Positions 1 to 64,000 of a DNA stretch of 64,000 bases are shown here, one piece after another (position 1 is the first letter of the stretch; every line of letters starts with the position of its first letter). The DNA is from Haloterrigena turkmenica DSM 5511 (GTDB lineage: Archaea; Halobacteriota; Halobacteria; Halobacteriales; Natrialbaceae). The notes beneath the pieces are model-generated. The model worked only from the letters and a program-made list of their open reading frames with translations. It was not told where the DNA came from and did no database searches. The position numbers and the translations under genes are program-made. The stretch is taken from positions 372,001 to 436,000 of the forward strand of contig NC_013744.1 in the NCBI RefSeq assembly GCF_000025325.1, read 5' to 3'.

Positions 1-1489
1 TCTCACGATTCGGACTTGCGACTGACCCCGCATCGAGGTGATCTCGCGTGACGACGATCGGGGCCGAAATCTCGCCGGCGGCGACGAGCTCGTTGATCCG
101 GAGGGCGAAGCGAGCCCGTTCCGTCAATCCGCCCGAATCGTCGGCGCTGGCGTCGTCGCTGCCATCGGTTCGAGACCCGGTCTCCTGTGGAGCCTCACTC
201 GTCTGATACCCGAGCCAACAGACACGCGCCGGCAACCCTTGGAACTCGACTTGTTTCTGTGCGAGATCGATCCAGCGGTGCAGGTGGCCCTTCTCGGGAA
301 AGAGCTCTTTGATGGCTTCGTCGGTACGATGGATATCGGTGGGATCACCCGACAGCGCCACCCAGCGAAACGGCCCCTTCCCACGACAAAAGAGCGGACG
401 AATGTACGCCGGCACGAACCCCGGATAGTCGAAGGCGTTCTCGCGATCGCAGTGCTCTGCGACCTGTCCGCGGATGTTGTTCCCGTACTCAAACGCGATC
501 GCGCCCTGGTCCTGCAGCTCGAGGATCGCGTCCACATGGCGGTCCATCGTCGCGAGGCTCTCCGCAACGTACCGATCGGGCTCCTCTTCACGGAGCCGAT
601 CGGCCTCGGCGACCGTATATCCAGATGGGTAGTACCCCTCGAGTTCGTCATGAGCACTGGTCTGGTCGGTCACGACATGCGGAACGAACCCTCGATCGAG
701 CATCGCCTCGAGCATGTCGGCCGCATTCATGTGGACGCCGACGCTGTAGGGCTCACCGGCATCGGCAGCGTCTTCGGCGCGCTCGATCGCCTCGTCGAGG
801 TCGTCGGTTTTCGCCTGACAGTAGCCCGTCTCGATGCGACGGTCGATCCGTGTCGCGTCGACTTCGGCAGCAATGCAAACACCGTGGTTCATTGTTACCG
901 CGAGCGGCTGGGCACCACCCATCCCACCGAGCCCACCGGTGACGACAATCTTGCCGCGTAACCCGTCAGAATCTGGGTAATTTTTGTTTGCCAGTTCCGC
1001 CAGCGTCTCGTAGGTCCCTTGAATGATGCCTTGGGTGCCGATATACGCCCACGAGCCGGCAGTCATCTGGCCGTACATGATCAGCCCTTTCGCTTCGAGT
1101 TCGTGGAAGTGCTCCCAGTCGTCCCACTTTCCCACGAGATTCGAGTTGGCGATGAGGACCCGAGGGGCTCGCTTATGGGTCTTGAACCGGCCCACGGGTT
1201 TGCCGGACTGAACGAGCAGCGTCTCGTCATTGCCGAGGTCGCGGAGTTCGTCGCAGATCGCATCGTATGCGTCCCACGATCGCGCCGCCCGACCTGTGCC
1301 ACCATAGACGACCAGCTCCTCGGGCTTTTCGGCCACCTCGGGATCGAGGTTGTTGTTCAACAGGCGAAGGGCGGCCTCCTGACGCCAGCCGCGACACTCC
1401 CGATCGGTTCCCGTCGGTGCCCCGCGATACTCGCGCCACTGGTCGCTCGGTTCGCTACCGATCGACGCTTGAGATTCTGATTCGCCCAT
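1..1489 (-). CDS. hutU: urocanate hydratase, 3' part outside the window
   Basis: Urocanate hydratase converts urocanate to imidazolonepropionate with tightly bound NAD+, in histidine degradation in the cytoplasm. About 496 codons are present. The family is about 550-580 residues long, so roughly the last 70 lie beyond the left edge. Reading from the start I see [14 protein letters not shown], then the family's [14 protein letters not shown], the Rossmann stretch [16 protein letters not shown], and near the edge [17 protein letters not shown], which is diagnostic for HutU. The ATG at 1489 is the first in frame after a halophile-type acidic N-terminus. Other hut genes would be expected to the left, outside the view. 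No frameshift was seen. Confidence 0.95.
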
Positions 1490-1576
1490 GCGTTCGGTGT
1501 TTGACACCAATCCACAAGGTCGTTGCGGTGGCTACACCTATGGAGAAGAGTCCCATGTCACGACCGACCCCTGTAG

Positions 1577-1684
1577 CTCGGGACGAGCGATGCCTATAGC
1601 TTCAACGAGCTCGTCGCCCTGCTCAACGCCGAACTCGGGACGAATATCGAGCCGGAAGACGCCGAGAATCCGATCCCAGCCTAA
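1577..1684 (+). pseudogene. C-terminal relic of an NAD-dependent epimerase/dehydratase
   Basis: An in-frame stretch of about 35 codons reads LGTSDAYSFNELVALLN followed by AELGTNIEPEDAENPIPA and a stop. It resembles the C-terminal region of archaeal UDP-sugar epimerases, where a YSFNEL motif follows the last Rossmann-associated helices. An in-frame TAG at 1574 closes it upstream and there is no start codon. I read it as the tail of a lost gene. The identification rests on pattern recognition of a short segment. Confidence 0.45.
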
Positions 1685-1952
1685 ACCAGTAATCTGGCCA
1701 GTAGGCGTGACAGAGAGATCTTAGTTCCGTTCCGCTGGTGGAGGGTGCTGGCCGGAGGAGCCATCCTGTCACTCTTGCTGATGGGGGATTTTTTTGGAAC
1801 TACAAATATCCCAACGCTTGGGATTCCCACGTCTTCAGGCGCGGTTGGGTGTTAATAAGGAGTACTCTCCTAAGTGCAATTTCGTAACCGATCTTCTATC
1901 TATACACTCCGATATTCGGTACTATTATTCGAACCTGAGATAATACCTACCT
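1685..1952. other. intergenic, hydrophobic relic and lipoprotein promoter region
   Basis: In the same frame as the epimerase relic and directly after its stop, an open stretch to about 1855 encodes a hydrophobic segment (LAGGAILSLLLMGDFF) with no start codon. It may be another decayed membrane-protein end. The remaining bases before the lipoprotein gene are AT-rich and probably hold its promoter. Nothing else was recognised. Confidence 0.3.
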
Positions 1953-2813
1953 ATGCGACGACGCGCGATACTTGGAGGTGCCGGAACGGTGCTCTCAGTT
2001 ACGCTGGCTGGGTGCGGAGACCTTATCGAACCAATGGACGACGAAAGCGAAGAGAGCCCCGAACAAAACAATGCGACTGACGAGAACAACGAGGACGACA
2101 CTGAAAACGAAACTGAACCGGCCAGCGAACCAAGCGACTTAGATGATGATGACTCCAGCAACGAGAGTGATGACTCCGGTAATGAGAGTGATGAATCCGT
2201 CAATCCGGCTACGCTGATAATCGACGACTTCGAGGACTACGATAGCGGCGGTCAGCTGGGTCCATGGACACGTGACGGAACCGGCAGTGTTGGCGTCTCC
2301 TCGAGCGCGGCCTTACACGAGGACTCGAGTCAGGGTATTCGGCAAAACGGCGACTCGAATATCCGTTCCTTCCCTGGTCAGGGGCTACCGAACTATCCCG
2401 AAGACGGCCGCGTGGTTTCGGTACTTATGCGTCCTGACTCGAACACCTCCCAGCCCTGGATCCTTCTCGGAATGGAGGACAACGTGTGGGCCACAGAAAC
2501 TCCAGGGTGGCGGCTTATTGTTGACCCGAACGGTGGAATTCGGATTGCTCGAGAGACAGGGAATGATGTTGTAATTCTTGACAAGAACACGAGACTTCCA
2601 AATTTGGTCGATAGAACTGTTGACTGTCAATTTGTTGCTGACAGTTCTAACGGGGTCGGATTCCGGATCAAAGACCTCGACGGTACCGTACTCGGCACCG
2701 TTAGCACAAGTGTGACGGATGGCATCGCGGACGAAATGAGTATTGGCTTTCGGTCGTCACAAGGCGTTGACTGGGATCGGCTGCGATTCGTCGACAGCGA
2801 GAGTGACGGCTGA
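1953..2813 (+). CDS. Tat-exported lipoprotein with a beta-sandwich-like domain
   Basis: The N-terminus MRRRAILGGAGTVLSVTLAG CGD has arginines, a hydrophobic stretch and a lipobox cysteine near residue 21. This is typical of haloarchaeal lipoproteins anchored outside the membrane. Residues about 28-85 form a very acidic low-complexity linker (Asp/Glu/Ser/Asn), common between the membrane anchor and the folded domain in these organisms. The remaining 200 residues start with IIDDFEDYDSGGQLGPW and look like a LamG/concanavalin-type beta-sandwich (DDFED entry, alternating strands, final DWDRLRFVD). The ligand is unknown. It stands alone, and no operon partner was seen. Confidence 0.75.
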   Translation: MRRRAILGGAGTVLSVTLAGCGDLIEPMDDESEESPEQNNATDENNEDDTENETEPASEPSDLDDDDSSNESDDSGNESDESVNPATLIIDDFEDYDSGGQLGPWTRDGTGSVGVSSSAALHEDSSQGIRQNGDSNIRSFPGQGLPNYPEDGRVVSVLMRPDSNTSQPWILLGMEDNVWATETPGWRLIVDPNGGIRIARETGNDVVILDKNTRLPNLVDRTVDCQFVADSSNGVGFRIKDLDGTVLGTVSTSVTDGIADEMSIGFRSSQGVDWDRLRFVDSESDG

Positions 2814-2823
2814 GCGACACAGC

Positions 2824-3039
2824 TCAACATTCACGATCGTCTCGAGTAACTTCACCAGCGGTCTCTTGGCACCGTCTAGTTAGTCCAAGAATAATGGATC
2901 CAATCCATACTGTGACCGAGTATTCTTCTGTCAGACCGTCACTACTGATCTCTACCCCAGATGGTTTCTGTCGGATCCCACACTCTGGGCAAATCTCTGC
3001 CTCTTCCCGTATTTCCGCACCGCAGCCCCGACAGTACAC
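2824..3039 (-). CDS. zinc-ribbon protein, C-terminus apparently replaced by an IS end
   Basis: The 71-residue ORF starts at a GTG preceded by GAGGAG and opens with YCRGCGAEIREEAEICPECG. This zinc ribbon has two CxxC knuckles, as in many haloarchaeal membrane proteins with an N-terminal ribbon. A short hydrophobic run (VWIGSIILGL) begins the expected membrane segment, but the frame then continues into RRCQETAGEV. That codon stretch overlaps a GGCACCGTCTAGTTA motif on the plus strand (2869-2883), matching the terminal repeat of the IS6-like elements in this window. I infer that the gene was truncated by an insertion whose remains are only the end sequence. Confidence 0.5.
   Translation of the reverse strand: MYCRGCGAEIREEAEICPECGIRQKPSGVEISSDGLTEEYSVTVWIGSIILGLTRRCQETAGEVTRDDREC
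2869..2883. repeat. solo IS6-like terminal repeat
   Basis: GGCACCGTCTAGTTA closely matches the ends of the two IS6-like copies at 19383-20127 (GGCACGGTTTAGTT and GGCACTGTCTAGTT). No transposase is next to it. It lies inside the 3' end of the truncated zinc-ribbon gene. Confidence 0.5.
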
Positions 3040-3171
3040 AAACCGCTCCTCTTGTTCTATCTGAAGATTTCATATCTGTTCTATCTATTCTTATAAACAA
3101 ACCTATAACTATGCGGGGGTCTGTTACTACTGTCTCGAACGTCCTTGACGGTCCCGGCGCCGTAGATCGGC

Positions 3172-3343
3172 TCATCGGTCGATATCGGCCGCGATCCATG
3201 CACCGACTCGGTTAACCTCACTGAACAGATATCGGTCACTCTCGCGCTGGTAGAGTCGAAGCGTCGGGCGGTCGTTGAACTCGTTTTCCCGCAGCTGTTC
3301 ATTCGATCCGATAACCCTTTTCAGTACCGTCAGATGATTTCAT
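3172..3343 (-). pseudogene. small haloarchaeal protein interrupted by a frameshift
   Basis: The ATG at 3343 has a good Shine-Dalgarno (GGAGAG, 7 nt upstream) and starts MKSSDGTEKGYRIE, then meets TGA. Dropping one T at that stop restores a frame reading EQLRENEFNDRPTLRLYQRE followed by SDRYLFSEVNRVGAWIAADI and a stop at 3172. The second part has the look of a conserved small haloarchaeal protein (RLYQRESDRYLFSEVNRVGAW). I infer a single-base insertion in a gene of about 56 codons. A sequencing error would look the same. The function is unknown. Confidence 0.5.
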
Positions 3344-3722
3344 GGTCGTTCTCTCCGGTCACACTCGGGCGGTGCTGTGACACCGTTCGGCTTTTCCATA
3401 CCTCACAAGATAGCCGATCGTGCAGCCATTCCCTGTGACGGAATTGAACCGCCGCAAAGTCCAAACGCCCCCGAGCCGACGCCCCAGCTGAAATGTCACG
3501 CCGAGCCGCCAAACCTCTCTGTCAATTTGGTAGGTCCAGTAAAGATAATCTTGTATAGCGTGCGTTTTAGTAATCACGTATAAAGCTCAGCGAGATAGCC
3601 GGCCAATCACACTTGAGTTCCCTGATGATCACATGTAGAGTCAGCTGAACTGGAATTCAGTTATTACCGCAACACTCGAGGATGGGGACTCTCAAAGTCC
3701 GAATCGCACACTTGTTGGCCAG
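3344..3722. other. intergenic, no recognisable gene
   Basis: No ORF here shows family motifs. A tRNA-like T-arm on the minus strand (3437-3453) lacks a matching acceptor stem. See the rejected items. Confidence 0.5.
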
Positions 3723-4352
3723 TCAGCTACGCAGTTGGGGCCGCTTAGTCTCACTCGCTGGCAGGACGTCAGCGAGGATCGAAACAGCACTGGTCAGCGC
3801 GAATAGACCTGTGATGAGCGTCACGAGGAACAGCCCAGGGGTCGCTAAAAGGCCACTCACAGTAGCTCCCAGCAGGCCCAGACTGATGCCGAGGGCTATG
3901 TGGTAATATCTGGGGAGGGCACTGGAAGCGGACGCACGCGCTGGCTGCTCGCTCTCCCTCTGCAAAGGCTGTGCCTCGAGATAAGGGCGGATCTCCTCAA
4001 GGCGATCACCAGGACGCACAATTCCGCGTGTCTTCTCGTATTCGATGATCCCTTTCTTATCAAGTTTCGGCAGGTGTGACTGATAGAGGGGAATGTACAC
4101 CCGCTGGCGCTGGGTCGACGTTAATTGCTTGACCGTGGTATCGTGCTCTTTCGCTGCAATGTGCTCAGCGATATCGCGCATTCGAACGGCTCTTTCATCC
4201 TCGTGATCCAGCAGATAGCGGATACTCTCTCGGCGGCGGTTCGTCTGAAGAAGATGAAAGGCATCGTCTTGGTTAAGTTCCTGTGACTTGTCAGACTGGG
4301 ACTCGCTGGAGGGCGAACCCGCCGAACGGGACGGATAGTCTAATTCAGGCAT
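3723..4352 (-). CDS. winged-helix regulator with two membrane segments
   Basis: This 209-residue haloarchaeal protein starts with a Ser/Glu-rich N-terminus. A winged-helix domain follows at about residues 30-120 (FHLLQTNRRRESIRYLLDH, then IAEHIAAKEHDTTVKQL and SHLPKLDKKGIIEYEKTRG), of the type annotated as DUF7344. Two hydrophobic segments near the C-terminus (about residues 150-195, YHIALGISLGLLGATVSGLL and LFLVTLITGLFALTSAVSIL) suggest a membrane-tethered DNA-binding protein. The target is unknown. A second small member of the family is at 8503. The upstream region to 4622 is AT-rich and has no gene. Confidence 0.75.
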   Translation of the reverse strand: MPELDYPSRSAGSPSSESQSDKSQELNQDDAFHLLQTNRRRESIRYLLDHEDERAVRMRDIAEHIAAKEHDTTVKQLTSTQRQRVYIPLYQSHLPKLDKKGIIEYEKTRGIVRPGDRLEEIRPYLEAQPLQRESEQPARASASSALPRYYHIALGISLGLLGATVSGLLATPGLFLVTLITGLFALTSAVSILADVLPASETKRPQLRS

Positions 4353-4622
4353 AATTTTCTGAACGAGTGATTAGAGTATTCCGACATAAGTTTTATTGTT
4401 TGCCTAAGGACTAGATGATACTACAATATAATAAATTAATCAAACAACCACGAAAGATAATATATGTTTCGGAGACATTGTGGAGAAGATATTTTAGTCT
4501 CAGAGAAATCCTGTATCCAGTGGTCTGTTGGGGTGAAGGGTTCCCTATATCAGAGAATGTGAGTAACGGATAATAAACAGCATACCACGGAAATTTGGTT
4601 TATGTAATAATCTCTATCGTAG

Positions 4623-4772
4623 GTGTGTAGAGCCGATAATGAAATTTCACATCAGTATTCAGATCAGGAGATTAGTGTTGAAATGACTGTTGAGGAGTAC
4701 AATATTTCGGTCGAGAGCGACGGGACGATTGTAGTTAGCGATCCCACCGCTGATTCTGAACTCTCAGAGTAG
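4623..4772 (+). CDS. short acidic hypothetical protein
   Basis: A GTG at 4623 opens a 49-codon frame; an internal ATG at 4683 would give 29 residues (MTVEEYNISVESDGTIVVSD...). The composition is acidic and halophile-like, and the codons show some third-position structure. No motif is recognised, so it may be a relic or a small peptide. The flanking bases (4353-4622 and 4773-5053) show no gene. Confidence 0.25.
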   Translation: MCRADNEISHQYSDQEISVEMTVEEYNISVESDGTIVVSDPTADSELSE

Positions 4773-5053
4773 CCAGCGTCCAGCCGAAGATTGGATAAAC
4801 ATCAGCAGCCCCTGCTGTAGGCGGGCAAACAGTACGTAAACAGATTCAGAAACCCGAGATAGATCGACGAGACCAATCTTCTATATTCATGCCATTAACA
4901 GCACGCGAGAAAGACGGGAATTGCTGCACATGTACTTTCGATGAAAAAGGTCATGCTGAGATCGCTCGCGTCCCGCGGTAGCCCTGTGGAGTGACGGCTT
5001 CGCGTCTTGTCTACCTCGACGGCTATCTCACTTGAGTGAGATACCGTCTTTGT

Positions 5054-5269
5054 TTATCTCGGTGAATCACTCCGCGCCTGGCCCGTAACCAATTCTACTG
5101 GGAACTGAAACGAGTGGCTGTCCTCGGCGACTGTCTGTTCGAGTTTGTCGAGGTCCCACCGGAGGACGAACTTACGTTCCGGGTTCAGAGAGCCGTCGAG
5201 AGCGACGTCAAATGCCGGGATGCTGACCGCAAGAGCGGGGAGTTCGCGACTGCTCTCAAGGTAATTCAA
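5054..5269 (-). CDS. hypothetical protein or C-terminal gene relic
   Basis: The 71-residue frame starts at a TTG and reads NYLESSRELPALAVSIPAFD and onward to LVTGQARSDSPR. The frame stays open for at least 40 more codons upstream without an ATG, so this may be the end of a truncated gene. No family is recognised. The acidic, halophile-like composition is the only support. Confidence 0.3.
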   Translation of the reverse strand: MNYLESSRELPALAVSIPAFDVALDGSLNPERKFVLRWDLDKLEQTVAEDSHSFQFPVELVTGQARSDSPR

Positions 5270-5578
5270 CTTCGAAAAGCCGACTGCTCGTAGCGGGAGA
5301 TCGCCGACGAAACTTGTGTTATTTCTGTAATATTGACAGAGTCGTGCTGAATAAAGGGCCTGTATCTCGCATGGAGCAGTGTTCGGAATCGAGGCCGTAC
5401 GATCGACCTATTCAGGGCTCCAGAAGCGCGACGAACAACATTCTTGTCTCCCTTCTGGGATCATACGGTAATCTCCTCGCTGGGCGATTTATAGCGGTCG
5501 TATAACTAATTTTTCATCTTTCAAAGTGACGATTCTGTCAACGGAACCCTTTTTGGCAATTAGGGATGTCTTGAGGAT
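5270..5578. other. intergenic upstream of the Bat-like regulator
   Basis: No gene is recognised. The region before 5579 must hold the promoter of the large regulator; an ACTAATTTTTCA tract near 5504-5515 is AT-rich enough to be considered. Nothing else was seen. Confidence 0.4.
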
Positions 5579-8269
5579 ATGAGTTCTGTCTCCCTATCGC
5601 CCAAACAGGTTTTAGAGGTGTTTGAAACCCTCGCACCCCCCGGGACACCGCTGACGACCCCAGAAGTCGCCGCCGAGTTCGACTGTAGCCACCGGACCAT
5701 CTATAACAAACTAGAGACACTCGTCAACAACGGCTCACTCGAAACGAAGAAAGTCGGAGCACGTGGTCGCGTATGGTGGCGACCCCTACAGGAATGCGAT
5801 CATGAGGATGAAGACGAAGACGAGCGGTTCTATCAATCATTGTTCGATTCGATCGACAAGGGCATCTTCCTCGCAGACGTGATCTTCAACAGGGATGGCG
5901 AACCGATAGACGTCCTCTATCGTGAGGCCAATACAGCAGCAACGGAAATGGTCGGCGAAAACTTCGAAGGCCGCTTCTTAACCGAGATTGATCTAGGGTA
6001 CGAGGACCATTGGTACGAGACCTTCGGCCGGGTGACTAGCACCGGCGAGGGAGAACGTCTTGAAGTATATGCGGAACCGGATGGGCACTGGTATGACGTC
6101 TACGTGTTCAAGCCGCCGAACGACGGCAATCGGCGTATCGGAATCATCTTCCAGGATATCACCGAGCGCAAGCGTGCCCGACAGAAATTGGAAGAAGAAC
6201 GGGATATGTTCGCCGACGGACCGACGGTCGTCTTCCGGTGGACGCCCGAGGCCGATGAGGGATGGCCGGTCGAGTACGTCTCCGAAAACGTCGAGGACGT
6301 GTTCGGGTACACGCCTGCGGAACTCGAATCCGGAGATATCCCGTATACCGACCTCCTCCTCGATGAAGAACTCGACCGGATCGCCAGCGAGGTCGCGGAG
6401 AACAGCGACGAAACGACCGAGCGGTTCAGTCACGAGCCCTACCGGATCAAAACCAAAGGCGGTGACATCCGGTGGGTGAAAGACATCACAAAGATCGTCC
6501 GGAACGGTTCCGGGAAGATTGTCAACTATCTTGGGTACCTTGTTGACATCACCGAGCGCAAGCAGGCCGAGGAAACGCTGAAGCAAACGAACCGATCGCT
6601 CAAACGACTCAATAGGGCGAGCGCCGACCTGTTCGACGCCGAGCCGGATGCCATCGCTGACCGCGTCGCCGAACTTACCCAGCATGTCCTCGACATCGAG
6701 TACGCCGCGCTGTGGCGCTACGACGAGACGACCGGCGAAATCCGGGAGTACGCCACCTCCGTCGATCCCGAACTGGACGCAGATAGCGTTACGCCTTCCG
6801 AGGGATTCCATAACCAGGTGTGGAAGACCTTCATCAGTAACGACGTATCCGCCGATACCGATCTTAACGTCCCCAACAGCGGGGTGATCGAAACAAAAGC
6901 CCCACTGCGAAGTTGTGTTCTCGTCCCGCTGGGACGACACGGCGTCATTTGTGCTGGTTCGACGCGAGTCGAAGCGTTCAATGGCCGCGTGGCCGATCTC
7001 GCAGAGACGGTCGCGGCGACGATTAAGGCCGCGTGGGACCATGCCGAAGGCGAACAGCAGTTGACCGACCGCAACGCGGAACTCGAACGTCTTGACAGAC
7101 TGAACGGGCTCATTAGGGGCATCGATCAGGCATTAGTGGATGCTGAGACACTCGAAGCGATCGACCAGTCCGTGTGTGAACTCCTCGCGGACTCCGAGCT
7201 GTACGAGTTCGCCTGGATCGGCGAGCGTGATCCAGGCTCTGACACAATCCGGCCCAGAGAGTGGGTCGGTGTCGATCACGGCTACCTGGAAACACTGTCA
7301 ATTTCGACCGACCAGCATCCCTCAAACGAAGATCCTGTCGCCGCCGCCGTGCGAACACAGCACGTGCAGGTGGTCGAAGACGTTGCCATCGACCCGCGTG
7401 CCGCCGACTGGCGAGAAGCAACGCTCGACCGCGGGGCGCGCTCGTGTATCAGCATTCCGCTGGTCTACAACAGATCGCTATACGGTGTCCTGTCGGTATA
7501 CGCCGCGCAGCCGAAACCCGACGAGCGCGATCATGCGGTGCTTGCCGAACTCGGGGAGACGATTGCCCACGCGATCAACGCCGTCGAAACCAGACGGACG
7601 TTGTTGACCGACAGCGTCACCGAGCTCACGCTCGAAATTCACGAGGCCGACGACGTCCTTACCAAACTCGCTCGGAAGACCGACACCGAGATCGAATTCG
7701 ACGGGCTCGTTCCCCAGAGCGACGGTGCACCCCACCTCTTCTTTTCTGCGCATGATGTCATCGCCGAGGACGTGCTCGCTGCAGTACGACACCTACCTGA
7801 AGTAGCGGAGATAACGCTGATCAGGGAGGAGGAGTCACGGTGCGTCTTCGAAGCAACGGTCACCGAGTCCACACTCATATCATATGTCGAGAACGAAGGT
7901 GTCGTTCGCTCGCTTTCAACTACACCTGAAACAACCACTCTTATCGTTGATCTCCCTGCAGCCGCGACCGTTCGGGAGTTCGTCGAAACTATCCAAGAGA
8001 TCTATCCAGGTACTGAACTTGTGACTCGTCAGACATGTGAACGGGAGATTACGACGCGTCAGGACCTGCGCGACGCCCTCACTGAGCGGTTCACTGACCG
8101 ACAACTCGAAATCCTGGAAACCGCCTATCGGAGCGGGTTCTTCGAGTCACCGCGCGTACGGACGGGGAAGGAATTGTCCGAGGCGCTGGGGATTACGCAA
8201 TCGACGTTCTCCTACCACCTCCGGGAAGCCCAACGCCGTCTCTGTGAGATAGTGTTCGAAAACTCCTGA
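5579..8269 (+). CDS. Bat-like PAS/GAF/HTH-10 sensor-regulator
   Basis: This 896-residue cytoplasmic regulator resembles the bacterioopsin activator Bat but carries more sensor domains. Residues 1-68 form an HTH (VLEVFETLAPPGTPLTTPEV, wing GRVWWRP). PAS domains lie at about 85-195 and 205-330, each ending in a DITERK motif. Two GAF domains follow at about 340-490 and 505-668 (the second has CISIPLVYNRSLYGVLSVYA). Residues 670-830 are the Bat-type region before the DNA-binding domain, and 838-893 are HTH-10 (LTERFTDRQLEILETAYRSG, then ITQSTFSYHLREAQRRL). It likely senses redox, oxygen or a small ligand and controls nearby or distant promoters. The extra N-terminal HTH gives it two DNA-binding domains. 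The target cannot be read from the sequence. Confidence 0.9.
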   Translation: MSSVSLSPKQVLEVFETLAPPGTPLTTPEVAAEFDCSHRTIYNKLETLVNNGSLETKKVGARGRVWWRPLQECDHEDEDEDERFYQSLFDSIDKGIFLADVIFNRDGEPIDVLYREANTAATEMVGENFEGRFLTEIDLGYEDHWYETFGRVTSTGEGERLEVYAEPDGHWYDVYVFKPPNDGNRRIGIIFQDITERKRARQKLEEERDMFADGPTVVFRWTPEADEGWPVEYVSENVEDVFGYTPAELESGDIPYTDLLLDEELDRIASEVAENSDETTERFSHEPYRIKTKGGDIRWVKDITKIVRNGSGKIVNYLGYLVDITERKQAEETLKQTNRSLKRLNRASADLFDAEPDAIADRVAELTQHVLDIEYAALWRYDETTGEIREYATSVDPELDADSVTPSEGFHNQVWKTFISNDVSADTDLNVPNSGVIETKAPLRSCVLVPLGRHGVICAGSTRVEAFNGRVADLAETVAATIKAAWDHAEGEQQLTDRNAELERLDRLNGLIRGIDQALVDAETLEAIDQSVCELLADSELYEFAWIGERDPGSDTIRPREWVGVDHGYLETLSISTDQHPSNEDPVAAAVRTQHVQVVEDVAIDPRAADWREATLDRGARSCISIPLVYNRSLYGVLSVYAAQPKPDERDHAVLAELGETIAHAINAVETRRTLLTDSVTELTLEIHEADDVLTKLARKTDTEIEFDGLVPQSDGAPHLFFSAHDVIAEDVLAAVRHLPEVAEITLIREEESRCVFEATVTESTLISYVENEGVVRSLSTTPETTTLIVDLPAAATVREFVETIQEIYPGTELVTRQTCEREITTRQDLRDALTERFTDRQLEILETAYRSGFFESPRVRTGKELSEALGITQSTFSYHLREAQRRLCEIVFENS

Positions 8270-8502
8270 TCAGCGTCCTAGCCTCGTACCGGATACCTAG
8301 CTTTACTATTTCACACCGGAGATTTCCCACACCGTCAGAGAATACCAACGAGTTGGTCCCTATCTAGCGGCCTGAGCGGCGTTTTCGAGGGAGTCCGTGA
8401 AGAAAACCACTATCATCGGTCTAGATAATACGTATAGATGTCCGCGACAGTGAGAAAAGTTCGAAATCAGGCTTTCCTTCGTCTCGTTCTTCTTCTGGAG
8501 TG

Positions 8503-8850
8503 ATGATCTTGGATGGGACCAAGAGTGCAACTCAGACATCAATGGATACCGTACTAGACATTTTGGCAAACAAGTACCGTCGTAGACTTCTATTCGCCTT
8601 ACTGGAGCACAATCCACAGGAGGACGATGATATACAGATTCCCTCCGATATCCACATCGAAAATGAGGATCTGAAGGGGCTCAAGACCGAGATGGTGCAC
8701 GTGCACCTACCCAAGCTCGAAAAGGCGAGCTTCATCATGTGGGACCGGGAAGTGCACGAGGTGCGAGAAGGATCCCAGTTCGAGGAGATTCGGCCACTAC
8801 TTCAGTTGATGCGCGACAACCCCGACAAACTCCCTGAGGGCTTGCTCTGA
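8503..8850 (+). CDS. small winged-helix regulator
   Basis: This protein of about 115 residues has a winged-helix core, MDTVLDILANKYRRRLLFAL then HVHLPKLEKASFIMWDREVH, like the DUF7344 domain of the 3723-4352 gene but without membrane segments. Possible starts are GTG 8500, ATG 8503 and ATG 8542. The last begins directly at the conserved MDTVLDILANKYRR and may be the true one. It is likely a transcription regulator with unknown targets. It has no operon partner; the Bat-like gene ends 230 nt upstream. Confidence 0.7.
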   Translation: MILDGTKSATQTSMDTVLDILANKYRRRLLFALLEHNPQEDDDIQIPSDIHIENEDLKGLKTEMVHVHLPKLEKASFIMWDREVHEVREGSQFEEIRPLLQLMRDNPDKLPEGLL

Positions 8851-9082
8851 GCCCAATCACCGAGTTCAGATAGGCCTGGATCACAGAGCTAACAACCGCC
8901 CTGGTTAGGCCGCCCAGCGGCCAGATTCGGCCGACGTAGTTGGCGTATTCGATCTGACTGCCCATGCTGAATGCATCCTCTGTATTCAGTACGTGATTCT
9001 TGGCAGTTAGCATATAGATTGATAGCCTTGCTGGTAACGCTCTCTTCTGAACTTAGCAGTAGGGATCTATACCTGTCTCTCA

Positions 9083-9190
9083 CTATACGCGCCATGTGTC
9101 GCCGTTTTTCGAAGCCACGAGTCGTTGCTGTTGTTCGTAGTCCTCGACCGCAATCAGGTCGTCCTCAAGGTCGAGTTCAATATCGGCCAC
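9083..9190 (-). CDS. short acidic ORF
   Basis: A GTG-initiated 35-codon frame reads VADIELDLEDDLIAVEDYEQ followed by QQRLVASKNGDTWRV. The strongly acidic composition and regular codon pattern fit haloarchaeal coding sequence. It could be a small protein or the remains of a longer one, since an in-frame stop lies just upstream. The flanking stretch 8851-9082 shows no gene. Confidence 0.3.
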   Translation of the reverse strand: MADIELDLEDDLIAVEDYEQQQRLVASKNGDTWRV

Positions 9191-9248
9191 AGGTTAGTGT
9201 TCAATTATTTGAGAATCGAATGTATCGATAAGTAATCCGTAGGCCAGA

Positions 9249-10045
9249 TCAGTCGCTGCCTACGACGTCGTCGATGACGTTTGCGACGTCCTCGTTTTTG
9301 ATATCGCTGTAGGCTTCGTGGGTCGTTTCGATTGACTGGTGCCGAAGGGCCTGCTGGGCGTACTCTGGCTTCCCACTGGCGTACAGTTCGTGGCCGAGTC
9401 TACGCCGGCCACCGTGCGGTTTCAGGTACTCGCCGTCGATTTCGATGTTCGCCTCGTTGCAGAGCGTTTTCATCACACGACGGCCACCGTTTTTCGTAAG
9501 CGCAGGTGGCGGGACCTCCTTTTTACGGAGTAGTGCGTCGAGGATTTCGGTTTTCGTCCTGTCACCCCCATCCTCGAGCCACCGGGATACTGTCTTCTCG
9601 TCGTACTCGTCGATCAACGCCTGTCGTTTCGAGTTGTAGTGGGGGCCGTCCGCGCGTTCGAGAGTGATGGTCAGATCGCCGGACTCGTAGTCGGTGTCAA
9701 ACTCAATGGCAAATGCCTCTGAGTCGTAGGCCGCGTGGTAGGCCCGATACGGTTCGAGCGAGCCGGTCGCCTTGAAGTGGAAGAACGCTGCTGCGATGTA
9801 GGGTTTGCTCTGCGTTTCGATCCGCGCCTCGACTGGGGCCGGAAGCGCTATCTGGACGTGTCGGTGTCGATACTGACTGCGAACGCACGCGCCTCCTCGA
9901 CGGTCGCTTGCGAATGCGCCGGGGTCTCACCGGTGAGCACGTTCACCGGCGTGTCTGTCTCGTCGGTGAATAGGACGTCTTCGAATGTGCGCGTCCCGAG
10001 AACCGCGTCGAGGGCCAACTCGCAATCGTTGAATGGAAGTTCCTT
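9249..10045 (-). pseudogene. tyrosine recombinase (integrase) broken by a frameshift
   Basis: The downstream part (9249 to about 9885) encodes a catalytic domain ending in HGGRRRLGHELY and LRHQSIETTHEAYSDI. These supply the H-x-x-R and H...Y elements of tyrosine recombinases. Upstream it stays open through ADGPHYNSKRQALIDEYDEK and VQIALPAPVEARIETQSKPY with no start codon. Around 9850-9885 the coding signal moves to another frame (LALDAVLGTRTFEDVLFTDE ... SIDTDTSR, stop at 9848), traceable back to about 10045. I read one decayed integrase gene with a frameshift, left by an integrated element. No attachment-site pair was identified. Confidence 0.6.
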
Positions 10046-10214
10046 TTGGGGTCATCAAATCAGGAGCCTACAGCGGGGCTCAGTCGTTTCACCCCCCGAA
10101 AAACAACTTCCGCTGTGAGTACCAGAAAACGGTTCACATTATTCGTGTTCGGCATTCCCGAATCGGTCAGTACAGATATATACGTGGTCGGCCGTTACTA
10201 CTTTTCTATCTCGT

Positions 10215-11306
10215 TCACAGGTCGAGTTTGACGCGCTGTCCCCTCTCAGCGGATTCGTAGAGGGCACGGATGACGCGCATGTCGACCATACCGTGTTCGC
10301 CGTCGGGTTCGGGGTCGAGACCACGCTGGAGGCGGTTAGCGAAGTAGTCGAACTCCTCGCGCATCTGGTCGACCGGCTCCGGCTGATACTCGCTCTCGAT
10401 GTCCGTTCCGGATACCCGGAGCACTTTCTGGGTGTTCGGGAAGAAGAGCCCCTCGATGCTCAGTTCACCTTCGGTGCCGACGAACCGGAGGCTCGAGGTC
10501 ACTGTCGCGCTGTGCGTGACTGTACACGAGGCGAGCTTGCCGTCGGGGAACTCTAGCTGGAACGCTGCGTGCTCGTCGGTTCCCTCGTAGGCGGGCTGTT
10601 CGGACTCCGTCCGAGCGTACACCGCTTGGGGATCTTCCTCCAGGATGAACCGGATCGTGTTCAGCGGGTAGATCCCGATGTCGTTGAGCGTCGTCCCGCC
10701 GGCGAGGTCGGGGTCGAACCGCCAGCTCGTCTCGTCGGCGGCGTCGAGGATCGTGTCCGACATGTGCCCGAGTATCGAGACGACATCGCCGATTGCGCCG
10801 TCCCGGATCAGTTCTCGGGCGCGGCGGGCCACCGGTTCGGTCTGGAGCCGGTAGGCGACCATCAGCGGGACATCAGCTTCCCGGCAGGCGTCGACGAGCG
10901 CCTGAGCGTCCTCGACAGTCGCTTCCAGGGGCTTCTCGCAGAGGATCGCCTTATCGCGCGCGGCCGCGGCTTCGACGTGGTCCCGGTGGAGTCCGTTCGG
11001 CGTGCAGACGTACACTGCGTCGTAGGCATCGGTTGCCGCGCCGTCGGCATACTCGTCGTAAGTGAGGGTTCCCTCGATCCCCTCCAGGTCAGCCGCGACC
11101 TCCTCAGCCTTCTCCGTACTGGAACTGACCAGGACCGTCGTCGCACAATAGTCCGCGTTTTCGACGGCAGGGATCGCGTGCTCGCGCGTCCACCACCCGA
11201 GTCCGACCATGGCGAACCGGACCGCATCGGCGTCTGTAGGGCGTTCCCAGTCGCGAGCACTGAAGCTGTCGAGATCGAACTCCATGAGCGAGGATTTGCT
11301 GCCCAT
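10215..11306 (-). CDS. gfo6: D-xylose 1-dehydrogenase-like Gfo/Idh/MocA oxidoreductase
   Basis: The protein has 363 residues. The Rossmann motif is VRFAMVGLGWWTREHAIPAV and the catalytic-lysine motif of the family is CEKPLEA. The second domain carries the substrate-site segment DIGIYPLNTIRFILEE. The sequence follows the haloarchaeal NADP-dependent D-xylose dehydrogenase (XacA/Gfo6), including GWW after the glycine-rich loop and the ending ALYESAERGQRVKLDL. That enzyme oxidises xylose to xylonolactone in the oxidative pentose pathway. No other xylose gene is adjacent, so the substrate is an inference. An alternative start is ATG 11285 (MEFDLDSFSARDW). Confidence 0.75.
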   Translation of the reverse strand: MGSKSSLMEFDLDSFSARDWERPTDADAVRFAMVGLGWWTREHAIPAVENADYCATTVLVSSSTEKAEEVAADLEGIEGTLTYDEYADGAATDAYDAVYVCTPNGLHRDHVEAAAARDKAILCEKPLEATVEDAQALVDACREADVPLMVAYRLQTEPVARRARELIRDGAIGDVVSILGHMSDTILDAADETSWRFDPDLAGGTTLNDIGIYPLNTIRFILEEDPQAVYARTESEQPAYEGTDEHAAFQLEFPDGKLASCTVTHSATVTSSLRFVGTEGELSIEGLFFPNTQKVLRVSGTDIESEYQPEPVDQMREEFDYFANRLQRGLDPEPDGEHGMVDMRVIRALYESAERGQRVKLDL

Positions 11307-11684
11307 AACAGATAGTCTTCACGCACGAGGAGCCACCTATCGAGTAGAGACGATTCCTGGGAGCGTATCCGATAATTCAGTCTCCGACGAGTGCGGTCGT
11401 AGTACTCGAAGGCCTGAGTACAACGCCTCAATATCGTGCTTCGCGGCCCACTGTAACGAGTTTGCCATGCACTCAGGACACGACGGTGTCGATTGCGACT
11501 GTTGCGATGCATCTCGAGTAGAGCGACTGCTGACAGTCCGGTCTGGAGCCATCATTTCTCCAACGAGGCCGCTGACTGGTCGCTCCGCCGTCCCTCCTCG
11601 GTGTAATAATTCTCTCTGAGGATGCTACTGGGCTTGACCCGTAGTGGAACCTACCTGAAGGAGAAACTCAGACGGCAACTGACA
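11307..11684. other. intergenic, no convincing gene
   Basis: A minus-strand frame at 11337-11555 contains a CPEC pair but lacks codon bias and recognisable motifs, so I do not call it. The rest shows nothing. Confidence 0.4.
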
Positions 11685-11790
11685 GTACCGTCTAGTTAGC
11701 GCGGTTTGAGATGCGAGCAGGTCGTAGAGTGAGTTTAGGATAATGCTCGCTGAGCAGGTCTGCAAGCTGCCTGTCCAACTCCAACTATGC
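11685..11790. repeat. IS6-like end fragment, internally rearranged
   Basis: Starting at AGTACCGTCTAGTTA, about 45 bp align with the left end of the IS copy at 19383 (TTTGAGAxGxGAGCAGGTCGT). The following CTCGCTGAGCAGGTCTGC is the reverse complement of a segment the full element carries at 19449-19466. The relic therefore combines an IS end with an inverted internal piece. It lies just beyond the 3' end of the formate-dehydrogenase-like operon. Confidence 0.5.
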
Positions 11791-11798
11791 ACCGTGCC

Positions 11799-13754
11799 TT
11801 AGTTTTGATTCCGTTTGGTAGCTGACGTAACTATGATGGCGCTTGTGCCACGACGCAGAAGGGGATCCGCAACTCGGGCTGGCAAGTATACCGTCGTGCA
11901 CCGAACCTTCTCGTCCAACTCGACTCTGGCCTTGATAGTCTGTTCCTCATTCGAGATTACAACGAGATCCTGATCTCCAATATTTCGGTCTTGGGCGTCT
12001 TCTGGATGCATTCTGAGTCGGCGTTTAGCCTCGCTATCATCCCCTTGTGTCTCTCCGACCCGTCCGCCAGCGATCAAGGAGAGCCCACTTGCGGAATCGA
12101 AGGTGAATCTCGATTGGTCGTTACTGAAAACTGCCCGTCCGTCAGACGTCTCGAAACTGTCGCGGTACAGTGTCGAGTCGGAGTTGACTGGCCACTGTCG
12201 ACCGGATAGTCCAAGCTCGGCGAAGGAAAGTCCTTCATACGTAGGTGCGATACGGGTCAATTCATCGAACACGTCGGCTACCGTTTGGTATTCAAAGGCG
12301 TTCGAATCGGGGAGTAACAGTGTCCCGAGATCACGAAGGATTTCGAAATCTGAGCGGGCCGAACTAGGAGGGTGTGTCATTGGCGAAAAGCGTTGGACTC
12401 GTCGTTCGAGATTTGTTATAGTTCCCCGTTTCTCGAATCCAGCAGCGGCTGGGAGCACAACGTCCGCGTTGCTTGCAGTCTCGCTGAGAAACAGGTCGAG
12501 GACAACGAGATGGTCGAGTGTATCGAGCCGCTCACAAGTCCAATCAGGATCGCACTTCGAAATAGCCGGATTCTCGCCAACGACAACCGCTGCGCGGATT
12601 TCCTTGCCGCAGGCCGTAAGCATCTCCCGCGCATTCTTCCCATGGTTGGATGGGGGTATCATACCCCACTCCTTAGCGATCCGTTCACGAGCGTCGGTCG
12701 CAGTCACCGATTGGTGACCGGGCAGACGATCTGGGACACAGCCGGTATCAGTCGCTCCCTGCTCGTTCGCGAGGCCGCGGAGCACGTACAATCCAGCACC
12801 GGGGCGTCCGATGTTCCCAGTGAGAAGGAGGAGGTTGAGGAGCGCTTCGGGGGCATTTGTGTTGTCGCCCTCAATACCTGTTCCGACTAGCGCTGCGACC
12901 CCGTCAGCCGTCGCGACAAGTTCTGCGAGGCGATCGATTTGTGTCTCGTCGACACCTGCCGCTGACATTGCTTCTGTTGGATTAAGTCCTCGTATAGATG
13001 CTGCGAACGGTTCGAACTGTCGGGTGCGCTCGTGGATGAACTCTCGGTCGATATCATTTCCATCGAGGAGCTGAGTACTCAACAGATCGAACACCAGTGC
13101 ATCGGTTTCTGGACGAGGAGTTATATGAATCTCTGCGAGGCGAGTCGTTGCATTCCCGATCGGATCGATGTGGACGAGCGTCGCACCGTTATTGACCGCC
13201 GGCCGGACGAAGCTATTGAACGCGATTGGCTGCCGTTTCGCGGGATTAGCCCCTGCGATTATAATTACGTCAGCGTCGCTCAGTTCAGCGAGTCCATTCG
13301 TTGATGCTGGCCATCCAACACGGGTCTCGAGACACCGAGTCGTCGATTCGTGACAGAGACGGGCCCGATTATCGATGTTGTTCGTTCCAAGCATCCGTGC
13401 CAGCTTTTGCAGGAGATAATTCTCTTCGTTGGTACAGTGTGGCGCACCGAAGAACCCCATTGCGTTGGGGCCATGCCGGTCGAGCGTAGCTTCGATCCCG
13501 TCGACGATCCGTTCATAGGCTTCGCCCCACGACGCTGGCCGGAGTTCTCCCCGATCTCGGAGTAGTGGTTGCGTAAGCCGATCTTCCGTGTCGACGTCAA
13601 GTGCGTTAATGCCCTTTCGGCAGAGCCGACCGTTCGGATTCATTGGACCCGAAACGCCGTTAGCACGCGATCTGTCACCGACTCCCAGCCGACAGCCGAC
13701 CGCACAGAGTGGACAGACTGTCGAGTGATCGAGATCGTCGTCGTTGGTGGTCAC
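11799..13754 (-). CDS. short molybdopterin oxidoreductase, formate-dehydrogenase-alpha-like
   Basis: This 651-residue member of the molybdopterin family has a [4Fe-4S] site C14-x2-C17-x3-C21...C45 (VCPLCAVGC, RLCRKG) and the active-site motif NRARLCHEST. Cys134 there replaces the selenocysteine of some formate dehydrogenases and His follows, as in FdhF. The MGD-binding regions (LTGNIGRPGAGLYVLRG, VVLPAAAGFEKRGTITN) and the C-terminal dinucleotide domain are present. It is the last gene of the operon, 3 nt after DUF1641, and is shorter and more divergent than the fdhF copy two genes upstream. It could be a second catalytic subunit with another substrate, or one that replaces FdhF under some condition. 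Export seems unlikely, as no Tat signal was seen. Confidence 0.75.
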   Translation of the reverse strand: MTTNDDDLDHSTVCPLCAVGCRLGVGDRSRANGVSGPMNPNGRLCRKGINALDVDTEDRLTQPLLRDRGELRPASWGEAYERIVDGIEATLDRHGPNAMGFFGAPHCTNEENYLLQKLARMLGTNNIDNRARLCHESTTRCLETRVGWPASTNGLAELSDADVIIIAGANPAKRQPIAFNSFVRPAVNNGATLVHIDPIGNATTRLAEIHITPRPETDALVFDLLSTQLLDGNDIDREFIHERTRQFEPFAASIRGLNPTEAMSAAGVDETQIDRLAELVATADGVAALVGTGIEGDNTNAPEALLNLLLLTGNIGRPGAGLYVLRGLANEQGATDTGCVPDRLPGHQSVTATDARERIAKEWGMIPPSNHGKNAREMLTACGKEIRAAVVVGENPAISKCDPDWTCERLDTLDHLVVLDLFLSETASNADVVLPAAAGFEKRGTITNLERRVQRFSPMTHPPSSARSDFEILRDLGTLLLPDSNAFEYQTVADVFDELTRIAPTYEGLSFAELGLSGRQWPVNSDSTLYRDSFETSDGRAVFSNDQSRFTFDSASGLSLIAGGRVGETQGDDSEAKRRLRMHPEDAQDRNIGDQDLVVISNEEQTIKARVELDEKVRCTTVYLPARVADPLLRRGTSAIIVTSATKRNQN

Positions 13755-13757
13755 TGC

Positions 13758-14498
13758 TTAGGATCGGTCCCTAATGCGCTGTCCTTTGGCCTTCAGGAAG
13801 CTGATGAGGTATCCGAGGCTGAACCGAATGTCCCGATTCAACAGCGCCGACAACGTTCCCATCGGGCCAATCGGCTCGGAGTCCCGCTGGGCATCGCCGA
13901 TCGCGCCGAACAACTCGTTCATACCGCGGGCAGCATCCTCGTCAATCTCCAGCGCTGAGAGCGTCTTTGCCGTCTCGGCGAGGTCGTCGAGGTGGCCCTC
14001 ACGTTGGAGTTCCAGTACAGTCTCGAGGATGGCGACGAGTTCTGACCCGTTGTCTTCGAGCAGTGTCGACAGCTCCTCGATTTCTTCGGGCGAGAGCGAT
14101 TCGGAGACCGAGGAAGCGACGGTCACGAGGTCTTCAAGGTGGCCCTCGCGCTGGAATGTGAGTATGACGTCGAGCGACTCCGAAAGCGTGTCGGCGTTCT
14201 TACCTAACTCGTCTGCGAGCTCCGCTGCGCCGTCGGTCGAGAGGCCGTCAGCGGCGGCGACGAGGTTAGCTGCCGAGTCCGTGACGTGGCCGACCTCTTC
14301 GTCGTCGGCACTTGCGATCACGAGGATCGCGGTTGTGATCGCGTCTGCGAGTTCGTCGCTTTGCTCGATCGCTGCGGCGATGTCGTCACCGTGGGTTGCG
14401 AGGGCATCCTTAACGGCCGCTTCGCCGTTGCTCTCGGGACGTTCTTTCCGCGCTCCGTTAGTCGCTGACTCGGGGTAGGACGACTGTGGTTTTGCCAT
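13758..14498 (-). CDS. DUF1641 protein of the formate dehydrogenase operon
   Basis: This 246-residue acidic helical protein has an internal duplication: SLDVILTFQREGHLEDLVTV and ILETVLELQREGHLDDLAET are two copies of one unit. The C-terminal part GPMGTLSALLNRDIRFSLGY carries the DUF1641 signature. DUF1641 proteins commonly sit beside formate dehydrogenase genes in bacteria and archaea, but their function is not established. An accessory or membrane-docking role is often supposed. The start ATG lies 1 nt after the fdhF stop codon, and the stop is followed after 3 nt by the short FDH-like gene, so translational coupling is likely. The second FDH-like operon lacks this gene. Confidence 0.85.
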   Translation of the reverse strand: MAKPQSSYPESATNGARKERPESNGEAAVKDALATHGDDIAAAIEQSDELADAITTAILVIASADDEEVGHVTDSAANLVAAADGLSTDGAAELADELGKNADTLSESLDVILTFQREGHLEDLVTVASSVSESLSPEEIEELSTLLEDNGSELVAILETVLELQREGHLDDLAETAKTLSALEIDEDAARGMNELFGAIGDAQRDSEPIGPMGTLSALLNRDIRFSLGYLISFLKAKGQRIRDRS

Positions 14499-14499
14499 C

Positions 14500-16764
14500 T
14501 CAGTCGTCCCCCATTGTCTCGACCGCTTCCGTTCCGGTTCGGTCGATATCGTCCTCGACAGCTGCGATCTTCACGGCTGAAACCTTAAATTCTGGCGTCG
14601 ATGCGGCCGGGTCGAGGCGGTCTTCGTCGGTGAGGCGGTTCACGGCACTCTCGGCGAAGTGGATCGGAACGAAGAGGTTCTCGGGGCCGACGCGGTCAGT
14701 CACCTGTGCGGGGACAGTCGTTTCGCCGCGTCGGGATTCGATCCGAACCGGATCACCGTTCTCGATTCCGTACTCGTTAGCGGTCTTAGGGTTGATTTCG
14801 ACGAAGTCACTCGGGTTGTACTGCATAATGCCCTCTTCGCGGTGGGTCATCGTTCCGGTGTGATACTGATACAGGACGCGGCCGGTAGTGAGCGTGAACG
14901 GGTACTCATTGTCCGGCGTCTCCGCAGGTTCGCTGTATCCGATAGCGTGGAGGTTTGCCATTCCGTCCTCGGTATCGAATTCTTCCGTATAGAGACGCTT
15001 TGTACCGGGATGGTCTTCGTCCCAGCACGGCCACTGAAGGCCGCCCTCAGCTTCGACGCGCTCGTGAGTGACACCGCCATACAGTGGTGTGAGAGAATTA
15101 ACTTCGTCCATAATCTCGGCCGCTGAGTCGTAGTCCCACTCGCGCCCCATCCGGTTTGCGAGGTCTTGGAGAATCTGCCAGTCTGGCCGGGATTCGCCCT
15201 TTGGTTCCATCACTTTGTTGACCTTCTGGACCGTTCGGTCCGTGTTCGTAAACGTTCCCGTCTTCTCGACAAACGAACAAGCGGGGAGGACGACGTCGGC
15301 GTATCGTGCAGTCTCGGTCATGAAGAGATCCTGAACCACGAGGAAGTCGAGATTTTCGAGAACGTCCTCGGCATGGTTCACCCCGGGCTCTGAGAGCGCT
15401 GCGTTCTCGCCGATAATATACATTCCTCGGACGTGATCGTCGTCAGCTTCGAGGAACATCTGGGTGGTATAGTAGCCGTACTCTGGCGAGATTTCGCAGT
15501 CCCAAGCGTCCTCAAACTTGGCACGAACCTCGTCGTCAGCAATGTCCTGATACCCCGGGAAACTGTCCGGGAGTGGACCCATATCGCCGCCCCCACCTTG
15601 GACGTTGTTCTGGCCCCGGAACGGCGAGACCCCCGCACCGGGCTTTCCGAGATTGCCAGTGATCGCTGCGAGGTTTGCCATTGCCATCACGTTCTCGGTG
15701 CCGTGTGAGTGTTCGGTGAGTCCGAGCGTCCACCCGAATATACACCGATTTGCCTCGGCTATCGTCTCTGCGGCGGAAGCGATCGCCTCGGGGCGGGCAC
15801 CTGTTACCTCCTCAACGCGCTCCGGTGTGAACTTCTGGACTGCCTCCTTGACATCTTCGAAACCAGTGGTCCGTTCCTGAACGAATTCCTCGTCGTAGAG
15901 GTCATTGTTGATGATGTAACGAGTAATTCCGTTGATCCAAACGGCGTCGTATCCGGGTTTGATTTGGGTGTACTGCGTTGCGTACTCGGCAATCTGGACC
16001 TCCCGCGGATCGAACACGATCAGATCGCCGCCGTCTCTCACGTTCTGTTTGATCCGCGTTGCAAGGACGGGGTGGGCCTCGGTAGTGTTCGACCCAGTTA
16101 GAAGGATACAGTCGGCAAGTTCGAAGTCGTCGGTACTGATTGACGCTGCCCCATATCCGTAGGTTTTCGCCAGCCCAGCGACCGTCGAGGAGTGACACAA
16201 GCGATTGCAGTTGTCGACACTATTGGTGCCGAGAACCTGTCGAGCAAACTTGCCCATCAGGTAGTTATCCTCGTTTGTCGCCTTCGAGGAGGCGATGACC
16301 GAAAGTGCTTCGCCGCCATGTTCGTCGCGGATACTGCCGAGCCCTTCGGCGACCCTCGAGAGTGCTACGTCCCACGTCGCCTCGCGGAACTCACCGGATT
16401 CGTCACGGACCAGTGGCGCAGTCAGCCGGTCGTCGGAGTTGACGAAGTCGTAGCTGAACTTCCCTTTCACGCACGTCGAGATACCGTTGACGGGTGCGTC
16501 CTCGTCGGTCGGACGCGCTGCGAGGACTTCTTCGCCGTCGGAGTAGAGATCAAACCGACAGCCGACCGCACAGTAGCCACAGGTGGTGTCTTCGACGTTC
16601 AGTTCCTCCAGCCGTTTGTCACCGATCGACTGCGCGATCTCGAACAGTTTGCCTTCGGGAAGCGTCTCGGCGGCGACACCCTCGGCGACGTGTTCAACGT
16701 TCTCTATTGCCTGGTCCTTAGCTTGCTGCATATATCCCGCGACACCGTCGAGGTCATCGTTCAC
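14500..16764 (-). CDS. fdhF: formate dehydrogenase alpha (catalytic) subunit
   Basis: This 754-residue molybdenum/tungsten bis-MGD enzyme is predicted to oxidise formate to CO2. The [4Fe-4S] ligands are C62, C65, C69 and C98 (CGYCAVGC, CVKGKF), with a lysine after the last cysteine as in FdhF. The active site is NRLCHSST with Cys190 in place of selenocysteine, followed by His191. FRGQNNVQGGGGDMG and the family's PDSFPGYQ are typical of formate dehydrogenases rather than nitrate reductases. The first 55 residues correspond to the linker found between the domains of the fused homologue at 56616. The start overlaps the previous gene's stop (ATGA). Electrons should pass to the Fe-S subunit encoded upstream. 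Confidence 0.88.
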   Translation of the reverse strand: MNDDLDGVAGYMQQAKDQAIENVEHVAEGVAAETLPEGKLFEIAQSIGDKRLEELNVEDTTCGYCAVGCRFDLYSDGEEVLAARPTDEDAPVNGISTCVKGKFSYDFVNSDDRLTAPLVRDESGEFREATWDVALSRVAEGLGSIRDEHGGEALSVIASSKATNEDNYLMGKFARQVLGTNSVDNCNRLCHSSTVAGLAKTYGYGAASISTDDFELADCILLTGSNTTEAHPVLATRIKQNVRDGGDLIVFDPREVQIAEYATQYTQIKPGYDAVWINGITRYIINNDLYDEEFVQERTTGFEDVKEAVQKFTPERVEEVTGARPEAIASAAETIAEANRCIFGWTLGLTEHSHGTENVMAMANLAAITGNLGKPGAGVSPFRGQNNVQGGGGDMGPLPDSFPGYQDIADDEVRAKFEDAWDCEISPEYGYYTTQMFLEADDDHVRGMYIIGENAALSEPGVNHAEDVLENLDFLVVQDLFMTETARYADVVLPACSFVEKTGTFTNTDRTVQKVNKVMEPKGESRPDWQILQDLANRMGREWDYDSAAEIMDEVNSLTPLYGGVTHERVEAEGGLQWPCWDEDHPGTKRLYTEEFDTEDGMANLHAIGYSEPAETPDNEYPFTLTTGRVLYQYHTGTMTHREEGIMQYNPSDFVEINPKTANEYGIENGDPVRIESRRGETTVPAQVTDRVGPENLFVPIHFAESAVNRLTDEDRLDPAASTPEFKVSAVKIAAVEDDIDRTGTEAVETMGDD

Positions 16765-17723
16765 AACCAGTCACCTCCGCTCTGGGCGTCGTCCCATGTA
16801 TCGCTCAATGTGTCGTCATCAGTCGGAGAGTCGACCATTTCAGTCGTGGGGGTCTCGAGTCTGTGTTCGGTGCGCTTCTTCGGCGTCATCGGTCCCTTTG
16901 ACGTTCCAGTGCTCTCGTAGGTCTTCCCAACGCTGTTCTTCTGTGTGAAGCCGGGGAGGGGGATCGTCGTTGCGTTCTCGATCCCTTTCTCAACGAGTGA
17001 GCCAGTCGGACAGACGGTCACGCAGTGTCCACATGAGACACAGGTTGACTCCTCCATCGTCTCTGCGTCGCTCTGGAACCCGATTCGGGTGTCTTGTCCA
17101 GAACCCTCCATCCGGAGGACACCTTCGACCTGCACATCGTTGCAAGCTTCGACACAGCGGTTACAGAGGATGCACTTGTTGCGATCGATTTGGATGAACG
17201 ACGAGGAGTCGTCGATCGGCTCGTAGTCGTCGCGGTCGTCACGGACGCCGTACCGCGGTTCTTCGACGTCTTGTTCGATGGCAGCGTCCTGCAGTTCACA
17301 CCGTCCGTTCTTACCACAGGTCGTACACCGAAGATTGTGATCTGAGAGGACAAGATCGAGGTTGACATCGCGAGCCTCGGCGGCGTCGGCTGCGCCGGTC
17401 TGAACGGTGAGGCCATCCTCGGCCGGGAAGCTACACGCCGGTACGACGCCGTGTTCGTCGGTTTCGACCATACAAGTTCGGCATTCACTCCGTGGGCCGA
17501 TCTCGTGGCGATCGTAGCTACATAATGCTGGGACGTAATCGTCAGTCTCGACCGCTTCGATCGCATCTAGAAGCGTTGCACCGGCCGCCACGTCGATGGT
17601 GGTTCCGTCGACGGTCACGGTTGCCACGTCGGTACTCCCAACTGGGGGGTCCGTCGCCGTTCCGGGCGCGATTTCCTCTGTCAGTGGCGGTGCATCGATC
17701 TGTTGTGGGTTTTCCGAACTCAT
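16761..17723 (-). CDS. NuoG-N-like iron-sulfur subunit of formate dehydrogenase
   Basis: The 320 residues contain the electron-transfer module normally fused to the N-terminus of NAD-linked formate dehydrogenases or NuoG. A plant-type [2Fe-2S] ferredoxin lies at about 35-120 (CSYDRHEIGPRSECRTC, then PACSFPAEDG). A His-Cys box follows (DHNLRCTTCGKNGRCELQ). Two [4Fe-4S] motifs are CILCNRCVEAC and CVSCGHCVTVCP. The C-terminal 65 residues are low-complexity and unmatched. The gene overlaps fdhF by 4 nt and follows the NuoF-like gene after 3 nt. In the second operon the same module is fused to the catalytic subunit, which confirms the partnership. Confidence 0.88.
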   Translation of the reverse strand: MSSENPQQIDAPPLTEEIAPGTATDPPVGSTDVATVTVDGTTIDVAAGATLLDAIEAVETDDYVPALCSYDRHEIGPRSECRTCMVETDEHGVVPACSFPAEDGLTVQTGAADAAEARDVNLDLVLSDHNLRCTTCGKNGRCELQDAAIEQDVEEPRYGVRDDRDDYEPIDDSSSFIQIDRNKCILCNRCVEACNDVQVEGVLRMEGSGQDTRIGFQSDAETMEESTCVSCGHCVTVCPTGSLVEKGIENATTIPLPGFTQKNSVGKTYESTGTSKGPMTPKKRTEHRLETPTTEMVDSPTDDDTLSDTWDDAQSGGDWL

Positions 17724-17726
17724 AGG

Positions 17727-19214
17727 TTAGGCCTCCAGTGGCTCGAGACAGGTTCCCGCGGGACAGCGACCCTCTGCGTGCGCCTCGAACTCCGATGTGA
17801 ACGCTTCGATGGCGGTCCGGGCGGGTCGACCTGCCCGCTCACCGAACGCGCAGATGCTTGAACTAGCCATCACACGACCCAGTTCATCAATGGCTTGAGC
17901 GTCGAAATCGCCGTCGTAGACGTTCCGGAGCAACAACGTCAACTGCGCCGTTCCCTCCCGACATGGCACGCATCGGCCGCAGTTCTCCTCGGCAGCGAAG
18001 CTCGCACGCTGGCCGACGAACTCGACCAGACACTGGGCGTCAGAGAGGACATCGACGATTCCATCGGTTCCGAGGTCGGCGTTATCGAGGGCTTCTAATC
18101 CAATCTCGACATCAAGGTCACGGGTGATCCCGCCGAATCGGCCGCCGACGCAAGCGGCCTTGAACGATCCATCAACACCGACAGTATTGACTAGTTCCGA
18201 CAGCTTACGTGTCTCCGAGAGCTCCACCGTCGCAACGGCGTCGACATCGCCGCGGACGGTCATCACGCGCGTTTGTTCTTCAATGCCTTCGCGCAGGCCC
18301 ACGGCGAGGTGTGCAAGCGTCCGCGGCGTATGAACGAGCGTCGGCCGACCGTCGAGCCCCAGGCGTTCTGGTCCTGGAGGTCGGAGGCGAGCTTCCAGTC
18401 GGTGGTTCCCCTCTATGGCTTCGATCGCCATCGTCGGCTCGGCTGCCCGGTACTCCTTGGGACCGGTGACGACCTCCATCGGGGCTGCGGGATCCGGGTA
18501 GGTGTCGACTGCTGAACTAGCTGTCTTGACCGCAGTATCGTCCTCCGACGACGCGTAGACGACGATTCGGTCGGCGGCGACGGTGTTCGCAAGAACCGAC
18601 GCGCCGTCAAGGACCTCAAACGGCGCGCTGGAAAGCAAAAGCGTGTCAGCGGGTGATCCGTGACCGTTCACCACGACAACCGGATCGCCATCTGTCGCGC
18701 GGGCTGTTCGCCACGTCTCGGCGAGAGAGTCGTCCTGACAGAGATCTTCCCACCCGCGACCGTTCAGGGAGCTGCCGACATTCAATACCGTTTCCGCATC
18801 ACTCGGAGCGAATCCGCCGGCGGCCTTGTGGTCTGCGACGCTCGTCGGACGTCGCCAGCCGCACGCCCCGAGCACGCGTCGATCGCCAGTTCGCAGTCCC
18901 GATAACGGTGCGGTCGGCAGTCGGTTTCGATCCGGAGCGTGCGAAACGACGGCATCTGGGTCTGCACCGTCGATATCCCCAGTTTTCTCGACGCTCGCTG
19001 TGATCGACTCGAGATCGGCTGTCGAACAGCGTATATAAAACGCAGTCCGGCCTGCGGCTGTTACTGCGATAAGCGGTTCGAGTGCGGGCACTCCAGTTGG
19101 GCCGACGTTGACGATCGAACCGTCGAATCCAGCGGTGGACGGAGAGGGATCACCGTCTGGATCGCCGGAAGCGACCCGGATAACTCGATGGTCGCCCGTT
19201 GTGATGGCTGTCAT
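17727..19214 (-). CDS. NuoF-like subunit with degenerate FMN/NADH site
   Basis: First gene of the operon, 495 residues. Residues 1-80 match the second half of the thioredoxin-like [2Fe-2S] domain of NuoF/HoxF-type proteins (VNVGPTGVPALEPLIAV) but without its cysteines. The NuoF core is recognisable (CGWRRPTSVADHKAAGGF, then RPTLVHTPRTLAHLA). However, the glycine-rich FMN loop GRGGAGFPTG is replaced by GRGWEDLCQD, and the NADEGEP and GEETALLES motifs are eroded. The SLBB-type region and the C-terminal [4Fe-4S] site C412-x2-C415-x2-C418...C455 (CGRCVPCREGT) are intact. I infer an electron-transfer or structural subunit that may not use NAD+. A conserved C-terminal GRCPAGTC tail is shared with the paralogue at 59945. 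Confidence 0.8.
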   Translation of the reverse strand: MTAITTGDHRVIRVASGDPDGDPSPSTAGFDGSIVNVGPTGVPALEPLIAVTAAGRTAFYIRCSTADLESITASVEKTGDIDGADPDAVVSHAPDRNRLPTAPLSGLRTGDRRVLGACGWRRPTSVADHKAAGGFAPSDAETVLNVGSSLNGRGWEDLCQDDSLAETWRTARATDGDPVVVVNGHGSPADTLLLSSAPFEVLDGASVLANTVAADRIVVYASSEDDTAVKTASSAVDTYPDPAAPMEVVTGPKEYRAAEPTMAIEAIEGNHRLEARLRPPGPERLGLDGRPTLVHTPRTLAHLAVGLREGIEEQTRVMTVRGDVDAVATVELSETRKLSELVNTVGVDGSFKAACVGGRFGGITRDLDVEIGLEALDNADLGTDGIVDVLSDAQCLVEFVGQRASFAAEENCGRCVPCREGTAQLTLLLRNVYDGDFDAQAIDELGRVMASSSICAFGERAGRPARTAIEAFTSEFEAHAEGRCPAGTCLEPLEA

Positions 19215-19382
19215 TTGCTTTGTTCTTGGTAGCCCATTGTCGTTCTGTATGATAAATCACTGGGGTGTGAAGAGCGTTTGTTAACCATACATGGTTTCAT
19301 AATACGTACTAGAACATAAATAGTTTGGATATTGTAACCTATACCGGTATCCATATAAGATATATTATTATACGGTTGCGTA
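19215..19382 (-). promoter_or_regulatory. promoter region of the first formate dehydrogenase-like operon
   Basis: On the minus strand a TGATTTATCAT box at about 19246-19256 lies some 36 nt before the NuoF-like start and could be the TATA element, giving a leader of about 8-10 nt. The stretch beyond it is very AT-rich up to the IS end. Confidence 0.4.
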
Positions 19383-20127
19383 GGCACGGTTTAGTTGAGT
19401 CTGTTTGAGAAGTGAGCAGGTCGTTGAGTTTCTTGTCCAAAGATTCTCGCAGACCTGCTCAGCGAGAGCTATGCGGCGGATTTAGAAGAATCGTGGGAGA
19501 ACGAGCGGACGGCGACGCCCGTCAGGGCGTTCGCCGTCCGCCTCCACGAAACTGGCTGTTCGCTTCGGGAGACAACAACTATTTTAGCTGAATTAAGCGT
19601 TGAACGCTCTCATGGGGCGGTTTGGAGTTGGGTACATCGGTTGGCTGATAGTAATTCCGACCCGCCGACGGCGAAGCCGTCAAGGGTCGCGGTTGACGAG
19701 ACTGCTGTCAAAATCAATGGCGAATGGTCTTGGTTATACGCTGCAATAGACATCGAGACAATGTTGATTCTCGATGTCTCGCTGTTTGGTCGGCACGGCA
19801 CTGATCCGGCGGCTGCGTTTCTGCATCAACTCAACGAGAAACATGATCTTTCGGAGGCTACGTTTCTCGTCGATCGATTTGGCCATCGGACTGCCCTCTC
19901 TCGATTGGGATTGAACGGTCAGGTTAACTATACCGAGCGAAACCTGATCGAAACGTGGTTTCATACTCTCAAAATGCGGATCGACCGCTTCCGTAACTCG
20001 TGGGTGGGCAGTCGGTCGAGCGTCCGCGAGTGGCTTGAACAGTTTGTGCATACTATAACCGTCAGAGACCACACCAAGCTCTCGGTGGAAAGACGCCGAT
20101 TGAGGTGGTGCAGAACTAGACAGTGCC
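19383..20127 (+). mobile_element. decayed IS6-like insertion sequence
   Basis: An element of about 745 bp is bounded by inverted ends, GGCACGGTTTAGTT on the left and the complement of GGCACTGTCTAGTT on the right. Its transposase shows a DDE core: VAVDETAV, FLVDRFG and NLIETWFHTLKMR. No matching 8-bp target duplication is visible. A second, more decayed copy is at 26194-26932, and solo ends occur elsewhere. Confidence 0.75.
19427..20121 (+). pseudogene. IS6-family transposase with two frameshifts
   Basis: The coding signal starts at a TTG (TTG AGT TTC TTG TCC AAA), needs removal of a G after TCCAAA, and then reads ILADLLSESYAADLEESWEN through AVDETAVKINGEWSWLYAAI to the catalytic Glu region. 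Near 20050 another single-base shift is needed to reach the expected ending YNRQRPHQALGGKTPIEVVQN and stop. The middle part alone forms a 176-codon ORF at 19641. With two frameshifts the enzyme should be inactive unless supplied in trans. Confidence 0.7.
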
Positions 20128-20322
20128 AGTTGCCCTTCTGCAGAAGTGGTGAAGAGAACACAAACTCTTGAGGGGATAGGGATCTATCTCTGATGAGCAG
20201 CCACGCTACGTACGGTGACTTAGCTACCTCCGTTGCGGTATTCAAAATTAACTTCTACAGACCGTCGACACCGAGAGCTCGGTCGAACTCAGGAGTGTCC
20301 TTTGGATCAGGCCCATCTGGCG

Positions 20323-20520
20323 TCATCGGTCGAGCACCTTGACGTCGGGATTCGAACCGGCTGGACCAGCGACCGCTTCCGCACGCTCGAGTTCGCGGAG
20401 TTCTCGTTGAGTCTGCCGTTCGAGGGCGATTGCCCGATAGCAGCGGTTGATTCTCTTGTTCTCGACGACGTCGTCACTGAGCGCAAACCGTTTGCCACGG
20501 TGGTCGATCTGCTCGAACAT
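20323..20520 (-). CDS. hypothetical small protein
   Basis: The 65-residue ORF starts MFEQIDHRGKRFALSDDVVE and continues with a charged helical part (ALERQTQRELRELERAEAVA). It starts at an ATG downstream of the short cysteine-containing frame below. No family is recognised. The coding pattern is better than that of the opposite-strand ORF over the same bases. Confidence 0.35.
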   Translation of the reverse strand: MFEQIDHRGKRFALSDDVVENKRINRCYRAIALERQTQRELRELERAEAVAGPAGSNPDVKVLDR

Positions 20521-20563
20521 CAGGGTGCAGCCTCCTGAGCCACGTCTCGAGCGTCCGCCTGTC

Positions 20564-20656
20564 AGTGTTCGTACCAGACCTCACAGCTGTCCGAGCAGAA
20601 GCGGCCAGTGTATCCTGTCTGATCGCGAGCGAGTGCCGAACATTCGGCACCCGACA
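20564..20656 (-). CDS. possible small zinc-finger peptide or relic
   Basis: A GTG-initiated frame encodes VSGAECSALARDQTGYTGRF then CSDSCEVWYEH and a stop. The ending CSDSCxxWYE resembles the second knuckle of haloarchaeal small zinc-finger proteins, but the usual first CxxC has only one cysteine here. It may be a decayed copy. The frame is open upstream to about 20730 without a start codon. Confidence 0.3.
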
Positions 20657-20941
20657 CGCGTTGTGGGTGGTCATCTGACGATACCTCGCTCCCGGAATTG
20701 AGTCGTCTCCGCGTCTGGCGACGCTGTCGCTACATCAGTTGTTCACATGGATTGCTGTAGCGGGCGTCAGTCGAGCCCCCGAACCCTCTCTGGGGCGACA
20801 AACTATCTCAAACGAACTACCGGTGTAACTCGCAGTTTAGCAGTAGATAGTGGAACAGATGCTTTATCTAGAACGGTCTCTGAATAAGATCGCCCGATTC
20901 GGTAACGACAGATGCACGTAGCACCGGAAAATCAACTATAA

Positions 20942-22051
20942 TCAGTCGAGTTGTACCATCTGTTTGTTCGAGGCCTCCGTAAGCTGGATCGTCCGATCCG
21001 ACTCGCTCGAGCGGTAGATCGCGTCGATCACACGCTGGACGGTCAAGGCCTCCTCAATCGTGTTCGTCTCCGGGACACCTGCCGTTGCGATCGCCTCGAG
21101 AAACCGTCCGTCTTGCTCGCCGTAGCCAGTCACAGTGGAGTCACCGTTCAGATTGACGTCAGCGTAATGATCACAACCGGCCGTTCCAGCTTCGAGAATT
21201 TGCAGATCCGTATCGCCGATGGTGAACTGAGCCCCTGACTGCGTGCCGCGGATGCGGAAGTCCATGCTCTCTTCACGGTTGGCCGCCCAGGCGGCCTCGA
21301 GCGAGATGGTCTGACCGTCGGCACAGCGGATAAAGGCGCTGACGGAGTCGTCGACCTCGTAGGTCTCGCTCTCGGCGTCCCAGTTGTCGCCGAAGCCCTC
21401 GGGGTCGGCGTACTCCTCGCTGGTGCCGAACGCAGTTCGTGTGACACCGCTCACTTCGACGACCTCAGGGAAGTCCAGCGCGTAGAGCGCGAGATCGAGC
21501 GCGTGGACCCCGATATCGAGCAGGGCTCCGCCGCCGGCGAGTTCGGGACTGGTGAACCAGGATCCGGGGCCGGGGACGCCGCGTCGGCGCACGTAATTGG
21601 CTTCAACGTGGGTGAGCTCGCCAAAGCGGCCACTCGCGTGCTGTTCGTCGAACATGGCCATCGACGCGGCGTGGCGATTGTGAAAGCCGACCATACAGAT
21701 GCCGTCTTCCCGGGCCGCTGCCTCGGCGATCCGTTCGGCACTTTCCAGCGTGTGTGCGAGCGGTTTCTCGACGAGAACGTGACAGCCAGCCTCGAGGGCT
21801 GTGACGGCGATCGGTTCGTGAAACCGGTTGGGAGTCGTCACGATGACTGCGTCGACCGCCCCGTCAGTAACGAGTTCTTCGTGGGTCTCATACGTCCGTG
21901 CACCGAACTTGTCTGCGAATTGATTGCGCTGTTCCGAGACGAGGTCTGCGCCAGCGACGATAGTAGCGCCGAGTTCCTGTACGCTTCGAGCATGGAGATT
22001 GCCCATACCGCCGAGGCCGACGATTCCGATCCCAATCCCGTCGCCGATCAT
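20942..22051 (-). CDS. Gfo/Idh/MocA family oxidoreductase
   Basis: NAD(P)-dependent sugar or inositol-type dehydrogenase of 369 residues from the chosen start. The Rossmann motif GIGIVGLGGMGNLHARSV comes first, then the EKPLAHT catalytic-lysine motif and the DIGVHALDLALYALDFPEVV segment of the second domain. ATG 22051 is preferred over the longer frame from 22204 because GGAGGT lies 7 nt upstream and the protein then begins directly with the cofactor-binding strand. The substrate is unknown. The enzyme differs clearly from the xylose-dehydrogenase-like protein at 10215, and no sugar transport or kinase genes are adjacent. Confidence 0.85.
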   Translation of the reverse strand: MIGDGIGIGIVGLGGMGNLHARSVQELGATIVAGADLVSEQRNQFADKFGARTYETHEELVTDGAVDAVIVTTPNRFHEPIAVTALEAGCHVLVEKPLAHTLESAERIAEAAAREDGICMVGFHNRHAASMAMFDEQHASGRFGELTHVEANYVRRRGVPGPGSWFTSPELAGGGALLDIGVHALDLALYALDFPEVVEVSGVTRTAFGTSEEYADPEGFGDNWDAESETYEVDDSVSAFIRCADGQTISLEAAWAANREESMDFRIRGTQSGAQFTIGDTDLQILEAGTAGCDHYADVNLNGDSTVTGYGEQDGRFLEAIATAGVPETNTIEEALTVQRVIDAIYRSSESDRTIQLTEASNKQMVQLD

Positions 22052-22363
22052 GGCCACACCTCCGATTTCGTCGCACCAGCGATGGAAGCGCACTGGAAAA
22101 CAAGCCATTTCGACAGTATTTGTTCCCATTCCTGTTCGAGGGAGAACGCGATCAGCGGTCGAAAGAAGGGTAGTGATTGGTTCACCATACTCACTACTAA
22201 GCACTACGTGCTTGTGAGTTAGCCCGGTCAGTGGCTCCGGGTTTTAAATAGCACCCTCTCTCGACGCCGAGTAATACCTGCAGATTCTCCACTGAACGCG
22301 AGTTTCACAGCTAGCACTGAATAAAGAAAGCGTGCTACTGTCTACTGTTATAAGCGGTACTGT

Positions 22364-22627
22364 TCAGTCGGCGTTCGCTTCGCTGGGTTCGTCTGCGAAC
22401 TCTGGTAGCGGACGGAACTCTGATCCCCCACAGGACGCACATTCCTTCCGATTCCCAATCGGACAGATACCGCCGTCTGACATTTCAAAAGAAGAATACA
22501 CCGATCCACAGTCATCACAAGCCGCCACGAGTCGCCTATGTTCTCCGCCTCTCGTTTCCTCTGAGTTCGAGAACAGCCCCGAAAAGCATTCCGTGAGGCC
22601 AAGCGGAGTAACTCGCCTGCTTGTCAC
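22364..22627 (-). CDS. small zinc-finger protein
   Basis: The 87-residue ORF starts at a GTG. Its core LVAACDDCGSVYSSFEMSDG followed by CPIGNRKECASCGGSEFRPL has two CxxC pairs that would bind one zinc, a common architecture of haloarchaeal small zinc-finger proteins. The C-terminal tail is acidic (EFADEPSEANAD). The function is unknown; such proteins are thought to act in regulation or protein interaction. The first 30 residues are less convincing, and the true start may be internal. Confidence 0.55.
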   Translation of the reverse strand: MTSRRVTPLGLTECFSGLFSNSEETRGGEHRRLVAACDDCGSVYSSFEMSDGGICPIGNRKECASCGGSEFRPLPEFADEPSEANAD

Positions 22628-22665
22628 AGCAGTAACAACAGGTAGTCGATCACTTCAGCCGGATA

Positions 22666-22767
22666 GTGACCGAGATCAGTCAGGAAATCCAACGCGAAAT
22701 AAAGGAAGGACTCCTGATGTCGAGTGAAGCCTCGAGCAGTTCGAAGGAGGTGTATCAACGTGACTGA
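22666..22767 (+). CDS. short helical ORF, coupled to the next
   Basis: A GTG-initiated 33-codon frame (VTEISQEIQREIKEGLLMSS then EASSSSKEVYQRD) ends 8 nt inside the next small ORF. The in-frame stretch reaches back to a stop at 22633. It is possibly the end of a larger lost gene whose overlap with the next ORF survives. No family is recognised. Confidence 0.3.
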   Translation: MTEISQEIQREIKEGLLMSSEASSSSKEVYQRD

Positions 22768-22891
22768 GGAGACGTTCGTCATCGTCGGCTGCGGCGACAA
22801 CAAGCGCCGATACAGGACTATCTTTATCGAACTTGCCAACTTGACGGAGCGGTTCGACGCCCTATCTCCGTATGATGACCCATCACGGTGA
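22760..22891 (+). CDS. small protein with a strong ribosome binding site
   Basis: A 43-residue ORF (VTEETFVIVGCGDNKRRYRT then IFIELANLTERFDALSPYDD) starts at GTG 22760. A clear GGAGGTG lies 6-7 nt upstream, unusually strong for this window. It overlaps the preceding short frame, suggesting translational coupling. The single cysteine and basic KRRYR patch are the only features. The function is unknown. Confidence 0.4.
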   Translation: MTEETFVIVGCGDNKRRYRTIFIELANLTERFDALSPYDDPSR

Positions 22892-24134
22892 ACTCAATTA
22901 CCTACGAAAGGGGTATTGTCGGCCCAATTCCCCCTCGAGTAGTGACCACGGATGGTGGTGGGTCTGACCTGCCTTCGGGAGTTATGGGACCGCTCCGAAG
23001 ACAGGTCGACCAATCTTTGCTAACCATTCACATAGTGGTTGGGGCTACTCTTCGCATGGTGGCTTTGTAAGGGGAGTTCTTCTCGAGCAGAGAAACCTGC
23101 TCATCTCAAATTGGTGATTAGGACGCAGAGACGGGGATGCTGGGAGCACGACGGAAGGCAGTCTGGAACCGGTCTCTCAGCGAACCACCCAGACAATTAC
23201 CCTTCAACACCATCCCCGTCACATAGGACTACCACGCCCTAATCGTTCATAGTTGGCACGCCACACCCATGACTATAGATGCTCTCTCTCTTTAAGTGGT
23301 TCTGGGCACAAGGTCATGCTATAGCAGGGAGTCGTTCTCACCCAGGTTCTACGGTCGGTAGTCGCAACTCTCCGACCGGCGTCCTCGAGTAGCAGGACTG
23401 ATTTTCAACTGAGTTTTAGTTCAGAGTGGTTTATATGCTCTAATACGCTAGTTTGACAACGTACCTGTCATGACAGCAGGGGAGTGTACCGAGTCGGTTT
23501 CTCCTGTGCTGATCGCGCCTAATTAATACAAATATGGCTTCGACTTACCTCTGTGAGTGGAGACGCTATTAGGCGATGAGAATTTTGTTCTTTCCCCTCA
23601 AATTTCTAACCTTCTACTCAGGAATCCATTCTGACTAAAACGAGAGAGTTCATATATCTCTATGTAGTTTAAAGGGCGTCCTCAAGCGGCTGAAGACTGA
23701 CTCAATCGCGCGTGCAACGTTCGGCGCGATCTGGACTAGCTTCGCGGTATGCGTGCGAGTTCGTCAACTGCAATCAGAGCTCTCCTCACGCTCGCTACCA
23801 GCGAGTAGCCTGTCTTCCTGACGTTCAATCTCTCGCCGCTTTGCGAGACGCTTCGAACCGGGCTCCGAAGTGAATACGGATTGACCAGATACCAAAATAG
23901 AGGACTTTATCGACGATCCGACCGGCTGAACGTGTTCGAAGCGCTCCGTGAGTGCAGGTTGATGCCACCGTCGATCATGACTGTAGTGTGCTGACGTGGA
24001 CGCCTAGCTGTGCCATTCGTGAAATTTTGACAACCTACATTCAGATATATGAACGTGATGAGATGCAAGTCAGTACCGTTGCGAAGAAAACGGATTCACA
24101 AACATCTCCGAAACACGATACGGTACGATTACCG
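22892..24134. other. 1.24 kb gene-poor region
   Basis: I see no protein family on either strand. One feature stands out: TTTATAT at 23430-23436, followed 34 nt later by ATG 23470, which opens a frame of only 18 codons (MTAGECTESVSPVLIAPN). It looks like a promoter left in front of a lost gene. A minus-strand stretch around 23770-23860 is open and charged (KRLAKRREIERQEDRLLAG) but has no start. Decayed DNA is the simplest reading. Confidence 0.4.
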
Positions 24135-26102
24135 TCAGATCTCCGTGATTTGGGTGTCCTCGTCGACCGCCTGGGCGTCCTCGTGCAGCAGCGCCACGAC
24201 GAGATAGGGCACGTGGGACTCGAAGTACTCGAGCAGCGTCGCAATCCGTTCGGCATCGATCGCCTCGAGAGAGTCGAGTAGCATGAACGGCAGCGTCTCG
24301 TAGACGTCGTGGACGAGGTACCCCGCGAGCGCGAACACGAGGCCGATTATTTCGCGTTCGCTCTCGCTCAAGTGCGTGATCGTGTCCTCGTAGGCCGCAC
24401 CGGAGTCGGTGCTCCGCACGATTTTGAGATCGAACGACGACTTGGTGACTTTCCGGCGGCCCTCGCGGACCTCCTGCGTGGTGCGGTCGATCCAAATCCG
24501 GTCGAGGTTTTCGTACTCGAGGATCTCGAGGAGGTTCTCCATGTGCTCGTTGAAGCTCTCCACGGCGGTCTCCTCGATCTGGTCGATCCGCGTCCGGAGA
24601 TCCGTCAGTTCGTCGGTGACGTCCTCGCGGCGGGCCTCGAGCGTCGATCGCTCCTCAAGCCGCTCCTCGATCGATGCGATTTCGTCGGTAATCTCGTCGC
24701 GTTCCCGTTCCTTACGCTCGAGTTCGAACTCGAGCTGGTTGACTTCCTTTTGTTGGTCGAGCACGTCGCTCTGGTCGGGACTCTCGAGGTCGTCAATTTC
24801 GGCCTCGAGGTCGTCGATCTCGGTGGTGAGTTCCTCGCGGTCGGCGGTCAGATCGTCGATCCGGTCGTGGCGACGCTCGATCTCGTCGTCGATCGAATCG
24901 AGGCGCCGCTGGGTCTGGCGGTACTCGGTGCGATTTTCGTTGATCTTCGACAGCGTCTCCCGGCGCTCCTCGAGTTCGGAACTGATCTCTGAGCGCTCTT
25001 CGAGACGTTCCTTGCGGACTTTCTGGAGCTGGTCGACGGTGGTTTCGATCTGTTCCCGGGCGACCGACGAGCCGCAGGTCCAGCAGGTGACCGTCTCCTC
25101 CTCGGCGACCAGTTGATCGGTGATCGAGCCGTCGCTCTCAGTGTCGGTACCGCCGTCGGTTTCCGGCAGGACCGACTCACCCTCCTCGAGGAGTTGGTTA
25201 TTGAACTGGATGGTGCTTTGGAGCTGGGAGATCTCACCGGAGAGTTCGGCCTTTTCCTCCTGGAGCGTCTCGATTTCTGCCTCAATGCGACCGATGTCGT
25301 CGTCGTCGCCCGTCGAGAGCGACTCGAGTCGTTCCTGAACCTCCTCTCGTTCGTCCTCGAGGGCATCGATGCTCTCGCGCTCGGTCTCGATGCGCTCGCG
25401 GACACGGTCGAGTTCCGAGCGCGTCTCGCGGAGGTCCTCGAGTCGCTCCTCGAGTTCGGACTGCTCCTCGCGTCGTTCGTCGACGTCGACGTTGGCCTCC
25501 TCGAGTTCCGCTTGCGCAGTCTCGAGTTCGTCCTCCAACGATTCGATCTCGTCGCTGACGCGCTTGCGCTTTGCCTCGAGATCGGGGAGCCGTGTTTCGA
25601 GTTGCTCGAGTTCCTCGAGTTGATCGTCGATTTCGCGTTTGCGCCCCTCGAGACGTTCGATTTCGGCCTGAATTTCGTCGGTATCGACGGGCCGCATGAT
25701 CAGTTCCTGGAGGTCGTCACCGCGGGCGACAGCCTGTCTCGCCTCGTTCGTCTCGAGCAGGAACGCGAACAGGTCCGCGAGTTCGGGGTCCTTGAGGTAG
25801 GGGTCGCCGTCAGTGACGACCGTGCCGTTGCGCCGCTCGAGCGTTCGTCGATAGATTTCGTCACCGAACTCGAGCGCTGCGTGGCCCTCGTCGGCGTCGG
25901 CTTTGAGACTGACGCGTTCGCTCCCAAGTGCCGCCATAAGTCCCTGAAGGAGTGACGTCCGATTCGTCGCGTTCCGACCGGCGAGTATCGTCACTCCATT
26001 TTGGAACGTCACCTCTGTTTCGTCGATTCCACCGATATTAGTGACTGAAAGCGTCGTACTCCTCGACACGTCCTGTTTCTCTTCGTTCGATTCGTTCATC
26101 AT
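24135..26102 (-). CDS. archaea-specific SMC-related protein (Sph-like)
   Basis: This 655-residue ATPase has SMC/Rad50-like architecture. An N-terminal half-ATPase has a variant Walker A (LAGRNATNRTSLLQ). Two long coiled coils (about 145-300 and 370-520) flank a zinc-hook motif TCWTCGSSV near residue 340. The C-terminal half has the signature LSESEREIIGLVFALAGYLV and the Walker B FMLLDSLEAID. This matches the haloarchaeal archaea-specific SMC-related family. The proteins are thought to act in chromosome organisation or repair, but the exact role is not settled. A CTATATAG box about 24 nt upstream of the start suggests a near-leaderless transcript. It is monocistronic here, with an IS relic upstream. 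Confidence 0.88.
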   Translation of the reverse strand: MMNESNEEKQDVSRSTTLSVTNIGGIDETEVTFQNGVTILAGRNATNRTSLLQGLMAALGSERVSLKADADEGHAALEFGDEIYRRTLERRNGTVVTDGDPYLKDPELADLFAFLLETNEARQAVARGDDLQELIMRPVDTDEIQAEIERLEGRKREIDDQLEELEQLETRLPDLEAKRKRVSDEIESLEDELETAQAELEEANVDVDERREEQSELEERLEDLRETRSELDRVRERIETERESIDALEDEREEVQERLESLSTGDDDDIGRIEAEIETLQEEKAELSGEISQLQSTIQFNNQLLEEGESVLPETDGGTDTESDGSITDQLVAEEETVTCWTCGSSVAREQIETTVDQLQKVRKERLEERSEISSELEERRETLSKINENRTEYRQTQRRLDSIDDEIERRHDRIDDLTADREELTTEIDDLEAEIDDLESPDQSDVLDQQKEVNQLEFELERKERERDEITDEIASIEERLEERSTLEARREDVTDELTDLRTRIDQIEETAVESFNEHMENLLEILEYENLDRIWIDRTTQEVREGRRKVTKSSFDLKIVRSTDSGAAYEDTITHLSESEREIIGLVFALAGYLVHDVYETLPFMLLDSLEAIDAERIATLLEYFESHVPYLVVALLHEDAQAVDEDTQITEI

Positions 26103-26193
26103 ACATCGTGTGTCTCACTCAACTATATAGACATTTCCAATTTTATCCTACAAATAATTACCATTCCAGCACGTGATATTACTGAAATCAAGA

Positions 26194-26932
26194 CGCTGTC
26201 TAGCTAAGCCAGTTTGAGAAGTGAGTCGGCCGTAAAGTTATATTAATTGCCACTCATAAATTTGCTCGGCGAGAGCTATGAGAAGGATTTAGAAGAATCT
26301 CGAGAGAACGAACGGACAGCGAACGCCCCAATGGGCGTCGCTGTCCGCCTCTACCAGACTGACTGTTCGTTTCGGAGATGACAACAATTCTCGATTAATT
26401 AGGCGTTGAGAACTCTCACAGTGCGGTTTGGAACGGAATACATCGGCTGGGTGACAACGAACGCGACCCACTGACAGCTGTGCCGTTGGCGGGTCGCTGT
26501 CGACGAAACCGCTGTCAAGATTAGCGGTGAGTGGTCTTGGCTATACGCTGCAATAGACACCGAGACAACGTTGATTTTCGGCGTTACATTGTTCAGTCGA
26601 TATGGCACTAATCAGGCGGTTGCGTTTCTGTAGAAACTCCGCGAGAAACACCATCTCTTCGATGCTTAATTTCTCCCGATCAGTTTGGCTATCGGACTAC
26701 CCTCTCTCGAGTAGGAGTAAATAGTCAGTTCAACTGCGTCGAGAGAAAGCTGATCGAAAAGTGGTTTTACGCCCTCAAAATGCGAAGCGATCGCTTCCAT
26801 AATTCATGGATGGGCAGTCGATCGAGCGTCCGAGAGTGCCTTGAACAGTTCGAACATTACTACGACCACCGAAGACCGCATCGATCTCTTGACGAGAAAG
26901 TACTAGTAATGGAGATGCAGAACTAAACGGTG
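26194..26932 (+). mobile_element. second, heavily decayed IS6-like copy
   Basis: This stretch aligns along its length with the element at 19383-20127: left end GCTGTCTAGCTAA with TTTGAGAAGTGAG, the LCGESYEKDLEES-like N-terminal region near 26265, VAVDETAVKISGEWSWLYAA near 26490-26550, and the end AACTAAACGGTGC. Numerous stops and shifts destroy the transposase frame. It is much older than the first copy. The FabG gene begins right beyond it, so the element bounds the fatty-acid-type cluster on its left. Confidence 0.7.
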
Positions 26933-26966
26933 CTGTCAGGAGCAATAAGGTGGTCTTACTGATCCA

Positions 26967-27716
26967 TCAACTAATAAACCCGTCGTCGACGCGATACACT
27001 GCGCCGTTGACGTAGGACGCCTCTTCGCTCGCGAGGAACGCAATTACGTCCGCAACCTCCGCGGGATCAGCGGCTCGTCCAGATGCGATCCGGTCGTCGG
27101 TCACTTCGCCATCATCGATGTGTTCCTCGTACAGCTGGGTATCGACGTATCCTGGCGCGACTGCGTTTACCCGGATTGATCGATCACCGAGTTCACGGGC
27201 GACTGCCCGCGTGAGCCCAATCAGACCGGCCTTGCTCGCGGCGTAATTCGCCTGCCCCGTCCACCCGCTGAGCCCCGCGACGCTAGCGACGTTAACGATT
27301 CGCCCGCCTTCGCCGCGGAGCATCCGCCGGGCTGCCTCGCGGGTACAGTAGAACGCCCCCGTCAAGTTGGTCTCGAGGACCGATGACCATTGCTCGGGAC
27401 CCATCCGAACGACTAATCCGTTGTCCATTCGTCCGGCGTTGTTGACTAGCACCGTCGGACGGCCGTGTTCGTCCGTGATTCGCTCGAAAGCCTCGATGAC
27501 CGACTCGAAGTCGCTCACGTCGAACTGTTTGACTGCGGTCGGTGCGTCGTAGGAATCGAGGGTAGCCGCGGCGTCCGCCGCAGCCTCCTCGTTCGAGTGG
27601 TAGGTAACGATTGTCCGTGCTCCGCCGGCCGCGAGGCGTTCGGCGGTCGCTAATCCGATCCCGCGGGTACCGCCGGTGACGACTGCGACCTCACCCGCGA
27701 AACGACCCTCACTCAT
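26967..27716 (-). CDS. fabG: 3-oxoacyl-[ACP] reductase-like SDR
   Basis: This 249-residue short-chain dehydrogenase should reduce 3-oxoacyl thioesters with NADPH. The cofactor motif is VAVVTGGTRGIGLATAERLA, then NNAGRMDNG, catalytic Ser in NVASVAGLSGWTG, YxxxK in NYAASKAGLIGLTRAV, and the FabG-like ending ASYVNGAVYRVDDGF. ATG 27716 has GGAGGTG upstream, and the longer frame to 27845 only reads through the KAS fragment. It is the last gene of the left arm, overlapping the truncated KAS. Next to ACP and KAS genes an acyl-ACP reductase role is likely, though the sequence alone would also fit PHA-type or other ketoreductases. Confidence 0.82.
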   Translation of the reverse strand: MSEGRFAGEVAVVTGGTRGIGLATAERLAAGGARTIVTYHSNEEAAADAAATLDSYDAPTAVKQFDVSDFESVIEAFERITDEHGRPTVLVNNAGRMDNGLVVRMGPEQWSSVLETNLTGAFYCTREAARRMLRGEGGRIVNVASVAGLSGWTGQANYAASKAGLIGLTRAVARELGDRSIRVNAVAPGYVDTQLYEEHIDDGEVTDDRIASGRAADPAEVADVIAFLASEEASYVNGAVYRVDDGFIS

Positions 27717-27930
27717 CGGGGGACACCTCCGATGTCGTGTCCCATGGGATAGGCGGTGCCTCGTCGACTTCACAGGCAATCGTCGTTCGCAGCCCTGCTT
27801 CTTCGAGGGTAAACCGGGTGATACGGCTGCCACCACGTTCTTCACTATAGAGTCTGTCCTGGGTTTCGGTTCCTATGGTTCCGAGAGGCATCACGGCGCC
27901 GAGACCGGTAATCGCGACTTCTCGTTCCAT
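27709..27930 (-). pseudogene. N-terminal fragment of beta-ketoacyl-ACP synthase
   Basis: The 73 codons align with the first 60 residues of the intact KAS at 31650: MEREVAITGLGAVMPLG against MDRDVVVTGIGMVTPLG, and RITRFTLEEAGLRTTIACEV against PITRFDPDEAAIQSRIACEI. It ends before the catalytic Cys, His and His residues, so it cannot condense. The stop overlaps the fabG start region. An internal deletion that preserved operon spacing would explain this. It could also be a retained small protein. Confidence 0.75.
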
Positions 27931-27933
27931 CAG

Positions 27934-28167
27934 TCACGCTCGCCTGACGACGTCCGCCTTGAGTTCTCCGACAGCCTTCAGATTAGCCAGATCGTCGGGA
28001 ACGTGGATCTCTACGGTCGCTTCGATGGCCTCGGTGGGCTCTACGGTGTCCAATGACACGACACCGAAATCCTCTACGAAGTGCGTCCTGTCGCCAGATC
28101 TCTCCCACTCCAGCGAGAGTCGATCGGCGACGACCTCGTTATCTGTTGATTCGACTTCGGTTGACAT
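27934..28167 (-). CDS. diverged acyl carrier protein
   Basis: The 77-residue protein aligns over its length with the ACP at 31402. Its DFGVVSLDTVEPTEAIEA corresponds to TLNVESLDIVELAEAIEA, so the serine that would carry phosphopantetheine is kept (Ser39). The aspartate of the usual DSL motif is Val, and a proline breaks the start of helix II. It may be a specialised or decaying ACP. ATG 28167 is preferred to 28194, since the shorter form matches ACP length. It lies between the MDR reductase and the KAS fragment, mirroring ACP-KAS order in the right arm. Confidence 0.65.
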   Translation of the reverse strand: MSTEVESTDNEVVADRLSLEWERSGDRTHFVEDFGVVSLDTVEPTEAIEATVEIHVPDDLANLKAVGELKADVVRRA

Positions 28168-28234
28168 ACCTATATTGTCTCCGTATATGGCCAAAAATGT
28201 TACTTTACATGGTAGATCGGAAACTGATCCTCGA

Positions 28235-29176
28235 TTACGGAACTAGCACCAGCTTGCCGCGGCTCTCTCGCTGCTGGAGGCGTCGATGTGCCTCGCTTGC
28301 CCGAGAGAAGGGGATCGTGTCTCCGACGACGACCTCGATAGAGCTATCAGAAACGGAATCAACCAGTTCCGGGATGGCCGAGAGCACCTGTTCGGGTGCG
28401 CGTTCGAGCGCCTCTTCGAGGTGATACCCGATGACCGACTTATTCTGAAAGAATAATCGCGGCGTCGCAACCGTCGGGACGCGACCGCTGGCCATCCCGT
28501 ACGTGACGATGCGCCCGCCAGGGACGAGCGCCTCGACAGCATCAGTAAACGTCCTGCCGCCGACGCCGTCTAGCGCGAGGTCGACCGATACGCCGTCGAT
28601 CGCCGAGTATTCAATGGCTCGGTTCGCGCCGAGATCGCGGACGAGATCGCGCTTCTCTTCGCTGCTCGCCGCCGCGATGACTGTCGCTCCGGCGGTAGCC
28701 GCAAGCTGGACTGCTGCCGTTCCGACGCCGCCCGCACCAGCGGTGATCAGCACGCGCTCGCCGGACCGCAACCCGCCCCATTCAAACAGCACGTTGTGTG
28801 CAGTCAACCACTGAACTGGAAGCGCAGTTCCCGAAGCGAACGAGAGCCTTTCAGGGTATGGGACGATCGCGTCGGTTGAAACGACCGTATACTCGGCGTA
28901 TCCCCCGCTGGACGTGAGTGCTGCAACGCGATCGCCGGCTGCGAGGTCGGTACCAGATCCTGTCGCCTCGACAACGCCAGCAACCTCCATCCCTGGACGG
29001 TACGGTGGAGTCGGTCCGTCAGGATAATTTCCTCGTCGCTTCTCGATGTCAGCGAAATTAACTCCTGCTGCGCGAACATCGATCCGGACCTCCCCGTCAT
29101 CGGGATCGGGAATCTCGACATCAACGAGCTCCAAGACCTCCGGACCACCGTACTCAGGAACATGAATTGCGTCCAT
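28235..29176 (-). CDS. MDR-family NADPH oxidoreductase, quinone reductase or MECR-like
   Basis: This 313-residue medium-chain dehydrogenase/reductase lacks the zinc-binding cysteines. GVNFADIEKRRGNYP and YRPGMEVAGVVEATG mark the quinone-reductase/enoyl-reductase branch. The nucleotide site is ITAGAGGVGTAAVQLA. The fragment PVQWLTAHNVLFEWGGL lines the substrate cleft. ATG 29176 is preferred (AGAGGA upstream, 1 nt after the previous stop); the frame to 29269 reads into the R2lox gene. In an ACP/KAS context the mitochondrial trans-2-enoyl reductase (MECR/Etr1), also an MDR protein, suggests an enoyl-ACP reductase role. Function as a quinone reductase is equally compatible with the sequence. Confidence 0.75.
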   Translation of the reverse strand: MDAIHVPEYGGPEVLELVDVEIPDPDDGEVRIDVRAAGVNFADIEKRRGNYPDGPTPPYRPGMEVAGVVEATGSGTDLAAGDRVAALTSSGGYAEYTVVSTDAIVPYPERLSFASGTALPVQWLTAHNVLFEWGGLRSGERVLITAGAGGVGTAAVQLAATAGATVIAAASSEEKRDLVRDLGANRAIEYSAIDGVSVDLALDGVGGRTFTDAVEALVPGGRIVTYGMASGRVPTVATPRLFFQNKSVIGYHLEEALERAPEQVLSAIPELVDSVSDSSIEVVVGDTIPFSRASEAHRRLQQRESRGKLVLVP

Positions 29177-29177
29177 A

Positions 29178-30044
29178 CTATGTCCTCTTGGATGGTACGA
29201 CTCCGACCTGTTCAAGCCGCCGGTCGCGCGCTGTGTCGATCCTGTTGAGTATCCCATTTCGGTCCGCACCTATGCTGCCATCGCGGACCATCTGGTCGAT
29301 CGTCGTCTCAACTAGTGGCACGAGTTCGTCTATCGTTTCAACAATCGTCTCCGGGTCAACGCCTTTGTCGACTAGCTTGCGAACCTTCGTCACGCCGAAG
29401 CTGACGTGCCGTCCCTCGTCGCGACGGAGGTACCTGAACCCGTTCACTAGACCTGGAAGTTCGGGGACTGCTTCGAGTTCTCCACTATATCGTGTTTCGA
29501 CCCACCTGTAGGCGGTCTGAGCGAGGATTCCTTCGACTGTGAGGTGATAGTGACAGAACGCCCGAGCACGAGTTTCGGAGGTGTCCCGTTCTAAGAGTCG
29601 GGCCATCGCATTGGACGTTCGGTCGAACAGCTCCCGATAGTCGTCGTGACTCCATCGGTCAGCCATGGGTTCAGTCGGGATGAGGCCGCGTGATTCCTCC
29701 TCCGGCCGGATAACTCTCTTCCAGTATCGATCGAACAGTTCCGTATGTCGGGCTTCGTCGTATAGCTGTGTGGCGATATAGCGCTGCTCATCGGAGCCGT
29801 CAAGGACGACTGCCAACGGTGCGAGGTCCGTGGTTACGGCCCGTTCGCCCGCTCCGAATTGTGCGAGCAGCCCGCGTAATCGAGTGAACTCAACACGAGA
29901 TAACTCACTGACTGCCTCTTGATCCGCCCTAACGTCGATCGCTGCCGGGTCCCAATGGTATTCGATTGCCGAGCGGACAAGCCGTTTGGGGTGCTCGTTC
30001 AAGCCCGATGATTCTAGAGGTGAGACGGGGGATTCCTCGGACAT
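29178..30044 (-). CDS. R2lox-like diiron protein
   Basis: This 288-residue ferritin-like helical protein has the full carboxylate/histidine set of R2-like oxidases: Glu67 (GAGERAV), Glu97 and His100 (YDEARHTELFDRYW), Glu171 (TVEGILAQTAY), Glu210 and His213 (RRDEGRHVSFG). R2lox proteins bind a mixed Mn/Fe or diiron centre with a long-chain fatty acid as ligand, and have no settled physiological role. That makes their presence in a fatty-acid-type cluster meaningful. It is probably the first gene of the left arm, coupled to the MDR gene. ATG 30044 is preferred to 30086. AurF-like N-oxygenase or desaturase activity is an alternative. Confidence 0.78.
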   Translation of the reverse strand: MSEESPVSPLESSGLNEHPKRLVRSAIEYHWDPAAIDVRADQEAVSELSRVEFTRLRGLLAQFGAGERAVTTDLAPLAVVLDGSDEQRYIATQLYDEARHTELFDRYWKRVIRPEEESRGLIPTEPMADRWSHDDYRELFDRTSNAMARLLERDTSETRARAFCHYHLTVEGILAQTAYRWVETRYSGELEAVPELPGLVNGFRYLRRDEGRHVSFGVTKVRKLVDKGVDPETIVETIDELVPLVETTIDQMVRDGSIGADRNGILNRIDTARDRRLEQVGVVPSKRT

Positions 30045-30651
30045 GTCTCTACACTCGAGAACTGTCATCAAATATGCTGTGTTCACAGCCCGTGGGAAGC
30101 CAAGGAGAGGTCCTTCCTAATTCAAGAGGATGCACCGACATAGGAGAGCGGGTTAGTCGAAATCGAGTGTGATAGGATGAAACCAATTTCAGTTTCAAAG
30201 CGTCTCTGGCGGAGGCCGTTTTCACCCCGAAGTCTCGCCGAAACCGCTCGCACATCGAGGCGGGTGATCGCCGGTACCGTGAGATAGGCGACCGAGATGA
30301 AAAGCCGGTGGCATCGAAAGATCGGACGTTACCAACAGCTCTGAGCACGTAGTTCACTCGAACTATCGGACAGCAGTGACTGTATCTCAGGGAGTGCATG
30401 GCCTACGTAGTCGAGATACATCGTCACGTGTCCGTCGAAAAACGCGCGCGTCTCTCACTATTTTCGCATTGTGTCTTCGTCTCGTCGTCGCGATCACCAA
30501 TATGAACGGAGAGATAACCCAGGCAGCACCGTCAGCACGGTGTGACGAGACTTCCGTGATACCCTCTACAGAGCGGGAAGTCTCACCTCAGTACTGGTTA
30601 AAATCACCGCCACCCCGTGGAGTTTTCTCCGAGTACACGGAATAACGATCG
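30045..30651. promoter_or_regulatory. divergent intergenic region between the two arms of the FAS-like cluster
   Basis: About 600 bp separates the left-arm start (30044) from the first right-arm ORF (30652). It should hold both promoters. A TGGTTAAAATCACC stretch near 30596-30609 is a possible TATA element for the right arm. No gene was recognised; overlapping ORFs on both strands lack motifs. Confidence 0.4.
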
Positions 30652-30957
30652 ATGGCCGCTAATGAACAGCAAGTAAAGCGGTATCAATTTGCTTCGAGTA
30701 TCGATCTCAGTGCCGCATTCTCGGTGTTGGACATCGAATATCTGACTGTTACTGAGAGTCGTGCCATTACGATCTACATCCGGTCCGTCCTCAACATCGA
30801 AACGGTAGAGGGGGATCTGGAGAACGCACGTATCCTCGACGTGGAGGTGCTAGATCGCTCCTCGAGAGTCGGAAGCGACGATCCGAACGATCTCGTCGAA
30901 ACGATGGTAGCTCAGATCAGCGACGTCGTAGGTGTTGACTTCCGAGAAATCTCGTAG
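30652..30957 (+). CDS. hypothetical protein of the FAS-like cluster
   Basis: A 101-residue acidic protein reads MAANEQQVKRYQFASSIDLS, then a likely alpha/beta fold (ITIYIRSVLNIETVEGDLEN, DVEVLDRSSRVGSDDPNDLV) and the C-terminus VVGVDFREIS. I do not recognise the family. It is codirectional with the ACP operon but separated from it by 444 bp of decayed sequence, so its link to the cluster is positional only. Confidence 0.5.
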   Translation: MAANEQQVKRYQFASSIDLSAAFSVLDIEYLTVTESRAITIYIRSVLNIETVEGDLENARILDVEVLDRSSRVGSDDPNDLVETMVAQISDVVGVDFREIS

Positions 30958-31059
30958 GCAAGCTATCGACCGATTTTGACTGGTACTCACGCCCTCACTT
31001 CGCATCGTGATGTTGGACTGGAATCAGTATTTCACTCAGCCCCGAAATATCAGAATACG

Positions 31060-31218
31060 GTCTTCGGTGTGAACTGGCGTGCGCTTCTCGAGGAACTCGA
31101 CGAACCGTTAGCAGGTGCAGAACTCGTTACGCCATCGTCACGCAGGCGGTTGTAAGACGGACAGGAACACCGTATCGTCCTCGAAATCAAAGGCGACGAC
31201 GAGAAACAGCAACTCTAA
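31060..31218 (+). pseudogene. gene relic with an in-frame stop
   Basis: The frame VFGVNWRALLEELDEPLAGA then ELVTPSSRRRL is followed by TAA, after which the same frame continues DGQEHRIVLEIKGDDEKQQL to a second stop. It has a halophile-like coding pattern with neither start nor clean end. I do not recognise the family. It probably marks an insertion or deletion scar between the 101-residue ORF and the ACP gene. The remainder of 30958-31360 shows nothing. Confidence 0.4.
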
Positions 31219-31369
31219 CGTGGGCAACGTTCCCGGACCTGCCCATCACTCGCTCACTTGCCCTGACCGAAGCAAGAGTGGCCTCTGACGGACTGATGAA
31301 TCGGGCGACCGTCAGAAAAGTCATCCTCGAGCCGTGAGGGGGTCTCGCTGTCGCCGACGATAAACGAGG

Positions 31370-31377
31370 TTATTTTA
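31370..31377 (+). promoter_or_regulatory. TATA box of the ACP-KAS-AcpS-FabD operon
   Basis: TTATTTTA is centred 28 nt before the ACP start codon, with no Shine-Dalgarno between them. This fits a leaderless haloarchaeal transcript starting at or near the ATG. Confidence 0.55.
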
Positions 31378-31401
31378 CTCGCGGATATAGAAGCACGAGA
31401 C

Positions 31402-31647
31402 ATGGTTGATACGACTGACATAGACGCGCAAATCGAAACGATCATCGCTGACAGACTACGTGTTGACCCGGACTCGTTCGACGATTCGACCGCGTTCGAG
31501 GGAGAGACGCTGAACGTCGAATCGCTCGATATCGTCGAACTCGCTGAAGCGATCGAAGCAGAACTCGGCGTCTACATCCCCGACGAGGATCTCGCGGATC
31601 TCGAGAGAGTGGGTGACCTCAAAGAGTACGTCAGAGAGCGCATCTGA
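31402..31647 (+). CDS. acpP: acyl carrier protein
   Basis: This 81-residue acidic four-helix carrier protein would be activated by transfer of 4'-phosphopantetheine to Ser41 in LNVESLDIVELAEAIEAELG, the canonical site where helix II follows. IPDEDLADLERVGDLKEYVR matches helices III and IV of bacterial ACP. ACPs are unusual in archaea. It starts the right-arm operon and sits 2 nt before the KAS gene, in the same order as the diverged ACP and KAS fragment of the left arm. The AcpS encoded two genes downstream is the obvious activating enzyme. Confidence 0.9.
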   Translation: MVDTTDIDAQIETIIADRLRVDPDSFDDSTAFEGETLNVESLDIVELAEAIEAELGVYIPDEDLADLERVGDLKEYVRERI

Positions 31648-31649
31648 GC

Positions 31650-32867
31650 ATGGACCGAGACGTCGTCGTGACCGGCATCGGTATGGTCACACCACTCGGA
31701 ATGACCGCTGACGAAACCTGGGAGGATGTGTGTGCAGGTACCACCGCCACGGGGCCAATTACGCGGTTCGATCCCGACGAAGCGGCCATTCAATCGCGGA
31801 TTGCGTGCGAAATTAATGGCAGTCTGGCGGAGCAGACGAGCAATGACCGGATCGATGACCGGACGATGGGCCGGTATACCCAGTTCGCCGTTACCGCGGC
31901 CGCGGAAGCGATCGCCGATGCCGGGTTCGATCCCGATGCGCCCTCGTGGAGACCGAGTCGAATAGCTACCAGTATCGCTTCGACGTTCGGCGGGCTTTCG
32001 GAAATCGAGGCGGCCACCGGCCAGCGTCCGTCGCCACGTTTTCTCATCACCGCACTTGCAAATCTCGCGGCCGGCCACGTTAGCATGTGTTTCGACGCAC
32101 GGGGTCCGAACCGATCACCTGGGACGGCCTGTGCAGCCGGTACTCACGCGATTGCCGATGCAGTCGCCGACATCCGAACGGGACGCGCTGACGTTGCGAT
32201 CGCCGGGGGTACCGAGGCCCCGATCACCCCGCTCGGCGTCGCGGGATTCGACGCGATGCGGGCGCTCAGCACCCGAAATGACGTGCCGGAACGAGCAAGT
32301 CGTCCGTTCGACGCCGATCGAGACGGGTTCGTCCTCGCTGAAGGGTGTGCGATTCTCGTCCTCGAAGAGCGTAGTCGTGCGGCCGAACGTGGCGTGACAC
32401 CGTATGCGGCTATTACAGGCTCCGGATTGACTGCCGATGCCCATCATCCGACACGGCCAGCGGAAGGCGGGCGTGGTCTCCAGCGGAGCCTCGAGCGCGC
32501 ACTCGAGGACGCAACTCTGGAGCCAGACGCTGTCGATCACGTGAACGCACACGGAACGAGTACACCGACCGGTGACGCCCGTGAAGCCGAGGCACTCCGG
32601 TCCGTTTTCGACACCGTGCCACCAGTCGCGAGCGTCAAAGGCGCGCTCGGTCACACGCTCAGCGGTGCTGGGGCCCTCGAGAGTGCAATCGTCGCTCTGG
32701 CGATCGCCGACCGGACGATTCCACCGACGGTGAACTATGAGACACCGGATCCGGCGTGCGATCTCCCGATCGTGACCGACGCTTGCGAGACGTCTCTCGA
32801 CGCCGTTGTGACCACGTCTGCGGGCTTCGGTGGGACTAACGGCGCGCTCGTCTTCGAGCAATCATGA
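31650..32867 (+). CDS. fabF: beta-ketoacyl-ACP synthase (KAS II type)
   Basis: The 405-residue thiolase-fold enzyme elongates acyl chains with malonyl-ACP. All active-site residues are present: Cys161 in GTACAAGTHAI, His301 in NAHGTSTPTGD, Lys330 and His335 in KGALGHTLSGAG, and the ending GFGGTNGALVF. It is therefore a working KAS rather than a chain-length factor. The length matches FabF. No FabH-type initiating enzyme is visible in the window, so initiation would have to rely on this enzyme, as in mitochondria, or on an external thiolase. It overlaps acpS by 4 nt. An N-terminal paralogue fragment lies at 27709. Confidence 0.92.
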   Translation: MDRDVVVTGIGMVTPLGMTADETWEDVCAGTTATGPITRFDPDEAAIQSRIACEINGSLAEQTSNDRIDDRTMGRYTQFAVTAAAEAIADAGFDPDAPSWRPSRIATSIASTFGGLSEIEAATGQRPSPRFLITALANLAAGHVSMCFDARGPNRSPGTACAAGTHAIADAVADIRTGRADVAIAGGTEAPITPLGVAGFDAMRALSTRNDVPERASRPFDADRDGFVLAEGCAILVLEERSRAAERGVTPYAAITGSGLTADAHHPTRPAEGGRGLQRSLERALEDATLEPDAVDHVNAHGTSTPTGDAREAEALRSVFDTVPPVASVKGALGHTLSGAGALESAIVALAIADRTIPPTVNYETPDPACDLPIVTDACETSLDAVVTTSAGFGGTNGALVFEQS

Positions 32868-33409
32868 CGATGAACGAGAGAGACGACAGGAACGACGAGA
32901 CGGCGTTTCAGATCGATTCTGACAGTGATTCTGCGCCACTCGATGAATCCCGGTTCGGGACTCGCCGAATCAGTGACGGTGACTTCGTCGTTCGACACGG
33001 CGTTGATCTCGTTTCGATCGAACGAATCGCTTCGCTTCTCGCGGAATTCGGCGAATCGTTCCAGTGCCGCGTGTTCACAGCGTCAGAGCGCACTTATTGT
33101 GAGAAGCAGGGAACGCCACCCCAGCACTATGCTGCACGGTGGGCGGCTAAAGAGGCGTTCTACAAAACACTCGATACCGAATCGCCTGCGATTCCGCTCG
33201 ATTCGATCGAGGTTATTCGTGAACGGACAGGCCCTCAGCTCAGGCTTGAACCGCCCGCCGCCAGAGCGCTTGATGAGATGCTCGACCGAAGGAACGTCTG
33301 TCCCGAGACGACAGATATTGCTGTCAGTCTAAGCCATGACCGAAGCGCTGAGTATGCCATCGGTTCCGTGACCGTCTTCGGCGTCGAAACGGGTGCCACC
33401 GATCAATGA
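32864..33409 (+). CDS. acpS: holo-ACP synthase
   Basis: This 181-residue AcpS-type phosphopantetheinyl transferase moves the 4'-phosphopantetheine of CoA to the ACP serine. The Mg2+ motif is HGVDLVSIERI (Asp48), followed by RVFTASERTYCEKQG and the family signature YAARWAAKEAFYKTL (Lys97, Glu98), ending in SLSHDRSAEYAIGSVTV. Bacterial AcpS has about 120-125 residues. Here about 40 acidic, probably disordered residues precede the core. The start overlaps the KAS stop; ATG 32870 is an alternative. With ACP, KAS and FabD in one operon, the system appears self-contained for carrier activation. Confidence 0.9.
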   Translation: MTMNERDDRNDETAFQIDSDSDSAPLDESRFGTRRISDGDFVVRHGVDLVSIERIASLLAEFGESFQCRVFTASERTYCEKQGTPPQHYAARWAAKEAFYKTLDTESPAIPLDSIEVIRERTGPQLRLEPPAARALDEMLDRRNVCPETTDIAVSLSHDRSAEYAIGSVTVFGVETGATDQ

Positions 33410-33431
33410 CTCTGAGACACACTATCAGACC

Positions 33432-34379
33432 ATGAACCAAGACGAACGAAACGCAACGCTCGCGGATACGGCGTTTATTTTCCCCGGACAGGGAAGCCAA
33501 GAATCCGGAATGGGGAAAGCGTTCTACGAGGCGTGGCCGGAGATGCAAACGGCCTTCGACCGTCTCGACAGCGCACTCGACATTGACTTATACGAACTCT
33601 GTTTTCGACGGGAGACGGAAGAACTCACGCGACCACGCAACGCTCAGCCGGCTCTCCTGGCGGCCGGATACGCGACATATGCTGGTCTCACGTCCCGGTT
33701 TGCGGTGATGCCCGCCTACGTTGCCGGCCACAGCCTAGGTCACTTCACCGCCCTCGCGGCCGCCGGCGTGGCGTCACCGACCGATCTCGTTGACGTCGTT
33801 CGTCGGCGTGGGAGATTCATGGAACGCGCCGAACGAGAGGCGGGGCCGGGGACGATGCTGGCAGTGTTGCTCGCCGACCCAGATATCGTCGCCGACGCCT
33901 GTAGAGACCGCGACGACGTGAGCGTAGCACTGTACAACGGACCGCGACAGACCGTGATCAGCGGGACTACCGAGGGAGTAGAGGCCGTTCAGGCTACACT
34001 CTCTGACTCTGCGACGGTGCGGTTCCGCGAACTCCAAGTCGGTGCGGCGTTTCATTCCCCGGTCATGGCACCCGCTGTTGACCGTCTCGAGGAGGTGTTT
34101 ACGGAGATATCACTAGAGGAGGCAACGATACCGATCGTCTCGGACGTTTCGGGGAAGGTATACACTGATCCAACTGTCGCCCGTCAGGATCTCACGAGCC
34201 AGATCACGGCGTCCGTCGACTGGGTTAGCGTTGTCGAAGAATTACAACAGCGCGGCGTCACTCGCTACGTCGAGTTCCCACCGGCTGGCGTCCTTACAAG
34301 TCTCGTTGACCGTATGCACTCAGATACCGAGTGTTACACGCTCGAGACGCCCGCTGACGCACAGGAGCTGTTCACGTGA
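33432..34379 (+). CDS. fabD: malonyl-CoA:ACP transacylase
   Basis: This 315-residue acyltransferase loads malonyl units onto ACP. FIFPGQGSQESGMGK is the N-terminal signature. The nucleophile elbow is GHSLG (Ser101 from this start). The carboxylate-binding arginine lies in VVRRRGRFM, typical of malonyl-specific enzymes, and the catalytic His208 lies in GAAFHSPVM. A GTG at 33393 would add 13 residues and overlap acpS; the ATG is preferred because the fold starts soon after it. It is the last gene of the right arm. Free malonyl-CoA from an acyl-CoA carboxylase encoded elsewhere would be needed. Confidence 0.9.
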   Translation: MNQDERNATLADTAFIFPGQGSQESGMGKAFYEAWPEMQTAFDRLDSALDIDLYELCFRRETEELTRPRNAQPALLAAGYATYAGLTSRFAVMPAYVAGHSLGHFTALAAAGVASPTDLVDVVRRRGRFMERAEREAGPGTMLAVLLADPDIVADACRDRDDVSVALYNGPRQTVISGTTEGVEAVQATLSDSATVRFRELQVGAAFHSPVMAPAVDRLEEVFTEISLEEATIPIVSDVSGKVYTDPTVARQDLTSQITASVDWVSVVEELQQRGVTRYVEFPPAGVLTSLVDRMHSDTECYTLETPADAQELFT

Positions 34380-34828
34380 TGTTCAAGTAACCCTTTCGTC
34401 GCGTCGACTCTCGCCATCGCGAAACCGACTGGCTGAACGACACTATCGCTTGATAGTTACAGTCATCGACCGATTGTATTCGATCATCACGAGAGCGATG
34501 ATCGTTCCCGGGTAATACGGCTATTATCGCTGCGGTTCCCCGAATGCGGAGTCTCCGTCGGTCTGCAACGAGTTCCGCGATTATCGACTTTCCTTAATGC
34601 GGGGAACCGTTTTCAGAGATTCATTTCCTTGAGCGAAGGGAGTAGCAAGGTGACGTGCTACATTGGCGTGCTATGTCATGATAATTGGGTGCGGGTAGGA
34701 TGCCTGCGTGTAATAGATGCCGTCAATTCATACGTATGCGTTATAATATCGATTCTCCAGATGGCAAATACATGCGGCTTCGGCAATGATCACGCACCTT
34801 TATGGGTGAGATTCGCCTTGCACTGTAT
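34380..34828. other. intergenic, promoter of the IclR gene
   Basis: No gene was recognised. At 34797-34805 CCTTTATGG is a likely TATA box placed 28 nt before ATG 34829. The ATG inside this box (34802) would extend the IclR frame but is disfavoured. Confidence 0.45.
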
Positions 34829-35587
34829 ATGCCCGATTCTGGGGACTTCGACACGCGAAAAACGACTAAAACGTCACTCGCGATCGTCGAGGCGATCAAC
34901 GATTTGGACGGTGCAACACTGACCGAACTGGCTGACTACACCGGCCTCGCGACCAGTACGTTGCACACCCATCTCAAAACGCTTGAGGAAGCAGAGTACG
35001 TAACACGCAGCGGCAACACGTACAGACTCGGGCTACATCTTTTCCACATCGGGGAAAACGCTCGCCGGCGCGATCCCAGATACACCTTGGCCAGAGATAA
35101 GGCGTTCGAGCTCTCGAACGAAGTAAACGAGGAGGTGAGTTTCGCGGTCGAAGAGTACGGGCGGTCGATTATCCTATACGATGAAACGCCGGTGCCGTCG
35201 GACACTGGTTTTCAGGTCGGTCGCTACTTCCATATGCACAGTTCGGCGAGCGGAAAAGCGATGCTCGCAGCGTTCTCGACGGAACGGGTCTATGAAATCG
35301 TCGACAAGTGGGGCCTCCCAGAGTATACTGAGAATACGATCACCAACGTCGATGAGCTGTTCGACGAACTCGAGCGAGTCCGCGAGCAAGGATATGCGGT
35401 GAACCGACAGGAAGAACTCGAGGGGTTGTACTCGGTCGCGATGGTGATCAACAATCCGGACGGCTCAGTCTTCGGTTCGATGGACATCTCGGGACCCCCG
35501 TATCGTCTTCCCGAAGATAGCGAAATCGCCGCACAGTTGCGCCCCGTCGTTGGTGAACTCGAGTCGAAGCTCGAGAAGCGCGATTGA
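34829..35587 (+). CDS. IclR-family transcriptional regulator
   Basis: This 252-residue regulator has an N-terminal winged helix (TSLAIVEAINDLDGATLTEL, then GLATSTLHTHLKTLEEAEYV) and a C-terminal IclR effector domain at about residues 75-250 (GRYFHMHSSASGKAMLAAF, SVAMVINNPDGSVFGSMDIS). IclR proteins typically control catabolic operons in response to a small molecule. The neighbouring threonine dehydratase and glycine-cleavage genes are the natural targets. Two copies of a candidate operator (35588, 35648) lie directly downstream. The start at 34829 is chosen for its distance from the TATA box. Confidence 0.85.
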   Translation: MPDSGDFDTRKTTKTSLAIVEAINDLDGATLTELADYTGLATSTLHTHLKTLEEAEYVTRSGNTYRLGLHLFHIGENARRRDPRYTLARDKAFELSNEVNEEVSFAVEEYGRSIILYDETPVPSDTGFQVGRYFHMHSSASGKAMLAAFSTERVYEIVDKWGLPEYTENTITNVDELFDELERVREQGYAVNRQEELEGLYSVAMVINNPDGSVFGSMDISGPPYRLPEDSEIAAQLRPVVGELESKLEKRD

Positions 35588-35609
35588 TTTACATAAGTAC
35601 TAGTGTAAA
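35588..35609. promoter_or_regulatory. candidate operator, copy 1
   Basis: TTTACATAAGTACTAGTGTA AA is an inverted repeat (TTTACA...TGTAAA). It shares its layout with the copy exactly 60 bp downstream. It overlaps the 3' end region of the IclR gene and precedes the dehydratase gene. Confidence 0.45.
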
Positions 35610-35647
35610 TGCTCCAACGACGGTGGTCTCTTCGGGAGCGCGATAAC

Positions 35648-35669
35648 TTTACGACAGTACCGATGTAAT
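35648..35669. promoter_or_regulatory. candidate operator, copy 2
   Basis: TTTACGACAGTACCGATGTA AT matches copy 1 at the outer TTTAC and TGTAA and at the central AGTAC. The 60-bp spacing and same orientation suggest paired protein-binding sites. The IclR protein encoded next door is the first candidate. Confidence 0.4.
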
Positions 35670-35953
35670 GGAACTACCAACATTCCTCTCCTTGTCTGAG
35701 AGCAGCTGTATTTCTCCAATATGGGGAATTTTCCAGTTTGGGGATCTTCATCGCGGCACGTTATCCGGTGTCTGCTGGACGATCTGCTACCGATGGAGTG
35801 CACAAACTATATTGATGATCATACCTCCTCAGAACAAGCCAGTATACGGGGAGCAGAGAGAGACGGTCTATCCGACCACTAAATATAAGAATCGACGGCC
35901 AGAGATTTAGCAACAGCGAGCGATTCCAGGAACCTCGCACCAGATCGCAAGCC
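35670..35953 (+). promoter_or_regulatory. promoter region of threonine dehydratase
   Basis: ACTAAATATAAG at 35878-35889 is a likely TATA box. It would give a transcript with a 5' leader of about 40-45 nt before ATG 35954. No gene was recognised. Confidence 0.4.
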
Positions 35954-37180
35954 ATGACTGTAACTCTCACTGACATCGAGGAAGCCCGAATCCGGTTAGA
36001 CGACGAATCAGCCGTTCAGCAGACCCCTATAGACACGAGTCGTTCACTCGAGGCGGAGACCGGTGCAACGGTTCTCCTCAAAATGGAGCACTTGCAGCGG
36101 ACCGGATCGTTCAAAGCTCGCGGCGCGTACAACAAGCTCAGACAGGTCGCCGAATCGGATCGCGAAGCCACGAGAGCGATCGCAGCGAGCGCCGGTAACC
36201 ACGCCCAAGGGGTCGCTCTCGCCGCTACGAAAACCGGTCTGGAATCGACCATCGTCATGCCCAAGAGCGCCCCACAGGCGAAGATAGACGCCACGGCCGA
36301 GTACGGGGCGAACGTCGAACTGCACGGACACGATTTTCGCGATGCGATGGCCTATGCGAAGTCGATCGTCGACGATGACAGCCTCTTCATCCACGCTTAC
36401 GACGATCCGCAGATCGTCGCTGGCCAGGGGACGGTGGGTCTCGAAATCCTCGAGCAGGTCCCGGATGTCCAGACAGTTGTCGTTCCGATCGGTGGCGGAG
36501 GGTTGATCGGCGGTATCGCGACCGCTATCAAGGAGCGATCGCCGGAGACGCGCGTGATCGGAGTTCAAGCCGAAGGGGCTGCTACCGTCCCGCAGAGCCT
36601 CGACAAGGGACAACCCCAGTCCGCCGAGACGGTTCAGACCATCGCCGACGGGATCGCTACCGGTGGAATTTCCCGACTCACGTACGAGTTGATCGACGAG
36701 TACGTGGACGAGGTAGTCACCGTCTCGGACACCGAGATCTCGGAGGCCATACTGTTCCTCCTGGAGCGAACGAAACAGATGGTCGAAGCGGCGGGCGCTA
36801 CGTCCGTCGCGGCGATCTGTAGCGACGAGGTCGACGTGAGAGACGAAACCGTCGTTCCGGTTCTCAGCGGGGGGAACCTCGGGTTGACGGACCTCCAGAC
36901 CGTGCTCACGCACGGACTGACATACCGGGATCAGCTCGTTCGGCTGCGAGTGCGGATCACGGACAACCCCGGGAAGATGGCAGACACCTCCGAAATAATC
37001 GCGAGTCACGGCGTCAACATCCACGACGTGAGCCACGAGCGGTCGGTCAAAGAGCTGAACGTCGGGGAAGCATACCTAGACTTCCGCATCGAGACGAACG
37101 GAGCCGATCAGACGAACCGTGTTATCGATTCGCTCCGCGAGGAGGGCTATACCGTCGCTCGGGTAAGAGACGAGTGCTAG
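35954..37180 (+). CDS. ilvA: threonine ammonia-lyase (threonine/serine dehydratase)
   Basis: The 408-residue PLP enzyme deaminates threonine to 2-oxobutyrate and usually serine to pyruvate. The PLP lysine is Lys54 in RTGSFKARGAYNK. The phosphate loop is VVVPIGGGGLIGGIA, and SAGNHAQGVALAA is also typical. A C-terminal ACT domain (about 325-405, LVRLRVRITDNPGKMADTSE) suggests amino-acid control. Its setting beside glycine cleavage, GlyA and RidA points to catabolism of serine/threonine rather than isoleucine synthesis alone. It is codirectional with gcvT, 58 nt upstream of it, but gcvT has its own promoter signal. Confidence 0.9.
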   Translation: MTVTLTDIEEARIRLDDESAVQQTPIDTSRSLEAETGATVLLKMEHLQRTGSFKARGAYNKLRQVAESDREATRAIAASAGNHAQGVALAATKTGLESTIVMPKSAPQAKIDATAEYGANVELHGHDFRDAMAYAKSIVDDDSLFIHAYDDPQIVAGQGTVGLEILEQVPDVQTVVVPIGGGGLIGGIATAIKERSPETRVIGVQAEGAATVPQSLDKGQPQSAETVQTIADGIATGGISRLTYELIDEYVDEVVTVSDTEISEAILFLLERTKQMVEAAGATSVAAICSDEVDVRDETVVPVLSGGNLGLTDLQTVLTHGLTYRDQLVRLRVRITDNPGKMADTSEIIASHGVNIHDVSHERSVKELNVGEAYLDFRIETNGADQTNRVIDSLREEGYTVARVRDEC

Positions 37181-37208
37181 GTGCTGCCGTCCGCTCGATT
37201 GGAGAAAC

Positions 37209-37215
37209 TTATTTA
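37209..37215 (+). promoter_or_regulatory. TATA box of the gcv operon
   Basis: TTATTTA is centred 27 nt upstream of the gcvT GTG. With no Shine-Dalgarno in between, this indicates a leaderless gcv transcript and supports the GTG start. Confidence 0.55.
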
Positions 37216-37238
37216 CCCTCCCGTCAGAAGTAACGGAT

Positions 37239-38339
37239 GTGCCACTAAACAAGCCCCCTCTTCACGAAGTACATCGGGGTGCGGGCGCAGATTTCACCGA
37301 CTTCGGTGGCTGGGAGATGCCAGTGAAGTTCGATAGCATCCGATCTGAGCACGCCGCGGTACGCGAGTCAGTCGGTATCTTCGACGTCAGTCACATGAGC
37401 GAGGTAGTCGTCACGGGACCAGATGCCACGGCGATAATGGATCGCTTGACGACAAACGACGTCCAGACTCTCGATTCCGGGGACGCCCAGTATTCGTGTA
37501 TTCTCGACGAAGAGGGCGTAATCTTGGATGATACCGTCGTGTATCGGTACCCCGACGGAGACGGCTATCTGTTCGTTCCGAACGCCGGGCACGGCGAACA
37601 GATGGCCGAGCGGTGGTCGCAATACGCCAGCGAGTTCGGACTCTCGGTGACCGTCGAAAACCAGACCGACTCGACCGGACTGGTCGCCGTGCAGGGTCCG
37701 GACAGCGTCGAAACCGTCGAAGCCGTGACGAGCGATCCCGTCGGCGAACTTTCCCAGTTCTCCTGGAGGCAAACTGAAATCGCTGCGGTGGAGTGTCACG
37801 TCGCTCGAACGGGCTATACCGGTGAAGACGGATACGAGATCTTCTTCCCGGCGTCCGACTCAGAGGCTGTTTGGGAGGCGTTCGAGGATATCCAACCGTG
37901 CGGACTCGGTGCCAGAGATACGCTTCGACTAGAGGCCGGTCTCCTTCTGTCCGGCCAGGACTTCGATCCTGAGGACGAACCACGGACTCCGCTCGAAGCG
38001 GGCCTCGGATTCGTCGTCGATCTCTCGAAGGACGAGTTCGTCGGACGGGAGACGCTACAGGACCTCGAAGAAGCGGGCGTCGAAGAGCGCATGGTCGGGA
38101 TACGGATCGACGAGCGAGCTATCGCCCGTCACGGGTACTCGATACTCGCGGACGGGACGGAGATCGGGCACGTGACGAGCGGCACGATGGGCCCGACGCT
38201 GAACGTCCCGATCGCTCTGGGGTACGTCGAGACGCCCTTCGCAGAAACGGGAACCGAGATCGAAGTGGAAGTGAGAGGCGAACCCGTCGAGGCGACCGTC
38301 GTCGACCAGCGGTTCCTCGACTCACTCGAATCCAACTAA
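37239..38339 (+). CDS. gcvT: glycine cleavage system T protein
   Basis: The 366-residue aminomethyltransferase transfers the methylene group from the H-protein-bound intermediate to tetrahydrofolate (or the archaeal pterin) and releases ammonia. The N-terminus PPLHEVHRGAGADFTDFGGW EMP, the stretch ESVGIFDVSHMSEV and RTGYTGEDGYEIFF are family hallmarks. It starts at a GTG fixed by the TATA spacing. It is the first of four genes, gcvT-gcvH-gcvPA-gcvPB, with gaps of 12, 3 and -1 nt. Confidence 0.95.
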   Translation: MPLNKPPLHEVHRGAGADFTDFGGWEMPVKFDSIRSEHAAVRESVGIFDVSHMSEVVVTGPDATAIMDRLTTNDVQTLDSGDAQYSCILDEEGVILDDTVVYRYPDGDGYLFVPNAGHGEQMAERWSQYASEFGLSVTVENQTDSTGLVAVQGPDSVETVEAVTSDPVGELSQFSWRQTEIAAVECHVARTGYTGEDGYEIFFPASDSEAVWEAFEDIQPCGLGARDTLRLEAGLLLSGQDFDPEDEPRTPLEAGLGFVVDLSKDEFVGRETLQDLEEAGVEERMVGIRIDERAIARHGYSILADGTEIGHVTSGTMGPTLNVPIALGYVETPFAETGTEIEVEVRGEPVEATVVDQRFLDSLESN

Positions 38340-38351
38340 CAGGAGAGACCA

Positions 38352-38726
38352 ATGTCATTCAACGTTCCGGAAGACCGACGATACACCGAATCGCACGAAT
38401 GGACCGAACCCCGAGACGACGTTGTTCGAATCGGCATCACTGATTTCGCCCAGGACGAACTCGGCGATATCGTCTTCGTCGAGTTGCCGGAGGTCGGCGA
38501 CGAGATTGAAGCGGGCGAGTCGTTCGGCATCGTCGAAAGCATCAAGGCGGTATCAGACATCTACGCGACCGTCTCAGGAGAGGTCGCGGCCGTGAACGAC
38601 GAGATCCGAGACCAGCCGGAACTCGTCAACGACGAGCCCTTCGATGGCGGCTGGTTGATTGAGATCGAAACGAACGACGACCTGGACCACCTTCTCAGTC
38701 CCTCCGAATACAGCGAGCAGATCTAG
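38352..38726 (+). CDS. gcvH: glycine cleavage system H protein
   Basis: The 124-residue lipoyl carrier shuttles the aminomethyl group between P, T and L proteins. The lipoylated lysine lies in [20 protein letters not shown] (Lys66). It starts [17 protein letters not shown] after a clear GGAGAG. The modification requires octanoyl transfer and lipoyl synthase. LipA is encoded at 45340, and the source of octanoyl-ACP is discussed among the findings. Confidence 0.95.
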
Positions 38727-38729
38727 ACC

Positions 38730-40106
38730 ATGACGATACCGCCAGATTCGATAGACGTAGATCAGGTGCATCGCGACGATACGAGCGACGGGAGCCCGTT
38801 CGCTCCCCATGACGACTCCGAAGTCGAGGAGATGCTCGCCGCCGTCGGCGTCGATACCGCCGAGGAACTGTTCGACATCCCCGAATCAGTACGCTTCGAG
38901 GGGAGCTTCGACATCGACGGAGCGTCCGAGCAGCGTGTCAGGCAGCGGTTGCGAGAGACCGTTGAACAGAACGAAGACTACACGGAGTTTCTCGGTCGAG
39001 GTCACAACTCCCATTACGTCCCCTCGATCGTGGACCGCATCTCACTGCGCTCCGAGTTCCTCACGTCGTACACGCAGTACCAGCCGGAGATAACGCAGGG
39101 GTTCCTGCAGGTGCTCTTCGAGTACCAGTCCGTGATCGCCGAACTCACCGGACTAGACGTCGCGAACTGCTCGATGTACGACGCCGCGACGGCCCTCGGA
39201 GAAGCGGCCACGCTCGCCGACCGAAGCCGGCGAGCCGACGGGAACCGCGTTCTCGTACCGGATTATATGCGCGACACGCACCGCGACGTCCTCGAGAACT
39301 ACGTCGAGGGGACCGAACTCGTCGTCGAGGCGTTCGATACGGAGAACGGTCAGGTCAACCCGGAAACGCTCGAAAATGAACTCTCTGAGGACGTCGTATT
39401 GATCTACGTCGAGAATCCGACGATCGAGGGAGTCATCGAGGAGAATCTGACCGAGATCGGGGAACTCTCCGACGCGTACGGTGCCCTGTACTGCATCGGT
39501 TCGGATCCGGTCGCGCTCTCGTTGCTCCAATCGCCCGGGTCCGTCGGGGCCGACATGGTCGTCGGTGACGCGAGCGTCCTCGGGCTATCCACGGCCTACG
39601 GCATGGGACTGGGAATGTTCGCCTGTGACGAGGAGTTCCTCCGACAGGTCCCGGGCCGGTTAGTCGGCGCGTCTGAGGACAGCGACGGCACCCGCGCGTT
39701 CACTCTAACGCTCCAGACACGTGAGCAGCACATACGGCGTGAGCGAGCGACGAGCAACATTTGTACCAATCAGGCATGGGTCGCGCTTCGAACGGCGATT
39801 CACGCGGCTTCCCTGGGCCCGTCCGGGCTCGTCTCGCTGGCCGAGAAGTGCCACCGGCTGCCCGAGCGGGTCGCCGCCGAACTCGATGAGATCGACGGCG
39901 TCTCGGCCCCCGTCCGCGACTGCCATCACTTCCGCGAGTTCAAAGCACGCGTCGAGCCCGACGCACGGGAGCTCGCTGCGGACCTACGCGAGGAGGGAAT
40001 AGCGATTCACGCGCTCGGTTCCGACGAGATTCAGGTCTCGATCACTGACGTCAACGAACACCGGACGGACGACTTCGTTCAGGCGATCACGGAGGTGATG
40101 AACTGA
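38730..40106 (+). CDS. gcvPA: glycine dehydrogenase (decarboxylating) subunit 1
   Basis: This is the N-terminal-type half of the two-subunit P protein, 458 residues, one of the PLP-fold partners that decarboxylates glycine onto Gcv[41 protein letters not shown] and [18 protein letters not shown] are diagnostic. Archaea and many bacteria use this split arrangement. The stop overlaps the gcvPB start, so the two halves are coupled. Confidence 0.95.
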
Positions 40107-41530
40107 TGCAACGACACGACCAAACTGTCTGGAATGATACGGATGTCGACGGTTACGAACCGCTCCTCTCCGAGAAGGGGCTGAAGGAGGTCGAGATCGA
40201 CAGCGCGCTACCGGACGACCTCACGAGAGATTCGCTCGAACTACCGGAGCTGTCGGAGCCGGAACTCGCCCGTCATTACACGCGCCTCTCGCAGATGAAC
40301 TACGGCATCGACAGCGGCCCGTACCCGCTGGGGTCGTGTACGATGAAGTACAACCCCAAGTTCACCGAGGACGTCGCCGCGCTCCCGGCCGTGTCGGTCC
40401 ACCCGGACCGCGACGCTGAGAGTATTCAGGGGACCCTACAGGTGTTCGCCGAACTGCAGGAGTATCTGGCGGACATCGGCGGCATGGACACGGTGACGCT
40501 CCAGCCGCCGGCCGGCGCCGCCGGTGAGTTCACCGGCATCATGGTCGCGAAAGCTTATCACGAGTACAACGACGAGGGCGAGCAGCGCGACGAGGTCGTC
40601 GTACCGGCGAGCGCGCACGGTACGAACTTCGCCAGCGCCGCGATGGCCGGCTACGACGTGGTCGAACTCCCGCCCGGATCTGACGGCCGGGTCGACCTCG
40701 ACGCACTGTCGGCCGCGGTCGGAGACTCGACGGCGGCGTTGATGCTGACGAACCCGAACACGCTCGGATTGTTCGAGCGGGACATCGAGCGGATCGCCGA
40801 CATCGTCCACGAGGCCGGTGGGCTGTTGTACTACGACGGGGCGAATCTCAACGCGCTATTGGGGCGAGCTCGGCCCGGTGACATGGGATTCGACGTCATG
40901 CACTTCAACCTTCACAAGACGTTCGCGACGCCCCACGGCGGCGGCGGGCCGGGCGCCGGTCCGATCGGCGTGACCGAGGACCTCGAGGCGTTCCTGCCGA
41001 CGCCACAAGTGCGTGAACGTGACGGCCAGTACGACCTGGTCGAACCCGAACACACGATCGGCAAGGTGCACGGGGCGATGGGGAACTGGCTCGTCTTGCT
41101 CAAGGCACACGCGTATATCAGCCGACTCGGTGACAGTGGTCTCCGTGACACGAGTGAGAAAGCCGTGTTGAACGCGAACTACCTCGCTTCGCAGATCGAT
41201 CTGGAAATCCCGTTCGGGCCGTTCCACCACGAGTTCGTCGCCAGCGCCGGCGAACGCGACGCCGCTGACGTCGCGAAACGGATGCTCGACTACGGCGTCC
41301 ACCCACCGACGACCAAGTGGCCCGAGATCGTCCAGGAAGCGCTCATGACCGAGCCGACTGAGGCGGAGAGCAAGACGTCGCTCGACCAGCTCGCGGCCGC
41401 CTTCAATGCCGTGACCGAAGAAGGCGAGCAGACGCTCGCCGAAGCCCCGGAGAACACGTCCGCCCGACGTATCGACCAGACCAGCGCCGCCAGAAACCCA
41501 CAGCTCTCCTGGCACAGTCTGGACAGCTAA
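40106..41530 (+). CDS. gcvPB: glycine dehydrogenase (decarboxylating) subunit 2
   Basis: The 474-residue PLP-binding half of P protein has the cofactor lysine in FNLHKTFATPHGGGGPGAGP. YPLGSCTMKYNPKFTEDVAA and PPAGAAGEFTGIMVAKAYHE are conserved. It is the last gene of the gcv operon. The C-terminus ends RNPQLSWHSLDS. A 185-nt gap holding both terminators separates it from convergent glyA. Confidence 0.95.
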   Translation: MQRHDQTVWNDTDVDGYEPLLSEKGLKEVEIDSALPDDLTRDSLELPELSEPELARHYTRLSQMNYGIDSGPYPLGSCTMKYNPKFTEDVAALPAVSVHPDRDAESIQGTLQVFAELQEYLADIGGMDTVTLQPPAGAAGEFTGIMVAKAYHEYNDEGEQRDEVVVPASAHGTNFASAAMAGYDVVELPPGSDGRVDLDALSAAVGDSTAALMLTNPNTLGLFERDIERIADIVHEAGGLLYYDGANLNALLGRARPGDMGFDVMHFNLHKTFATPHGGGGPGAGPIGVTEDLEAFLPTPQVRERDGQYDLVEPEHTIGKVHGAMGNWLVLLKAHAYISRLGDSGLRDTSEKAVLNANYLASQIDLEIPFGPFHHEFVASAGERDAADVAKRMLDYGVHPPTTKWPEIVQEALMTEPTEAESKTSLDQLAAAFNAVTEEGEQTLAEAPENTSARRIDQTSAARNPQLSWHSLDS

Positions 41531-41715
41531 CTGCTCCGCGGCCCACTAATTCGGGCGACGAACGGCTCTCCAGCGCGGTATTGCACTGAACGACTGAGAA
41601 CTCCGGGGGCAACCCGGCTCGAGAGTCCGTTCCTCATACGGGCCGCTGTAAGTCGGTTTCGGAGCGACCGCGGGACGGCTCGCGGTTGCTCCGGTAACCA
41701 GTTATAACAGATCGA

Positions 41716-42966
41716 TTAGTCGTAGATGGGGAACTCGTCGGTCAGTTCGTCGACTCTGGCTTCGACCCGCTGGGCGACGTCACCGTCGTCCGGTTCGTCG
41801 AGGACGTCGACGATGAGGTTCGCCACCTCTTCCATCGCCGACTCGGTGAAGCCGCGCGTGGTCAGGGCCGGCGTCCCGACGCGGATCCCGCTGGTCACGA
41901 ACGGGGAGCGACTCTCGCCGGGGACCGTGTTCTTGTTGACGGTGATCCCGACCGCTTCGAGCGCGTTTTCGGCCTCCTCGCCGGTCAGGTCCGGATGTGA
42001 ATCGCGGAGGTCGATGAGGACGAGGTGTTTGTCGGTTCCGCCGCTGACCAGCGAGAGCCCGCGCTCGCTGAACGCGTCGGCGAGCGTTTTGGCGTTCGCG
42101 GCTATTTGCTCGGCGTACTCTCTGAACTCCGGTTGGAGGGCTTCTCCGAACCCTGCCGCTTTGCCGGCGATGTTGTGCATCAACGGGCCGCCCTGGCTGC
42201 CGGGGAAGATGGCGCTGTCGATGTCATCGGCGTACTCTTCTCCCGTGATAATCATCCCCCCGCGACCCGCCCGGATCGTCTTGTGCGTACTGCCCGTAAC
42301 GAAGTCCGCGACGCCGACCGGGTTCGCGTGAACGTCGGCCGCGATGAGCCCCGTGACGTGCGCGATGTCCGCGAGGTGATAGGCGTCCACGTCCGCCGCG
42401 ATGGAACTGATCCGTTCGTACTCGAACTCACGCGGGTAGGCCGAGGACCCGCTGACGATCACGTCCGGTTCGAAGTCCAGCGCCTTCTGCTCCAGTTCGT
42501 CGTAATCGACGTATCCCGTCTCGGGGTCGACGCCGTACTGCTCGACCTCGTAGAGCTGGCCGGAGAAGTTCACGTGATGGCCGTGCGAAAGGTGCCCCCC
42601 GTGGTTGAGGTTCAACGAGAGGATCTTGTCGCCGGGATCGAGCATGGCGAAGTAGACGCCCATGTTCGCCTGCGTCCCGCTGTGGGGCTGGACGTTCACG
42701 TGGTCGCCGCCGAACAGTTCCTTCGCCCGTTCGATCGCGAGATTCTCGGCCTCGTCGACGTGTTCGCACCCGCCGTAGTAGCGTGCACCCGGATATCCCT
42801 CCGCGTACTTGTTAGTGAGGACGCTCCCCTGGGCCTCGAGGACGGCCTTCGAGACGTGATTCTCCGATGCGATCATCTCCAGGTTGTCTTCCTGACGCCG
42901 TTCCTCGGCGCTAATCGCCTCGTAAAGTCGCTCGTCGGTGTCTGCGAGCTGACTGCTGTCAGACAT
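41716..42966 (-). CDS. glyA: serine hydroxymethyltransferase
   Basis: The 416-residue PLP enzyme interconverts serine and glycine with a pterin one-carbon carrier. The active-site lysine is in VTGSTHKTIRAGRGG; EMIASENHVSKAV, YPGARYYGGCEHVDEAE and VQPHSGTQANMGVYFAML are family signatures. It is convergent to the gcv operon. A TTATTATAAT box about 25 nt upstream implies a leaderless transcript. Together with the glycine cleavage system it links serine, glycine and one-carbon pools. Confidence 0.95.
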   Translation of the reverse strand: MSDSSQLADTDERLYEAISAEERRQEDNLEMIASENHVSKAVLEAQGSVLTNKYAEGYPGARYYGGCEHVDEAENLAIERAKELFGGDHVNVQPHSGTQANMGVYFAMLDPGDKILSLNLNHGGHLSHGHHVNFSGQLYEVEQYGVDPETGYVDYDELEQKALDFEPDVIVSGSSAYPREFEYERISSIAADVDAYHLADIAHVTGLIAADVHANPVGVADFVTGSTHKTIRAGRGGMIITGEEYADDIDSAIFPGSQGGPLMHNIAGKAAGFGEALQPEFREYAEQIAANAKTLADAFSERGLSLVSGGTDKHLVLIDLRDSHPDLTGEEAENALEAVGITVNKNTVPGESRSPFVTSGIRVGTPALTTRGFTESAMEEVANLIVDVLDEPDDGDVAQRVEARVDELTDEFPIYD

Positions 42967-42985
42967 GACTGTGGAATCTACAGGA

Positions 42986-42995
42986 ATTATAATAA
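42986..42995 (-). promoter_or_regulatory. TATA box of glyA
   Basis: ATTATAATAA on the plus strand reads TTATTATAAT toward glyA, centred about 25 nt before its ATG, with no Shine-Dalgarno between them. Confidence 0.5.
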
Positions 42996-43090
42996 CTCTT
43001 TTGCCGACCGGATGTCCGCCTGCGTCCGCGACGACGACCCGCGGAATCCATAAACGCTTTTACCAGACGAGTGCGTGACAATCGGCCACG

Positions 43091-43468
43091 ATGCGAATCA
43101 TCGAGACAGACGCCGCTCCGGCAGCCGTCGGCGCGTACAGTCAGGCGACGACGAACGACGACCTCCTCTTCACGGCCGGGCAAATCCCGGCGACGCCTGA
43201 CGGCGAGTTGAAAAACGAGACCTCGATCGAGGAACAGACAGAACTGGTCCTGGACAACCTGCGGGCCATTCTCGAGGAAGAGGGGCTCGGTCTGGAGGAC
43301 GTCCTCAAAACGACGGTCTTCCTCGCGGACATCGATGACTTCGACGCCATGAACGAGGTGTACGGCTCGTACTTCGACGAGAGTCCGCCTGCACGCAGCG
43401 CAATCGAGGTCGGGAACCTGCCCAAAAACGTCAGCGTCGAGATCGAGGCGGTCGCGGCGCGGTCGTGA
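43091..43468 (+). CDS. ridA: RidA family enamine/imine deaminase
   Basis: The 125-residue Rid protein hydrolyses reactive enamines such as 2-aminoacrylate formed by serine/threonine dehydratases. AVGAYSQATTNDDLLFTAGQ IPATPDG and the arginine-containing PARSAIEVGNLPKNVSVEIE (substrate-binding Arg) identify it. A CTTTTACC box at 43057 is about 31 nt upstream. Its location beside the threonine dehydratase and GlyA matches its protective role. Confidence 0.93.
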   Translation: MRIIETDAAPAAVGAYSQATTNDDLLFTAGQIPATPDGELKNETSIEEQTELVLDNLRAILEEEGLGLEDVLKTTVFLADIDDFDAMNEVYGSYFDESPPARSAIEVGNLPKNVSVEIEAVAARS

Positions 43469-43690
43469 TACGCCGATTTCACCTCTCGAATCCGGTCAGG
43501 AGACTCCGTTCGATGCGGCAGTAGTTTTCCCGCCTCCGTCGTCGGGAGAATGATACCGTACAGAGAAAGATATATGTCACTCTCCGACAGTCGCATGGAA
43601 CGTGAGCCGACAAAAGCTACCGCTTAGCCACGGAAGAGAGCGAAATGTGAGACGAATCGCGGCCGACCGCGCCGAACCAGGTGTCAGCGA

Positions 43691-45100
43691 ATGACCGATC
43701 GTCGCACTGACGTGCTCGTCGTCGGCGCCGGGCCGGCCGGCTATACGACCGCGATACGGCTGGGACAGCTCGGCATCGACGCGACGCTCGTCGAAGCCGA
43801 CGCCCACGGCGGAACCTGCCTAAACAGGGGTTGCATCCCGTCGAAGGCCATCATCTCGGCCGCATCGGTCGCACACGAGGCCCGCACGAGCGAGGAGATC
43901 GGCATCACGGCGGAGGTCGACGTGGACTTCGAGCAGTTCACTCGCTGGAAGGACCGCGTCGTACGCCGTATGGGGAAGGCCGTCGAGAAACTCTGTAAGG
44001 CGAACAACGTCGATCTCGTCGAAGGCCGTGCGGTGTTCGAGGACCGCCACGTCGCGCGCGTTCTCGACGGCGACGGTACTGAGCTCGAACGGGTCGAATT
44101 CGACTACGCCGTCCTCGCGACGGGGAGTCGTCCCGTCGAACTTCCCGGATTCGAGTACGATCACCCGTCAGTCCTCGACGCTGCCGATGCGCTCTCGCTG
44201 TCGAGCCTGCCGAACAGCCTGGTCGTCATCGGTGCCGGCTATATCGGCATGGAACTGTCGACGGCGTTCGCGAAGCTCGGCGTAGACGTGACCGTCGTCG
44301 AGGCGCTGGAGTCGATGCTCCCCGGCTTCCCACCGGCGCTCGTCGAACCGGTCGAGTCGCGTGCCGGGGAACTCGGTATCGACTGCCACTACAAGCAACT
44401 GGCTCAGGACTGGCGGGAAACCGATGCGGGCCTCGTCCTCGAGACAGAGTCGGCTGACGGCCAGGACCAGTTCGAGCACGAGGCCGAGGCCGTCCTCGTC
44501 GCAGTCGGACGCGAACCGGTCACCGACACGATGAATCTCGACGCGATCGGCCTCGAACCGAACAACGACGGGTTCCTCGAGACGGACGACCAGTGTCGGA
44601 CCGACGTTCCGCACGTGTTCGCCGTCGGAGACGTCGCGGGCGAGCCGATGCTGGCACACAAGGGTAGTGCCGAGGGCGAGGTCGCGGCCGAGGTCATCGC
44701 CGGTCGAACGGCGTCGTTTGCCGACCGCGCAGTGCCGTCCGTGGCGTTCACGGCGCCGGAGCTCGCGACCGTCGGTCAGACCGTCCAGGAGGCCGAAGAT
44801 GCCGGGCACAATCCGATCCAGGGCGAGTTCCCCCTCCGAGCCAGCGGCCGTGCTCTCACGACGGGCCACACTGACGGCTTCGCGCGCATCGTTGCGTCCG
44901 AGGACGGGCGCGTCCTCGGCGGCCAGGTCGTCGGACCGGAAGCGTCCGAACTGATAGCCGAGATTGCGCTCGCGGTCGAACAGGAACTGCCCGTCGAAGC
45001 GCTCGCCGAAACGATCCACGCGCATCCGACCATGGCCGAGTCGGTTCACGAGGCGTCGGCGAACGCACTCGGCCGTGCGATTCACACGCTGAACAGGTGA
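43691..45100 (+). CDS. lpdA: dihydrolipoyl dehydrogenase
   Basis: The 469-residue FAD-disulfide oxidoreductase reoxidises the dihydrolipoyl arm of GcvH (L protein) or of 2-oxoacid dehydrogenases. The FAD site is VLVVGAGPAGYTTAIRLG, the redox disulfide GGTCLNRGCIPSKA, the NAD site VVIGAGYIGMELSTAFAKLG and the C-terminal His-Glu pair HAHPTMAESVHEASANAL. Its position between gcv/glyA and lipA suggests service to glycine cleavage. lipA follows after 239 nt with its own TATA-like box. Confidence 0.95.
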   Translation: MTDRRTDVLVVGAGPAGYTTAIRLGQLGIDATLVEADAHGGTCLNRGCIPSKAIISAASVAHEARTSEEIGITAEVDVDFEQFTRWKDRVVRRMGKAVEKLCKANNVDLVEGRAVFEDRHVARVLDGDGTELERVEFDYAVLATGSRPVELPGFEYDHPSVLDAADALSLSSLPNSLVVIGAGYIGMELSTAFAKLGVDVTVVEALESMLPGFPPALVEPVESRAGELGIDCHYKQLAQDWRETDAGLVLETESADGQDQFEHEAEAVLVAVGREPVTDTMNLDAIGLEPNNDGFLETDDQCRTDVPHVFAVGDVAGEPMLAHKGSAEGEVAAEVIAGRTASFADRAVPSVAFTAPELATVGQTVQEAEDAGHNPIQGEFPLRASGRALTTGHTDGFARIVASEDGRVLGGQVVGPEASELIAEIALAVEQELPVEALAETIHAHPTMAESVHEASANALGRAIHTLNR

Positions 45101-45308
45101 GTCTCGCCACGGATCGGGGAGTTCGCCGCGAGCAACAGCGACGGCTCCCGACGATCGAACGGCCCGGACAGGCACCGGTGTTCCGTCCCGGCCTCGAGGG
45201 ACTTCTCGTCGAGTGACCGCTCACCGTCGGCCTCCCCGGTCTCCGAACCGCGAATTGCAATCGATCGCTGTCGCAGGGCTGTCGCCCCGCGAGCGACGAC
45301 ATCCACAG

Positions 45309-45316
45309 GTATTTTT
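45309..45316 (+). promoter_or_regulatory. TATA-like box of lipA
   Basis: GTATTTTT is centred about 27 nt before the lipA ATG with no ribosome binding site between them, indicating an independent leaderless promoter. Confidence 0.4.
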
Positions 45317-45339
45317 CCGAGGACGCACATTCGACTACT

Positions 45340-46275
45340 ATGAGTCGTACTGGCAAGCCCGAGTGGCTAAAGATGCGGCCGCCGTCGGGCGAGCGGTTCA
45401 CCGACATCAAAGAGACGCTCCGGGAGCGAGACCTCAACACGGTCTGTGAGGAAGCCAATTGTCCGAACCTCGGCGACTGCTGGTCGGGGCGCAACGGCCC
45501 CGGCACGGCGACGTTCATGCTGATGGGTGAGCGCTGTTCGCGGGGGTGTAACTTCTGTGACGTCGAGACCGGCGGCATGGAGCCCCTCGACCCGAAGGAA
45601 CCCCAGCAGGTCGCCGCGGCCGTCGCAGACATCGGCCTGGACTACGTCGTCTTGACCAGCGTCGACCGGGACGACTTGCCCGATCAGGGCGCGGGCCATT
45701 TCGCCGAAACCATCCGCGAAATCAAAGACCGGGACCCGGGCATCCTCGTCGAGGTGCTCATTCCCGATTTCCAGGGCGAGGAACGCCTCGTCCGGAAGAT
45801 TATCGACGCGGATCCGGACGTTATCGCGCACAACGTCGAGACCGTCCAGCGGTTACAACGGCCAGTCCGGGACCGGCGAGCGAGCTACGAGCAATCGCTG
45901 TCGGTGCTCCGGCAGGTCCACCGCGAATCCGACATCTACACGAAATCCTCGCTCATGCTCGGGGTCGGCGAATACGCCCACGAAGTCTACCGGACGCTCG
46001 CGGACTTGCGGGCAGCGGGCGTCGACGTGGTGACGCTGGGCCAGTACCTCCGGCCCTCCCTGTCGCACTTGGAAGTCGACGAGTACGTCCACCCCGACGC
46101 CTTCGACACGTGGCAACGCGTCGCCGAGGAGGAATTGGGCTTTCTGTACTGCGCGTCGGGCCCGATGGTCCGCTCCTCGTATCGAGCGGGGGAGCTGTTC
46201 GTCGATGCCCTCCTTCAGGACGGCAAATCCGTCGCCCAGGCCCGCCGCGAAGCGCGGGCGAAAGCGGACCAGTGA
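45340..46275 (+). CDS. lipA: lipoyl synthase
   Basis: The 311-residue radical-SAM enzyme inserts two sulfurs into protein-bound octanoyl chains. The auxiliary cluster motif is CEEANCPNLGDCW (Cys36, 41, 47), the radical-SAM motif CSRGCNFCD (Cys66, 70, 73), and the C-terminal serine ligand lies in GPMVRSSYRAGE. All ligands are present, so it should be active. Its substrate is octanoyl-GcvH. No LipB or LplA gene is seen in the window, so the octanoyl transferase must be encoded elsewhere. Confidence 0.95.
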   Translation: MSRTGKPEWLKMRPPSGERFTDIKETLRERDLNTVCEEANCPNLGDCWSGRNGPGTATFMLMGERCSRGCNFCDVETGGMEPLDPKEPQQVAAAVADIGLDYVVLTSVDRDDLPDQGAGHFAETIREIKDRDPGILVEVLIPDFQGEERLVRKIIDADPDVIAHNVETVQRLQRPVRDRRASYEQSLSVLRQVHRESDIYTKSSLMLGVGEYAHEVYRTLADLRAAGVDVVTLGQYLRPSLSHLEVDEYVHPDAFDTWQRVAEEELGFLYCASGPMVRSSYRAGELFVDALLQDGKSVAQARREARAKADQ

Positions 46276-46355
46276 TTCGCGGCGTTCGCGACGAGATCGG
46301 TCGAAGACCCGGTACAGAAACCGAGTAATCGTCTTCTGATTCGGGCCGTCTCGAG

Positions 46356-47036
46356 TTAGTTCGAGCTGTTACCAAACCACTCTTCGAACATCGCACCGAA
46401 CGATTGGGCGGTCGGAAGATGTAATCCGGATCGAACAGCATACAACCGAGTACCGACCGTGACGCTCGCGCACAACGCAGCAGCAACGCTCTCGGCTCCG
46501 AAACCGACAGCGACTACCCAATAGGTACACCCGCCCAGTACCGCACAACTCGCGTAGAAATCGGTCACCAGAATGAACGGCGATCGATCCAACAGGATAT
46601 CAGCGAACGCACCGCCACCGACCGCGTTGATCGTGGCGATGGCGACGACTCCGAAGCTCGAAACGCCAGCGTCTACCGCCACGATCGCGCCCGTGGTCGT
46701 AAACGCTGCCAGACCGACTGCATCTGAAATCACCGTTATCGGATGATCGTCCGGAGAGGACAGAACGCGATGTAATCCGATAGCGAGGCTAACGCCGATC
46801 ACTCCGAGACTGATCTCCCCCATCGAACTCAGCGCGAGCGGAATCCGATTGACGAGAACGTCTCGAGTCGCACCGCCGGCGAAGGCCGTGGCGAGGCCGA
46901 CGACAGTGATCCCGAATAGATCGAATTCCTCGCGGATCGCCTTCGCGGATCCGACCAAGGCGAACGCGACTAACCCGATCGAGTTCATAATCGCGAACGG
47001 GTCCATCAGTAGGTGACGTAGGAACTCTTCTGCCAC
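46356..47036 (-). CDS. TRIC/UPF0126 family membrane channel
   Basis: The 226-residue protein has about seven hydrophobic segments in two related halves, each with the glycine-rich kinked motif of the family: AFAGGATRDVLVNRIPLALS and NAVGGGAFADILLDRSPFIL. Prokaryotic TRIC homologues form trimeric potassium-permeable channels. UPF0126 members were earlier annotated as YicG. It is monocistronic and convergent to lipA. No regulatory feature was recognised. Confidence 0.85.
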   Translation of the reverse strand: MAEEFLRHLLMDPFAIMNSIGLVAFALVGSAKAIREEFDLFGITVVGLATAFAGGATRDVLVNRIPLALSSMGEISLGVIGVSLAIGLHRVLSSPDDHPITVISDAVGLAAFTTTGAIVAVDAGVSSFGVVAIATINAVGGGAFADILLDRSPFILVTDFYASCAVLGGCTYWVVAVGFGAESVAAALCASVTVGTRLYAVRSGLHLPTAQSFGAMFEEWFGNSSN

Positions 47037-47097
47037 TAATTACGACCTATTCGGGAGCCCTATTGAGCGCTACGGTTTCGCCGTTTCGTCGGTTTAT

Positions 47098-47500
47098 AGT
47101 TTTGATTGGCTCCGTTGAAACACTCAGAGGGTTACAGGTTCGCCCCGTGATTTGACGAGATGAACGCCCCGGAAGTCACAAATTCTCCGTTTCACTGAGA
47201 AAGCGATCCGTCTGGCACGTCGAGTCGTCTCTCAGTGCTCCACGCAATTCTCCGCTTGCCCGTCAACACGGGGTCGTCCACTCATCAAGTATCGGGAGTT
47301 CACATCACTTCACAAGGCGTGGAACGAACGCTTAGACGCTGATCTCTATGGCCAACGGAGCCGATCCGAGACCGTCAACGCGACGCTAAAGCGAAAGTAC
47401 GGTGCGTTCGTCCGATCAAGACGCTGGTGGAAACAGTTCCGTGAACTCACCATCGCCTGTCTCGTTCATACTATCGACCGATCACTCTGAGCAGTCAATA
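47098..47500 (+). mobile_element. internally deleted IS5-type insertion relic
   Basis: From TTGATTGGCTCCGTTGAAAC at 47101 to just after the transposase stop at 47490, the sequence resembles a haloarchaeal IS5-family element whose middle is missing. Only the last 69 transposase codons remain. I could not define the right inverted repeat. Confidence 0.5.
47281..47490 (+). pseudogene. C-terminal fragment of an IS5-family transposase
   Basis: The frame LIKYREFTSLHKAWNERLDA, then DLYGQRSRSETVNATLKRKY and WWKQFRELTIACLVHTIDRS L has the end of an IS4/IS5-type DDE transposase: the RSxSETVNxxLKRKYG segment holds the catalytic Glu, and a C-terminal helix with REL..xCLVHxID follows. There is no start codon in frame. 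Confidence 0.6.
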
Positions 47501-47580
47501 CAGCGGACGTACTTCGCACGTGGTGAATAACGCCGACGATAATTGTCCTGCCGAGGAGCTGAAGGCGTGGAATCTGGCTG

Positions 47581-48663
47581 CTACTCTCCGCTGGTCCGTT
47601 GGGCGATGTATTCGCGCGTTTCTCCCTGCAACACGTACTCCGTATGCTGAAGGTCTGGGATTGACTTCGAACCGGTGACAAACATTGCTGTCCGTAGCTC
47701 GGCGATCAGATCCTCAACTCGCTCAATGACAGCGTCCGAGCCGTTAGTGGCCGGATTCAGGAACGGTTTTGCCAACCCACCGGCGAGTGCACCTAACGCG
47801 ATCGCTTTTGCTACGTCCAATCCCGTCCGTACACCGCCGCTCGCAATTACGCAGTCGTGTTCGGCGACACACTCGGTCGTGCTCGCAGCGGTCGGGATTC
47901 CCCACTCCCGGAACAGCGCACCGATTCGTTTCTGCCGCGGTGCGTTCGCCGCAGCCGCGCGGTAGGCCTCGATCCCGGACCACGTCGTACCGCCTTTTCC
48001 AGCGACATCGATCGCGTCAACGCCTACCTCGGATAGCTTTCGGGCAGTCTCTCCTGAAATTCCGTTACCCGTTTCTTTAACGATGATCGGCACAGAGAGA
48101 TCCTCAACTACTCGTTTGATGGCCGCCAGACAGTCCCGGCCGTCGACGTCGCCTTCGGGTTGGACGGCTTCTTGGAGGAAGTTCAGGTGGACTGCGAGCG
48201 CGTCCGCCTCGATCATCTCCACTGCGCGCTCAACCGTTTCGAGATCGTACTCTCGAAGTTGTGCTGCACCAAGATTTCCATAGATGAACGCGTCGGGTGC
48301 GGCGTCACGGACGACGGTATACGATTCGAGGACGCCGTTATCGTCGAGCTCGAGGCCCGCTCGCTGGCTTCCGAGCCCCATCGCGATGCCCGTCTCGCCG
48401 GCAGCGCGAGCCAGTGCACGATTGATTTCTGTAGTGTTTTGATGCCCCCCGGTCATGCTTTCGATGAAGATCGGAGCGGATAACTCGTGGTCCAGAAATT
48501 CGACGGACGTATCGATAGCGTCGTAATGGAGTTCCGGAAGCGCTTCGTGGACGAGCTGGACGTCTTCGAAGCCCGTTCCCGTGGTTTCGACGTCCCGTTC
48601 CTGAACGATCCGAATGTGGTCGTCTTTTCGATCTTCGGTCTCCGACGAGGGCCGTTCTGTCAT
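47581..48663 (-). CDS. fni: type 2 isopentenyl-diphosphate delta-isomerase
   Basis: The 360-residue FMN- and NADPH-dependent enzyme interconverts IPP and DMAPP for archaeal isoprenoid lipids. [16 protein letters not shown] is the N-terminal signature; [15 protein letters not shown] and [14 protein letters not shown] bind FMN and substrate; [22 protein letters not shown] and the phosphate-binding [19 protein letters not shown] follow. ATG 48663 is preferred to 48690 because the conserved start lies nearby. It stands alone. Confidence 0.92.
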
Positions 48664-48969
48664 TACTATACCTTGCGAAAGGGGTTGCAAAACAGTACTG
48701 TTTTATTGATTCGATTCTGCCCTATCGTTCCACTAAACGAAGAGTAGTCTATGGCCGGCTACGCGCCCTAGCTCTTGTACGACACTCCGAATAGCATCTG
48801 AAACAGGGAGGGGGCAACGGTCAGTCCGCACTCGTCAGCGACCGGCTATATCATACGATTTTGTGTCTGGAGAATGAAATCTCAACAGAGCCTTTTGATT
48901 ATACCGCTGCAAGGTCATGGCATTGTCGGTATATTTCGTGAAAAGAGATCCGTGTCTCACTACCACCAT
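48664..48969. other. intergenic
   Basis: The minus-strand fni promoter probably uses the ACTGTTTTATTGAT stretch near 48693-48706. Nothing else was recognised. Confidence 0.4.
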
Positions 48970-48979
48970 TTTTATATAT
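48970..48979 (+). promoter_or_regulatory. TATA box of the DUF5058 operon
   Basis: TTTTATATAT is centred about 27 nt before ATG 49001. This sets a leaderless start and rules out the longer frame beginning at 48917, which would lie upstream of the promoter. Confidence 0.6.
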
Positions 48980-49000
48980 GGATGGGTGATAGCAACTATC

Positions 49001-49750
49001 ATGGAGTGGTGTGAACCTCCGATAGCCGTACTGGCATATATGGATATCGCCAATAGTCGATGGTTGTGGCTTTCGACTCTACCGGTCGTCTCGGTAGTGT
49101 TGTTTCAGGCGGCGATCTTTCTCCGTCGAGCGTGGGCCGATGGAAAGGAAATGGGATTGTCAGACGAACAACTAAAGACCGGGTTCAAGACCGGGGTGAT
49201 ATCGGCGATCGGTCCCGCCGTAGCGGTCTTGGTCGGAATGTTGGCGCTGATAGCCACCGTCGGCGGACCCGTCGCATGGATGCGTCTCACGGTGATCGGA
49301 TCGGTCGCGTTCGAACTCCCGGCGGCTGAGCTGGGCGTGAGCCAGTTTGGATACAGTCTCGGTGACGGAGATATCTCTGAGACGGCGTATGCGACGGCAG
49401 TCTGGTCGATGACTCTGGGTGGCACTGGCTGGTTGCTGGTCTCCGCCCTCGGAACGCCGCATATGGAAAAGGCCAGACAGAAGCTTGGCAACGGGAAAGA
49501 AAAACTCATTCCGATCATTAGTTCCGCCGCGATGCTCGGGGCCTTCGCCTATTTCCTGACCGGTGAAGTCGCGGCGGGAACGCCCGAAACGGGATCGGTC
49601 GCCGTAGGGGGATTGGTGATGCTGGTGCTGTTACGGATAGCCGATAAGAGAGATATACAATGGTTACGAGAATGGGCGCTGGGTACCGCGATGATCGTCG
49701 GTCTCCTGGTCGGAGTGGTACTGCAAGTGACGGTCGGGAGTTGGTGGTAA
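49001..49750 (+). CDS. DUF5058 family membrane protein
   Basis: The 249-residue integral membrane protein has about six hydrophobic segments. WLSTLPVVSVVLFQAAIFLR RAW and the cytoplasmic GLSDEQLKTGFKTGVISAIG PAVAVLVG are typical of DUF5058; MDIANS at 49040 corresponds to the usual family start. It is followed after 1 nt by another membrane protein and then an M20 amidohydrolase, a conserved-looking trio. Presumably it is half of an uncharacterised transporter whose substrate is hydrolysed by the M20 enzyme. The function is inferred from context only. Confidence 0.8.
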   Translation: MEWCEPPIAVLAYMDIANSRWLWLSTLPVVSVVLFQAAIFLRRAWADGKEMGLSDEQLKTGFKTGVISAIGPAVAVLVGMLALIATVGGPVAWMRLTVIGSVAFELPAAELGVSQFGYSLGDGDISETAYATAVWSMTLGGTGWLLVSALGTPHMEKARQKLGNGKEKLIPIISSAAMLGAFAYFLTGEVAAGTPETGSVAVGGLVMLVLLRIADKRDIQWLREWALGTAMIVGLLVGVVLQVTVGSWW

Positions 49751-49751
49751 G

Positions 49752-50504
49752 ATGTCTGAAAGTGAGATCGATACCAACGTTGCAGACGGCTCAGACAGTA
49801 GCAAAGACGTGTACGAGAACGATTTCGTCCCGTATATCAATAAATGGGGGCGGAGGACGAACCTCCTCGCCGTAGCACTCTCGTTCGGTCCCGCAGTGGC
49901 CCTACTAACGGTGTTTGGTATTCTCCCGCCGACACAGGCGGTCATCGGTGCGTTCATCTCGGTCGCGGCGACGTACGGTATCTTTTGGCTGGTCGAACCG
50001 CTCTCGTATTACCCCGTATTGGGGATCCCGGGTACGTATATGGCGTTCCTGTCCGGGAACATCTCTAACCTGCGATTGCCCTGCGCTGCCGCTGCCCAGG
50101 AGAGCGCGGACGTACAAACCGGGACGCCACAGGGAAGCATCATCTCGACGATCGCGATCGCCGCATCGATCGCCGTTAATACGACGCTGCTGGGTGTCGG
50201 GGCGTTCGCCCTCGTTTCCGCGTTCCAAGCGCTCCCTGCCCTGTGGCAGAACGCGCTCGACTCGTACCTCGTCCCGGCGGTGTTCGGCGCGATCTTCGCA
50301 CAGTTCGGACGTGACTATCCGAAAGTGGCAGGTGTCGGGTTCACGCTGGCACTGGCGATGACGACGCTGTTAGAACTCGGATTCCTCAACTTCCTTCCCG
50401 GATATCCACTCTATGTGGTGATAATCGTCTCCGTCTTCGGAACGATCCTGATCGCGCGATGGATGTGGGAGAACGGGATGATCCACCCACCGGACGATTC
50501 GTGA
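49752..50504 (+). CDS. membrane partner of DUF5058
   Basis: The 250-residue protein has an acidic cytoplasmic N-terminus, then hydrophobic segments (LLAVALSFGPAVALLTVFGI, AVIGAFISVAATYGIFWLV, TIAIAASIAVNTTLLGVGAF, and two more), with the conserved-looking loop PLSYYPVLGIPGTYMAFLSG NISNLRLP between them. The gene starts 1 nt after the DUF5058 stop, so the two subunits are probably made together. The glycine-proline-rich PGTYMAF loop could line a substrate path. I do not recognise a named family for it. Confidence 0.65.
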   Translation: MSESEIDTNVADGSDSSKDVYENDFVPYINKWGRRTNLLAVALSFGPAVALLTVFGILPPTQAVIGAFISVAATYGIFWLVEPLSYYPVLGIPGTYMAFLSGNISNLRLPCAAAAQESADVQTGTPQGSIISTIAIAASIAVNTTLLGVGAFALVSAFQALPALWQNALDSYLVPAVFGAIFAQFGRDYPKVAGVGFTLALAMTTLLELGFLNFLPGYPLYVVIIVSVFGTILIARWMWENGMIHPPDDS

Positions 50505-50562
50505 GCGGTAGTAACAATCAAGGAGCTTCGAAGAAACGAGATATACGCTGAATCACAACCCT

Positions 50563-51846
50563 ATGCCAACGGAAACGATATCCCCATCGGAAGCGGACCT
50601 GAAGGAGTGGAGACTGGAGTTTCACCGGTATCCGGAACCCGGCTGGTGTGAGTTCCGAACGACCGTACGGATCGTCGAGGAACTCGAACAGTTGAACGTC
50701 GACGAGATCCACATCGGGGCGGACGCTCTCGATCCCGACGAGCGATTGGGAGTTCCTGAGGAGGACGTACTTTCGGAGTGGTACGAGAAAGCGACGTCTG
50801 AAACGAACCGTACGGACGTGTTAGAGCAGATTCAAGGCGGTCATACGGGGGTCGTCGCGGTCGTCGAGAACGGTGAGGGTCCGACCGTCGGATTACGTGT
50901 CGACATCGACGCGCTTCCCATCACCGAATCGGCTGACGACGATCATCGGCCAGCGTCCGACGGCTTTCGATCGACTAATGAAGGGTTTATGCACGCATGT
51001 GGCCACGATTCCCACATTACATTCGGGTTAGGAACGATTCAGTCGGTTATTCAGAGGGATTTCAGTGGGACATTTAAAGTCTTCTTCCAACCAGCAGAGG
51101 AACTCCTCGGCGGTGGAAAAGCGATGGCTTCGGGTCCCCACATTGACGACGTCGACTATCTGTTCGGAGCCCACGTCGGCCTCGATTATCCGACAGGGAC
51201 GGTCGTTGCCGGACTCGATGAAGCGCTCGCCCTCGCCCGAATGGACGTCACGTTCGAGGGCGAATCTGCCCACGCAGGGTTGGCTCCGAACGAAGGACGG
51301 AACGCGGTCCAAGCGCTCATCGCCGCTGCTCATAACATCTACGCGACCCCTCGCCACAGGGAGGGGAAAACGCGCGTGAACATCGGGGAAATCAGCGCGG
51401 ACAACGCCGCGAATATCATCGCTGACCGAGCAACCGCGTCGATCGAGGTTCGTGGCGAGTCGACCGAACTGATGGAGTATATGCGCGACGCCGTGCAGCG
51501 ACACGTAAACACGGCGGCGGAGATGCACGAGTGTGACGCCGAAATCTCTCTCACCGGGGAATCGATACGACAGGACTGCGATGGAGAACTCGTGGACCTG
51601 GTGAGTGAGACGGTAACTGATCGGTCGGAGTCGCTCTCACTGATTCGACGCGACGCCTTGGCCGCGAGCGAGGACGCCATGTACTTGATGAAGGCCGTGA
51701 CGGAGAACGGTGGCAAGGCGACGTACATCGGCATCGGCGGGAGCAATCCCAGTGGCCACCATACCCCGAAGTTCGATATCGATGAGGAGAGCCTCTCGAT
51801 CGGTGTGGAGGTGCTTTCGAAGTCCGTTCTGAAACGCCTCTCTTAG
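50563..51846 (+). CDS. M20 family amidohydrolase
   Basis: The 427-residue metal-dependent hydrolase belongs to the aminoacylase/aminobenzoyl-glutamate-utilisation type. The metal-binding motif GFMHACGHDSHITFGLG and the later AEELLGGGKAM (catalytic Glu) are present. The dimerisation domain contains SAHAGLAPNEGRNAVQALIA AAHN, and the last ligand region is IGGSNPSGHHTPKFDIDEES. It cleaves an amide-linked amino acid or related conjugate. Its operon with two membrane proteins suggests import and hydrolysis of the same compound. An insertion at about residues 45-90 is longer than in simple aminoacylases. Confidence 0.85.
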   Translation: MPTETISPSEADLKEWRLEFHRYPEPGWCEFRTTVRIVEELEQLNVDEIHIGADALDPDERLGVPEEDVLSEWYEKATSETNRTDVLEQIQGGHTGVVAVVENGEGPTVGLRVDIDALPITESADDDHRPASDGFRSTNEGFMHACGHDSHITFGLGTIQSVIQRDFSGTFKVFFQPAEELLGGGKAMASGPHIDDVDYLFGAHVGLDYPTGTVVAGLDEALALARMDVTFEGESAHAGLAPNEGRNAVQALIAAAHNIYATPRHREGKTRVNIGEISADNAANIIADRATASIEVRGESTELMEYMRDAVQRHVNTAAEMHECDAEISLTGESIRQDCDGELVDLVSETVTDRSESLSLIRRDALAASEDAMYLMKAVTENGGKATYIGIGGSNPSGHHTPKFDIDEESLSIGVEVLSKSVLKRLS

Positions 51847-51872
51847 CGATCCATAGCCAACTATTATCCGAG

Positions 51873-52886
51873 TCAGTTCTGTCCTTCACTGCACAGATTC
51901 TCGAGTTTAGCGGCAGCTTCGCCCGAATCAATCGCTTCGCGAGCGCAATCGACGCCCGCCCGTACTGTCTCTGTGAGACCGGCGACATATACTGTCGCAC
52001 CCGCATTTGCGAGAACGATGTCACGCATCGGGCCCGTTATCGACCCTGTGACGATCCCGCGAAGAGCTGCTGCGTTCTCCGCCGGCGTCCCTCCCGAAAC
52101 CGCCTCGATACCACTATGGTCCAGTCCGAGCGTTTCCGGAGTGATTACGTACTCTTCGATCGACTCGCCGGTGACTTCGGCGACGCTCGTTTCCCCATGG
52201 ATCGTGATCTCGTCGATTCCCTGACCGTGGACGACGAGTGCACGGTCAACCTCGAGGCGGGCTAACACCCTGGCCAGAACCGGCACCAGATCCTGATCGT
52301 AGACGCCGACTACTTGTGCGTCGGCTCCGGCAGGATTGGTGAGCGGTCCGAGAACGTTGAAGATCGTCCGGACTCCGAGTTCCTTCCGCGGACCGATAAC
52401 GGTCTCCATTGCCGGATTGAATACTGGTGCGAGCATGAATCCGATTCCGTTTCGTTCGATCGCGGCTTCGACGGCGTGCGGTTCCGAATTGGTGTCGACG
52501 CCGACGACATCCAGAACGTCGGCGCTTCCTGACGACGAGGAGACCGAGTAGTTGCCGTGCTTGGCGACTGCCGTACCCGCCCCCGCCGCAACGATCGCGC
52601 TGGTTGTCGAGACATTGATCGTGTTGTAACTGTCCCCGCCGGTGCCACAGATGTCAACTAGCGGCGACCGATCGGGATCAATCGTTCGCATCGTGTTGCG
52701 CATCCCCTGAGCGAACCCAGCGATCTCGGCTTCTGTCTCACCTTTCGTGCGGAGCGCAGCGAGTACCGCACCGATCTGTGCCTCTGTAGCCTCTCTGAAG
52801 AGTAGCTGAGCAACCTCGCGCGCTCCATCGATAGTGAGGTCGTCTCCGGCGGTTATTCGATCCAAATAGACTCCAATATCATCCAT
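51873..52886 (-). CDS. trpD: anthranilate phosphoribosyltransferase
   Basis: The 337-residue enzyme joins anthranilate and PRPP in tryptophan synthesis. The PRPP site is DICGTGGDSYNTINVSTTSA, followed by VAKHGNYSVSSSSGSADVLD, FMLAPVFNPAMETVIGPRKE LG and VRTIFNVLGPLTNPA. A CATATACTA box about 25 nt upstream suggests a leaderless transcript. It lies alone: no other trp gene is in the window, so it may be a dispersed member or an extra copy. An M20 hydrolase converges on it. Confidence 0.93.
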   Translation of the reverse strand: MDDIGVYLDRITAGDDLTIDGAREVAQLLFREATEAQIGAVLAALRTKGETEAEIAGFAQGMRNTMRTIDPDRSPLVDICGTGGDSYNTINVSTTSAIVAAGAGTAVAKHGNYSVSSSSGSADVLDVVGVDTNSEPHAVEAAIERNGIGFMLAPVFNPAMETVIGPRKELGVRTIFNVLGPLTNPAGADAQVVGVYDQDLVPVLARVLARLEVDRALVVHGQGIDEITIHGETSVAEVTGESIEEYVITPETLGLDHSGIEAVSGGTPAENAAALRGIVTGSITGPMRDIVLANAGATVYVAGLTETVRAGVDCAREAIDSGEAAAKLENLCSEGQN

Positions 52887-52957
52887 CTATAGTCACGCTA
52901 AGACATCATATACTACAAGTGTTCTGTTTGTTGACCGTCTCGCAGTCGCGGAGAATC

Positions 52958-52975
52958 ATGATGATGATGATGATG
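52958..52975. repeat. (ATG)6 trinucleotide repeat
   Basis: Six perfect ATG units lie about 70 bp upstream of trpD, in noncoding DNA. They could be a slippage-prone site. No function is apparent. Confidence 0.8.
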
Positions 52976-53094
52976 TGTGACAGGGTACCGTTTGTCTGTG
53001 TGAGTTATCCACTCTGAACGTCTGAAGCAAACATTCGCACACTTTCGTGCCAAGCAATCTGCCGACTATTTCACTCCACTATCAATGCGGAATG

Positions 53095-53346
53095 TTATCG
53101 TTCATCAACCGTTACGTCTCCAGTGTCTTCGACGGTCACCTCATATCCGCAGTGGACGAACGTAATCCTCCCTCGTGCTCGTGACTGACTTCCCACATTA
53201 TTGAATAACTCATTGAGGGCCTCTGGATCGATCGTATCGTAGAGGGGTTCGACTTCCAGAGGACTCCGATCAGTGGCAGCAGCAATGGCTTCGACGACTG
53301 CGACAGATACCGGCTGGTTCGTTGATTCATCGGGTTGAGTCTCCAT
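53095..53346 (-). CDS. HalOD1 output-domain protein
   Basis: The 83-residue stand-alone halobacterial output domain 1 reads VSVAVVEAIAAATDRSPLEV EPLYDTIDPEALNELF and ends FVHCGYEVTVEDTGDVTVDE. HalOD1 occurs alone or after response-regulator domains in haloarchaea. Its molecular function is unknown. It is monocistronic, with no receiver gene adjacent. Confidence 0.8.
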   Translation of the reverse strand: METQPDESTNQPVSVAVVEAIAAATDRSPLEVEPLYDTIDPEALNELFNNVGSQSRARGRITFVHCGYEVTVEDTGDVTVDER

Positions 53347-53544
53347 TTCCGATTAGGCAGTAGAGATCCAGATGGGAATATTCCTGGCTTCACCCTCTTG
53401 GTGGGTTTATAAGCCACTCCTCTCGAGCGGGAGTATTACAAGGGGTTCCCGTTGGCTGCAACGGAGGGGGGTCGAGAGGGCAGACGTCGAAATATCCGCT
53501 GTCGAGCAGATCGAACCACAGGTCCTACTCGTGGAAAATCTGAC

Positions 53545-54036
53545 TCACCTCTCCTCGTATTGAACGTCAATCCAGACCTCGTTTTCGGGTTTCGGGTCGG
53601 GAAGTAGGAGAATCTCATCGACTAAACTCGTACGAACGCATTCCTCCCACGCTTCCATCGCAGTGGTGTGGTACTCCTCGACGACCTCCGTGTCGACGTT
53701 TTCCCCGTGATCGCTGCGCGCGATCGATCGCGATTCCCGTCGCGTCGGGATCGAAACCCGGGTCCGATACCGATCATAATCGTCGCGGACGCTGACGAAG
53801 GTCTCAGGACGGAGGTGGACCGCTGTGGAATCGACGTCCGACGGCGAGTCCCTGTCATCGAGAACGTGGGGTACCGCCTTCACGTCGCTTTCGAACGGTG
53901 GCGAGATACGGAGGACGTGGCGACGGTGTTCTGTCTCGTCGTCACGGTTTTGCTCGAATGCCTCAACAACGTTCGTGGGGTCAACGACGACGGTTTCGAT
54001 ACGGTCCGCTACAGTTCGAGGCTCGGGGCAAGTCAT
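53545..54036 (-). CDS. conserved haloarchaeal protein of unknown function
   Basis: The 163-residue protein has VVDPTNVVEAFEQNRDDETE, then HVLRISPPFESDVKAVPHVL, TAVHLRPETFVSV and a helical region ending LPDPKPENEVWIDVQYEER. The layout (short acidic N-terminus, two beta-rich segments, charged helix) resembles small conserved haloarchaeal proteins annotated as DUF8009, an assignment I hold loosely. No catalytic motif was seen. Confidence 0.6.
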   Translation of the reverse strand: MTCPEPRTVADRIETVVVDPTNVVEAFEQNRDDETEHRRHVLRISPPFESDVKAVPHVLDDRDSPSDVDSTAVHLRPETFVSVRDDYDRYRTRVSIPTRRESRSIARSDHGENVDTEVVEEYHTTAMEAWEECVRTSLVDEILLLPDPKPENEVWIDVQYEER

Positions 54037-54292
54037 TCCGTAGGTGATCCATATTCTCCCGATTCATAAACCGTTACTGGTCGTTGAGACGGTGCTTGCA
54101 TCTGCACGACAATAGCACAGACGCCCACGGAAAGAGCGTACCGTCATTCTTTCAAGCTCGCTTAGTTTTCCCAGTCCGGTAATCGGTTTATCGCGTCGCC
54201 CAAATCATATCAATCGTACATACTGAGATGGTGTCCAAAGAGCACACTACGTTGCTATCCGGTACTCTGTTTCGACGACTCGATCGTGTGTT
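54037..54292. other. intergenic
   Basis: No gene was recognised between the conserved haloarchaeal protein and the palindrome at 54293. Confidence 0.4.
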
Positions 54293-54332
54293 CTACTGAT
54301 CGTTCATTACTGCAGTGGTGATCGATCAGTAG
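54293..54332. promoter_or_regulatory. 40-bp palindrome upstream of the hotdog gene
   Basis: The arms CTACTGATCG (54293-54302) and CGATCAGTAG (54323-54332) are perfectly complementary, and the centre is the 8-bp palindrome ACTGCAGT. It ends 51 nt before the start at 54384, just upstream of a TTTTCTA stretch that could be the TATA element. This is a position typical of archaeal operators. Confidence 0.5.
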
Positions 54333-54383
54333 TGGAAGGAATGTCCGGTGCTCTTTTCTATGAGAAAGGATCACCCGTAGACG

Positions 54384-54806
54384 ATGACGCGTTATTTTGA
54401 GGACCTAGAGAGCGGCGACCGAGAATACTGTGGCCATCACGCTATCCGAGAGCGAGACATCGAGGGATGGGTGGCCAAAGCCGAATCGGAATGTCAACAG
54501 GATACGAACGAGAACGGTGAGCTGATCACCCCGAAACAGTACATCCGAGCCATCTGTGGGCGTATCCTAGTAAGTAAGCCACAGGAGATTGCTTTGAAAG
54601 GAGTAAACGAAATCGAGGAACTCGAGCATCACGAACAGCTTCGTTCGGGAGACGTACTGACCGTTGCTGTCAGAGTAGTGAATATCGATCCGGGTCAAGA
54701 CGGTTCCCATTTCCCCGCAGTCGATATGAAGGTTACTGGGCGGAACCAAAGCGATGACGAGGTTATAACGTATTTCGCGAAAGCGATAGTCGAACGAGAA
54801 GGGTAA
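54384..54806 (+). CDS. MaoC-like hotdog protein without the catalytic pair
   Basis: The 140-residue hotdog protein opens TRYFEDLESGDREYCGHHAI like MaoC hydratases and ends DVLTVAVRVVNIDPGQDG, then DMKVTGRNQSDDEVITYFAK, the second half of the fold. The usual FAxxYDPxxxHxD motif with catalytic Asp and His is replaced by ITPKQYIRAICGRILVSKPQ. It is therefore probably not a hydratase. It may bind an acyl group or partner with another hotdog subunit. The adjacent genes are two thioesterase-type hotdog proteins. Confidence 0.65.
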   Translation: MTRYFEDLESGDREYCGHHAIRERDIEGWVAKAESECQQDTNENGELITPKQYIRAICGRILVSKPQEIALKGVNEIEELEHHEQLRSGDVLTVAVRVVNIDPGQDGSHFPAVDMKVTGRNQSDDEVITYFAKAIVEREG

Positions 54807-54849
54807 CGGTATATGACTAACAGTCAGCCGAGTGGATGAAGTGGAACTG

Positions 54850-55692
54850 CTACGATTTAAACGGAGCTATCATCTCGTCGTCGAATGGAACAGGTGCTCC
54901 AGTTCGATCGAAGCAACCGTATTCTGTGAGTCCTCTAATATTCGTTTTCCCGCTGCTGGTAAACTTATGAGCGATCCGAATCGTCTCCTGATCAACGCGT
55001 ATCACGTCACATTCGACGTGAAGTTCGGTTTCAAATTGAACGGGTGACTGAAATTCCCATTCCCAATCGCGGAGCCGATACGGCTGTTTCTCACCGGCGA
55101 GTTCGCCGATACTCGTTCCCTGCTCGGTGAGGAACTCCTCGAGGGCGATCCCCGCGAACCGGGGATACTCCTCGAAGTAGGATAGTTCCGCGCCCTCGAT
55201 GTAGGGGCTCCGAATCGGGACCGACTTCAGATAAGAGGGCAGGTCCGTTCCCCCGTCCGTTTCCGTCGTCGGACCGACTTCGGGGTCTCGATCGACACAC
55301 GCGTCTGCGAACGCCGACCGAACCTGCTCGGGCAACGGACGTGCACCGCCGCTTGACGATATCGTTACGTGAGTCATTCGCGCCGTCGCAAGGCGCTCGC
55401 CGTCGGCATCGAGGATCTCGTAGAGGAGTTCGACGCTCGATCTCCCGACGTCGATGGGCACCGTCTCGACGGTGATCTCGTCACCGAGTGCGGGATACCG
55501 GTGGACGGTGGTGTCGACCACGACCGGCGCGTAGGGAATGCCGTCGTCCGCAAGGATGTCCTCGAACGGATAGCCGAAGGCGGCGGCGATCTCCTGTGTC
55601 GAAATCAGCTGCCAGTCGAAGAGGACGGATCCGTGAACGAGCGGTCCAGCGAGCTCTCCAAATCGCACCTGCGTATCGCTAATCGTTTGCAC
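54850..55692 (-). CDS. double-hotdog acyl-CoA thioesterase-like protein
   Basis: This 280-residue protein consists of two hotdog domains. The first (about 1-115) has FDWQLISTQEIAAAFGYPFE, VVVDTTVHRYPALGDEITVE and ELLYEILDADGERLATARMT of the 4HBT/FadM type. The second (about 160-275) has YFEEYPRFAGIALEEFLTEQ and LHVECDVIRVDQETIRIAHK. It likely hydrolyses or binds an acyl thioester; the chain specificity is unknown. It is convergent to the MaoC-like gene. Divergent PaaI lies 127 nt beyond its start. Confidence 0.75.
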   Translation of the reverse strand: MQTISDTQVRFGELAGPLVHGSVLFDWQLISTQEIAAAFGYPFEDILADDGIPYAPVVVDTTVHRYPALGDEITVETVPIDVGRSSVELLYEILDADGERLATARMTHVTISSSGGARPLPEQVRSAFADACVDRDPEVGPTTETDGGTDLPSYLKSVPIRSPYIEGAELSYFEEYPRFAGIALEEFLTEQGTSIGELAGEKQPYRLRDWEWEFQSPVQFETELHVECDVIRVDQETIRIAHKFTSSGKTNIRGLTEYGCFDRTGAPVPFDDEMIAPFKS

Positions 55693-55819
55693 ACCGCGTT
55701 CGTATTTGGTCGAGAACTACTATATTACAGGAAACGGCAAACGATACGACGCGAACATGATGAGATCGGCGCCAGGAACGAGTAAAACGACTTTTATGTA
55801 GCGATCGTGATTCGCCACT

Positions 55820-56221
55820 ATGACCGTCGACGACGGACTGATCCGAGACGAATTGTTCGACGATCCGTTCTGCAACTCTCTCGACATTACGTTCGACAAG
55901 GTCGAAGACGGGGCGGCCACGGCGCGAATGCCAGTCACGGAGTCGCATCTGAATTTCGCCGGCGTCCTTCACGGTGGCGCTGTCTTCACGCTCGCGGATG
56001 CGGCGGCCGGAGCAGCGCTTTCCTCCCGTGTCGGTACGGACGCCAATATCGCGCTTGAGGCGAATGTGTCCTTCCTCGAGGCGGTGGACGTCGGTGAGAC
56101 GGTGATCGCGACCGCGGAGATCCCTCACGAAAGCCGGAAGACAGCGGAACTGACGGTGACGGTAGAGACGGAAGCCGGGTCGCGCGTCGCCTCCTATCGA
56201 TGTCGCGGGTATAAATTCTAA
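55820..56221 (+). CDS. PaaI-family thioesterase
   Basis: The 133-residue hotdog thioesterase has the PaaI signature LNFAGVLHGGAVFTLADAAA GAA, where the loop before the central helix shapes the active site, and SRVGTDANIALEANVSFLEA. It probably hydrolyses aromatic or short acyl-CoA. CTTTTATG at 55791 is about 25 nt upstream of the ATG, indicating a leaderless transcript. It is part of a local group of acyl-thioester genes. Confidence 0.85.
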   Translation: MTVDDGLIRDELFDDPFCNSLDITFDKVEDGAATARMPVTESHLNFAGVLHGGAVFTLADAAAGAALSSRVGTDANIALEANVSFLEAVDVGETVIATAEIPHESRKTAELTVTVETEAGSRVASYRCRGYKF

Positions 56222-56615
56222 GGCCCACGACGGTCACGCATCCTCCTGTTCGGAGCCTGAACCGACTCTTCGACGCAAAACCCCATGCAGGCGAGAGACC
56301 ACCGATAGATCGATCGGAATCGCTGACGGACGGGACGACCGCTTGGGCTGCGATCATCCGAGCGAGGATGACTCGCAGAACGATAGCTCGTTCCAGTATC
56401 TCGTTGCGATTTCGCGACTACTGCGTTCGCTACGGCCATGGTCGTTCCCGTTCACACGGGGTACAGTCGCCTCGGTTAGAACGACCGTGACATCAACAGA
56501 CCGGAGTCAGTCACGCGTGTTCAGCCGTTTCGTTCAGCGACCTGCCTGGGCCGGAGGACGTATTCCGAAGCACGTTACCTCCTGCCGAATCTTCGCCGGA
56601 CTGATAGCAGACGGA
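56222..56615. other. intergenic between convergent genes
   Basis: No gene was recognised. The region separates the PaaI gene from the 3' end of the fused formate dehydrogenase-like gene and must hold both terminators. ORFs over it lack motifs and halophile composition. Confidence 0.4.
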
Positions 56616-59600
56616 TCAGTCGTCGCTGATAGCGGCACCATCGGTAGCCGCTCCGACATCGGGCGTCCGAAGCACGTCGGCGTCGGTCTCCGGACCGAGC
56701 GGTTCGACGCGGACGCTCGAGACCTTGTACTCGGGGATCCCTGACTGCGGGTCGAACGTCTCCTGTGTGAGTTTGTTGACTGCACCGGCGGCGAAATGCA
56801 TCGGGATGAACAACGTTCCCGCGTCGACGCGCTCAGTGACCTGTGCTTTGACGACGATCTCGCCGCGGCGGGACTCGACGCGGACGTACTCCCCGTCGGT
56901 GACGTCGAGTCGCGCGGCCAGTTCGGGATGGATCTCGACGAAGCTCTCGCCGACGTGGCTCATGAGCCCCTCGACGCGGCGGGTGAGCTGACCGGTATGC
57001 CAGTGATAGAGGACGCGACCGGACGTGAGCGTCAGTGGGTAGTCCTCGTCGGGGATCTCACCGGGCTGGCCGCTGTCCGCCGGGACGAAGCGAGCGCGTC
57101 CGTCCTCGAAGTTGAAGTTCCCGTCCTCGTAATCGTACAGGTACGGCGTCCCGGGGTGGTCCTCGTCCGGAACCGGCCACTGCAGTCCGTGCTGGGGTCC
57201 CTCCTCGAGGCGGTCGTAGCTGACGCCGCCGTAGATCGGGGCGAGGTCACTGATCTCGTCCATGATCTCCCGCGGATGGTCGTAGTCCCAATCATAGCCC
57301 AGACGGTTCGCCAGTTCCTGGGTGATCTCCCAGTCCTGCCGCGCGTCGCCGGGCGGGGCGGCCGTCGGACGGACGCGCTGAATCCGTCGCTCCGTGTTGG
57401 TGAACGTCCCGTGTTTCTCCGGCGACGTCGCCGCGGGGAGTATCACGTCCGCGTGTTCGGCCGTCTCAGTCATGAAAATGTCCTGGACGACGAGGAAATC
57501 CAGCGCCTCGAGGGCTTCCCCGGCGTGCTGCACGTCGGGTTCGGATAGCGCGGGGTTCTCGCCGACGATGTACATCCCACGGAGGTTGCCCTCGTGAGCC
57601 TCGCTGAACATCTCGGGGACTTTGAGACCGGGTTCGGCCGGCGGGTGCTCGCCCCAGGCGTCTGCGAACTTCTCCCGCACCTCGCCGTCGGACGGGTCTT
57701 GATACCCCGGCAGACTCCCGGGGAGCGTCCCCATGTCCCCGCCGCCGCCCTGCACGTTGTTCTGGCCGCGGAACGGCGAGAGGCCGGCCCCCGGCTTTCC
57801 GAGCTGGCCGAGCGTTAGCGCGAGGTTCGCGAGCGCCAAGATGTTCTGCGTACCGTGGCTCGACTGGGTCATTCCCATCGCCCAGCCGAAGACGACGGTG
57901 TCGGCCGCGGCGAGGGTCTCCGCAGCCGACTCGAGTTCCGCAGCCGGGACGCCCGCGACCTCCTCGACCCGTTCGGGCGTGTATGGCCGGACCTTCTCGC
58001 GGAGGTCCTCGAAGCCGGTCGTGTTCCGCTCGATGAACGCCTCGTCGTGGAGGTCGTTCTCGATCACGTAGCGGATCAGCCCGTTGATCCAGGCCACGTC
58101 ATAGCCCGGCTCGGTCCGGGTGTACTGGTCGGCGTGTTCGGCGATGCCGACCTGCCGCGGATCGAACACGACCAGATCGGCGCCGTCGCGAACGTTTTGC
58201 TTGATGCGCGTCGCCAGTACCGGATGGCTCTCGGTCGTGTTCGAACCGGTGATGAGGTAGGCGTCGGCCTCGCCGACGTCCTCGTTGATCCGGTTGGTCA
58301 TCGCGCCGTAGCCGAGCGTCTGCTGGAGCGCCGCGACCGTCGAGGAGTGACAGAGGCGCGCGCAGTTGTCGACGTTCTTCGTCCCCAGGACCTGTCGGGC
58401 GAACTTCTGGACGAGGTAGGCCTCTTCGTTGGTCCCCTTCGACGACGCGAGACAACTAACGGCGTCGACGCCGTGCTCGTTCTGGATCTCTCGGAGACGT
58501 TCCGCGACGTACTCGAGCGCGTCGTCCCACGAGACCGACTCGAACTCGCCGGAGTCGGTCCGGACGAGCGGCTCGGTGAGTCGCCGGTCGCTGTTCGCGA
58601 ACTCGTGGCCGAACTTTCCTTTCACGCAGGTCGAGAAGTTATTGGCGGGCGCTGCGGACGGATCGTCGACCGGTACGGTACCGATCGTGTCGCCGTCTTT
58701 GCTCCACATTTCGAAGCGACAGCCGACCGCACAGAAGCCACACGTCGTCTCTTCGACATCGAGGTTTTCGAGGCGAACGTCGCTGACGAAATCGGCGATG
58801 TCGAAGAGCCGTCCTTCCGGGAGCGTCTTCGTGGCGATGTTTTCCGCCGTATGTTCGCCGGCCAGTACCGCTCTATGACCGTACTCGCTGGCGAGTTCGG
58901 CGACGCGGTCCTTGGCGCGCTCCATGAAGCGAGCGACTCGCGCCTCCGCCGCGTCGTCGCCGCCGACCGCGTTAGTGGGGCTGGCAGCGCTGCCGGGGTC
59001 GGGCGACCGATTCGGTGCAGTCGTGTCGTCTATGGTTTCCGCCTCGTCGGTCTCGACGACCGTCCCGATGGAGTTGCGATGGGTGAAGCCGGGAAGCGGC
59101 AGCGTTCCGGGGCCGCCGATTCCCTTCTCGGTGAGCGCGCCGGTCGGACAGACCGTCGCGCAGTGGCCACAGGAGACGCACTCGGAGTCGGCCATCGTCT
59201 CCGCGTCCGACTGGAACCCGATCCGAGTGTCCTCGCCGTGGCCCTCGATTCGGAGCACGCCCTCGACCTGCACGTCGTTACAGCCCTCCACGCAGCGATT
59301 ACAGAGGATGCACTTGTTGCGGTCGATCTGGATGAACGAGGAGGTGTCGTCGATCGGTTCGTACTCGCTCCGCTCGTCGAACACGCCGTAGCGCGGGTGG
59401 TCGACCCCCTCGCTGATCGCGGCGTCCTGTAACTCACAGCGCCCGTTCCCGTTGCAGGTCGTACAGCGGAGGTTGTGGTTCGAGAGGACGAGATCGAGGT
59501 TCACGCTTCGACTCTCCGCGGCGTCGGGCGTGTCGGTCCTGACCGACAGCCCGTCCTCCGCGGGGAACGAACAGGACGGAACGAGACCGTGTTCCTCCGT

Positions 59601-59948
59601 CTCGACCATACAGGTCCGACACTCGCTTCGAGGGCCAATCTCCTCGCTCGCCGAACCGTCCCGGTCGTAGTGACACAGCGCGGGCACGTCGGCGTCGCTC
59701 TCGAGGCCGTTGGCGCCCGGATCGACGGAGACCGTCTCGTCGTCAGCGGCCTGCATCGCGTCGATGACGGTCGATCCGGGCGGAACGGTCACCGACTGCC
59801 CGTTGATCGAGAGCGTCGTCGGTTCATCGCTGGCCGTACCGGCGGGGGGATCGTTCGCAGTGCCCGTCTCGAACGTCGCTGTCACTGGCGTCTCGTCCCG
59901 TCGATCGTCGATTGTCGGTATTCGTGGAAGTGGATCGTACGTACTCAT
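56616..59948 (-). CDS. fused NuoG-N/formate dehydrogenase alpha subunit
   Basis: The 1110-residue protein combines the modules that are two genes in the first operon. Residues about 40-330 hold the [2Fe-2S] ferredoxin (GPRSECRTCMVETEEHG), the His-Cys box (NHNLRCTTCNGNGRCELQ) and two [4Fe-4S] motifs (CILCNRCVEGC, CVSCGHCATVCP). A Gly/Ala/Asp-rich linker follows. From about 375 comes the molybdopterin enzyme with TTCGFCAVGCRFEM, CVKGKFGHEF and the active site NCARLCHSSTVAA (Cys in place of selenocysteine). FRGQNNVQGGGGDMGTLP supports formate dehydrogenase. The start overlaps the NuoF-like gene's stop by 4 nt. There is no DUF1641 gene nearby. Confidence 0.88.
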   Translation of the reverse strand: MSTYDPLPRIPTIDDRRDETPVTATFETGTANDPPAGTASDEPTTLSINGQSVTVPPGSTVIDAMQAADDETVSVDPGANGLESDADVPALCHYDRDGSASEEIGPRSECRTCMVETEEHGLVPSCSFPAEDGLSVRTDTPDAAESRSVNLDLVLSNHNLRCTTCNGNGRCELQDAAISEGVDHPRYGVFDERSEYEPIDDTSSFIQIDRNKCILCNRCVEGCNDVQVEGVLRIEGHGEDTRIGFQSDAETMADSECVSCGHCATVCPTGALTEKGIGGPGTLPLPGFTHRNSIGTVVETDEAETIDDTTAPNRSPDPGSAASPTNAVGGDDAAEARVARFMERAKDRVAELASEYGHRAVLAGEHTAENIATKTLPEGRLFDIADFVSDVRLENLDVEETTCGFCAVGCRFEMWSKDGDTIGTVPVDDPSAAPANNFSTCVKGKFGHEFANSDRRLTEPLVRTDSGEFESVSWDDALEYVAERLREIQNEHGVDAVSCLASSKGTNEEAYLVQKFARQVLGTKNVDNCARLCHSSTVAALQQTLGYGAMTNRINEDVGEADAYLITGSNTTESHPVLATRIKQNVRDGADLVVFDPRQVGIAEHADQYTRTEPGYDVAWINGLIRYVIENDLHDEAFIERNTTGFEDLREKVRPYTPERVEEVAGVPAAELESAAETLAAADTVVFGWAMGMTQSSHGTQNILALANLALTLGQLGKPGAGLSPFRGQNNVQGGGGDMGTLPGSLPGYQDPSDGEVREKFADAWGEHPPAEPGLKVPEMFSEAHEGNLRGMYIVGENPALSEPDVQHAGEALEALDFLVVQDIFMTETAEHADVILPAATSPEKHGTFTNTERRIQRVRPTAAPPGDARQDWEITQELANRLGYDWDYDHPREIMDEISDLAPIYGGVSYDRLEEGPQHGLQWPVPDEDHPGTPYLYDYEDGNFNFEDGRARFVPADSGQPGEIPDEDYPLTLTSGRVLYHWHTGQLTRRVEGLMSHVGESFVEIHPELAARLDVTDGEYVRVESRRGEIVVKAQVTERVDAGTLFIPMHFAAGAVNKLTQETFDPQSGIPEYKVSSVRVEPLGPETDADVLRTPDVGAATDGAAISDD

Positions 59949-61468
59949 AAGTGATCAGTACACGTTCCGCTCGGACAGCGCCCGTTGGCGTGGGCGCGAA
60001 ACTCGGATTCGAATTCGTCCATGGCCGTGGTTACGGGCCGCGGCGCGTGGGCGCCGATCTGGCAGTTGCTCGAGCGAGCCATGACGCGTCCCAGTTCGCG
60101 AATTCCGTCGCTTCTGAACGCGCCCGCGTAGACGTCGCGAAGCAGTTCCGTGAGCTGTTTCGTCCCCTCCCGTCCGGGGACGCACCGGCCGCTGTTGGCC
60201 TCCGAAGCGAACTGCGCGCGCTCGCCGGCGGTCGCGACCGCACAGCGCCTGTCGCTCAGCAGTTCGACGACGCCGTCGGTTCCGAGATCCGCCGCGGTGA
60301 GCGACCGTGCAGTGGGGGCGACGCCCAGATCGGTCGTGAACCCGCCGAAGACACCACCGACGCAGGCCATCTTGAGCGATCCCTCCATCGAAACGGCATC
60401 GAGGGTCGTCTCGAGCGTCGCGCTCGAGTCCAGTTCGACGATCGCCGGCGTCTCGACGTCGCCGGTCACGGTCACGAGCCGCGTTCCCGGATCCGGGGCG
60501 TCGGCGTCGATCGACTCCGGGGCGTGAACGGCCTGCCGGACCTGTGCGAACGTCCGCGGCGTGTGCACGATCGTCGGACGGCCGTAAAGGCCGTACTCGG
60601 CCGGCGTCGGCGGTTGCAGGCGGGGTTCGATCCGGTCCGCGCCCTCCATGGCCTCGAGCGCGGCCGTCGGCGCGCCGGCGCGGTACTCGTCAGGGCCGAC
60701 GACGACGTCCGGCACGACCGGCAGTTCGTCTTCGATGGCGTTTGCGGCCTGTCGAACGTGTCGCTGGAGGGTAGTCTCGTGTTCGTTCAGATAGACGACC
60801 GCGTCCTCGGCGCCGACGTACTCTGCGACCGCCGCGACGCCGTCCAGGACTGCGATCGGCGCCCCGGCGAGCAGCGTCCGGTCGGCCTGCTGTCGGTCGT
60901 CGGGCTCGTTCGCGTTGACGACGATGAGTGGATCGCCGTCGGTCTCGCGGGCCCGTTCCCAAGCGTCAATGGCCGGTTCGTCGGCGATGGCGTCGCCCCG
61001 CCCACGGGCGAGAATCCCCATATCCACGGCCACACTGGCGTCGCGTTCGGTCGAACACAGTGTGTAGTCGGCCGGATCGAGCGGATTGACCCAGCCGCAC
61101 GGACCGAGGACGAGCCGTCGGCCCGCAGCGAGCGGGCCAGTTTCCGGAACCGGAAGCGACGTCGCGTCCGGATCGTGGTCGACGATGGCGTCGGCGCGGG
61201 ACATCGGGAGTCCATTTGATTCAAATTCCGTGACGAGATCTCGAGTCGTCGACGGGGACGGCGAGCGAAAGAACGCGGTCCGCCCGTCGTCGGTCGCGAG
61301 GACCAGCGGTTCCAGTTCGTCGACGCCGGTGGGTCCGGTTCGGACGACCGACACGGAAGCCGCGGCGTCGCGAGCGGCGGCGTAAACGCGGTCACCTCGA
61401 TCCGCTGCGACCGCTGCCGAGACGCGAACGACCGGCGATCGACGAACGGCTCCTATCTCATTCGTCAT
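59945..61468 (-). CDS. NuoF-like subunit lacking FMN motif and two Fe-S cysteines
   Basis: The 507-residue paralogue of the 17727 gene is the first of its two-gene operon. The NuoF skeleton is clear (GPTGVDELEPLVLATDDGRT, LGPCGWVNPLDPADYTLCST, YGLYGRPTIVHTPRTFAQV). The FMN loop reads LARGRGDAIADEP, and the expected CxxCxxC of the [4Fe-4S] site reads NSGRCVPGREGT, so the first and third cysteines are Ser and Gly. A later Cys remains (RSSNCQIG). The cluster is therefore unlikely to form in the usual way. The GRCPSGTC tail is kept. A TTTTTAATG box about 30 nt upstream (61494-61502, minus strand) suggests the promoter. Confidence 0.8.
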   Translation of the reverse strand: MTNEIGAVRRSPVVRVSAAVAADRGDRVYAAARDAAASVSVVRTGPTGVDELEPLVLATDDGRTAFFRSPSPSTTRDLVTEFESNGLPMSRADAIVDHDPDATSLPVPETGPLAAGRRLVLGPCGWVNPLDPADYTLCSTERDASVAVDMGILARGRGDAIADEPAIDAWERARETDGDPLIVVNANEPDDRQQADRTLLAGAPIAVLDGVAAVAEYVGAEDAVVYLNEHETTLQRHVRQAANAIEDELPVVPDVVVGPDEYRAGAPTAALEAMEGADRIEPRLQPPTPAEYGLYGRPTIVHTPRTFAQVRQAVHAPESIDADAPDPGTRLVTVTGDVETPAIVELDSSATLETTLDAVSMEGSLKMACVGGVFGGFTTDLGVAPTARSLTAADLGTDGVVELLSDRRCAVATAGERAQFASEANSGRCVPGREGTKQLTELLRDVYAGAFRSDGIRELGRVMARSSNCQIGAHAPRPVTTAMDEFESEFRAHANGRCPSGTCTDHL

Positions 61469-61569
61469 CGATACTCACGGTTTGCGATCGGTCATTAAAA
61501 AACACCCGAAAGTCACCGTCTGCGAAGTCAATATCGACGCCTTGAGGACGCAGCGAACGGCTCGATAGA

Positions 61570-61845
61570 ATGATGACGAACCCGCAATTCGATGACGTTC
61601 GGGAACGGGCCGCCGAGGCGGTTACCGAGGATGATCTCCGATCCGTGTATACCGGGCTCGTTCACGAGGACGGTCGTCACGAGTACTACTTCGCTAACGA
61701 CACGGAGGAGGCGGCGGAGCTCCGGGAGGCAGCCACGATCCAACTCGGCATGTTGCTCCGCGTGCTTGCGGACCGTTCCGACAGCTCCGTCGAGGAGATC
61801 ACAGACCTCGCGGTCGAGCGCGCCGAACAGATGCAGCTCCGATAA
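61570..61845 (+). CDS. small conserved haloarchaeal protein
   Basis: The 91-residue acidic helical protein reads MMTNPQFDDVRERAAEAVTE, then YTGLVHEDGRHEYYFANDTE and LLRVLADRSDSSVEEITDLA and ends AVERAEQMQLR. It resembles a group of short haloarchaeal proteins of unknown function (possibly DUF8113). It is divergent from the second formate dehydrogenase operon, with starts 101 nt apart. No function can be assigned. Confidence 0.55.
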   Translation: MMTNPQFDDVRERAAEAVTEDDLRSVYTGLVHEDGRHEYYFANDTEEAAELREAATIQLGMLLRVLADRSDSSVEEITDLAVERAEQMQLR

Positions 61846-62163
61846 TTCTCGTTCGTTCGGATCGGAAATCGCGGCAACCGCGGCGATCGCTCGTCGACGG
61901 AGCGGCCAACCATCCCGCACTCACACCCTGACGGCGTAGTAGCGACGAGCGCCCGCTCGTAACCAGCGGCCGGTATCGCGCTCCCGACAGTCCTCGGCGT
62001 ACCGTCGGTGCAGTCTCTCGAGGTGTCGTCGGTCGGCCGAATCGGATCGTTCTGGACGACGATCGCTTGAGACTCTTCGTGAGTGGGACACTGCCAGACG
62101 AGCGCCTTCCGAGTAGCGGCCACGTCCGCGTCGCCATCGTGACGGTGCCCACACGCGTGCTAC
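61846..62163. other. intergenic, possible frameshifted relic
   Basis: On the minus strand one frame reads VAATRKALVWQCPTHEESQA IVVQND, and a second frame from about the same point reads RRHLERLHRRYAEDCRERDT GRWLRAGARRYYAVRV to a stop. They might be halves of one decayed gene, but the second is arginine-rich like a shadow frame, so I do not call a gene. Confidence 0.3.
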
Positions 62164-62176
62164 GGCACTGTCTAGC
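62164..62176. repeat. solo IS6-like end at the enoyl-CoA hydratase promoter
   Basis: GGCACTGTCTAGC matches the IS ends at 19383-20127. It lies immediately upstream of AAATTTAAC (62178-62186), the probable TATA box 28 nt before the enoyl-CoA hydratase start, so an IS remnant abuts or contributes to the promoter. Confidence 0.45.
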
Positions 62177-62209
62177 AAAATTTAACAGCAGCGGCGGAGT
62201 TGGTGGCGT

Positions 62210-62956
62210 ATGATCGTCGAAGACGAGAACGGCGTGCGGACGGTCACGTTCGACCGGCCCGAATCGCTAAACGCGTTTACCGCCGATGCGGCCGAATCGT
62301 TAGCCGACGCAATCGACAGCGTTGACGCCGACGAGTACGATGCGGTCGTCCTCACCGGCGAGGGCGACGCATTCAGCGCCGGTGGTGACCTCGAGGCGAT
62401 GGCCGACCGAGACGAGACGCCGAAGGAGTCCCTCGACCGGACGACCGAGACGCTCGGTCGAGTCGTCGAAGCGGCGCTCACGTCCGAGGTCCCGATCGTC
62501 GCGAAAGTCAACGGCGACGCCGTCGGCGCCGGCCTCGCGGTGACCGCCGTCAGCGACTTCGCGTACGCCGCCGACTCCGCATCGTTCAGCTGTGCGTTCG
62601 CACGGGTCGGCCTTGTTCCGGATACCGGCGGGACGTTCCTGCTGCCCCGATTGCTCGGTCTCCGTACCGCCAAACGGCTGGCGATGACCGCCGAATTCAT
62701 CTCTGCGGCTGAAGCCGCGGAGATCGGGCTCGTAAACGAGACCGTTCCGGACGACGACCTCGAGGCAGCGGTCGACGACCTCCTCGAAACGCTTCGGGAG
62801 CGTCCGACAACGACGCTGGGACTGACGAAACGCGCGATCCACGAAAACATGGGACGGTACTGGCGGGAGGCGCTCGATCACGAACTCCTCACTCAATCGA
62901 TCGCCTACGGCACGCCGGAGCACGAAGACGGCGTCGCCGAATTTCTCGAGCGGTGA
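62210..62956 (+). CDS. enoyl-CoA hydratase/isomerase family protein
   Basis: The 248-residue crotonase-fold protein hydrates or isomerises an enoyl-CoA. It has VRTVTFDRPESLNAFTADAA, the oxyanion-hole segment AFSAGGDLEAMADRD, the second oxyanion-hole segment KVNGDAVGAGLAVTAVSDFA YA and FARVGLVPDTGGTFLLPRLL. One of the two glutamates of classical hydratases appears replaced (GLVPDTGG keeps Asp where some members have Glu), so it may be an isomerase. Leaderless by TATA spacing. It is probably part of the local acyl-CoA metabolism, with the MaoC gene at 63059 on the other strand. Confidence 0.88.
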   Translation: MIVEDENGVRTVTFDRPESLNAFTADAAESLADAIDSVDADEYDAVVLTGEGDAFSAGGDLEAMADRDETPKESLDRTTETLGRVVEAALTSEVPIVAKVNGDAVGAGLAVTAVSDFAYAADSASFSCAFARVGLVPDTGGTFLLPRLLGLRTAKRLAMTAEFISAAEAAEIGLVNETVPDDDLEAAVDDLLETLRERPTTTLGLTKRAIHENMGRYWREALDHELLTQSIAYGTPEHEDGVAEFLER

Positions 62957-63058
62957 GTCGACTACCGCGGTCGACTCGCGGATCGGACTACGGGGGTCAG
63001 CAGGCGTAGCTGTCGATCCGGACGCGGGAAACTGCGAGCCGGTTCCACCTGTCGAACG

Positions 63059-63541
63059 TTACCTACCATCACCCTGATTCTCGGTGTCACGTCGTTCGAC
63101 CAGTTCGCGATTCTTGAGCGAGAGCACTTCGGTTCCGGACTGATTCGTTACCGAGATTCGTTCGCGGACGATTCCAGTGGTCGGATCGCCCTCGGACGGT
63201 TGCGTTTCGAGGATCGTCGTCTCTACGGAAAGAGTATCCCCCGGCCGAACCGGTTCGTGCCAGCGAACGTCGTCGATTCCGAGACCGGCGATGACGGCTC
63301 GCTCGCTCCGGACTTCGTCGACAAGACGTCGAACCGATAGGGAAAGTGTGTGGTATCCGCTAGCGATGAGGCCATCGAACCGGCTTTCCGTTGCCGCCTC
63401 CGGATCGGTATGAATCTCGAGCGGATCGAACTGCCGTGCAAACTTGACGATGTCGTCTGCCGAGACCGTTACTTCACCGCAGTCGATCGTTCGTTCCCGG
63501 ATATCCTCGAGATATCGAGTTTCGCTCTCTGAATCGGTCAT
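63059..63541 (-). CDS. MaoC-family (R)-specific enoyl hydratase
   Basis: The 160-residue hotdog hydratase has the catalytic pair, Asp39 and His44 in KFARQFDPLEIHTDPEAA, followed by FDGLIASGYHTLSLSVRRLV. The fold closes with IDDVRWHEPVRPGDTLSVET. It should hydrate trans-2-enoyl thioesters to (R)-3-hydroxyacyl thioesters. It could act on CoA esters or, as in mitochondrial FAS, dehydrate 3-hydroxyacyl-ACP. A plausible minus-strand TATA (CGTTAACTT, about 29 nt upstream) exists. Confidence 0.88.
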   Translation of the reverse strand: MTDSESETRYLEDIRERTIDCGEVTVSADDIVKFARQFDPLEIHTDPEAATESRFDGLIASGYHTLSLSVRRLVDEVRSERAVIAGLGIDDVRWHEPVRPGDTLSVETTILETQPSEGDPTTGIVRERISVTNQSGTEVLSLKNRELVERRDTENQGDGR

Positions 63542-63712
63542 AGAGACGAGTCGTCCCTCCTGCCAAGTTAACGTTGGTATCTGCAGTCACCGAGACTGCA
63601 GTCCGTCTCTCCGGCGCGCGCGGGATCACATTCGTTACTTGAATCGATGAACCTGTCCGATAGGTTAGAGAGGGATTTTAGTTGTAGGCCGCTTCACTAC
63701 TTGACAACGGGT

Positions 63713-64000
63713 ATGGCAGGGAAATATATCACGTCCGAAAGCAATCTACCGGACGATCCCGAAGGGGAGGAGATCCAGTTACAGGTTAGTGACGAGGAGA
63801 CGAAAGAAATTTTCAATATCCGGGCCAAGATCGATCGAGATCCCGACAATCTCGTCGATCCGGACACGCTGACCGTGGTGAAAGGCCCACACGAGAACAC
63901 CGAAGAAGAGTGGTATCTCGATGTTCTCGAGACGGATAGCGGCGATCCGGTCGACACTGAACTGCTCGAATCGACGATGACCGCCCTCGAAGAGCAGTCG
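63713..64000 (+). CDS. hypothetical protein, 3' end outside the window
   Basis: The first 96 codons of an acidic protein read MAGKYITSESNLPDDPEGEE IQ, then VSDEETKEIFNIRAKIDRDP, GPHENTEEEWYLDVLETDSG and a helical part at the edge. The codon pattern is clearly halophile coding sequence. No family is recognised, and the C-terminal portion is missing. Confidence 0.6.
   Translation, partial: MAGKYITSESNLPDDPEGEEIQLQVSDEETKEIFNIRAKIDRDPDNLVDPDTLTVVKGPHENTEEEWYLDVLETDSGDPVDTELLESTMTALEEQS

Follow-up and report, generated by a model that had tools for sequence, protein, structure and literature searches.

The largest plasmid of Haloterrigena turkmenica, a salt-loving archaeon, carries a gene cluster that we interpret, with a probability of roughly 0.6, as a plasmid-borne reductive type II acyl-ACP synthase with an R2-like ligand-binding oxidase (R2lox) that would oxidise the chain, chimaeric in this species and a long-standing resident of haloarchaea. 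Archaea are isoprenoid-lipid organisms whose membranes are built without acyl-on-carrier chemistry, and an ACP gene set in an archaeon is, therefore, unusual. Profile searches of the window (i.e., the whole stretch of 64,000 nucleotides analysed) recovered every gene of the cluster that an earlier note had listed:

26967-27716, minus strand, arm B: FabG-type 3-ketoacyl-ACP reductase (TIGR01830 8.5e-75, below cut-off; NF009466 over cut-off)
27709-27930, minus strand, arm B: apparent relic, N-terminal fragment of a KAS (PF00109 0.0038; fabF 3.4e-6)
27934-28167, minus strand, arm B: apparent relic, the divergent ACP2 (no Pfam match; NCBIfam ACP 2.6e-8, below cut-off)
28235-29176, minus strand, arm B: MDR reductase of the quinone-oxidoreductase type (TIGR02824 1.1e-72, below cut-off)
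29178-30044, minus strand, arm B: R2lox (R2lox models down to 4.2e-38, below cut-offs)
31402-31647, plus strand: ACP1, likely the working copy (PF00550 3.5e-11; Ser in a VESLD motif)
31650-32867, plus strand, arm A: KAS of the FabF type (TIGR03150 fabF 5e-130, below cut-off; NF005589 over cut-off)
32864-33409, plus strand, arm A by position: AcpS with an N-terminal extension (TIGR00556 4.2e-17, over cut-off)
33432-34379, plus strand, arm A: FabD, malonyl-CoA:ACP transacylase (TIGR00128 1.6e-74, just below cut-off)
33393, plus strand: alternative GTG start of FabD
34802-35587, plus strand: IclR-family regulator adjoining the cluster, its link to it unproven (97% identical copy beside the cluster of Haloterrigena sp. 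KLK7)
63059-63541, minus strand: MaoC-type hotdog hydratase, unlinked to the cluster (PF01575 at G000:C2:435191-435478)

ACP1, KAS, AcpS, FabD, FabG, MDR and the R2 family all passed the Pfam curated cut-offs; the NCBIfam equivalog cut-offs were missed by ACP1, by TIGR03150, TIGR00128 and TIGR01830, and by every R2lox and MDR model listed. A six-frame reading of the intergenic region 30950-31400 gave no explanation for it. The claim that a haloarchaeon holds an ACP-dependent gene set of bacterial type is borne out by both the families and the residues. ACP1 and AcpS are the sole PF00550 and PF01648 matches, respectively, in the whole genome and, judged by family and alignment, would provide the separate carrier with phosphopantetheine Ser and the PPTase of a type II FAS. 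The malonyl transacylase, the KAS and the ketoreductase of such a system are present as well: the catalytic residues of KAS are intact and align with solved FabF structures, the Ser, Arg and His of FabD are conserved with respect to structure 2cuy, and FabG exceeds the cut-off of NF009466. AcpS aligns with the PPTase domain of fungal FAS, bacterial AcpS also being among its matches, and has its active-site residues in place. The idea that the KAS might belong with the thiolases, which the earlier note had entertained as fatal to its own reading, is ruled out by the FabF-type profile matches and the residue alignment. The cluster thus shares with bacterial type II FAS the same five families (FabF, FabD, FabG, ACP and AcpS), conserved active sites and the neighbouring position of the genes, but differs from it in that no FabH or FabA/FabZ was found, in the added MDR and R2lox, and in its separate haloarchaeal clade. 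R2lox had no match in the DNA around 78 bacterial KAS genes.

The earlier observation that FabH is missing can be extended to the genome, where the FabH-type family PF08541 has one match, below cut-off, and none over it. Some type II FAS do without FabH. The description of the pathway as self-contained is too strong, however, because the cluster holds no dehydratase gene and FabA/FabZ (PF07977) had no match in the genome, with 9 of 14 control genomes matching. Candidates for this function lie elsewhere, since a MaoC search of the genome gave 15 matches, 14 of them over cut-off, the hydratase at 63059-63541 being one of these 14. When 23 loci were searched with a single MaoC query, a MaoC-like gene turned up near KAS in only one, so that a full reductive cycle would depend on an unlinked gene. 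That locus, L119, is a deep relative in which a MaoC dehydratase, a carboxyltransferase, an AcpS-like ORF (recognised by eye), a weak MDR match and a hydrolase stand together. Two carboxyltransferases in the H. turkmenica genome are possible suppliers of malonyl-CoA. From this gene content we infer each catalytic step, together with the MaoC supply, the starter, the chain length and the R2lox substrate. AcpS would attach phosphopantetheine to ACP1, FabD would load malonyl groups and the single FabF-type KAS would condense them; because no FabH was found, the KAS probably makes its own starter, presumably by decarboxylation of malonyl-ACP. FabG would reduce the keto group, a MaoC-type hydratase encoded elsewhere in the genome would dehydrate, and the MDR protein, among whose matches are PKS ER domains as well as enoyl reductases of mitochondria, is the candidate enoyl reductase. 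R2lox would then oxidise the chain by hydroxylation or desaturation.

The best solved-structure match of this oxidase is GkR2loxI (4hr0, 6.6e-26); its best NCBIfam model reached 131.4 bits against a curated cut-off of 194. Its six metal ligands (Glu/His pattern) and both Val/Tyr cross-link positions are conserved in alignments with 4hr0 and haloarchaeal sequences (19 rows for the ligands), the cross-link itself being predicted. Of 391 Halobacteria genomes, 132 have an R2lox and only 16 a KAS, and most R2lox proteins are, therefore, unconnected to acyl-ACP genes. The FAS-linked R2lox and that of a detached R2lox-MDR pair in genome G029 form one set (support 98/95) against 27 other haloarchaeal rows. 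According to two papers, R2lox binds a fatty acid (PMC6399176), and a Geobacillus R2lox was reported as an alkane hydroxylase from tests on E. coli lysate and as lying beside genes for alcohol and aldehyde metabolism (PMC10867098), whereas the R2lox of this cluster lies beside genes for acyl-ACP synthesis. The pairing points to a candidate natural substrate for these oxidases, a family of uncertain role.

The divergent layout of H. turkmenica appears to be a chimaera of two haloarchaeal operon lineages. In the identity table and the trees, R2lox, MDR and FabG ally with the lineage of Natrinema sp. SYSU A 869 (locus L168; FabG 82% identical) and G029, and KAS and FabD with that of G242 and Natronorubrum bangense. 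FabD groups with L104/L023 at a support of 100/99; donor-group support was lower (not starred) for KAS (89/94) and FabG (94/94). AU tests, for which the groups were picked after earlier results, the identity table among them, had been seen, rejected an arm-A grouping for FabG (p-AU 1.4e-66), MDR (1.9e-4) and R2lox (4.9e-8) and an arm-B grouping for KAS (7.7e-3) and FabD (1.6e-4). The AcpS tree does not discriminate between the two lineages for this gene, nor do its identities (61-65% to L104, L023 and L112; 52% to L168). Of the two divergent operons described earlier the divergence stands, but these are two half-operons of different ancestry rather than a pair of operons, and because the arms have different nearest relatives a single operon that was merely inverted is ruled out. 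We propose that a plus half (ACP1-KAS-AcpS-FabD) and a minus half (running from R2lox and MDR to FabG) met on one replicon and then underwent complementary loss, in an order of events that we infer. Together with its scar, such a two-lineage chimaera would clearly exemplify how complementary loss can reassemble a single pathway out of two operons. The plasmid operon of Natrinema sp. SYSU A 869 has seven arm-B-lineage genes, all in the same orientation, and, unlike arm B of H. turkmenica, retains KAS-AcpS-FabD; its matches to R2lox and to KAS are broken across frames, and a single annotated frame spans its FabD and FabG.

ACP2 and the KAS fragment appear to be relics, a decaying scar of the KAS-AcpS-FabD that the arm-B lineage lost. 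The fragment comprises the first ~63 codons of the arm-B KAS and a short tail, overlaps the start of FabG, and groups with the KAS of L168 and next with that of L112; ~2.4 kb is missing at the scar, as judged from deletion ends mapped against L168. In comparison with Haloterrigena sp. KLK7, dN/dS is 0.86 for ACP2 and 0.65 for the fragment, against 0.09 (FabG) to 0.28 in the rest of the arm and 0 to 0.46 in the other cluster genes. The ACP1 protein is identical in KLK7 (one synonymous, no nonsynonymous change), and selection on AcpS cannot be judged because the changes are too few (three nonsynonymous, two synonymous). Changes in ACP2 and the fragment are consistent with neutrality (binomial P=0.235), with constraint relaxed relative to FabG, MDR and R2lox combined (P=6.4e-5), and the acidic residue preceding the Ser of ACP2 has become Val. 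The second ACP and KAS fragment noticed earlier thus exist but do not appear to be working parts: relaxed dN/dS and the replaced residue lead us to reject ACP2 as a second working carrier, and the relaxed, neutral-like substitutions to reject the fragment as a stub resembling a chain-length factor. We consider it quite improbable that they are functional short proteins serving, e.g., as decoy carrier and docking stub, respectively. Their frames are indeed open, without stops or gaps, in both H. turkmenica and KLK7, and the KLK7 annotation lists ACP2 as a phosphopantetheine-binding protein but omits the fragment; however, the probability of finding no stop among the 57 changes by chance is 0.21, so that open frames prove little, and the neutrality and relaxation results argue against such a function.

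A conservation survey, as proposed earlier, found KAS in 16 of the 391 Halobacteria genomes, H. turkmenica included (E<=1e-10), with the operon largely kept. The common order is ACP-KAS-AcpS-FabD-FabG, in many cases preceded by MDR and in some by R2lox. ACP, AcpS, FabD and FabG lie near KAS in 17 of 20 haloarchaeal loci (the window counted), MDR in 15 (one match weak, 32%) and R2lox in 8; neither of the latter is obligatory, since they are absent near KAS in 5 and 12 loci, respectively. The haloarchaeal KAS form one clade separate from the sampled bacteria (100/100, in a tree whose bootstrap convergence of 0.989 is not fully settled), and FabD likewise; within this clade the gene trees intermix families. 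No bacterial sequence fell inside it among the best 80 of at least 555 confirmed relatives, and two further KAS-bearing genomes of the phylum, G487 and G664, lie outside it. The lateral acquisition suggested earlier is thus upheld in part: the patchy distribution fits transfer, but recent gain from a bacterium is unsupported because KAS and FabD form single deep clades without a close sampled bacterial relative.

What the pathway makes can be read in several ways. A small polyketide or lipid tail, partly reduced and attached to a head group such as a peptide or a sugar, is an unlikely product but one to be taken seriously. The patchy, accessory distribution and the lack of MDR at a quarter of the loci would suit a secondary metabolite, as would a LanM-like protein (DUF4135 and LANC-like) that L113 encodes ~1 kb away from its ACP gene and a protein of the same BLAST group ~5 kb from KAS in L115/L116. 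Yet no tailoring gene is conserved: among 84 neighbour proteins from 15 loci, chosen by a custom ORF script, with L103, L106, L107, L116 and the window set aside because they were near-duplicates or had no operon, three was the highest number matched by any one Pfam family. Moreover, KAS scores far higher on fabF than on PKS models, and a genome-wide KAS search did not find the KS-alpha with paired chain-length factor of a type II polyketide synthase; the H. turkmenica genome holds one full-length KAS, the only other KAS-type match being a 73-aa fragment and the rest weak and in the thiolase range. That the cluster feeds polyhydroxyalkanoate synthesis, with 3-hydroxyacyl monomers or with precursors derived from malonyl, is very improbable. 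On pHME505 of Haloferax mediterranei phaC does end ~2 kb upstream of the seven-gene operon, but it is unannotated in the stretches of KLK7, Haloarcula sp. JP-L23, Halomontanus rarus, Natrinema sp. SYSU A 869 and N. bangense (the gene table is incomplete), and haloarchaeal PHA precursors are CoA-linked. The mitochondrial FAS set also has a single KAS, ACP, AcpS and an MDR-type reductase, and the MDR matches include mitochondrial enzymes; octanoyl-ACP supply for lipoate or another shared cofactor is nevertheless extremely improbable, since 375 of the 391 genomes lack a KAS match at E<=1e-10 and such a role is, therefore, no general need. Within the reading as a reductive acyl-ACP synthase we would venture, as a tentative and somewhat doubtful extension, that the operon couples ACP chain synthesis to a dedicated R2lox, acting on ACP or just after release, gives an oxidised acyl compound novel for archaea, and spreads as exchangeable half-operons with complementary loss. 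If true, the compound could be a signal, a membrane additive or a metabolite tail, and R2lox would gain a genome-encoded supply of natural substrate.

An ACP-independent route has been proposed for fatty acid synthesis in archaea (PMC3533463), and ACP, ACP synthase and malonyl transacylase are reported to have been transferred to a few unrelated archaea (Lombard et al., 2012, via PMC3533463). Transferred archaeal ACP systems were known in outline; the chimaera is new here. For the systems of Lombard et al., PMC3533463 relays, in the passages covered, neither an operon nor an R2lox partner, and neither a haloarchaeal clade nor a chimaera. We found no account of this operon, R2lox link or chimaera among the open-access papers listed by our searches, subscription papers falling mostly outside them. 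The pHME505 plasmid of H. mediterranei ATCC 33500 (E6P09_RS15840-15870) carries the same R2lox-MDR-ACP-KAS-AcpS-FabD-FabG set, there co-directional and, unlike that of H. turkmenica, as a single unbroken operon without relic or divergence. With this conserved haloarchaeal ACP operon in a cultivated species, what archaea make with ACP becomes directly testable.

All genes that the earlier note had listed for an ACP-dependent fatty-acid/polyketide-like cluster of two divergent operons were found in the window, arranged as follows:

26967-27716, minus strand, FabG
27709-27930, minus strand, KAS fragment
27934-28167, minus strand, second ACP (ACP2)
28235-29176, minus strand, MDR
29178-30044, minus strand, R2lox
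31402-31647, plus strand, first ACP (ACP1)
31650-32867, plus strand, KAS
32864-33409, plus strand, AcpS
33432-34379, plus strand, FabD

In the plus-strand arm (ACP1-KAS-AcpS-FabD) intergenic gaps do not exceed 22 bases, and on the minus strand ACP2, the KAS fragment and FabG are almost contiguous or overlapping. The stretch separating the arms holds an ORF of 101 aa (30652-30957) that has no Pfam or NCBIfam match; it is 99% conserved in Haloterrigena sp. KLK7 (dN/dS 0.06, six changes). The window sits on a 698,495 bp contig in a genome of 5,440,782 bp; we take pHTUR01 to be the largest H. turkmenica plasmid. For H. turkmenica 4k(T) a genome of 5,440,782 bp, with a chromosome of 3,889,038 bp and six plasmids ranging in size from 15.8 to 698.5 kbp, is reported (PMC3035258).

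The encoded proteins appear largely intact. As claimed before, KAS has its catalytic Cys, two His and Lys and aligns over its full length with FabF structures, and FabD retains the GHSLG motif and His of malonyl transacylases and, in a structure alignment, also the Arg. The Asp and Glu/Lys motifs of AcpS align with a fungal FAS PPTase domain, and its matches also include structures of bacterial AcpS. For R2lox the nearest PDB structure is 4hr0 (6.6e-26), and the metal ligands and the cross-link Val and Tyr are present in all 19 aligned haloarchaeal rows. The positions of these active-site residues come from the alignments, and their roles in KAS, FabD, AcpS and R2lox are assumed from general knowledge. 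ACP1, FabD, MDR and R2lox score below the strict NCBIfam cut-offs, as expected of distant family members. In the whole genome, the single matches to PF00550 and PF01648 are ACP1 and the cluster AcpS, one full-length KAS accompanies the fragment (73 aa), and there are two carboxyltransferases. The earlier note saw no FabH; in the whole genome, too, none scored above the cut-off, and no FabA/FabZ was found; MaoC gave 15 matches (14 above cut-off), with one candidate in the window at 63059-63541.

This gene set fits a reductive acyl-ACP synthase without a dehydratase of its own. The likeliest dehydratase type is MaoC, because a fuller, deep-branching relative (locus L119, 3474-15422) carries, in the same stretch, genes for an alpha/beta hydrolase, MaoC, a cupin, FabG, FabD, an SDR, ACP, KAS, an AcpS-like ORF (recognised by eye), a weak MDR match, a second FabD and a carboxyltransferase. 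R2lox occurs in 132 of 391 Halobacteria genomes. In a tree, the FAS-linked R2lox proteins and that of a detached R2lox-MDR pair in genome G029 fall together in a single starred set (98/95), apart from 27 further rows; rows were drawn from the 30 best-scoring loci of the R2lox survey (two of them being one gene, three duplicates dropped). Since R2lox is reported to bind a fatty acid (PMC6399176) and GkR2loxI to be an alkane hydroxylase in lysate tests (PMC10867098), an acyl chain would be a reasonable substrate for the cluster R2lox. The genome encodes a second R2lox on a different contig (G000:C5:24262-24972), 50% identical to that of the cluster; the surrounding 19 kb contain no match to other cluster proteins. 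ACP, ACP synthase and malonyl transacylase are reported to have reached a few unrelated archaea through transfer (Lombard et al., 2012, as cited in PMC3533463). Among the matches listed in the open-access literature we found no description of an R2lox-containing operon or of the chimaeric structure discussed below, and we regard the cluster as a variant of type II FAS not described there.

The earlier note had counted ACP2 and the KAS fragment as parts of the set. Judged by their substitutions against Haloterrigena sp. KLK7, which has the same layout, they are instead a decaying relic, with dN/dS values of 0.86 and 0.65, respectively, versus 0.09 for FabG, 0.26 for MDR, 0.28 for R2lox, 0.19 for KAS, 0.29 for FabD and 0.46 for AcpS (five changes only); ACP1 has no nonsynonymous changes. 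Nonsynonymous changes are more frequent in the relic than in FabG, MDR and R2lox combined (P=6.4e-5) or in the plus-strand arm (P=0.0037), and the relic changes are compatible with neutrality (P=0.235). Neither frame contains a stop, but with 57 changes the chance of seeing none is 0.21. In ACP2 of H. turkmenica the serine is no longer preceded by an acidic residue, but this loss alone is not a decisive sign of decay, since KLK7 keeps the residue and the presumed working ACPs of loci L118 and L167 likewise lack it. Because the FabG start lies within the end of the KAS fragment, translational coupling may preserve this remnant.

The cluster is a chimaera whose two arms differ in ancestry, as identities to two other haloarchaeal loci indicate.

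Identity between proteins of the window and their counterparts in Natrinema sp. SYSU A 869 (L168) or genome G242 (L104)
MDR: 71% L168, 54% L104
FabG: 82% L168, 67% L104
ACP2: 58% L168, 43% L104
KAS fragment: 63% L168, 37% L104
ACP1: 56% L168, 70% L104
KAS: 55% L168, 83% L104
FabD: 57% L168, 76% L104
AcpS: 52% L168, 61% L104, 63% L112 (uninformative as to lineage)

R2lox is 71% identical to that of L168 over 154 residues, 57% to that of G029 and 48% to that of Natronorubrum bangense. In trees, MDR and FabG cluster with L168 and G029, R2lox with G029 and, in a further tree, also with L168, whereas KAS and FabD cluster with L104 and N. bangense. For each of these five proteins an AU test rejected grouping with the other lineage (p 1.4e-66 to 7.7e-3), the groups having been picked after trees and identities were known. 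Trees and identities thus agree in assigning R2lox, MDR and FabG to a lineage differing from that of KAS and FabD. The KAS fragment clusters with the L168 KAS (100/93) and then with that of L112 (100/100). The ends of the deletion, window 27740 (L168 10191) and 27692 (L168 12674), enclose 47 bp in the window versus 2,482 bp in L168; missing here relative to the latter are the KAS codons from roughly the 64th onward, AcpS, FabD and the leader of FabG. In L168 itself (7876-13396) the matches to R2lox and to KAS each change frame, and a single annotated open frame covers both FabD and FabG; this reflects frame errors, decay or genuine fusion.

KAS is present in 16 of 391 Halobacteria genomes (E<=1e-10, own genome counted). 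At 1e-20 it was found in 4 of 392 genomes drawn from the phylum: H. turkmenica, G029 and two others, whose KAS falls outside the haloarchaeal clade. Six records of a plasmid collection, all haloarchaeal, have KAS at 1e-100, a count biased toward plasmid location by a collection of plasmids only; as the G029 KAS sits on a 3.08-Mb contig, plasmid location is common, not general. Among 20 haloarchaeal KAS loci compared by tblastn, the window included, ACP, AcpS, FabD and FabG are all near KAS in 17, an MDR match in 15 (one weak) and R2lox in 8. Haloferax mediterranei ATCC 33500 pHME505 differs in having all seven genes (R2lox, MDR, ACP, KAS, AcpS, FabD and FabG) in a single direction. In N. bangense JCM 10635 an operon-bearing stretch of 17,209 bp is identical in chromosome and plasmid records (L023 2001-19209 and L169 1-17209), which reflects either recent duplication or the way the genome was assembled.

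The 20 haloarchaeal KAS loci lie on one side of a branch (100/100) against 39 of 78 bacterial loci, as do 18 haloarchaeal FabD rows (100/99) against 29 bacterial rows. The KAS clade was kept (100/99) after addition of two fragments, four plasmid records and two other archaea against 26 bacterial rows, and reached 100/100 without the fragments. Its branches mix families, G242 (family f7) standing beside Haloterrigena, which points to gene transfer within the haloarchaea. A search limited to the best 80 of at least 555 confirmed relatives revealed no close bacterial donor. Pairing of R2lox with acyl-ACP genes looks haloarchaeal, since the DNA around 78 bacterial KAS genes gave no R2lox match at 1e-6.

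H. turkmenica, KLK7 and, judged by BLAST group, genome G368 have an IclR regulator close to the cluster, next to genes for threonine dehydratase and glycine cleavage, in differing geometry (IclR regions: window 34802-37180; KLK7 locus L103; L109 14233-17658; G242:C8:130545-131285). Five genomes have both IclR (E<=1e-70) and KAS; in four, the two share a contig and are separated by no more than about 20 kb. In two genomes a LanM-like lanthionine synthetase gene, identified by domain scan in L113 (4997-8239) and by membership of the same BLAST group in L115 (15508-18633) and L116 (2008-5133), is located some 1 to 5 kb away from the KAS clusters; its neighbours include luciferase-like monooxygenase and transporter genes, and the neighbourhood possibly represents an acyl-bearing peptide pathway.

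Follow-up and report, generated by a model that had tools for sequence, protein, structure and literature searches.

Two adjacent membrane proteins of Haloterrigena turkmenica DSM 5511, one of them belonging to the DUF5058 family, appear on balance to be the obligate subunits of a permease that would import small N-acyl amino acids, and the putatively cytosolic amidohydrolase encoded next to them would split these compounds; in this archaeon the amino acid set free would most likely be glycine. The three genes (the trio) lie in the 64,000-nt stretch of DNA analyzed here (the window), where they close an island whose upstream part consists of glycine-catabolism genes (Table 1).

Table 1 The trio and the glycine island in the window (positions count from the first letter of the window).
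Feature	Position	Strand	Evidence
IclR-type regulator	34802..35587	+	PF01614, E 1e-26; recurs near the trio in haloarchaea
Threonine/serine ammonia-lyase	35954..37180	+	TIGR01127, 452 bits, over cut-off
gcvT	37239..38339	+	Profile from annotated gcvT genes
gcvH	38352..38726	+	Profile from annotated gcvH genes
gcvPA, glycine cleavage P protein subunit 1	38730..40106	+	PF02347, E 1.5e-105
gcvPB, glycine cleavage P protein subunit 2	40106..41530	+	Profile from annotated gcvPB; PF02347 partial match
glyA, serine hydroxymethyltransferase (SHMT)	41716..42966	-	PF00464, E 9.4e-158
RidA	43091..43468	+	PF01042, E 3.5e-40
lpdA, dihydrolipoyl dehydrogenase (L protein)	43691..45100	+	Syntenic annotated copy in Haloterrigena sp. 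KLK7
lipA, lipoyl synthase (lipoate for GcvH)	45340..46275	+	Syntenic annotated copy in Haloterrigena sp. KLK7
UPF0126/glycine transporter family	46356..47036	-	PF03458, E 5.4e-34
TATA box of predicted leaderless trio promoter	48970..48979	+	Conserved across almost all 17 aligned haloarchaeal loci
DUF5058 membrane protein, proposed permease subunit 1	49001..49750	+	PF16481, E 3e-77; helical AF2 model, mean pLDDT 82.7
Partner membrane protein without database family, proposed permease subunit 2	49752..50504	+	No Pfam/NCBIfam match; adjoins DUF5058 in 86/87 loci; AF2 mean pLDDT 83.7
AbgA-type M20D amidohydrolase, proposed cytosolic splitting enzyme	50563..51846	+	TIGR01891, 260 bits; 3io1, E 3.5e-90

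The ORF coordinates agree with the earlier note on this DNA, which had described two polytopic membrane genes 1 nt apart and an M20 gene 58 nt further on. The same order and spacing are found again in several haloarchaeal families and in bacteria, so the arrangement is not due to chance. The note had also placed the trio under one leaderless promoter. The ATG at 49001 is preceded at ~27 nt by a TTTATAT box, which is conserved in nearly all of the 17 aligned haloarchaeal relatives, and the gap between the partner and M20 genes carries no conserved TATA box; one leaderless transcript is therefore plausible, promoter and transcript both being predicted. In annotated relatives DUF5058 starts at a Met 13 codons downstream (49040 in the window), and both this Met and the ATG at 49001 are possible starts. 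The trio is bracketed by genes for a type 2 isopentenyl-diphosphate isomerase (47581-48690) and a stand-alone TrpD-like protein of glycosyl-transferase family 3 (51873-52886), neither of which stands beside the trio in most other haloarchaea.

Scanning genome contigs with a DUF5058 alignment yielded 208 relatives, and the best 80 of these were surveyed together with nine plasmid loci. The locus counts are profile hits on stop-to-stop frames, a simple ORF caller being prone to miscall antisense ORFs in GC-rich loci, and they describe this sample only, which is rich in Arthrobacter. Among these best 80 relatives and nine plasmid loci, the partner adjoined DUF5058 in 86 of the 87 testable loci, and an M20 gene lay within 2.6 kb of DUF5058 in 78 of 88. 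The surveyed groups with the pair were haloarchaea, Actinobacteria, Firmicutes, Proteobacteria and Synergistota. Five of the ten loci without M20 carried an amidase-signature gene; one M20-less locus, cut by a contig end, held the CoA-transferase and carboxylase genes that often come after M20. The sole locus without a separate partner (L063) is on a metagenome contig, where the two frames are joined with loss of sequence. On this Tissierellia contig the start of DUF5058 and the end of the partner share one frame (9328-10206), which may reflect a deletion, a natural fusion or a misassembly.

The association also held outside these counts. Two Firmicute genomes have three DUF5058 copies each, and the trio was present in all five loci examined there. 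A reciprocal search of 248 genomes from one actinobacterial order found DUF5058 over the cut-off in 22 and the partner in the same 22, the two genes being neighbors every time. DUF5058 itself is patchy, occurring in 3 of 295 genomes of the window's phylum. Pairwise tree distances correlated closely between DUF5058 and the partner (r = 0.98; bacteria alone, 0.97) and less so between DUF5058 and M20 (r = 0.75); the congruence of the DUF5058 and partner trees is partly shared inheritance and is no proof of contact. Damaged copies were also seen: in a second DUF5058 locus of Natronococcus jeotgali (L087, 10001-12900) ~1.7 kb of probably inserted sequence splits the partner gene, and in a pair on a Vibrio diabolicus plasmid (L012, 5962-7423), which sits between transposase genes, the DUF5058 frame is broken. 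The neighborhood survey suggested in the earlier note, run here across archaea and bacteria, thus upheld the association of DUF5058 with both partner and M20; the homologues do not generally lack the two, the outcome that the note had named as speaking against its proposal. That proposal, uptake by two subunits followed by hydrolysis, appears to be the best fit to the neighborhood and co-occurrence data.

The window's DUF5058 protein matched PF16481 with 259.6 bits (curated cut-off 28.2) over profile positions 1-222 of 222. AF2 models, computed from alignments without proteins from plasmid records, were helical and confident for both membrane proteins (pTM 0.67 for DUF5058 and 0.59 for the partner) and were alike in helix order. 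Despite this likeness, no homology between the two was detectable (hhalign probability 1.7). Foldseek and VIA-align searches of the PDB gave no convincing match to a solved structure for either model; the best VIA rows span the last two helices only (Z 6.5, 55 residues, rmsd 4.1), and we draw no claim from them. The ion transporter superfamily fold was not among the Foldseek and VIA matches, and a missing match does not exclude that fold. The moderate pTM values and the obligate pairing would suit two complementary halves.

The pair fits a known kind of system, a split permease tied to an amide hydrolase. DUF969 and DUF979 are proposed half-transporters, and a Campylobacter mutant of their locus loses growth on 5-oxoproline (PMC11467057, PMC12795558). 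This 5-oxoproline transporter resembles the trio in its two adjacent polytopic genes tied to an enzyme of amide metabolism. Compared by sequence family, the two systems differ, however: neither subunit nor any of 47 partner homologues matched the DUF969/DUF979 Pfam families, and the enzyme partner is another one. E. coli yjiH-yjiG-iadA likewise consists of two small membrane proteins, overlapping or adjacent, and then a dipeptidase, but the similarity of the partner to YjiH was weak (P 0.003 against the single protein) and weakened further against the YjiH profile (P about 0.1). Kinship to the Gate proteins YjiG/YjiH was a weak lead that faded under profile comparison.

The hydrolase of the window contains Peptidase_M20 and M20_dimer and scored 260.2 bits against TIGR01891 (cut-off 153.75). 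Its closest solved relative is the AbgA-like Klebsiella protein 3io1 (306 bits, against 101 for the next), to which the metal-site motifs CGHD, EE and a C-terminal His (HH) aligned and were identical. The protein showed no hydrophobic segment, and hydrolysis following import is thus the natural interpretation. AbgA-type M20 hydrolases were present in 15 of 16 haloarchaeal trios, the window's included, with 62-97% identity to that of the window; the exception was Natronococcus jeotgali L086. Bacterial trio M20s fall on other branches, with at most about 34% identity. Firmicute trios have an ArgE/DapE-type M20, often together with a CpsA-like M20D, and an amidase is added in 30 of the 47 sampled actinobacterial loci. 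The hydrolase was exchanged between lineages while the pair stayed, being AbgA-type in haloarchaea and of other M20 types, with amidases, in bacteria. The best indication that the pair would handle amide-linked compounds is its company: several unrelated amide-splitting enzymes stand beside it. In Leucobacter and Arthrobacter (L052, L055, L011), genes for a CaiB-type CoA-transferase and a fused AccD/AccA-like carboxyltransferase lie downstream of M20; their products might process the released acid, e.g. a dicarboxylic acyl group.

AbgA is a subunit of p-aminobenzoyl-glutamate hydrolase (PGH), and its closeness to the window's M20 would also suit the same two-subunit importer carrying, in haloarchaea, p-aminobenzoyl-glutamate, which is a fragment of folate, or a different aroyl amino acid, with the nearby glycine cleavage (GCS) and SHMT genes serving folate C1 metabolism. 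We consider this substrate distinctly unlikely. E. coli PGH requires both AbgA and AbgB (PMC5082436), whereas no second M20 gene adjoins the AbgA-type gene in the window (other TIGR01891 genes are located elsewhere in the genome), and the AbgT permease (PF03806) was searched for and not found in the genome, although control genomes were positive. UPF0126, RidA, the ammonia-lyase, LipA and LpdA, moreover, suit amino-acid catabolism and not folate salvage. The E. coli AbgA-AbgB-AbgT system is still comparable to the trio in combining a permease with an AbgA-type M20 for cytosolic cleavage of an acyl amino acid, but the trio has one M20 instead of two, and its permease would be made of two unrelated small proteins.

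The earlier note mentioned neither the AbgA type of the hydrolase nor the glycine island, the latter narrowing the likely substrate. GCS genes were found within 10 kb of the trio in 11 of 17 haloarchaeal loci, in at least five arrangements that differ in strands and orders. By our own estimate a random gene would lie this close to GCS genes in ~1% of cases (a ~5 Mb genome with two GCS loci, as here), and perhaps in 5% on a large plasmid. The genome has a second GCS P locus elsewhere, on contig C1, and further SHMT copies, so the GCS set of the island looks dedicated. UPF0126 genes were near the trio in 8 of the 17 haloarchaeal and 4 of the 47 actinobacterial loci sampled. UPF0126 proteins have been reported as important for the utilization of glycine by 11 bacteria (PMC12173739); the member in the island, from a protein family separate from the pair, backs the link to glycine, whereas the role of conjugate importer is proposed for the pair. 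Actinobacterial trios with GCS genes nearby were those of two Rhodococcus loci and one Arthrobacter locus (A. subterraneus), a fourth count (L034), a lone gcvT-like gene, not being relied on; the loci bearing UPF0126 were four others of the Arthrobacter group, distinct from the GCS-bearing ones. As DUF5058 and M20 of these glycine-linked loci fall in the actinobacterial clade, the link arose separately in Actinobacteria.

The pair might instead import short peptides or amide compounds generally, the glycine link being one local use or a result of catabolic islands gathering on large plasmids. The variety of enzymes (M20D, ArgE/DapE-type, amidase) agrees with so broad a role, as do five haloarchaeal copies borne on plasmids and the sampled bacterial trios, most of which have no glycine genes nearby. 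We nevertheless regard it as unlikely: the haloarchaeal linkage survives through at least five arrangements and has a separate origin in Actinobacteria. N-acyl amino acids remain our preferred substrates. Since most bacterial trios lack glycine genes, the family overall probably serves several kinds of these compounds, and the haloarchaeal substrates are probably glycine conjugates. Hippurate as the specific substrate is disfavored: Halomicroarcula rubra F13, whose locus L071 carries the trio and GCS, reportedly uses none of hippurate, benzoate and glycine as its sole source of carbon (PMC8600319). Because glycine itself is among these, such compounds may still serve as nitrogen source.

We therefore propose a mechanism in which DUF5058 and the partner would be obligate subunits of one secondary permease, each forming a half of ~250 residues, that would bring in small N-acyl (amide-linked) amino acids; transport, its direction, subunit contact and substrate are what we infer from the comparisons above. 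The co-expressed cytosolic amidohydrolase would split the imported conjugate and would be interchangeable, an AbgA-type M20D in haloarchaea and another M20D, an ArgE/DapE-type M20 or an amidase-signature enzyme in bacteria. In the window's archaeon the released amino acid would most likely be glycine, which the second, dedicated GCS together with LipA, LpdA, SHMT, RidA and serine/threonine ammonia-lyase would convert to CO2, NH3, C1-folate, serine and pyruvate, and UPF0126 would handle free glycine. The opposite direction deserves mention. AsnC/Lrp-type regulators, which often control amino-acid exporters, flank 34 of the 47 sampled actinobacterial loci, and AzlCD is a two-gene exporter. That the pair expels the amino acid or acid set free by the hydrolase, or works as a relief valve, is nonetheless very improbable in our judgment: beside the hydrolase, no importer other than the pair is conserved, and the membrane pair is constant while the hydrolase family changes.

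No paper was found for DUF5058 by name in the literature searched, and both protein families, the lineage-specific exchange of enzymes and the glycine island appear to be undescribed as far as checked. The pair may tentatively be seen as founding a transporter family of its own for amide-conjugated amino acids, with a novel heteromeric fold, which archaea would share with several bacterial phyla and which each lineage would combine with an amide-splitting enzyme of its own, although we would give this wider claim somewhat less than even weight. The importer proposed here would provide a testable function for a domain of unknown function and for a partner family without database entry, and would be a second kind of split permease that travels with amide hydrolases, alongside DUF969/DUF979. 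It suggests a route for the uptake of conjugated amino acids, a mostly uncharacterized step, in some haloarchaea, Rhodococcus and amino-acid fermenters.

The glycine island is flanked in the window by two sets of NAD-type formate dehydrogenase genes (11799-19214 and 56616-61468), each with a molybdopterin subunit and NuoF/NuoE-like parts, and in Halobellus limi a molybdopterin oxidoreductase gene lies just downstream of the trio. The flanking formate dehydrogenases could oxidize C1 units from glycine cleavage.
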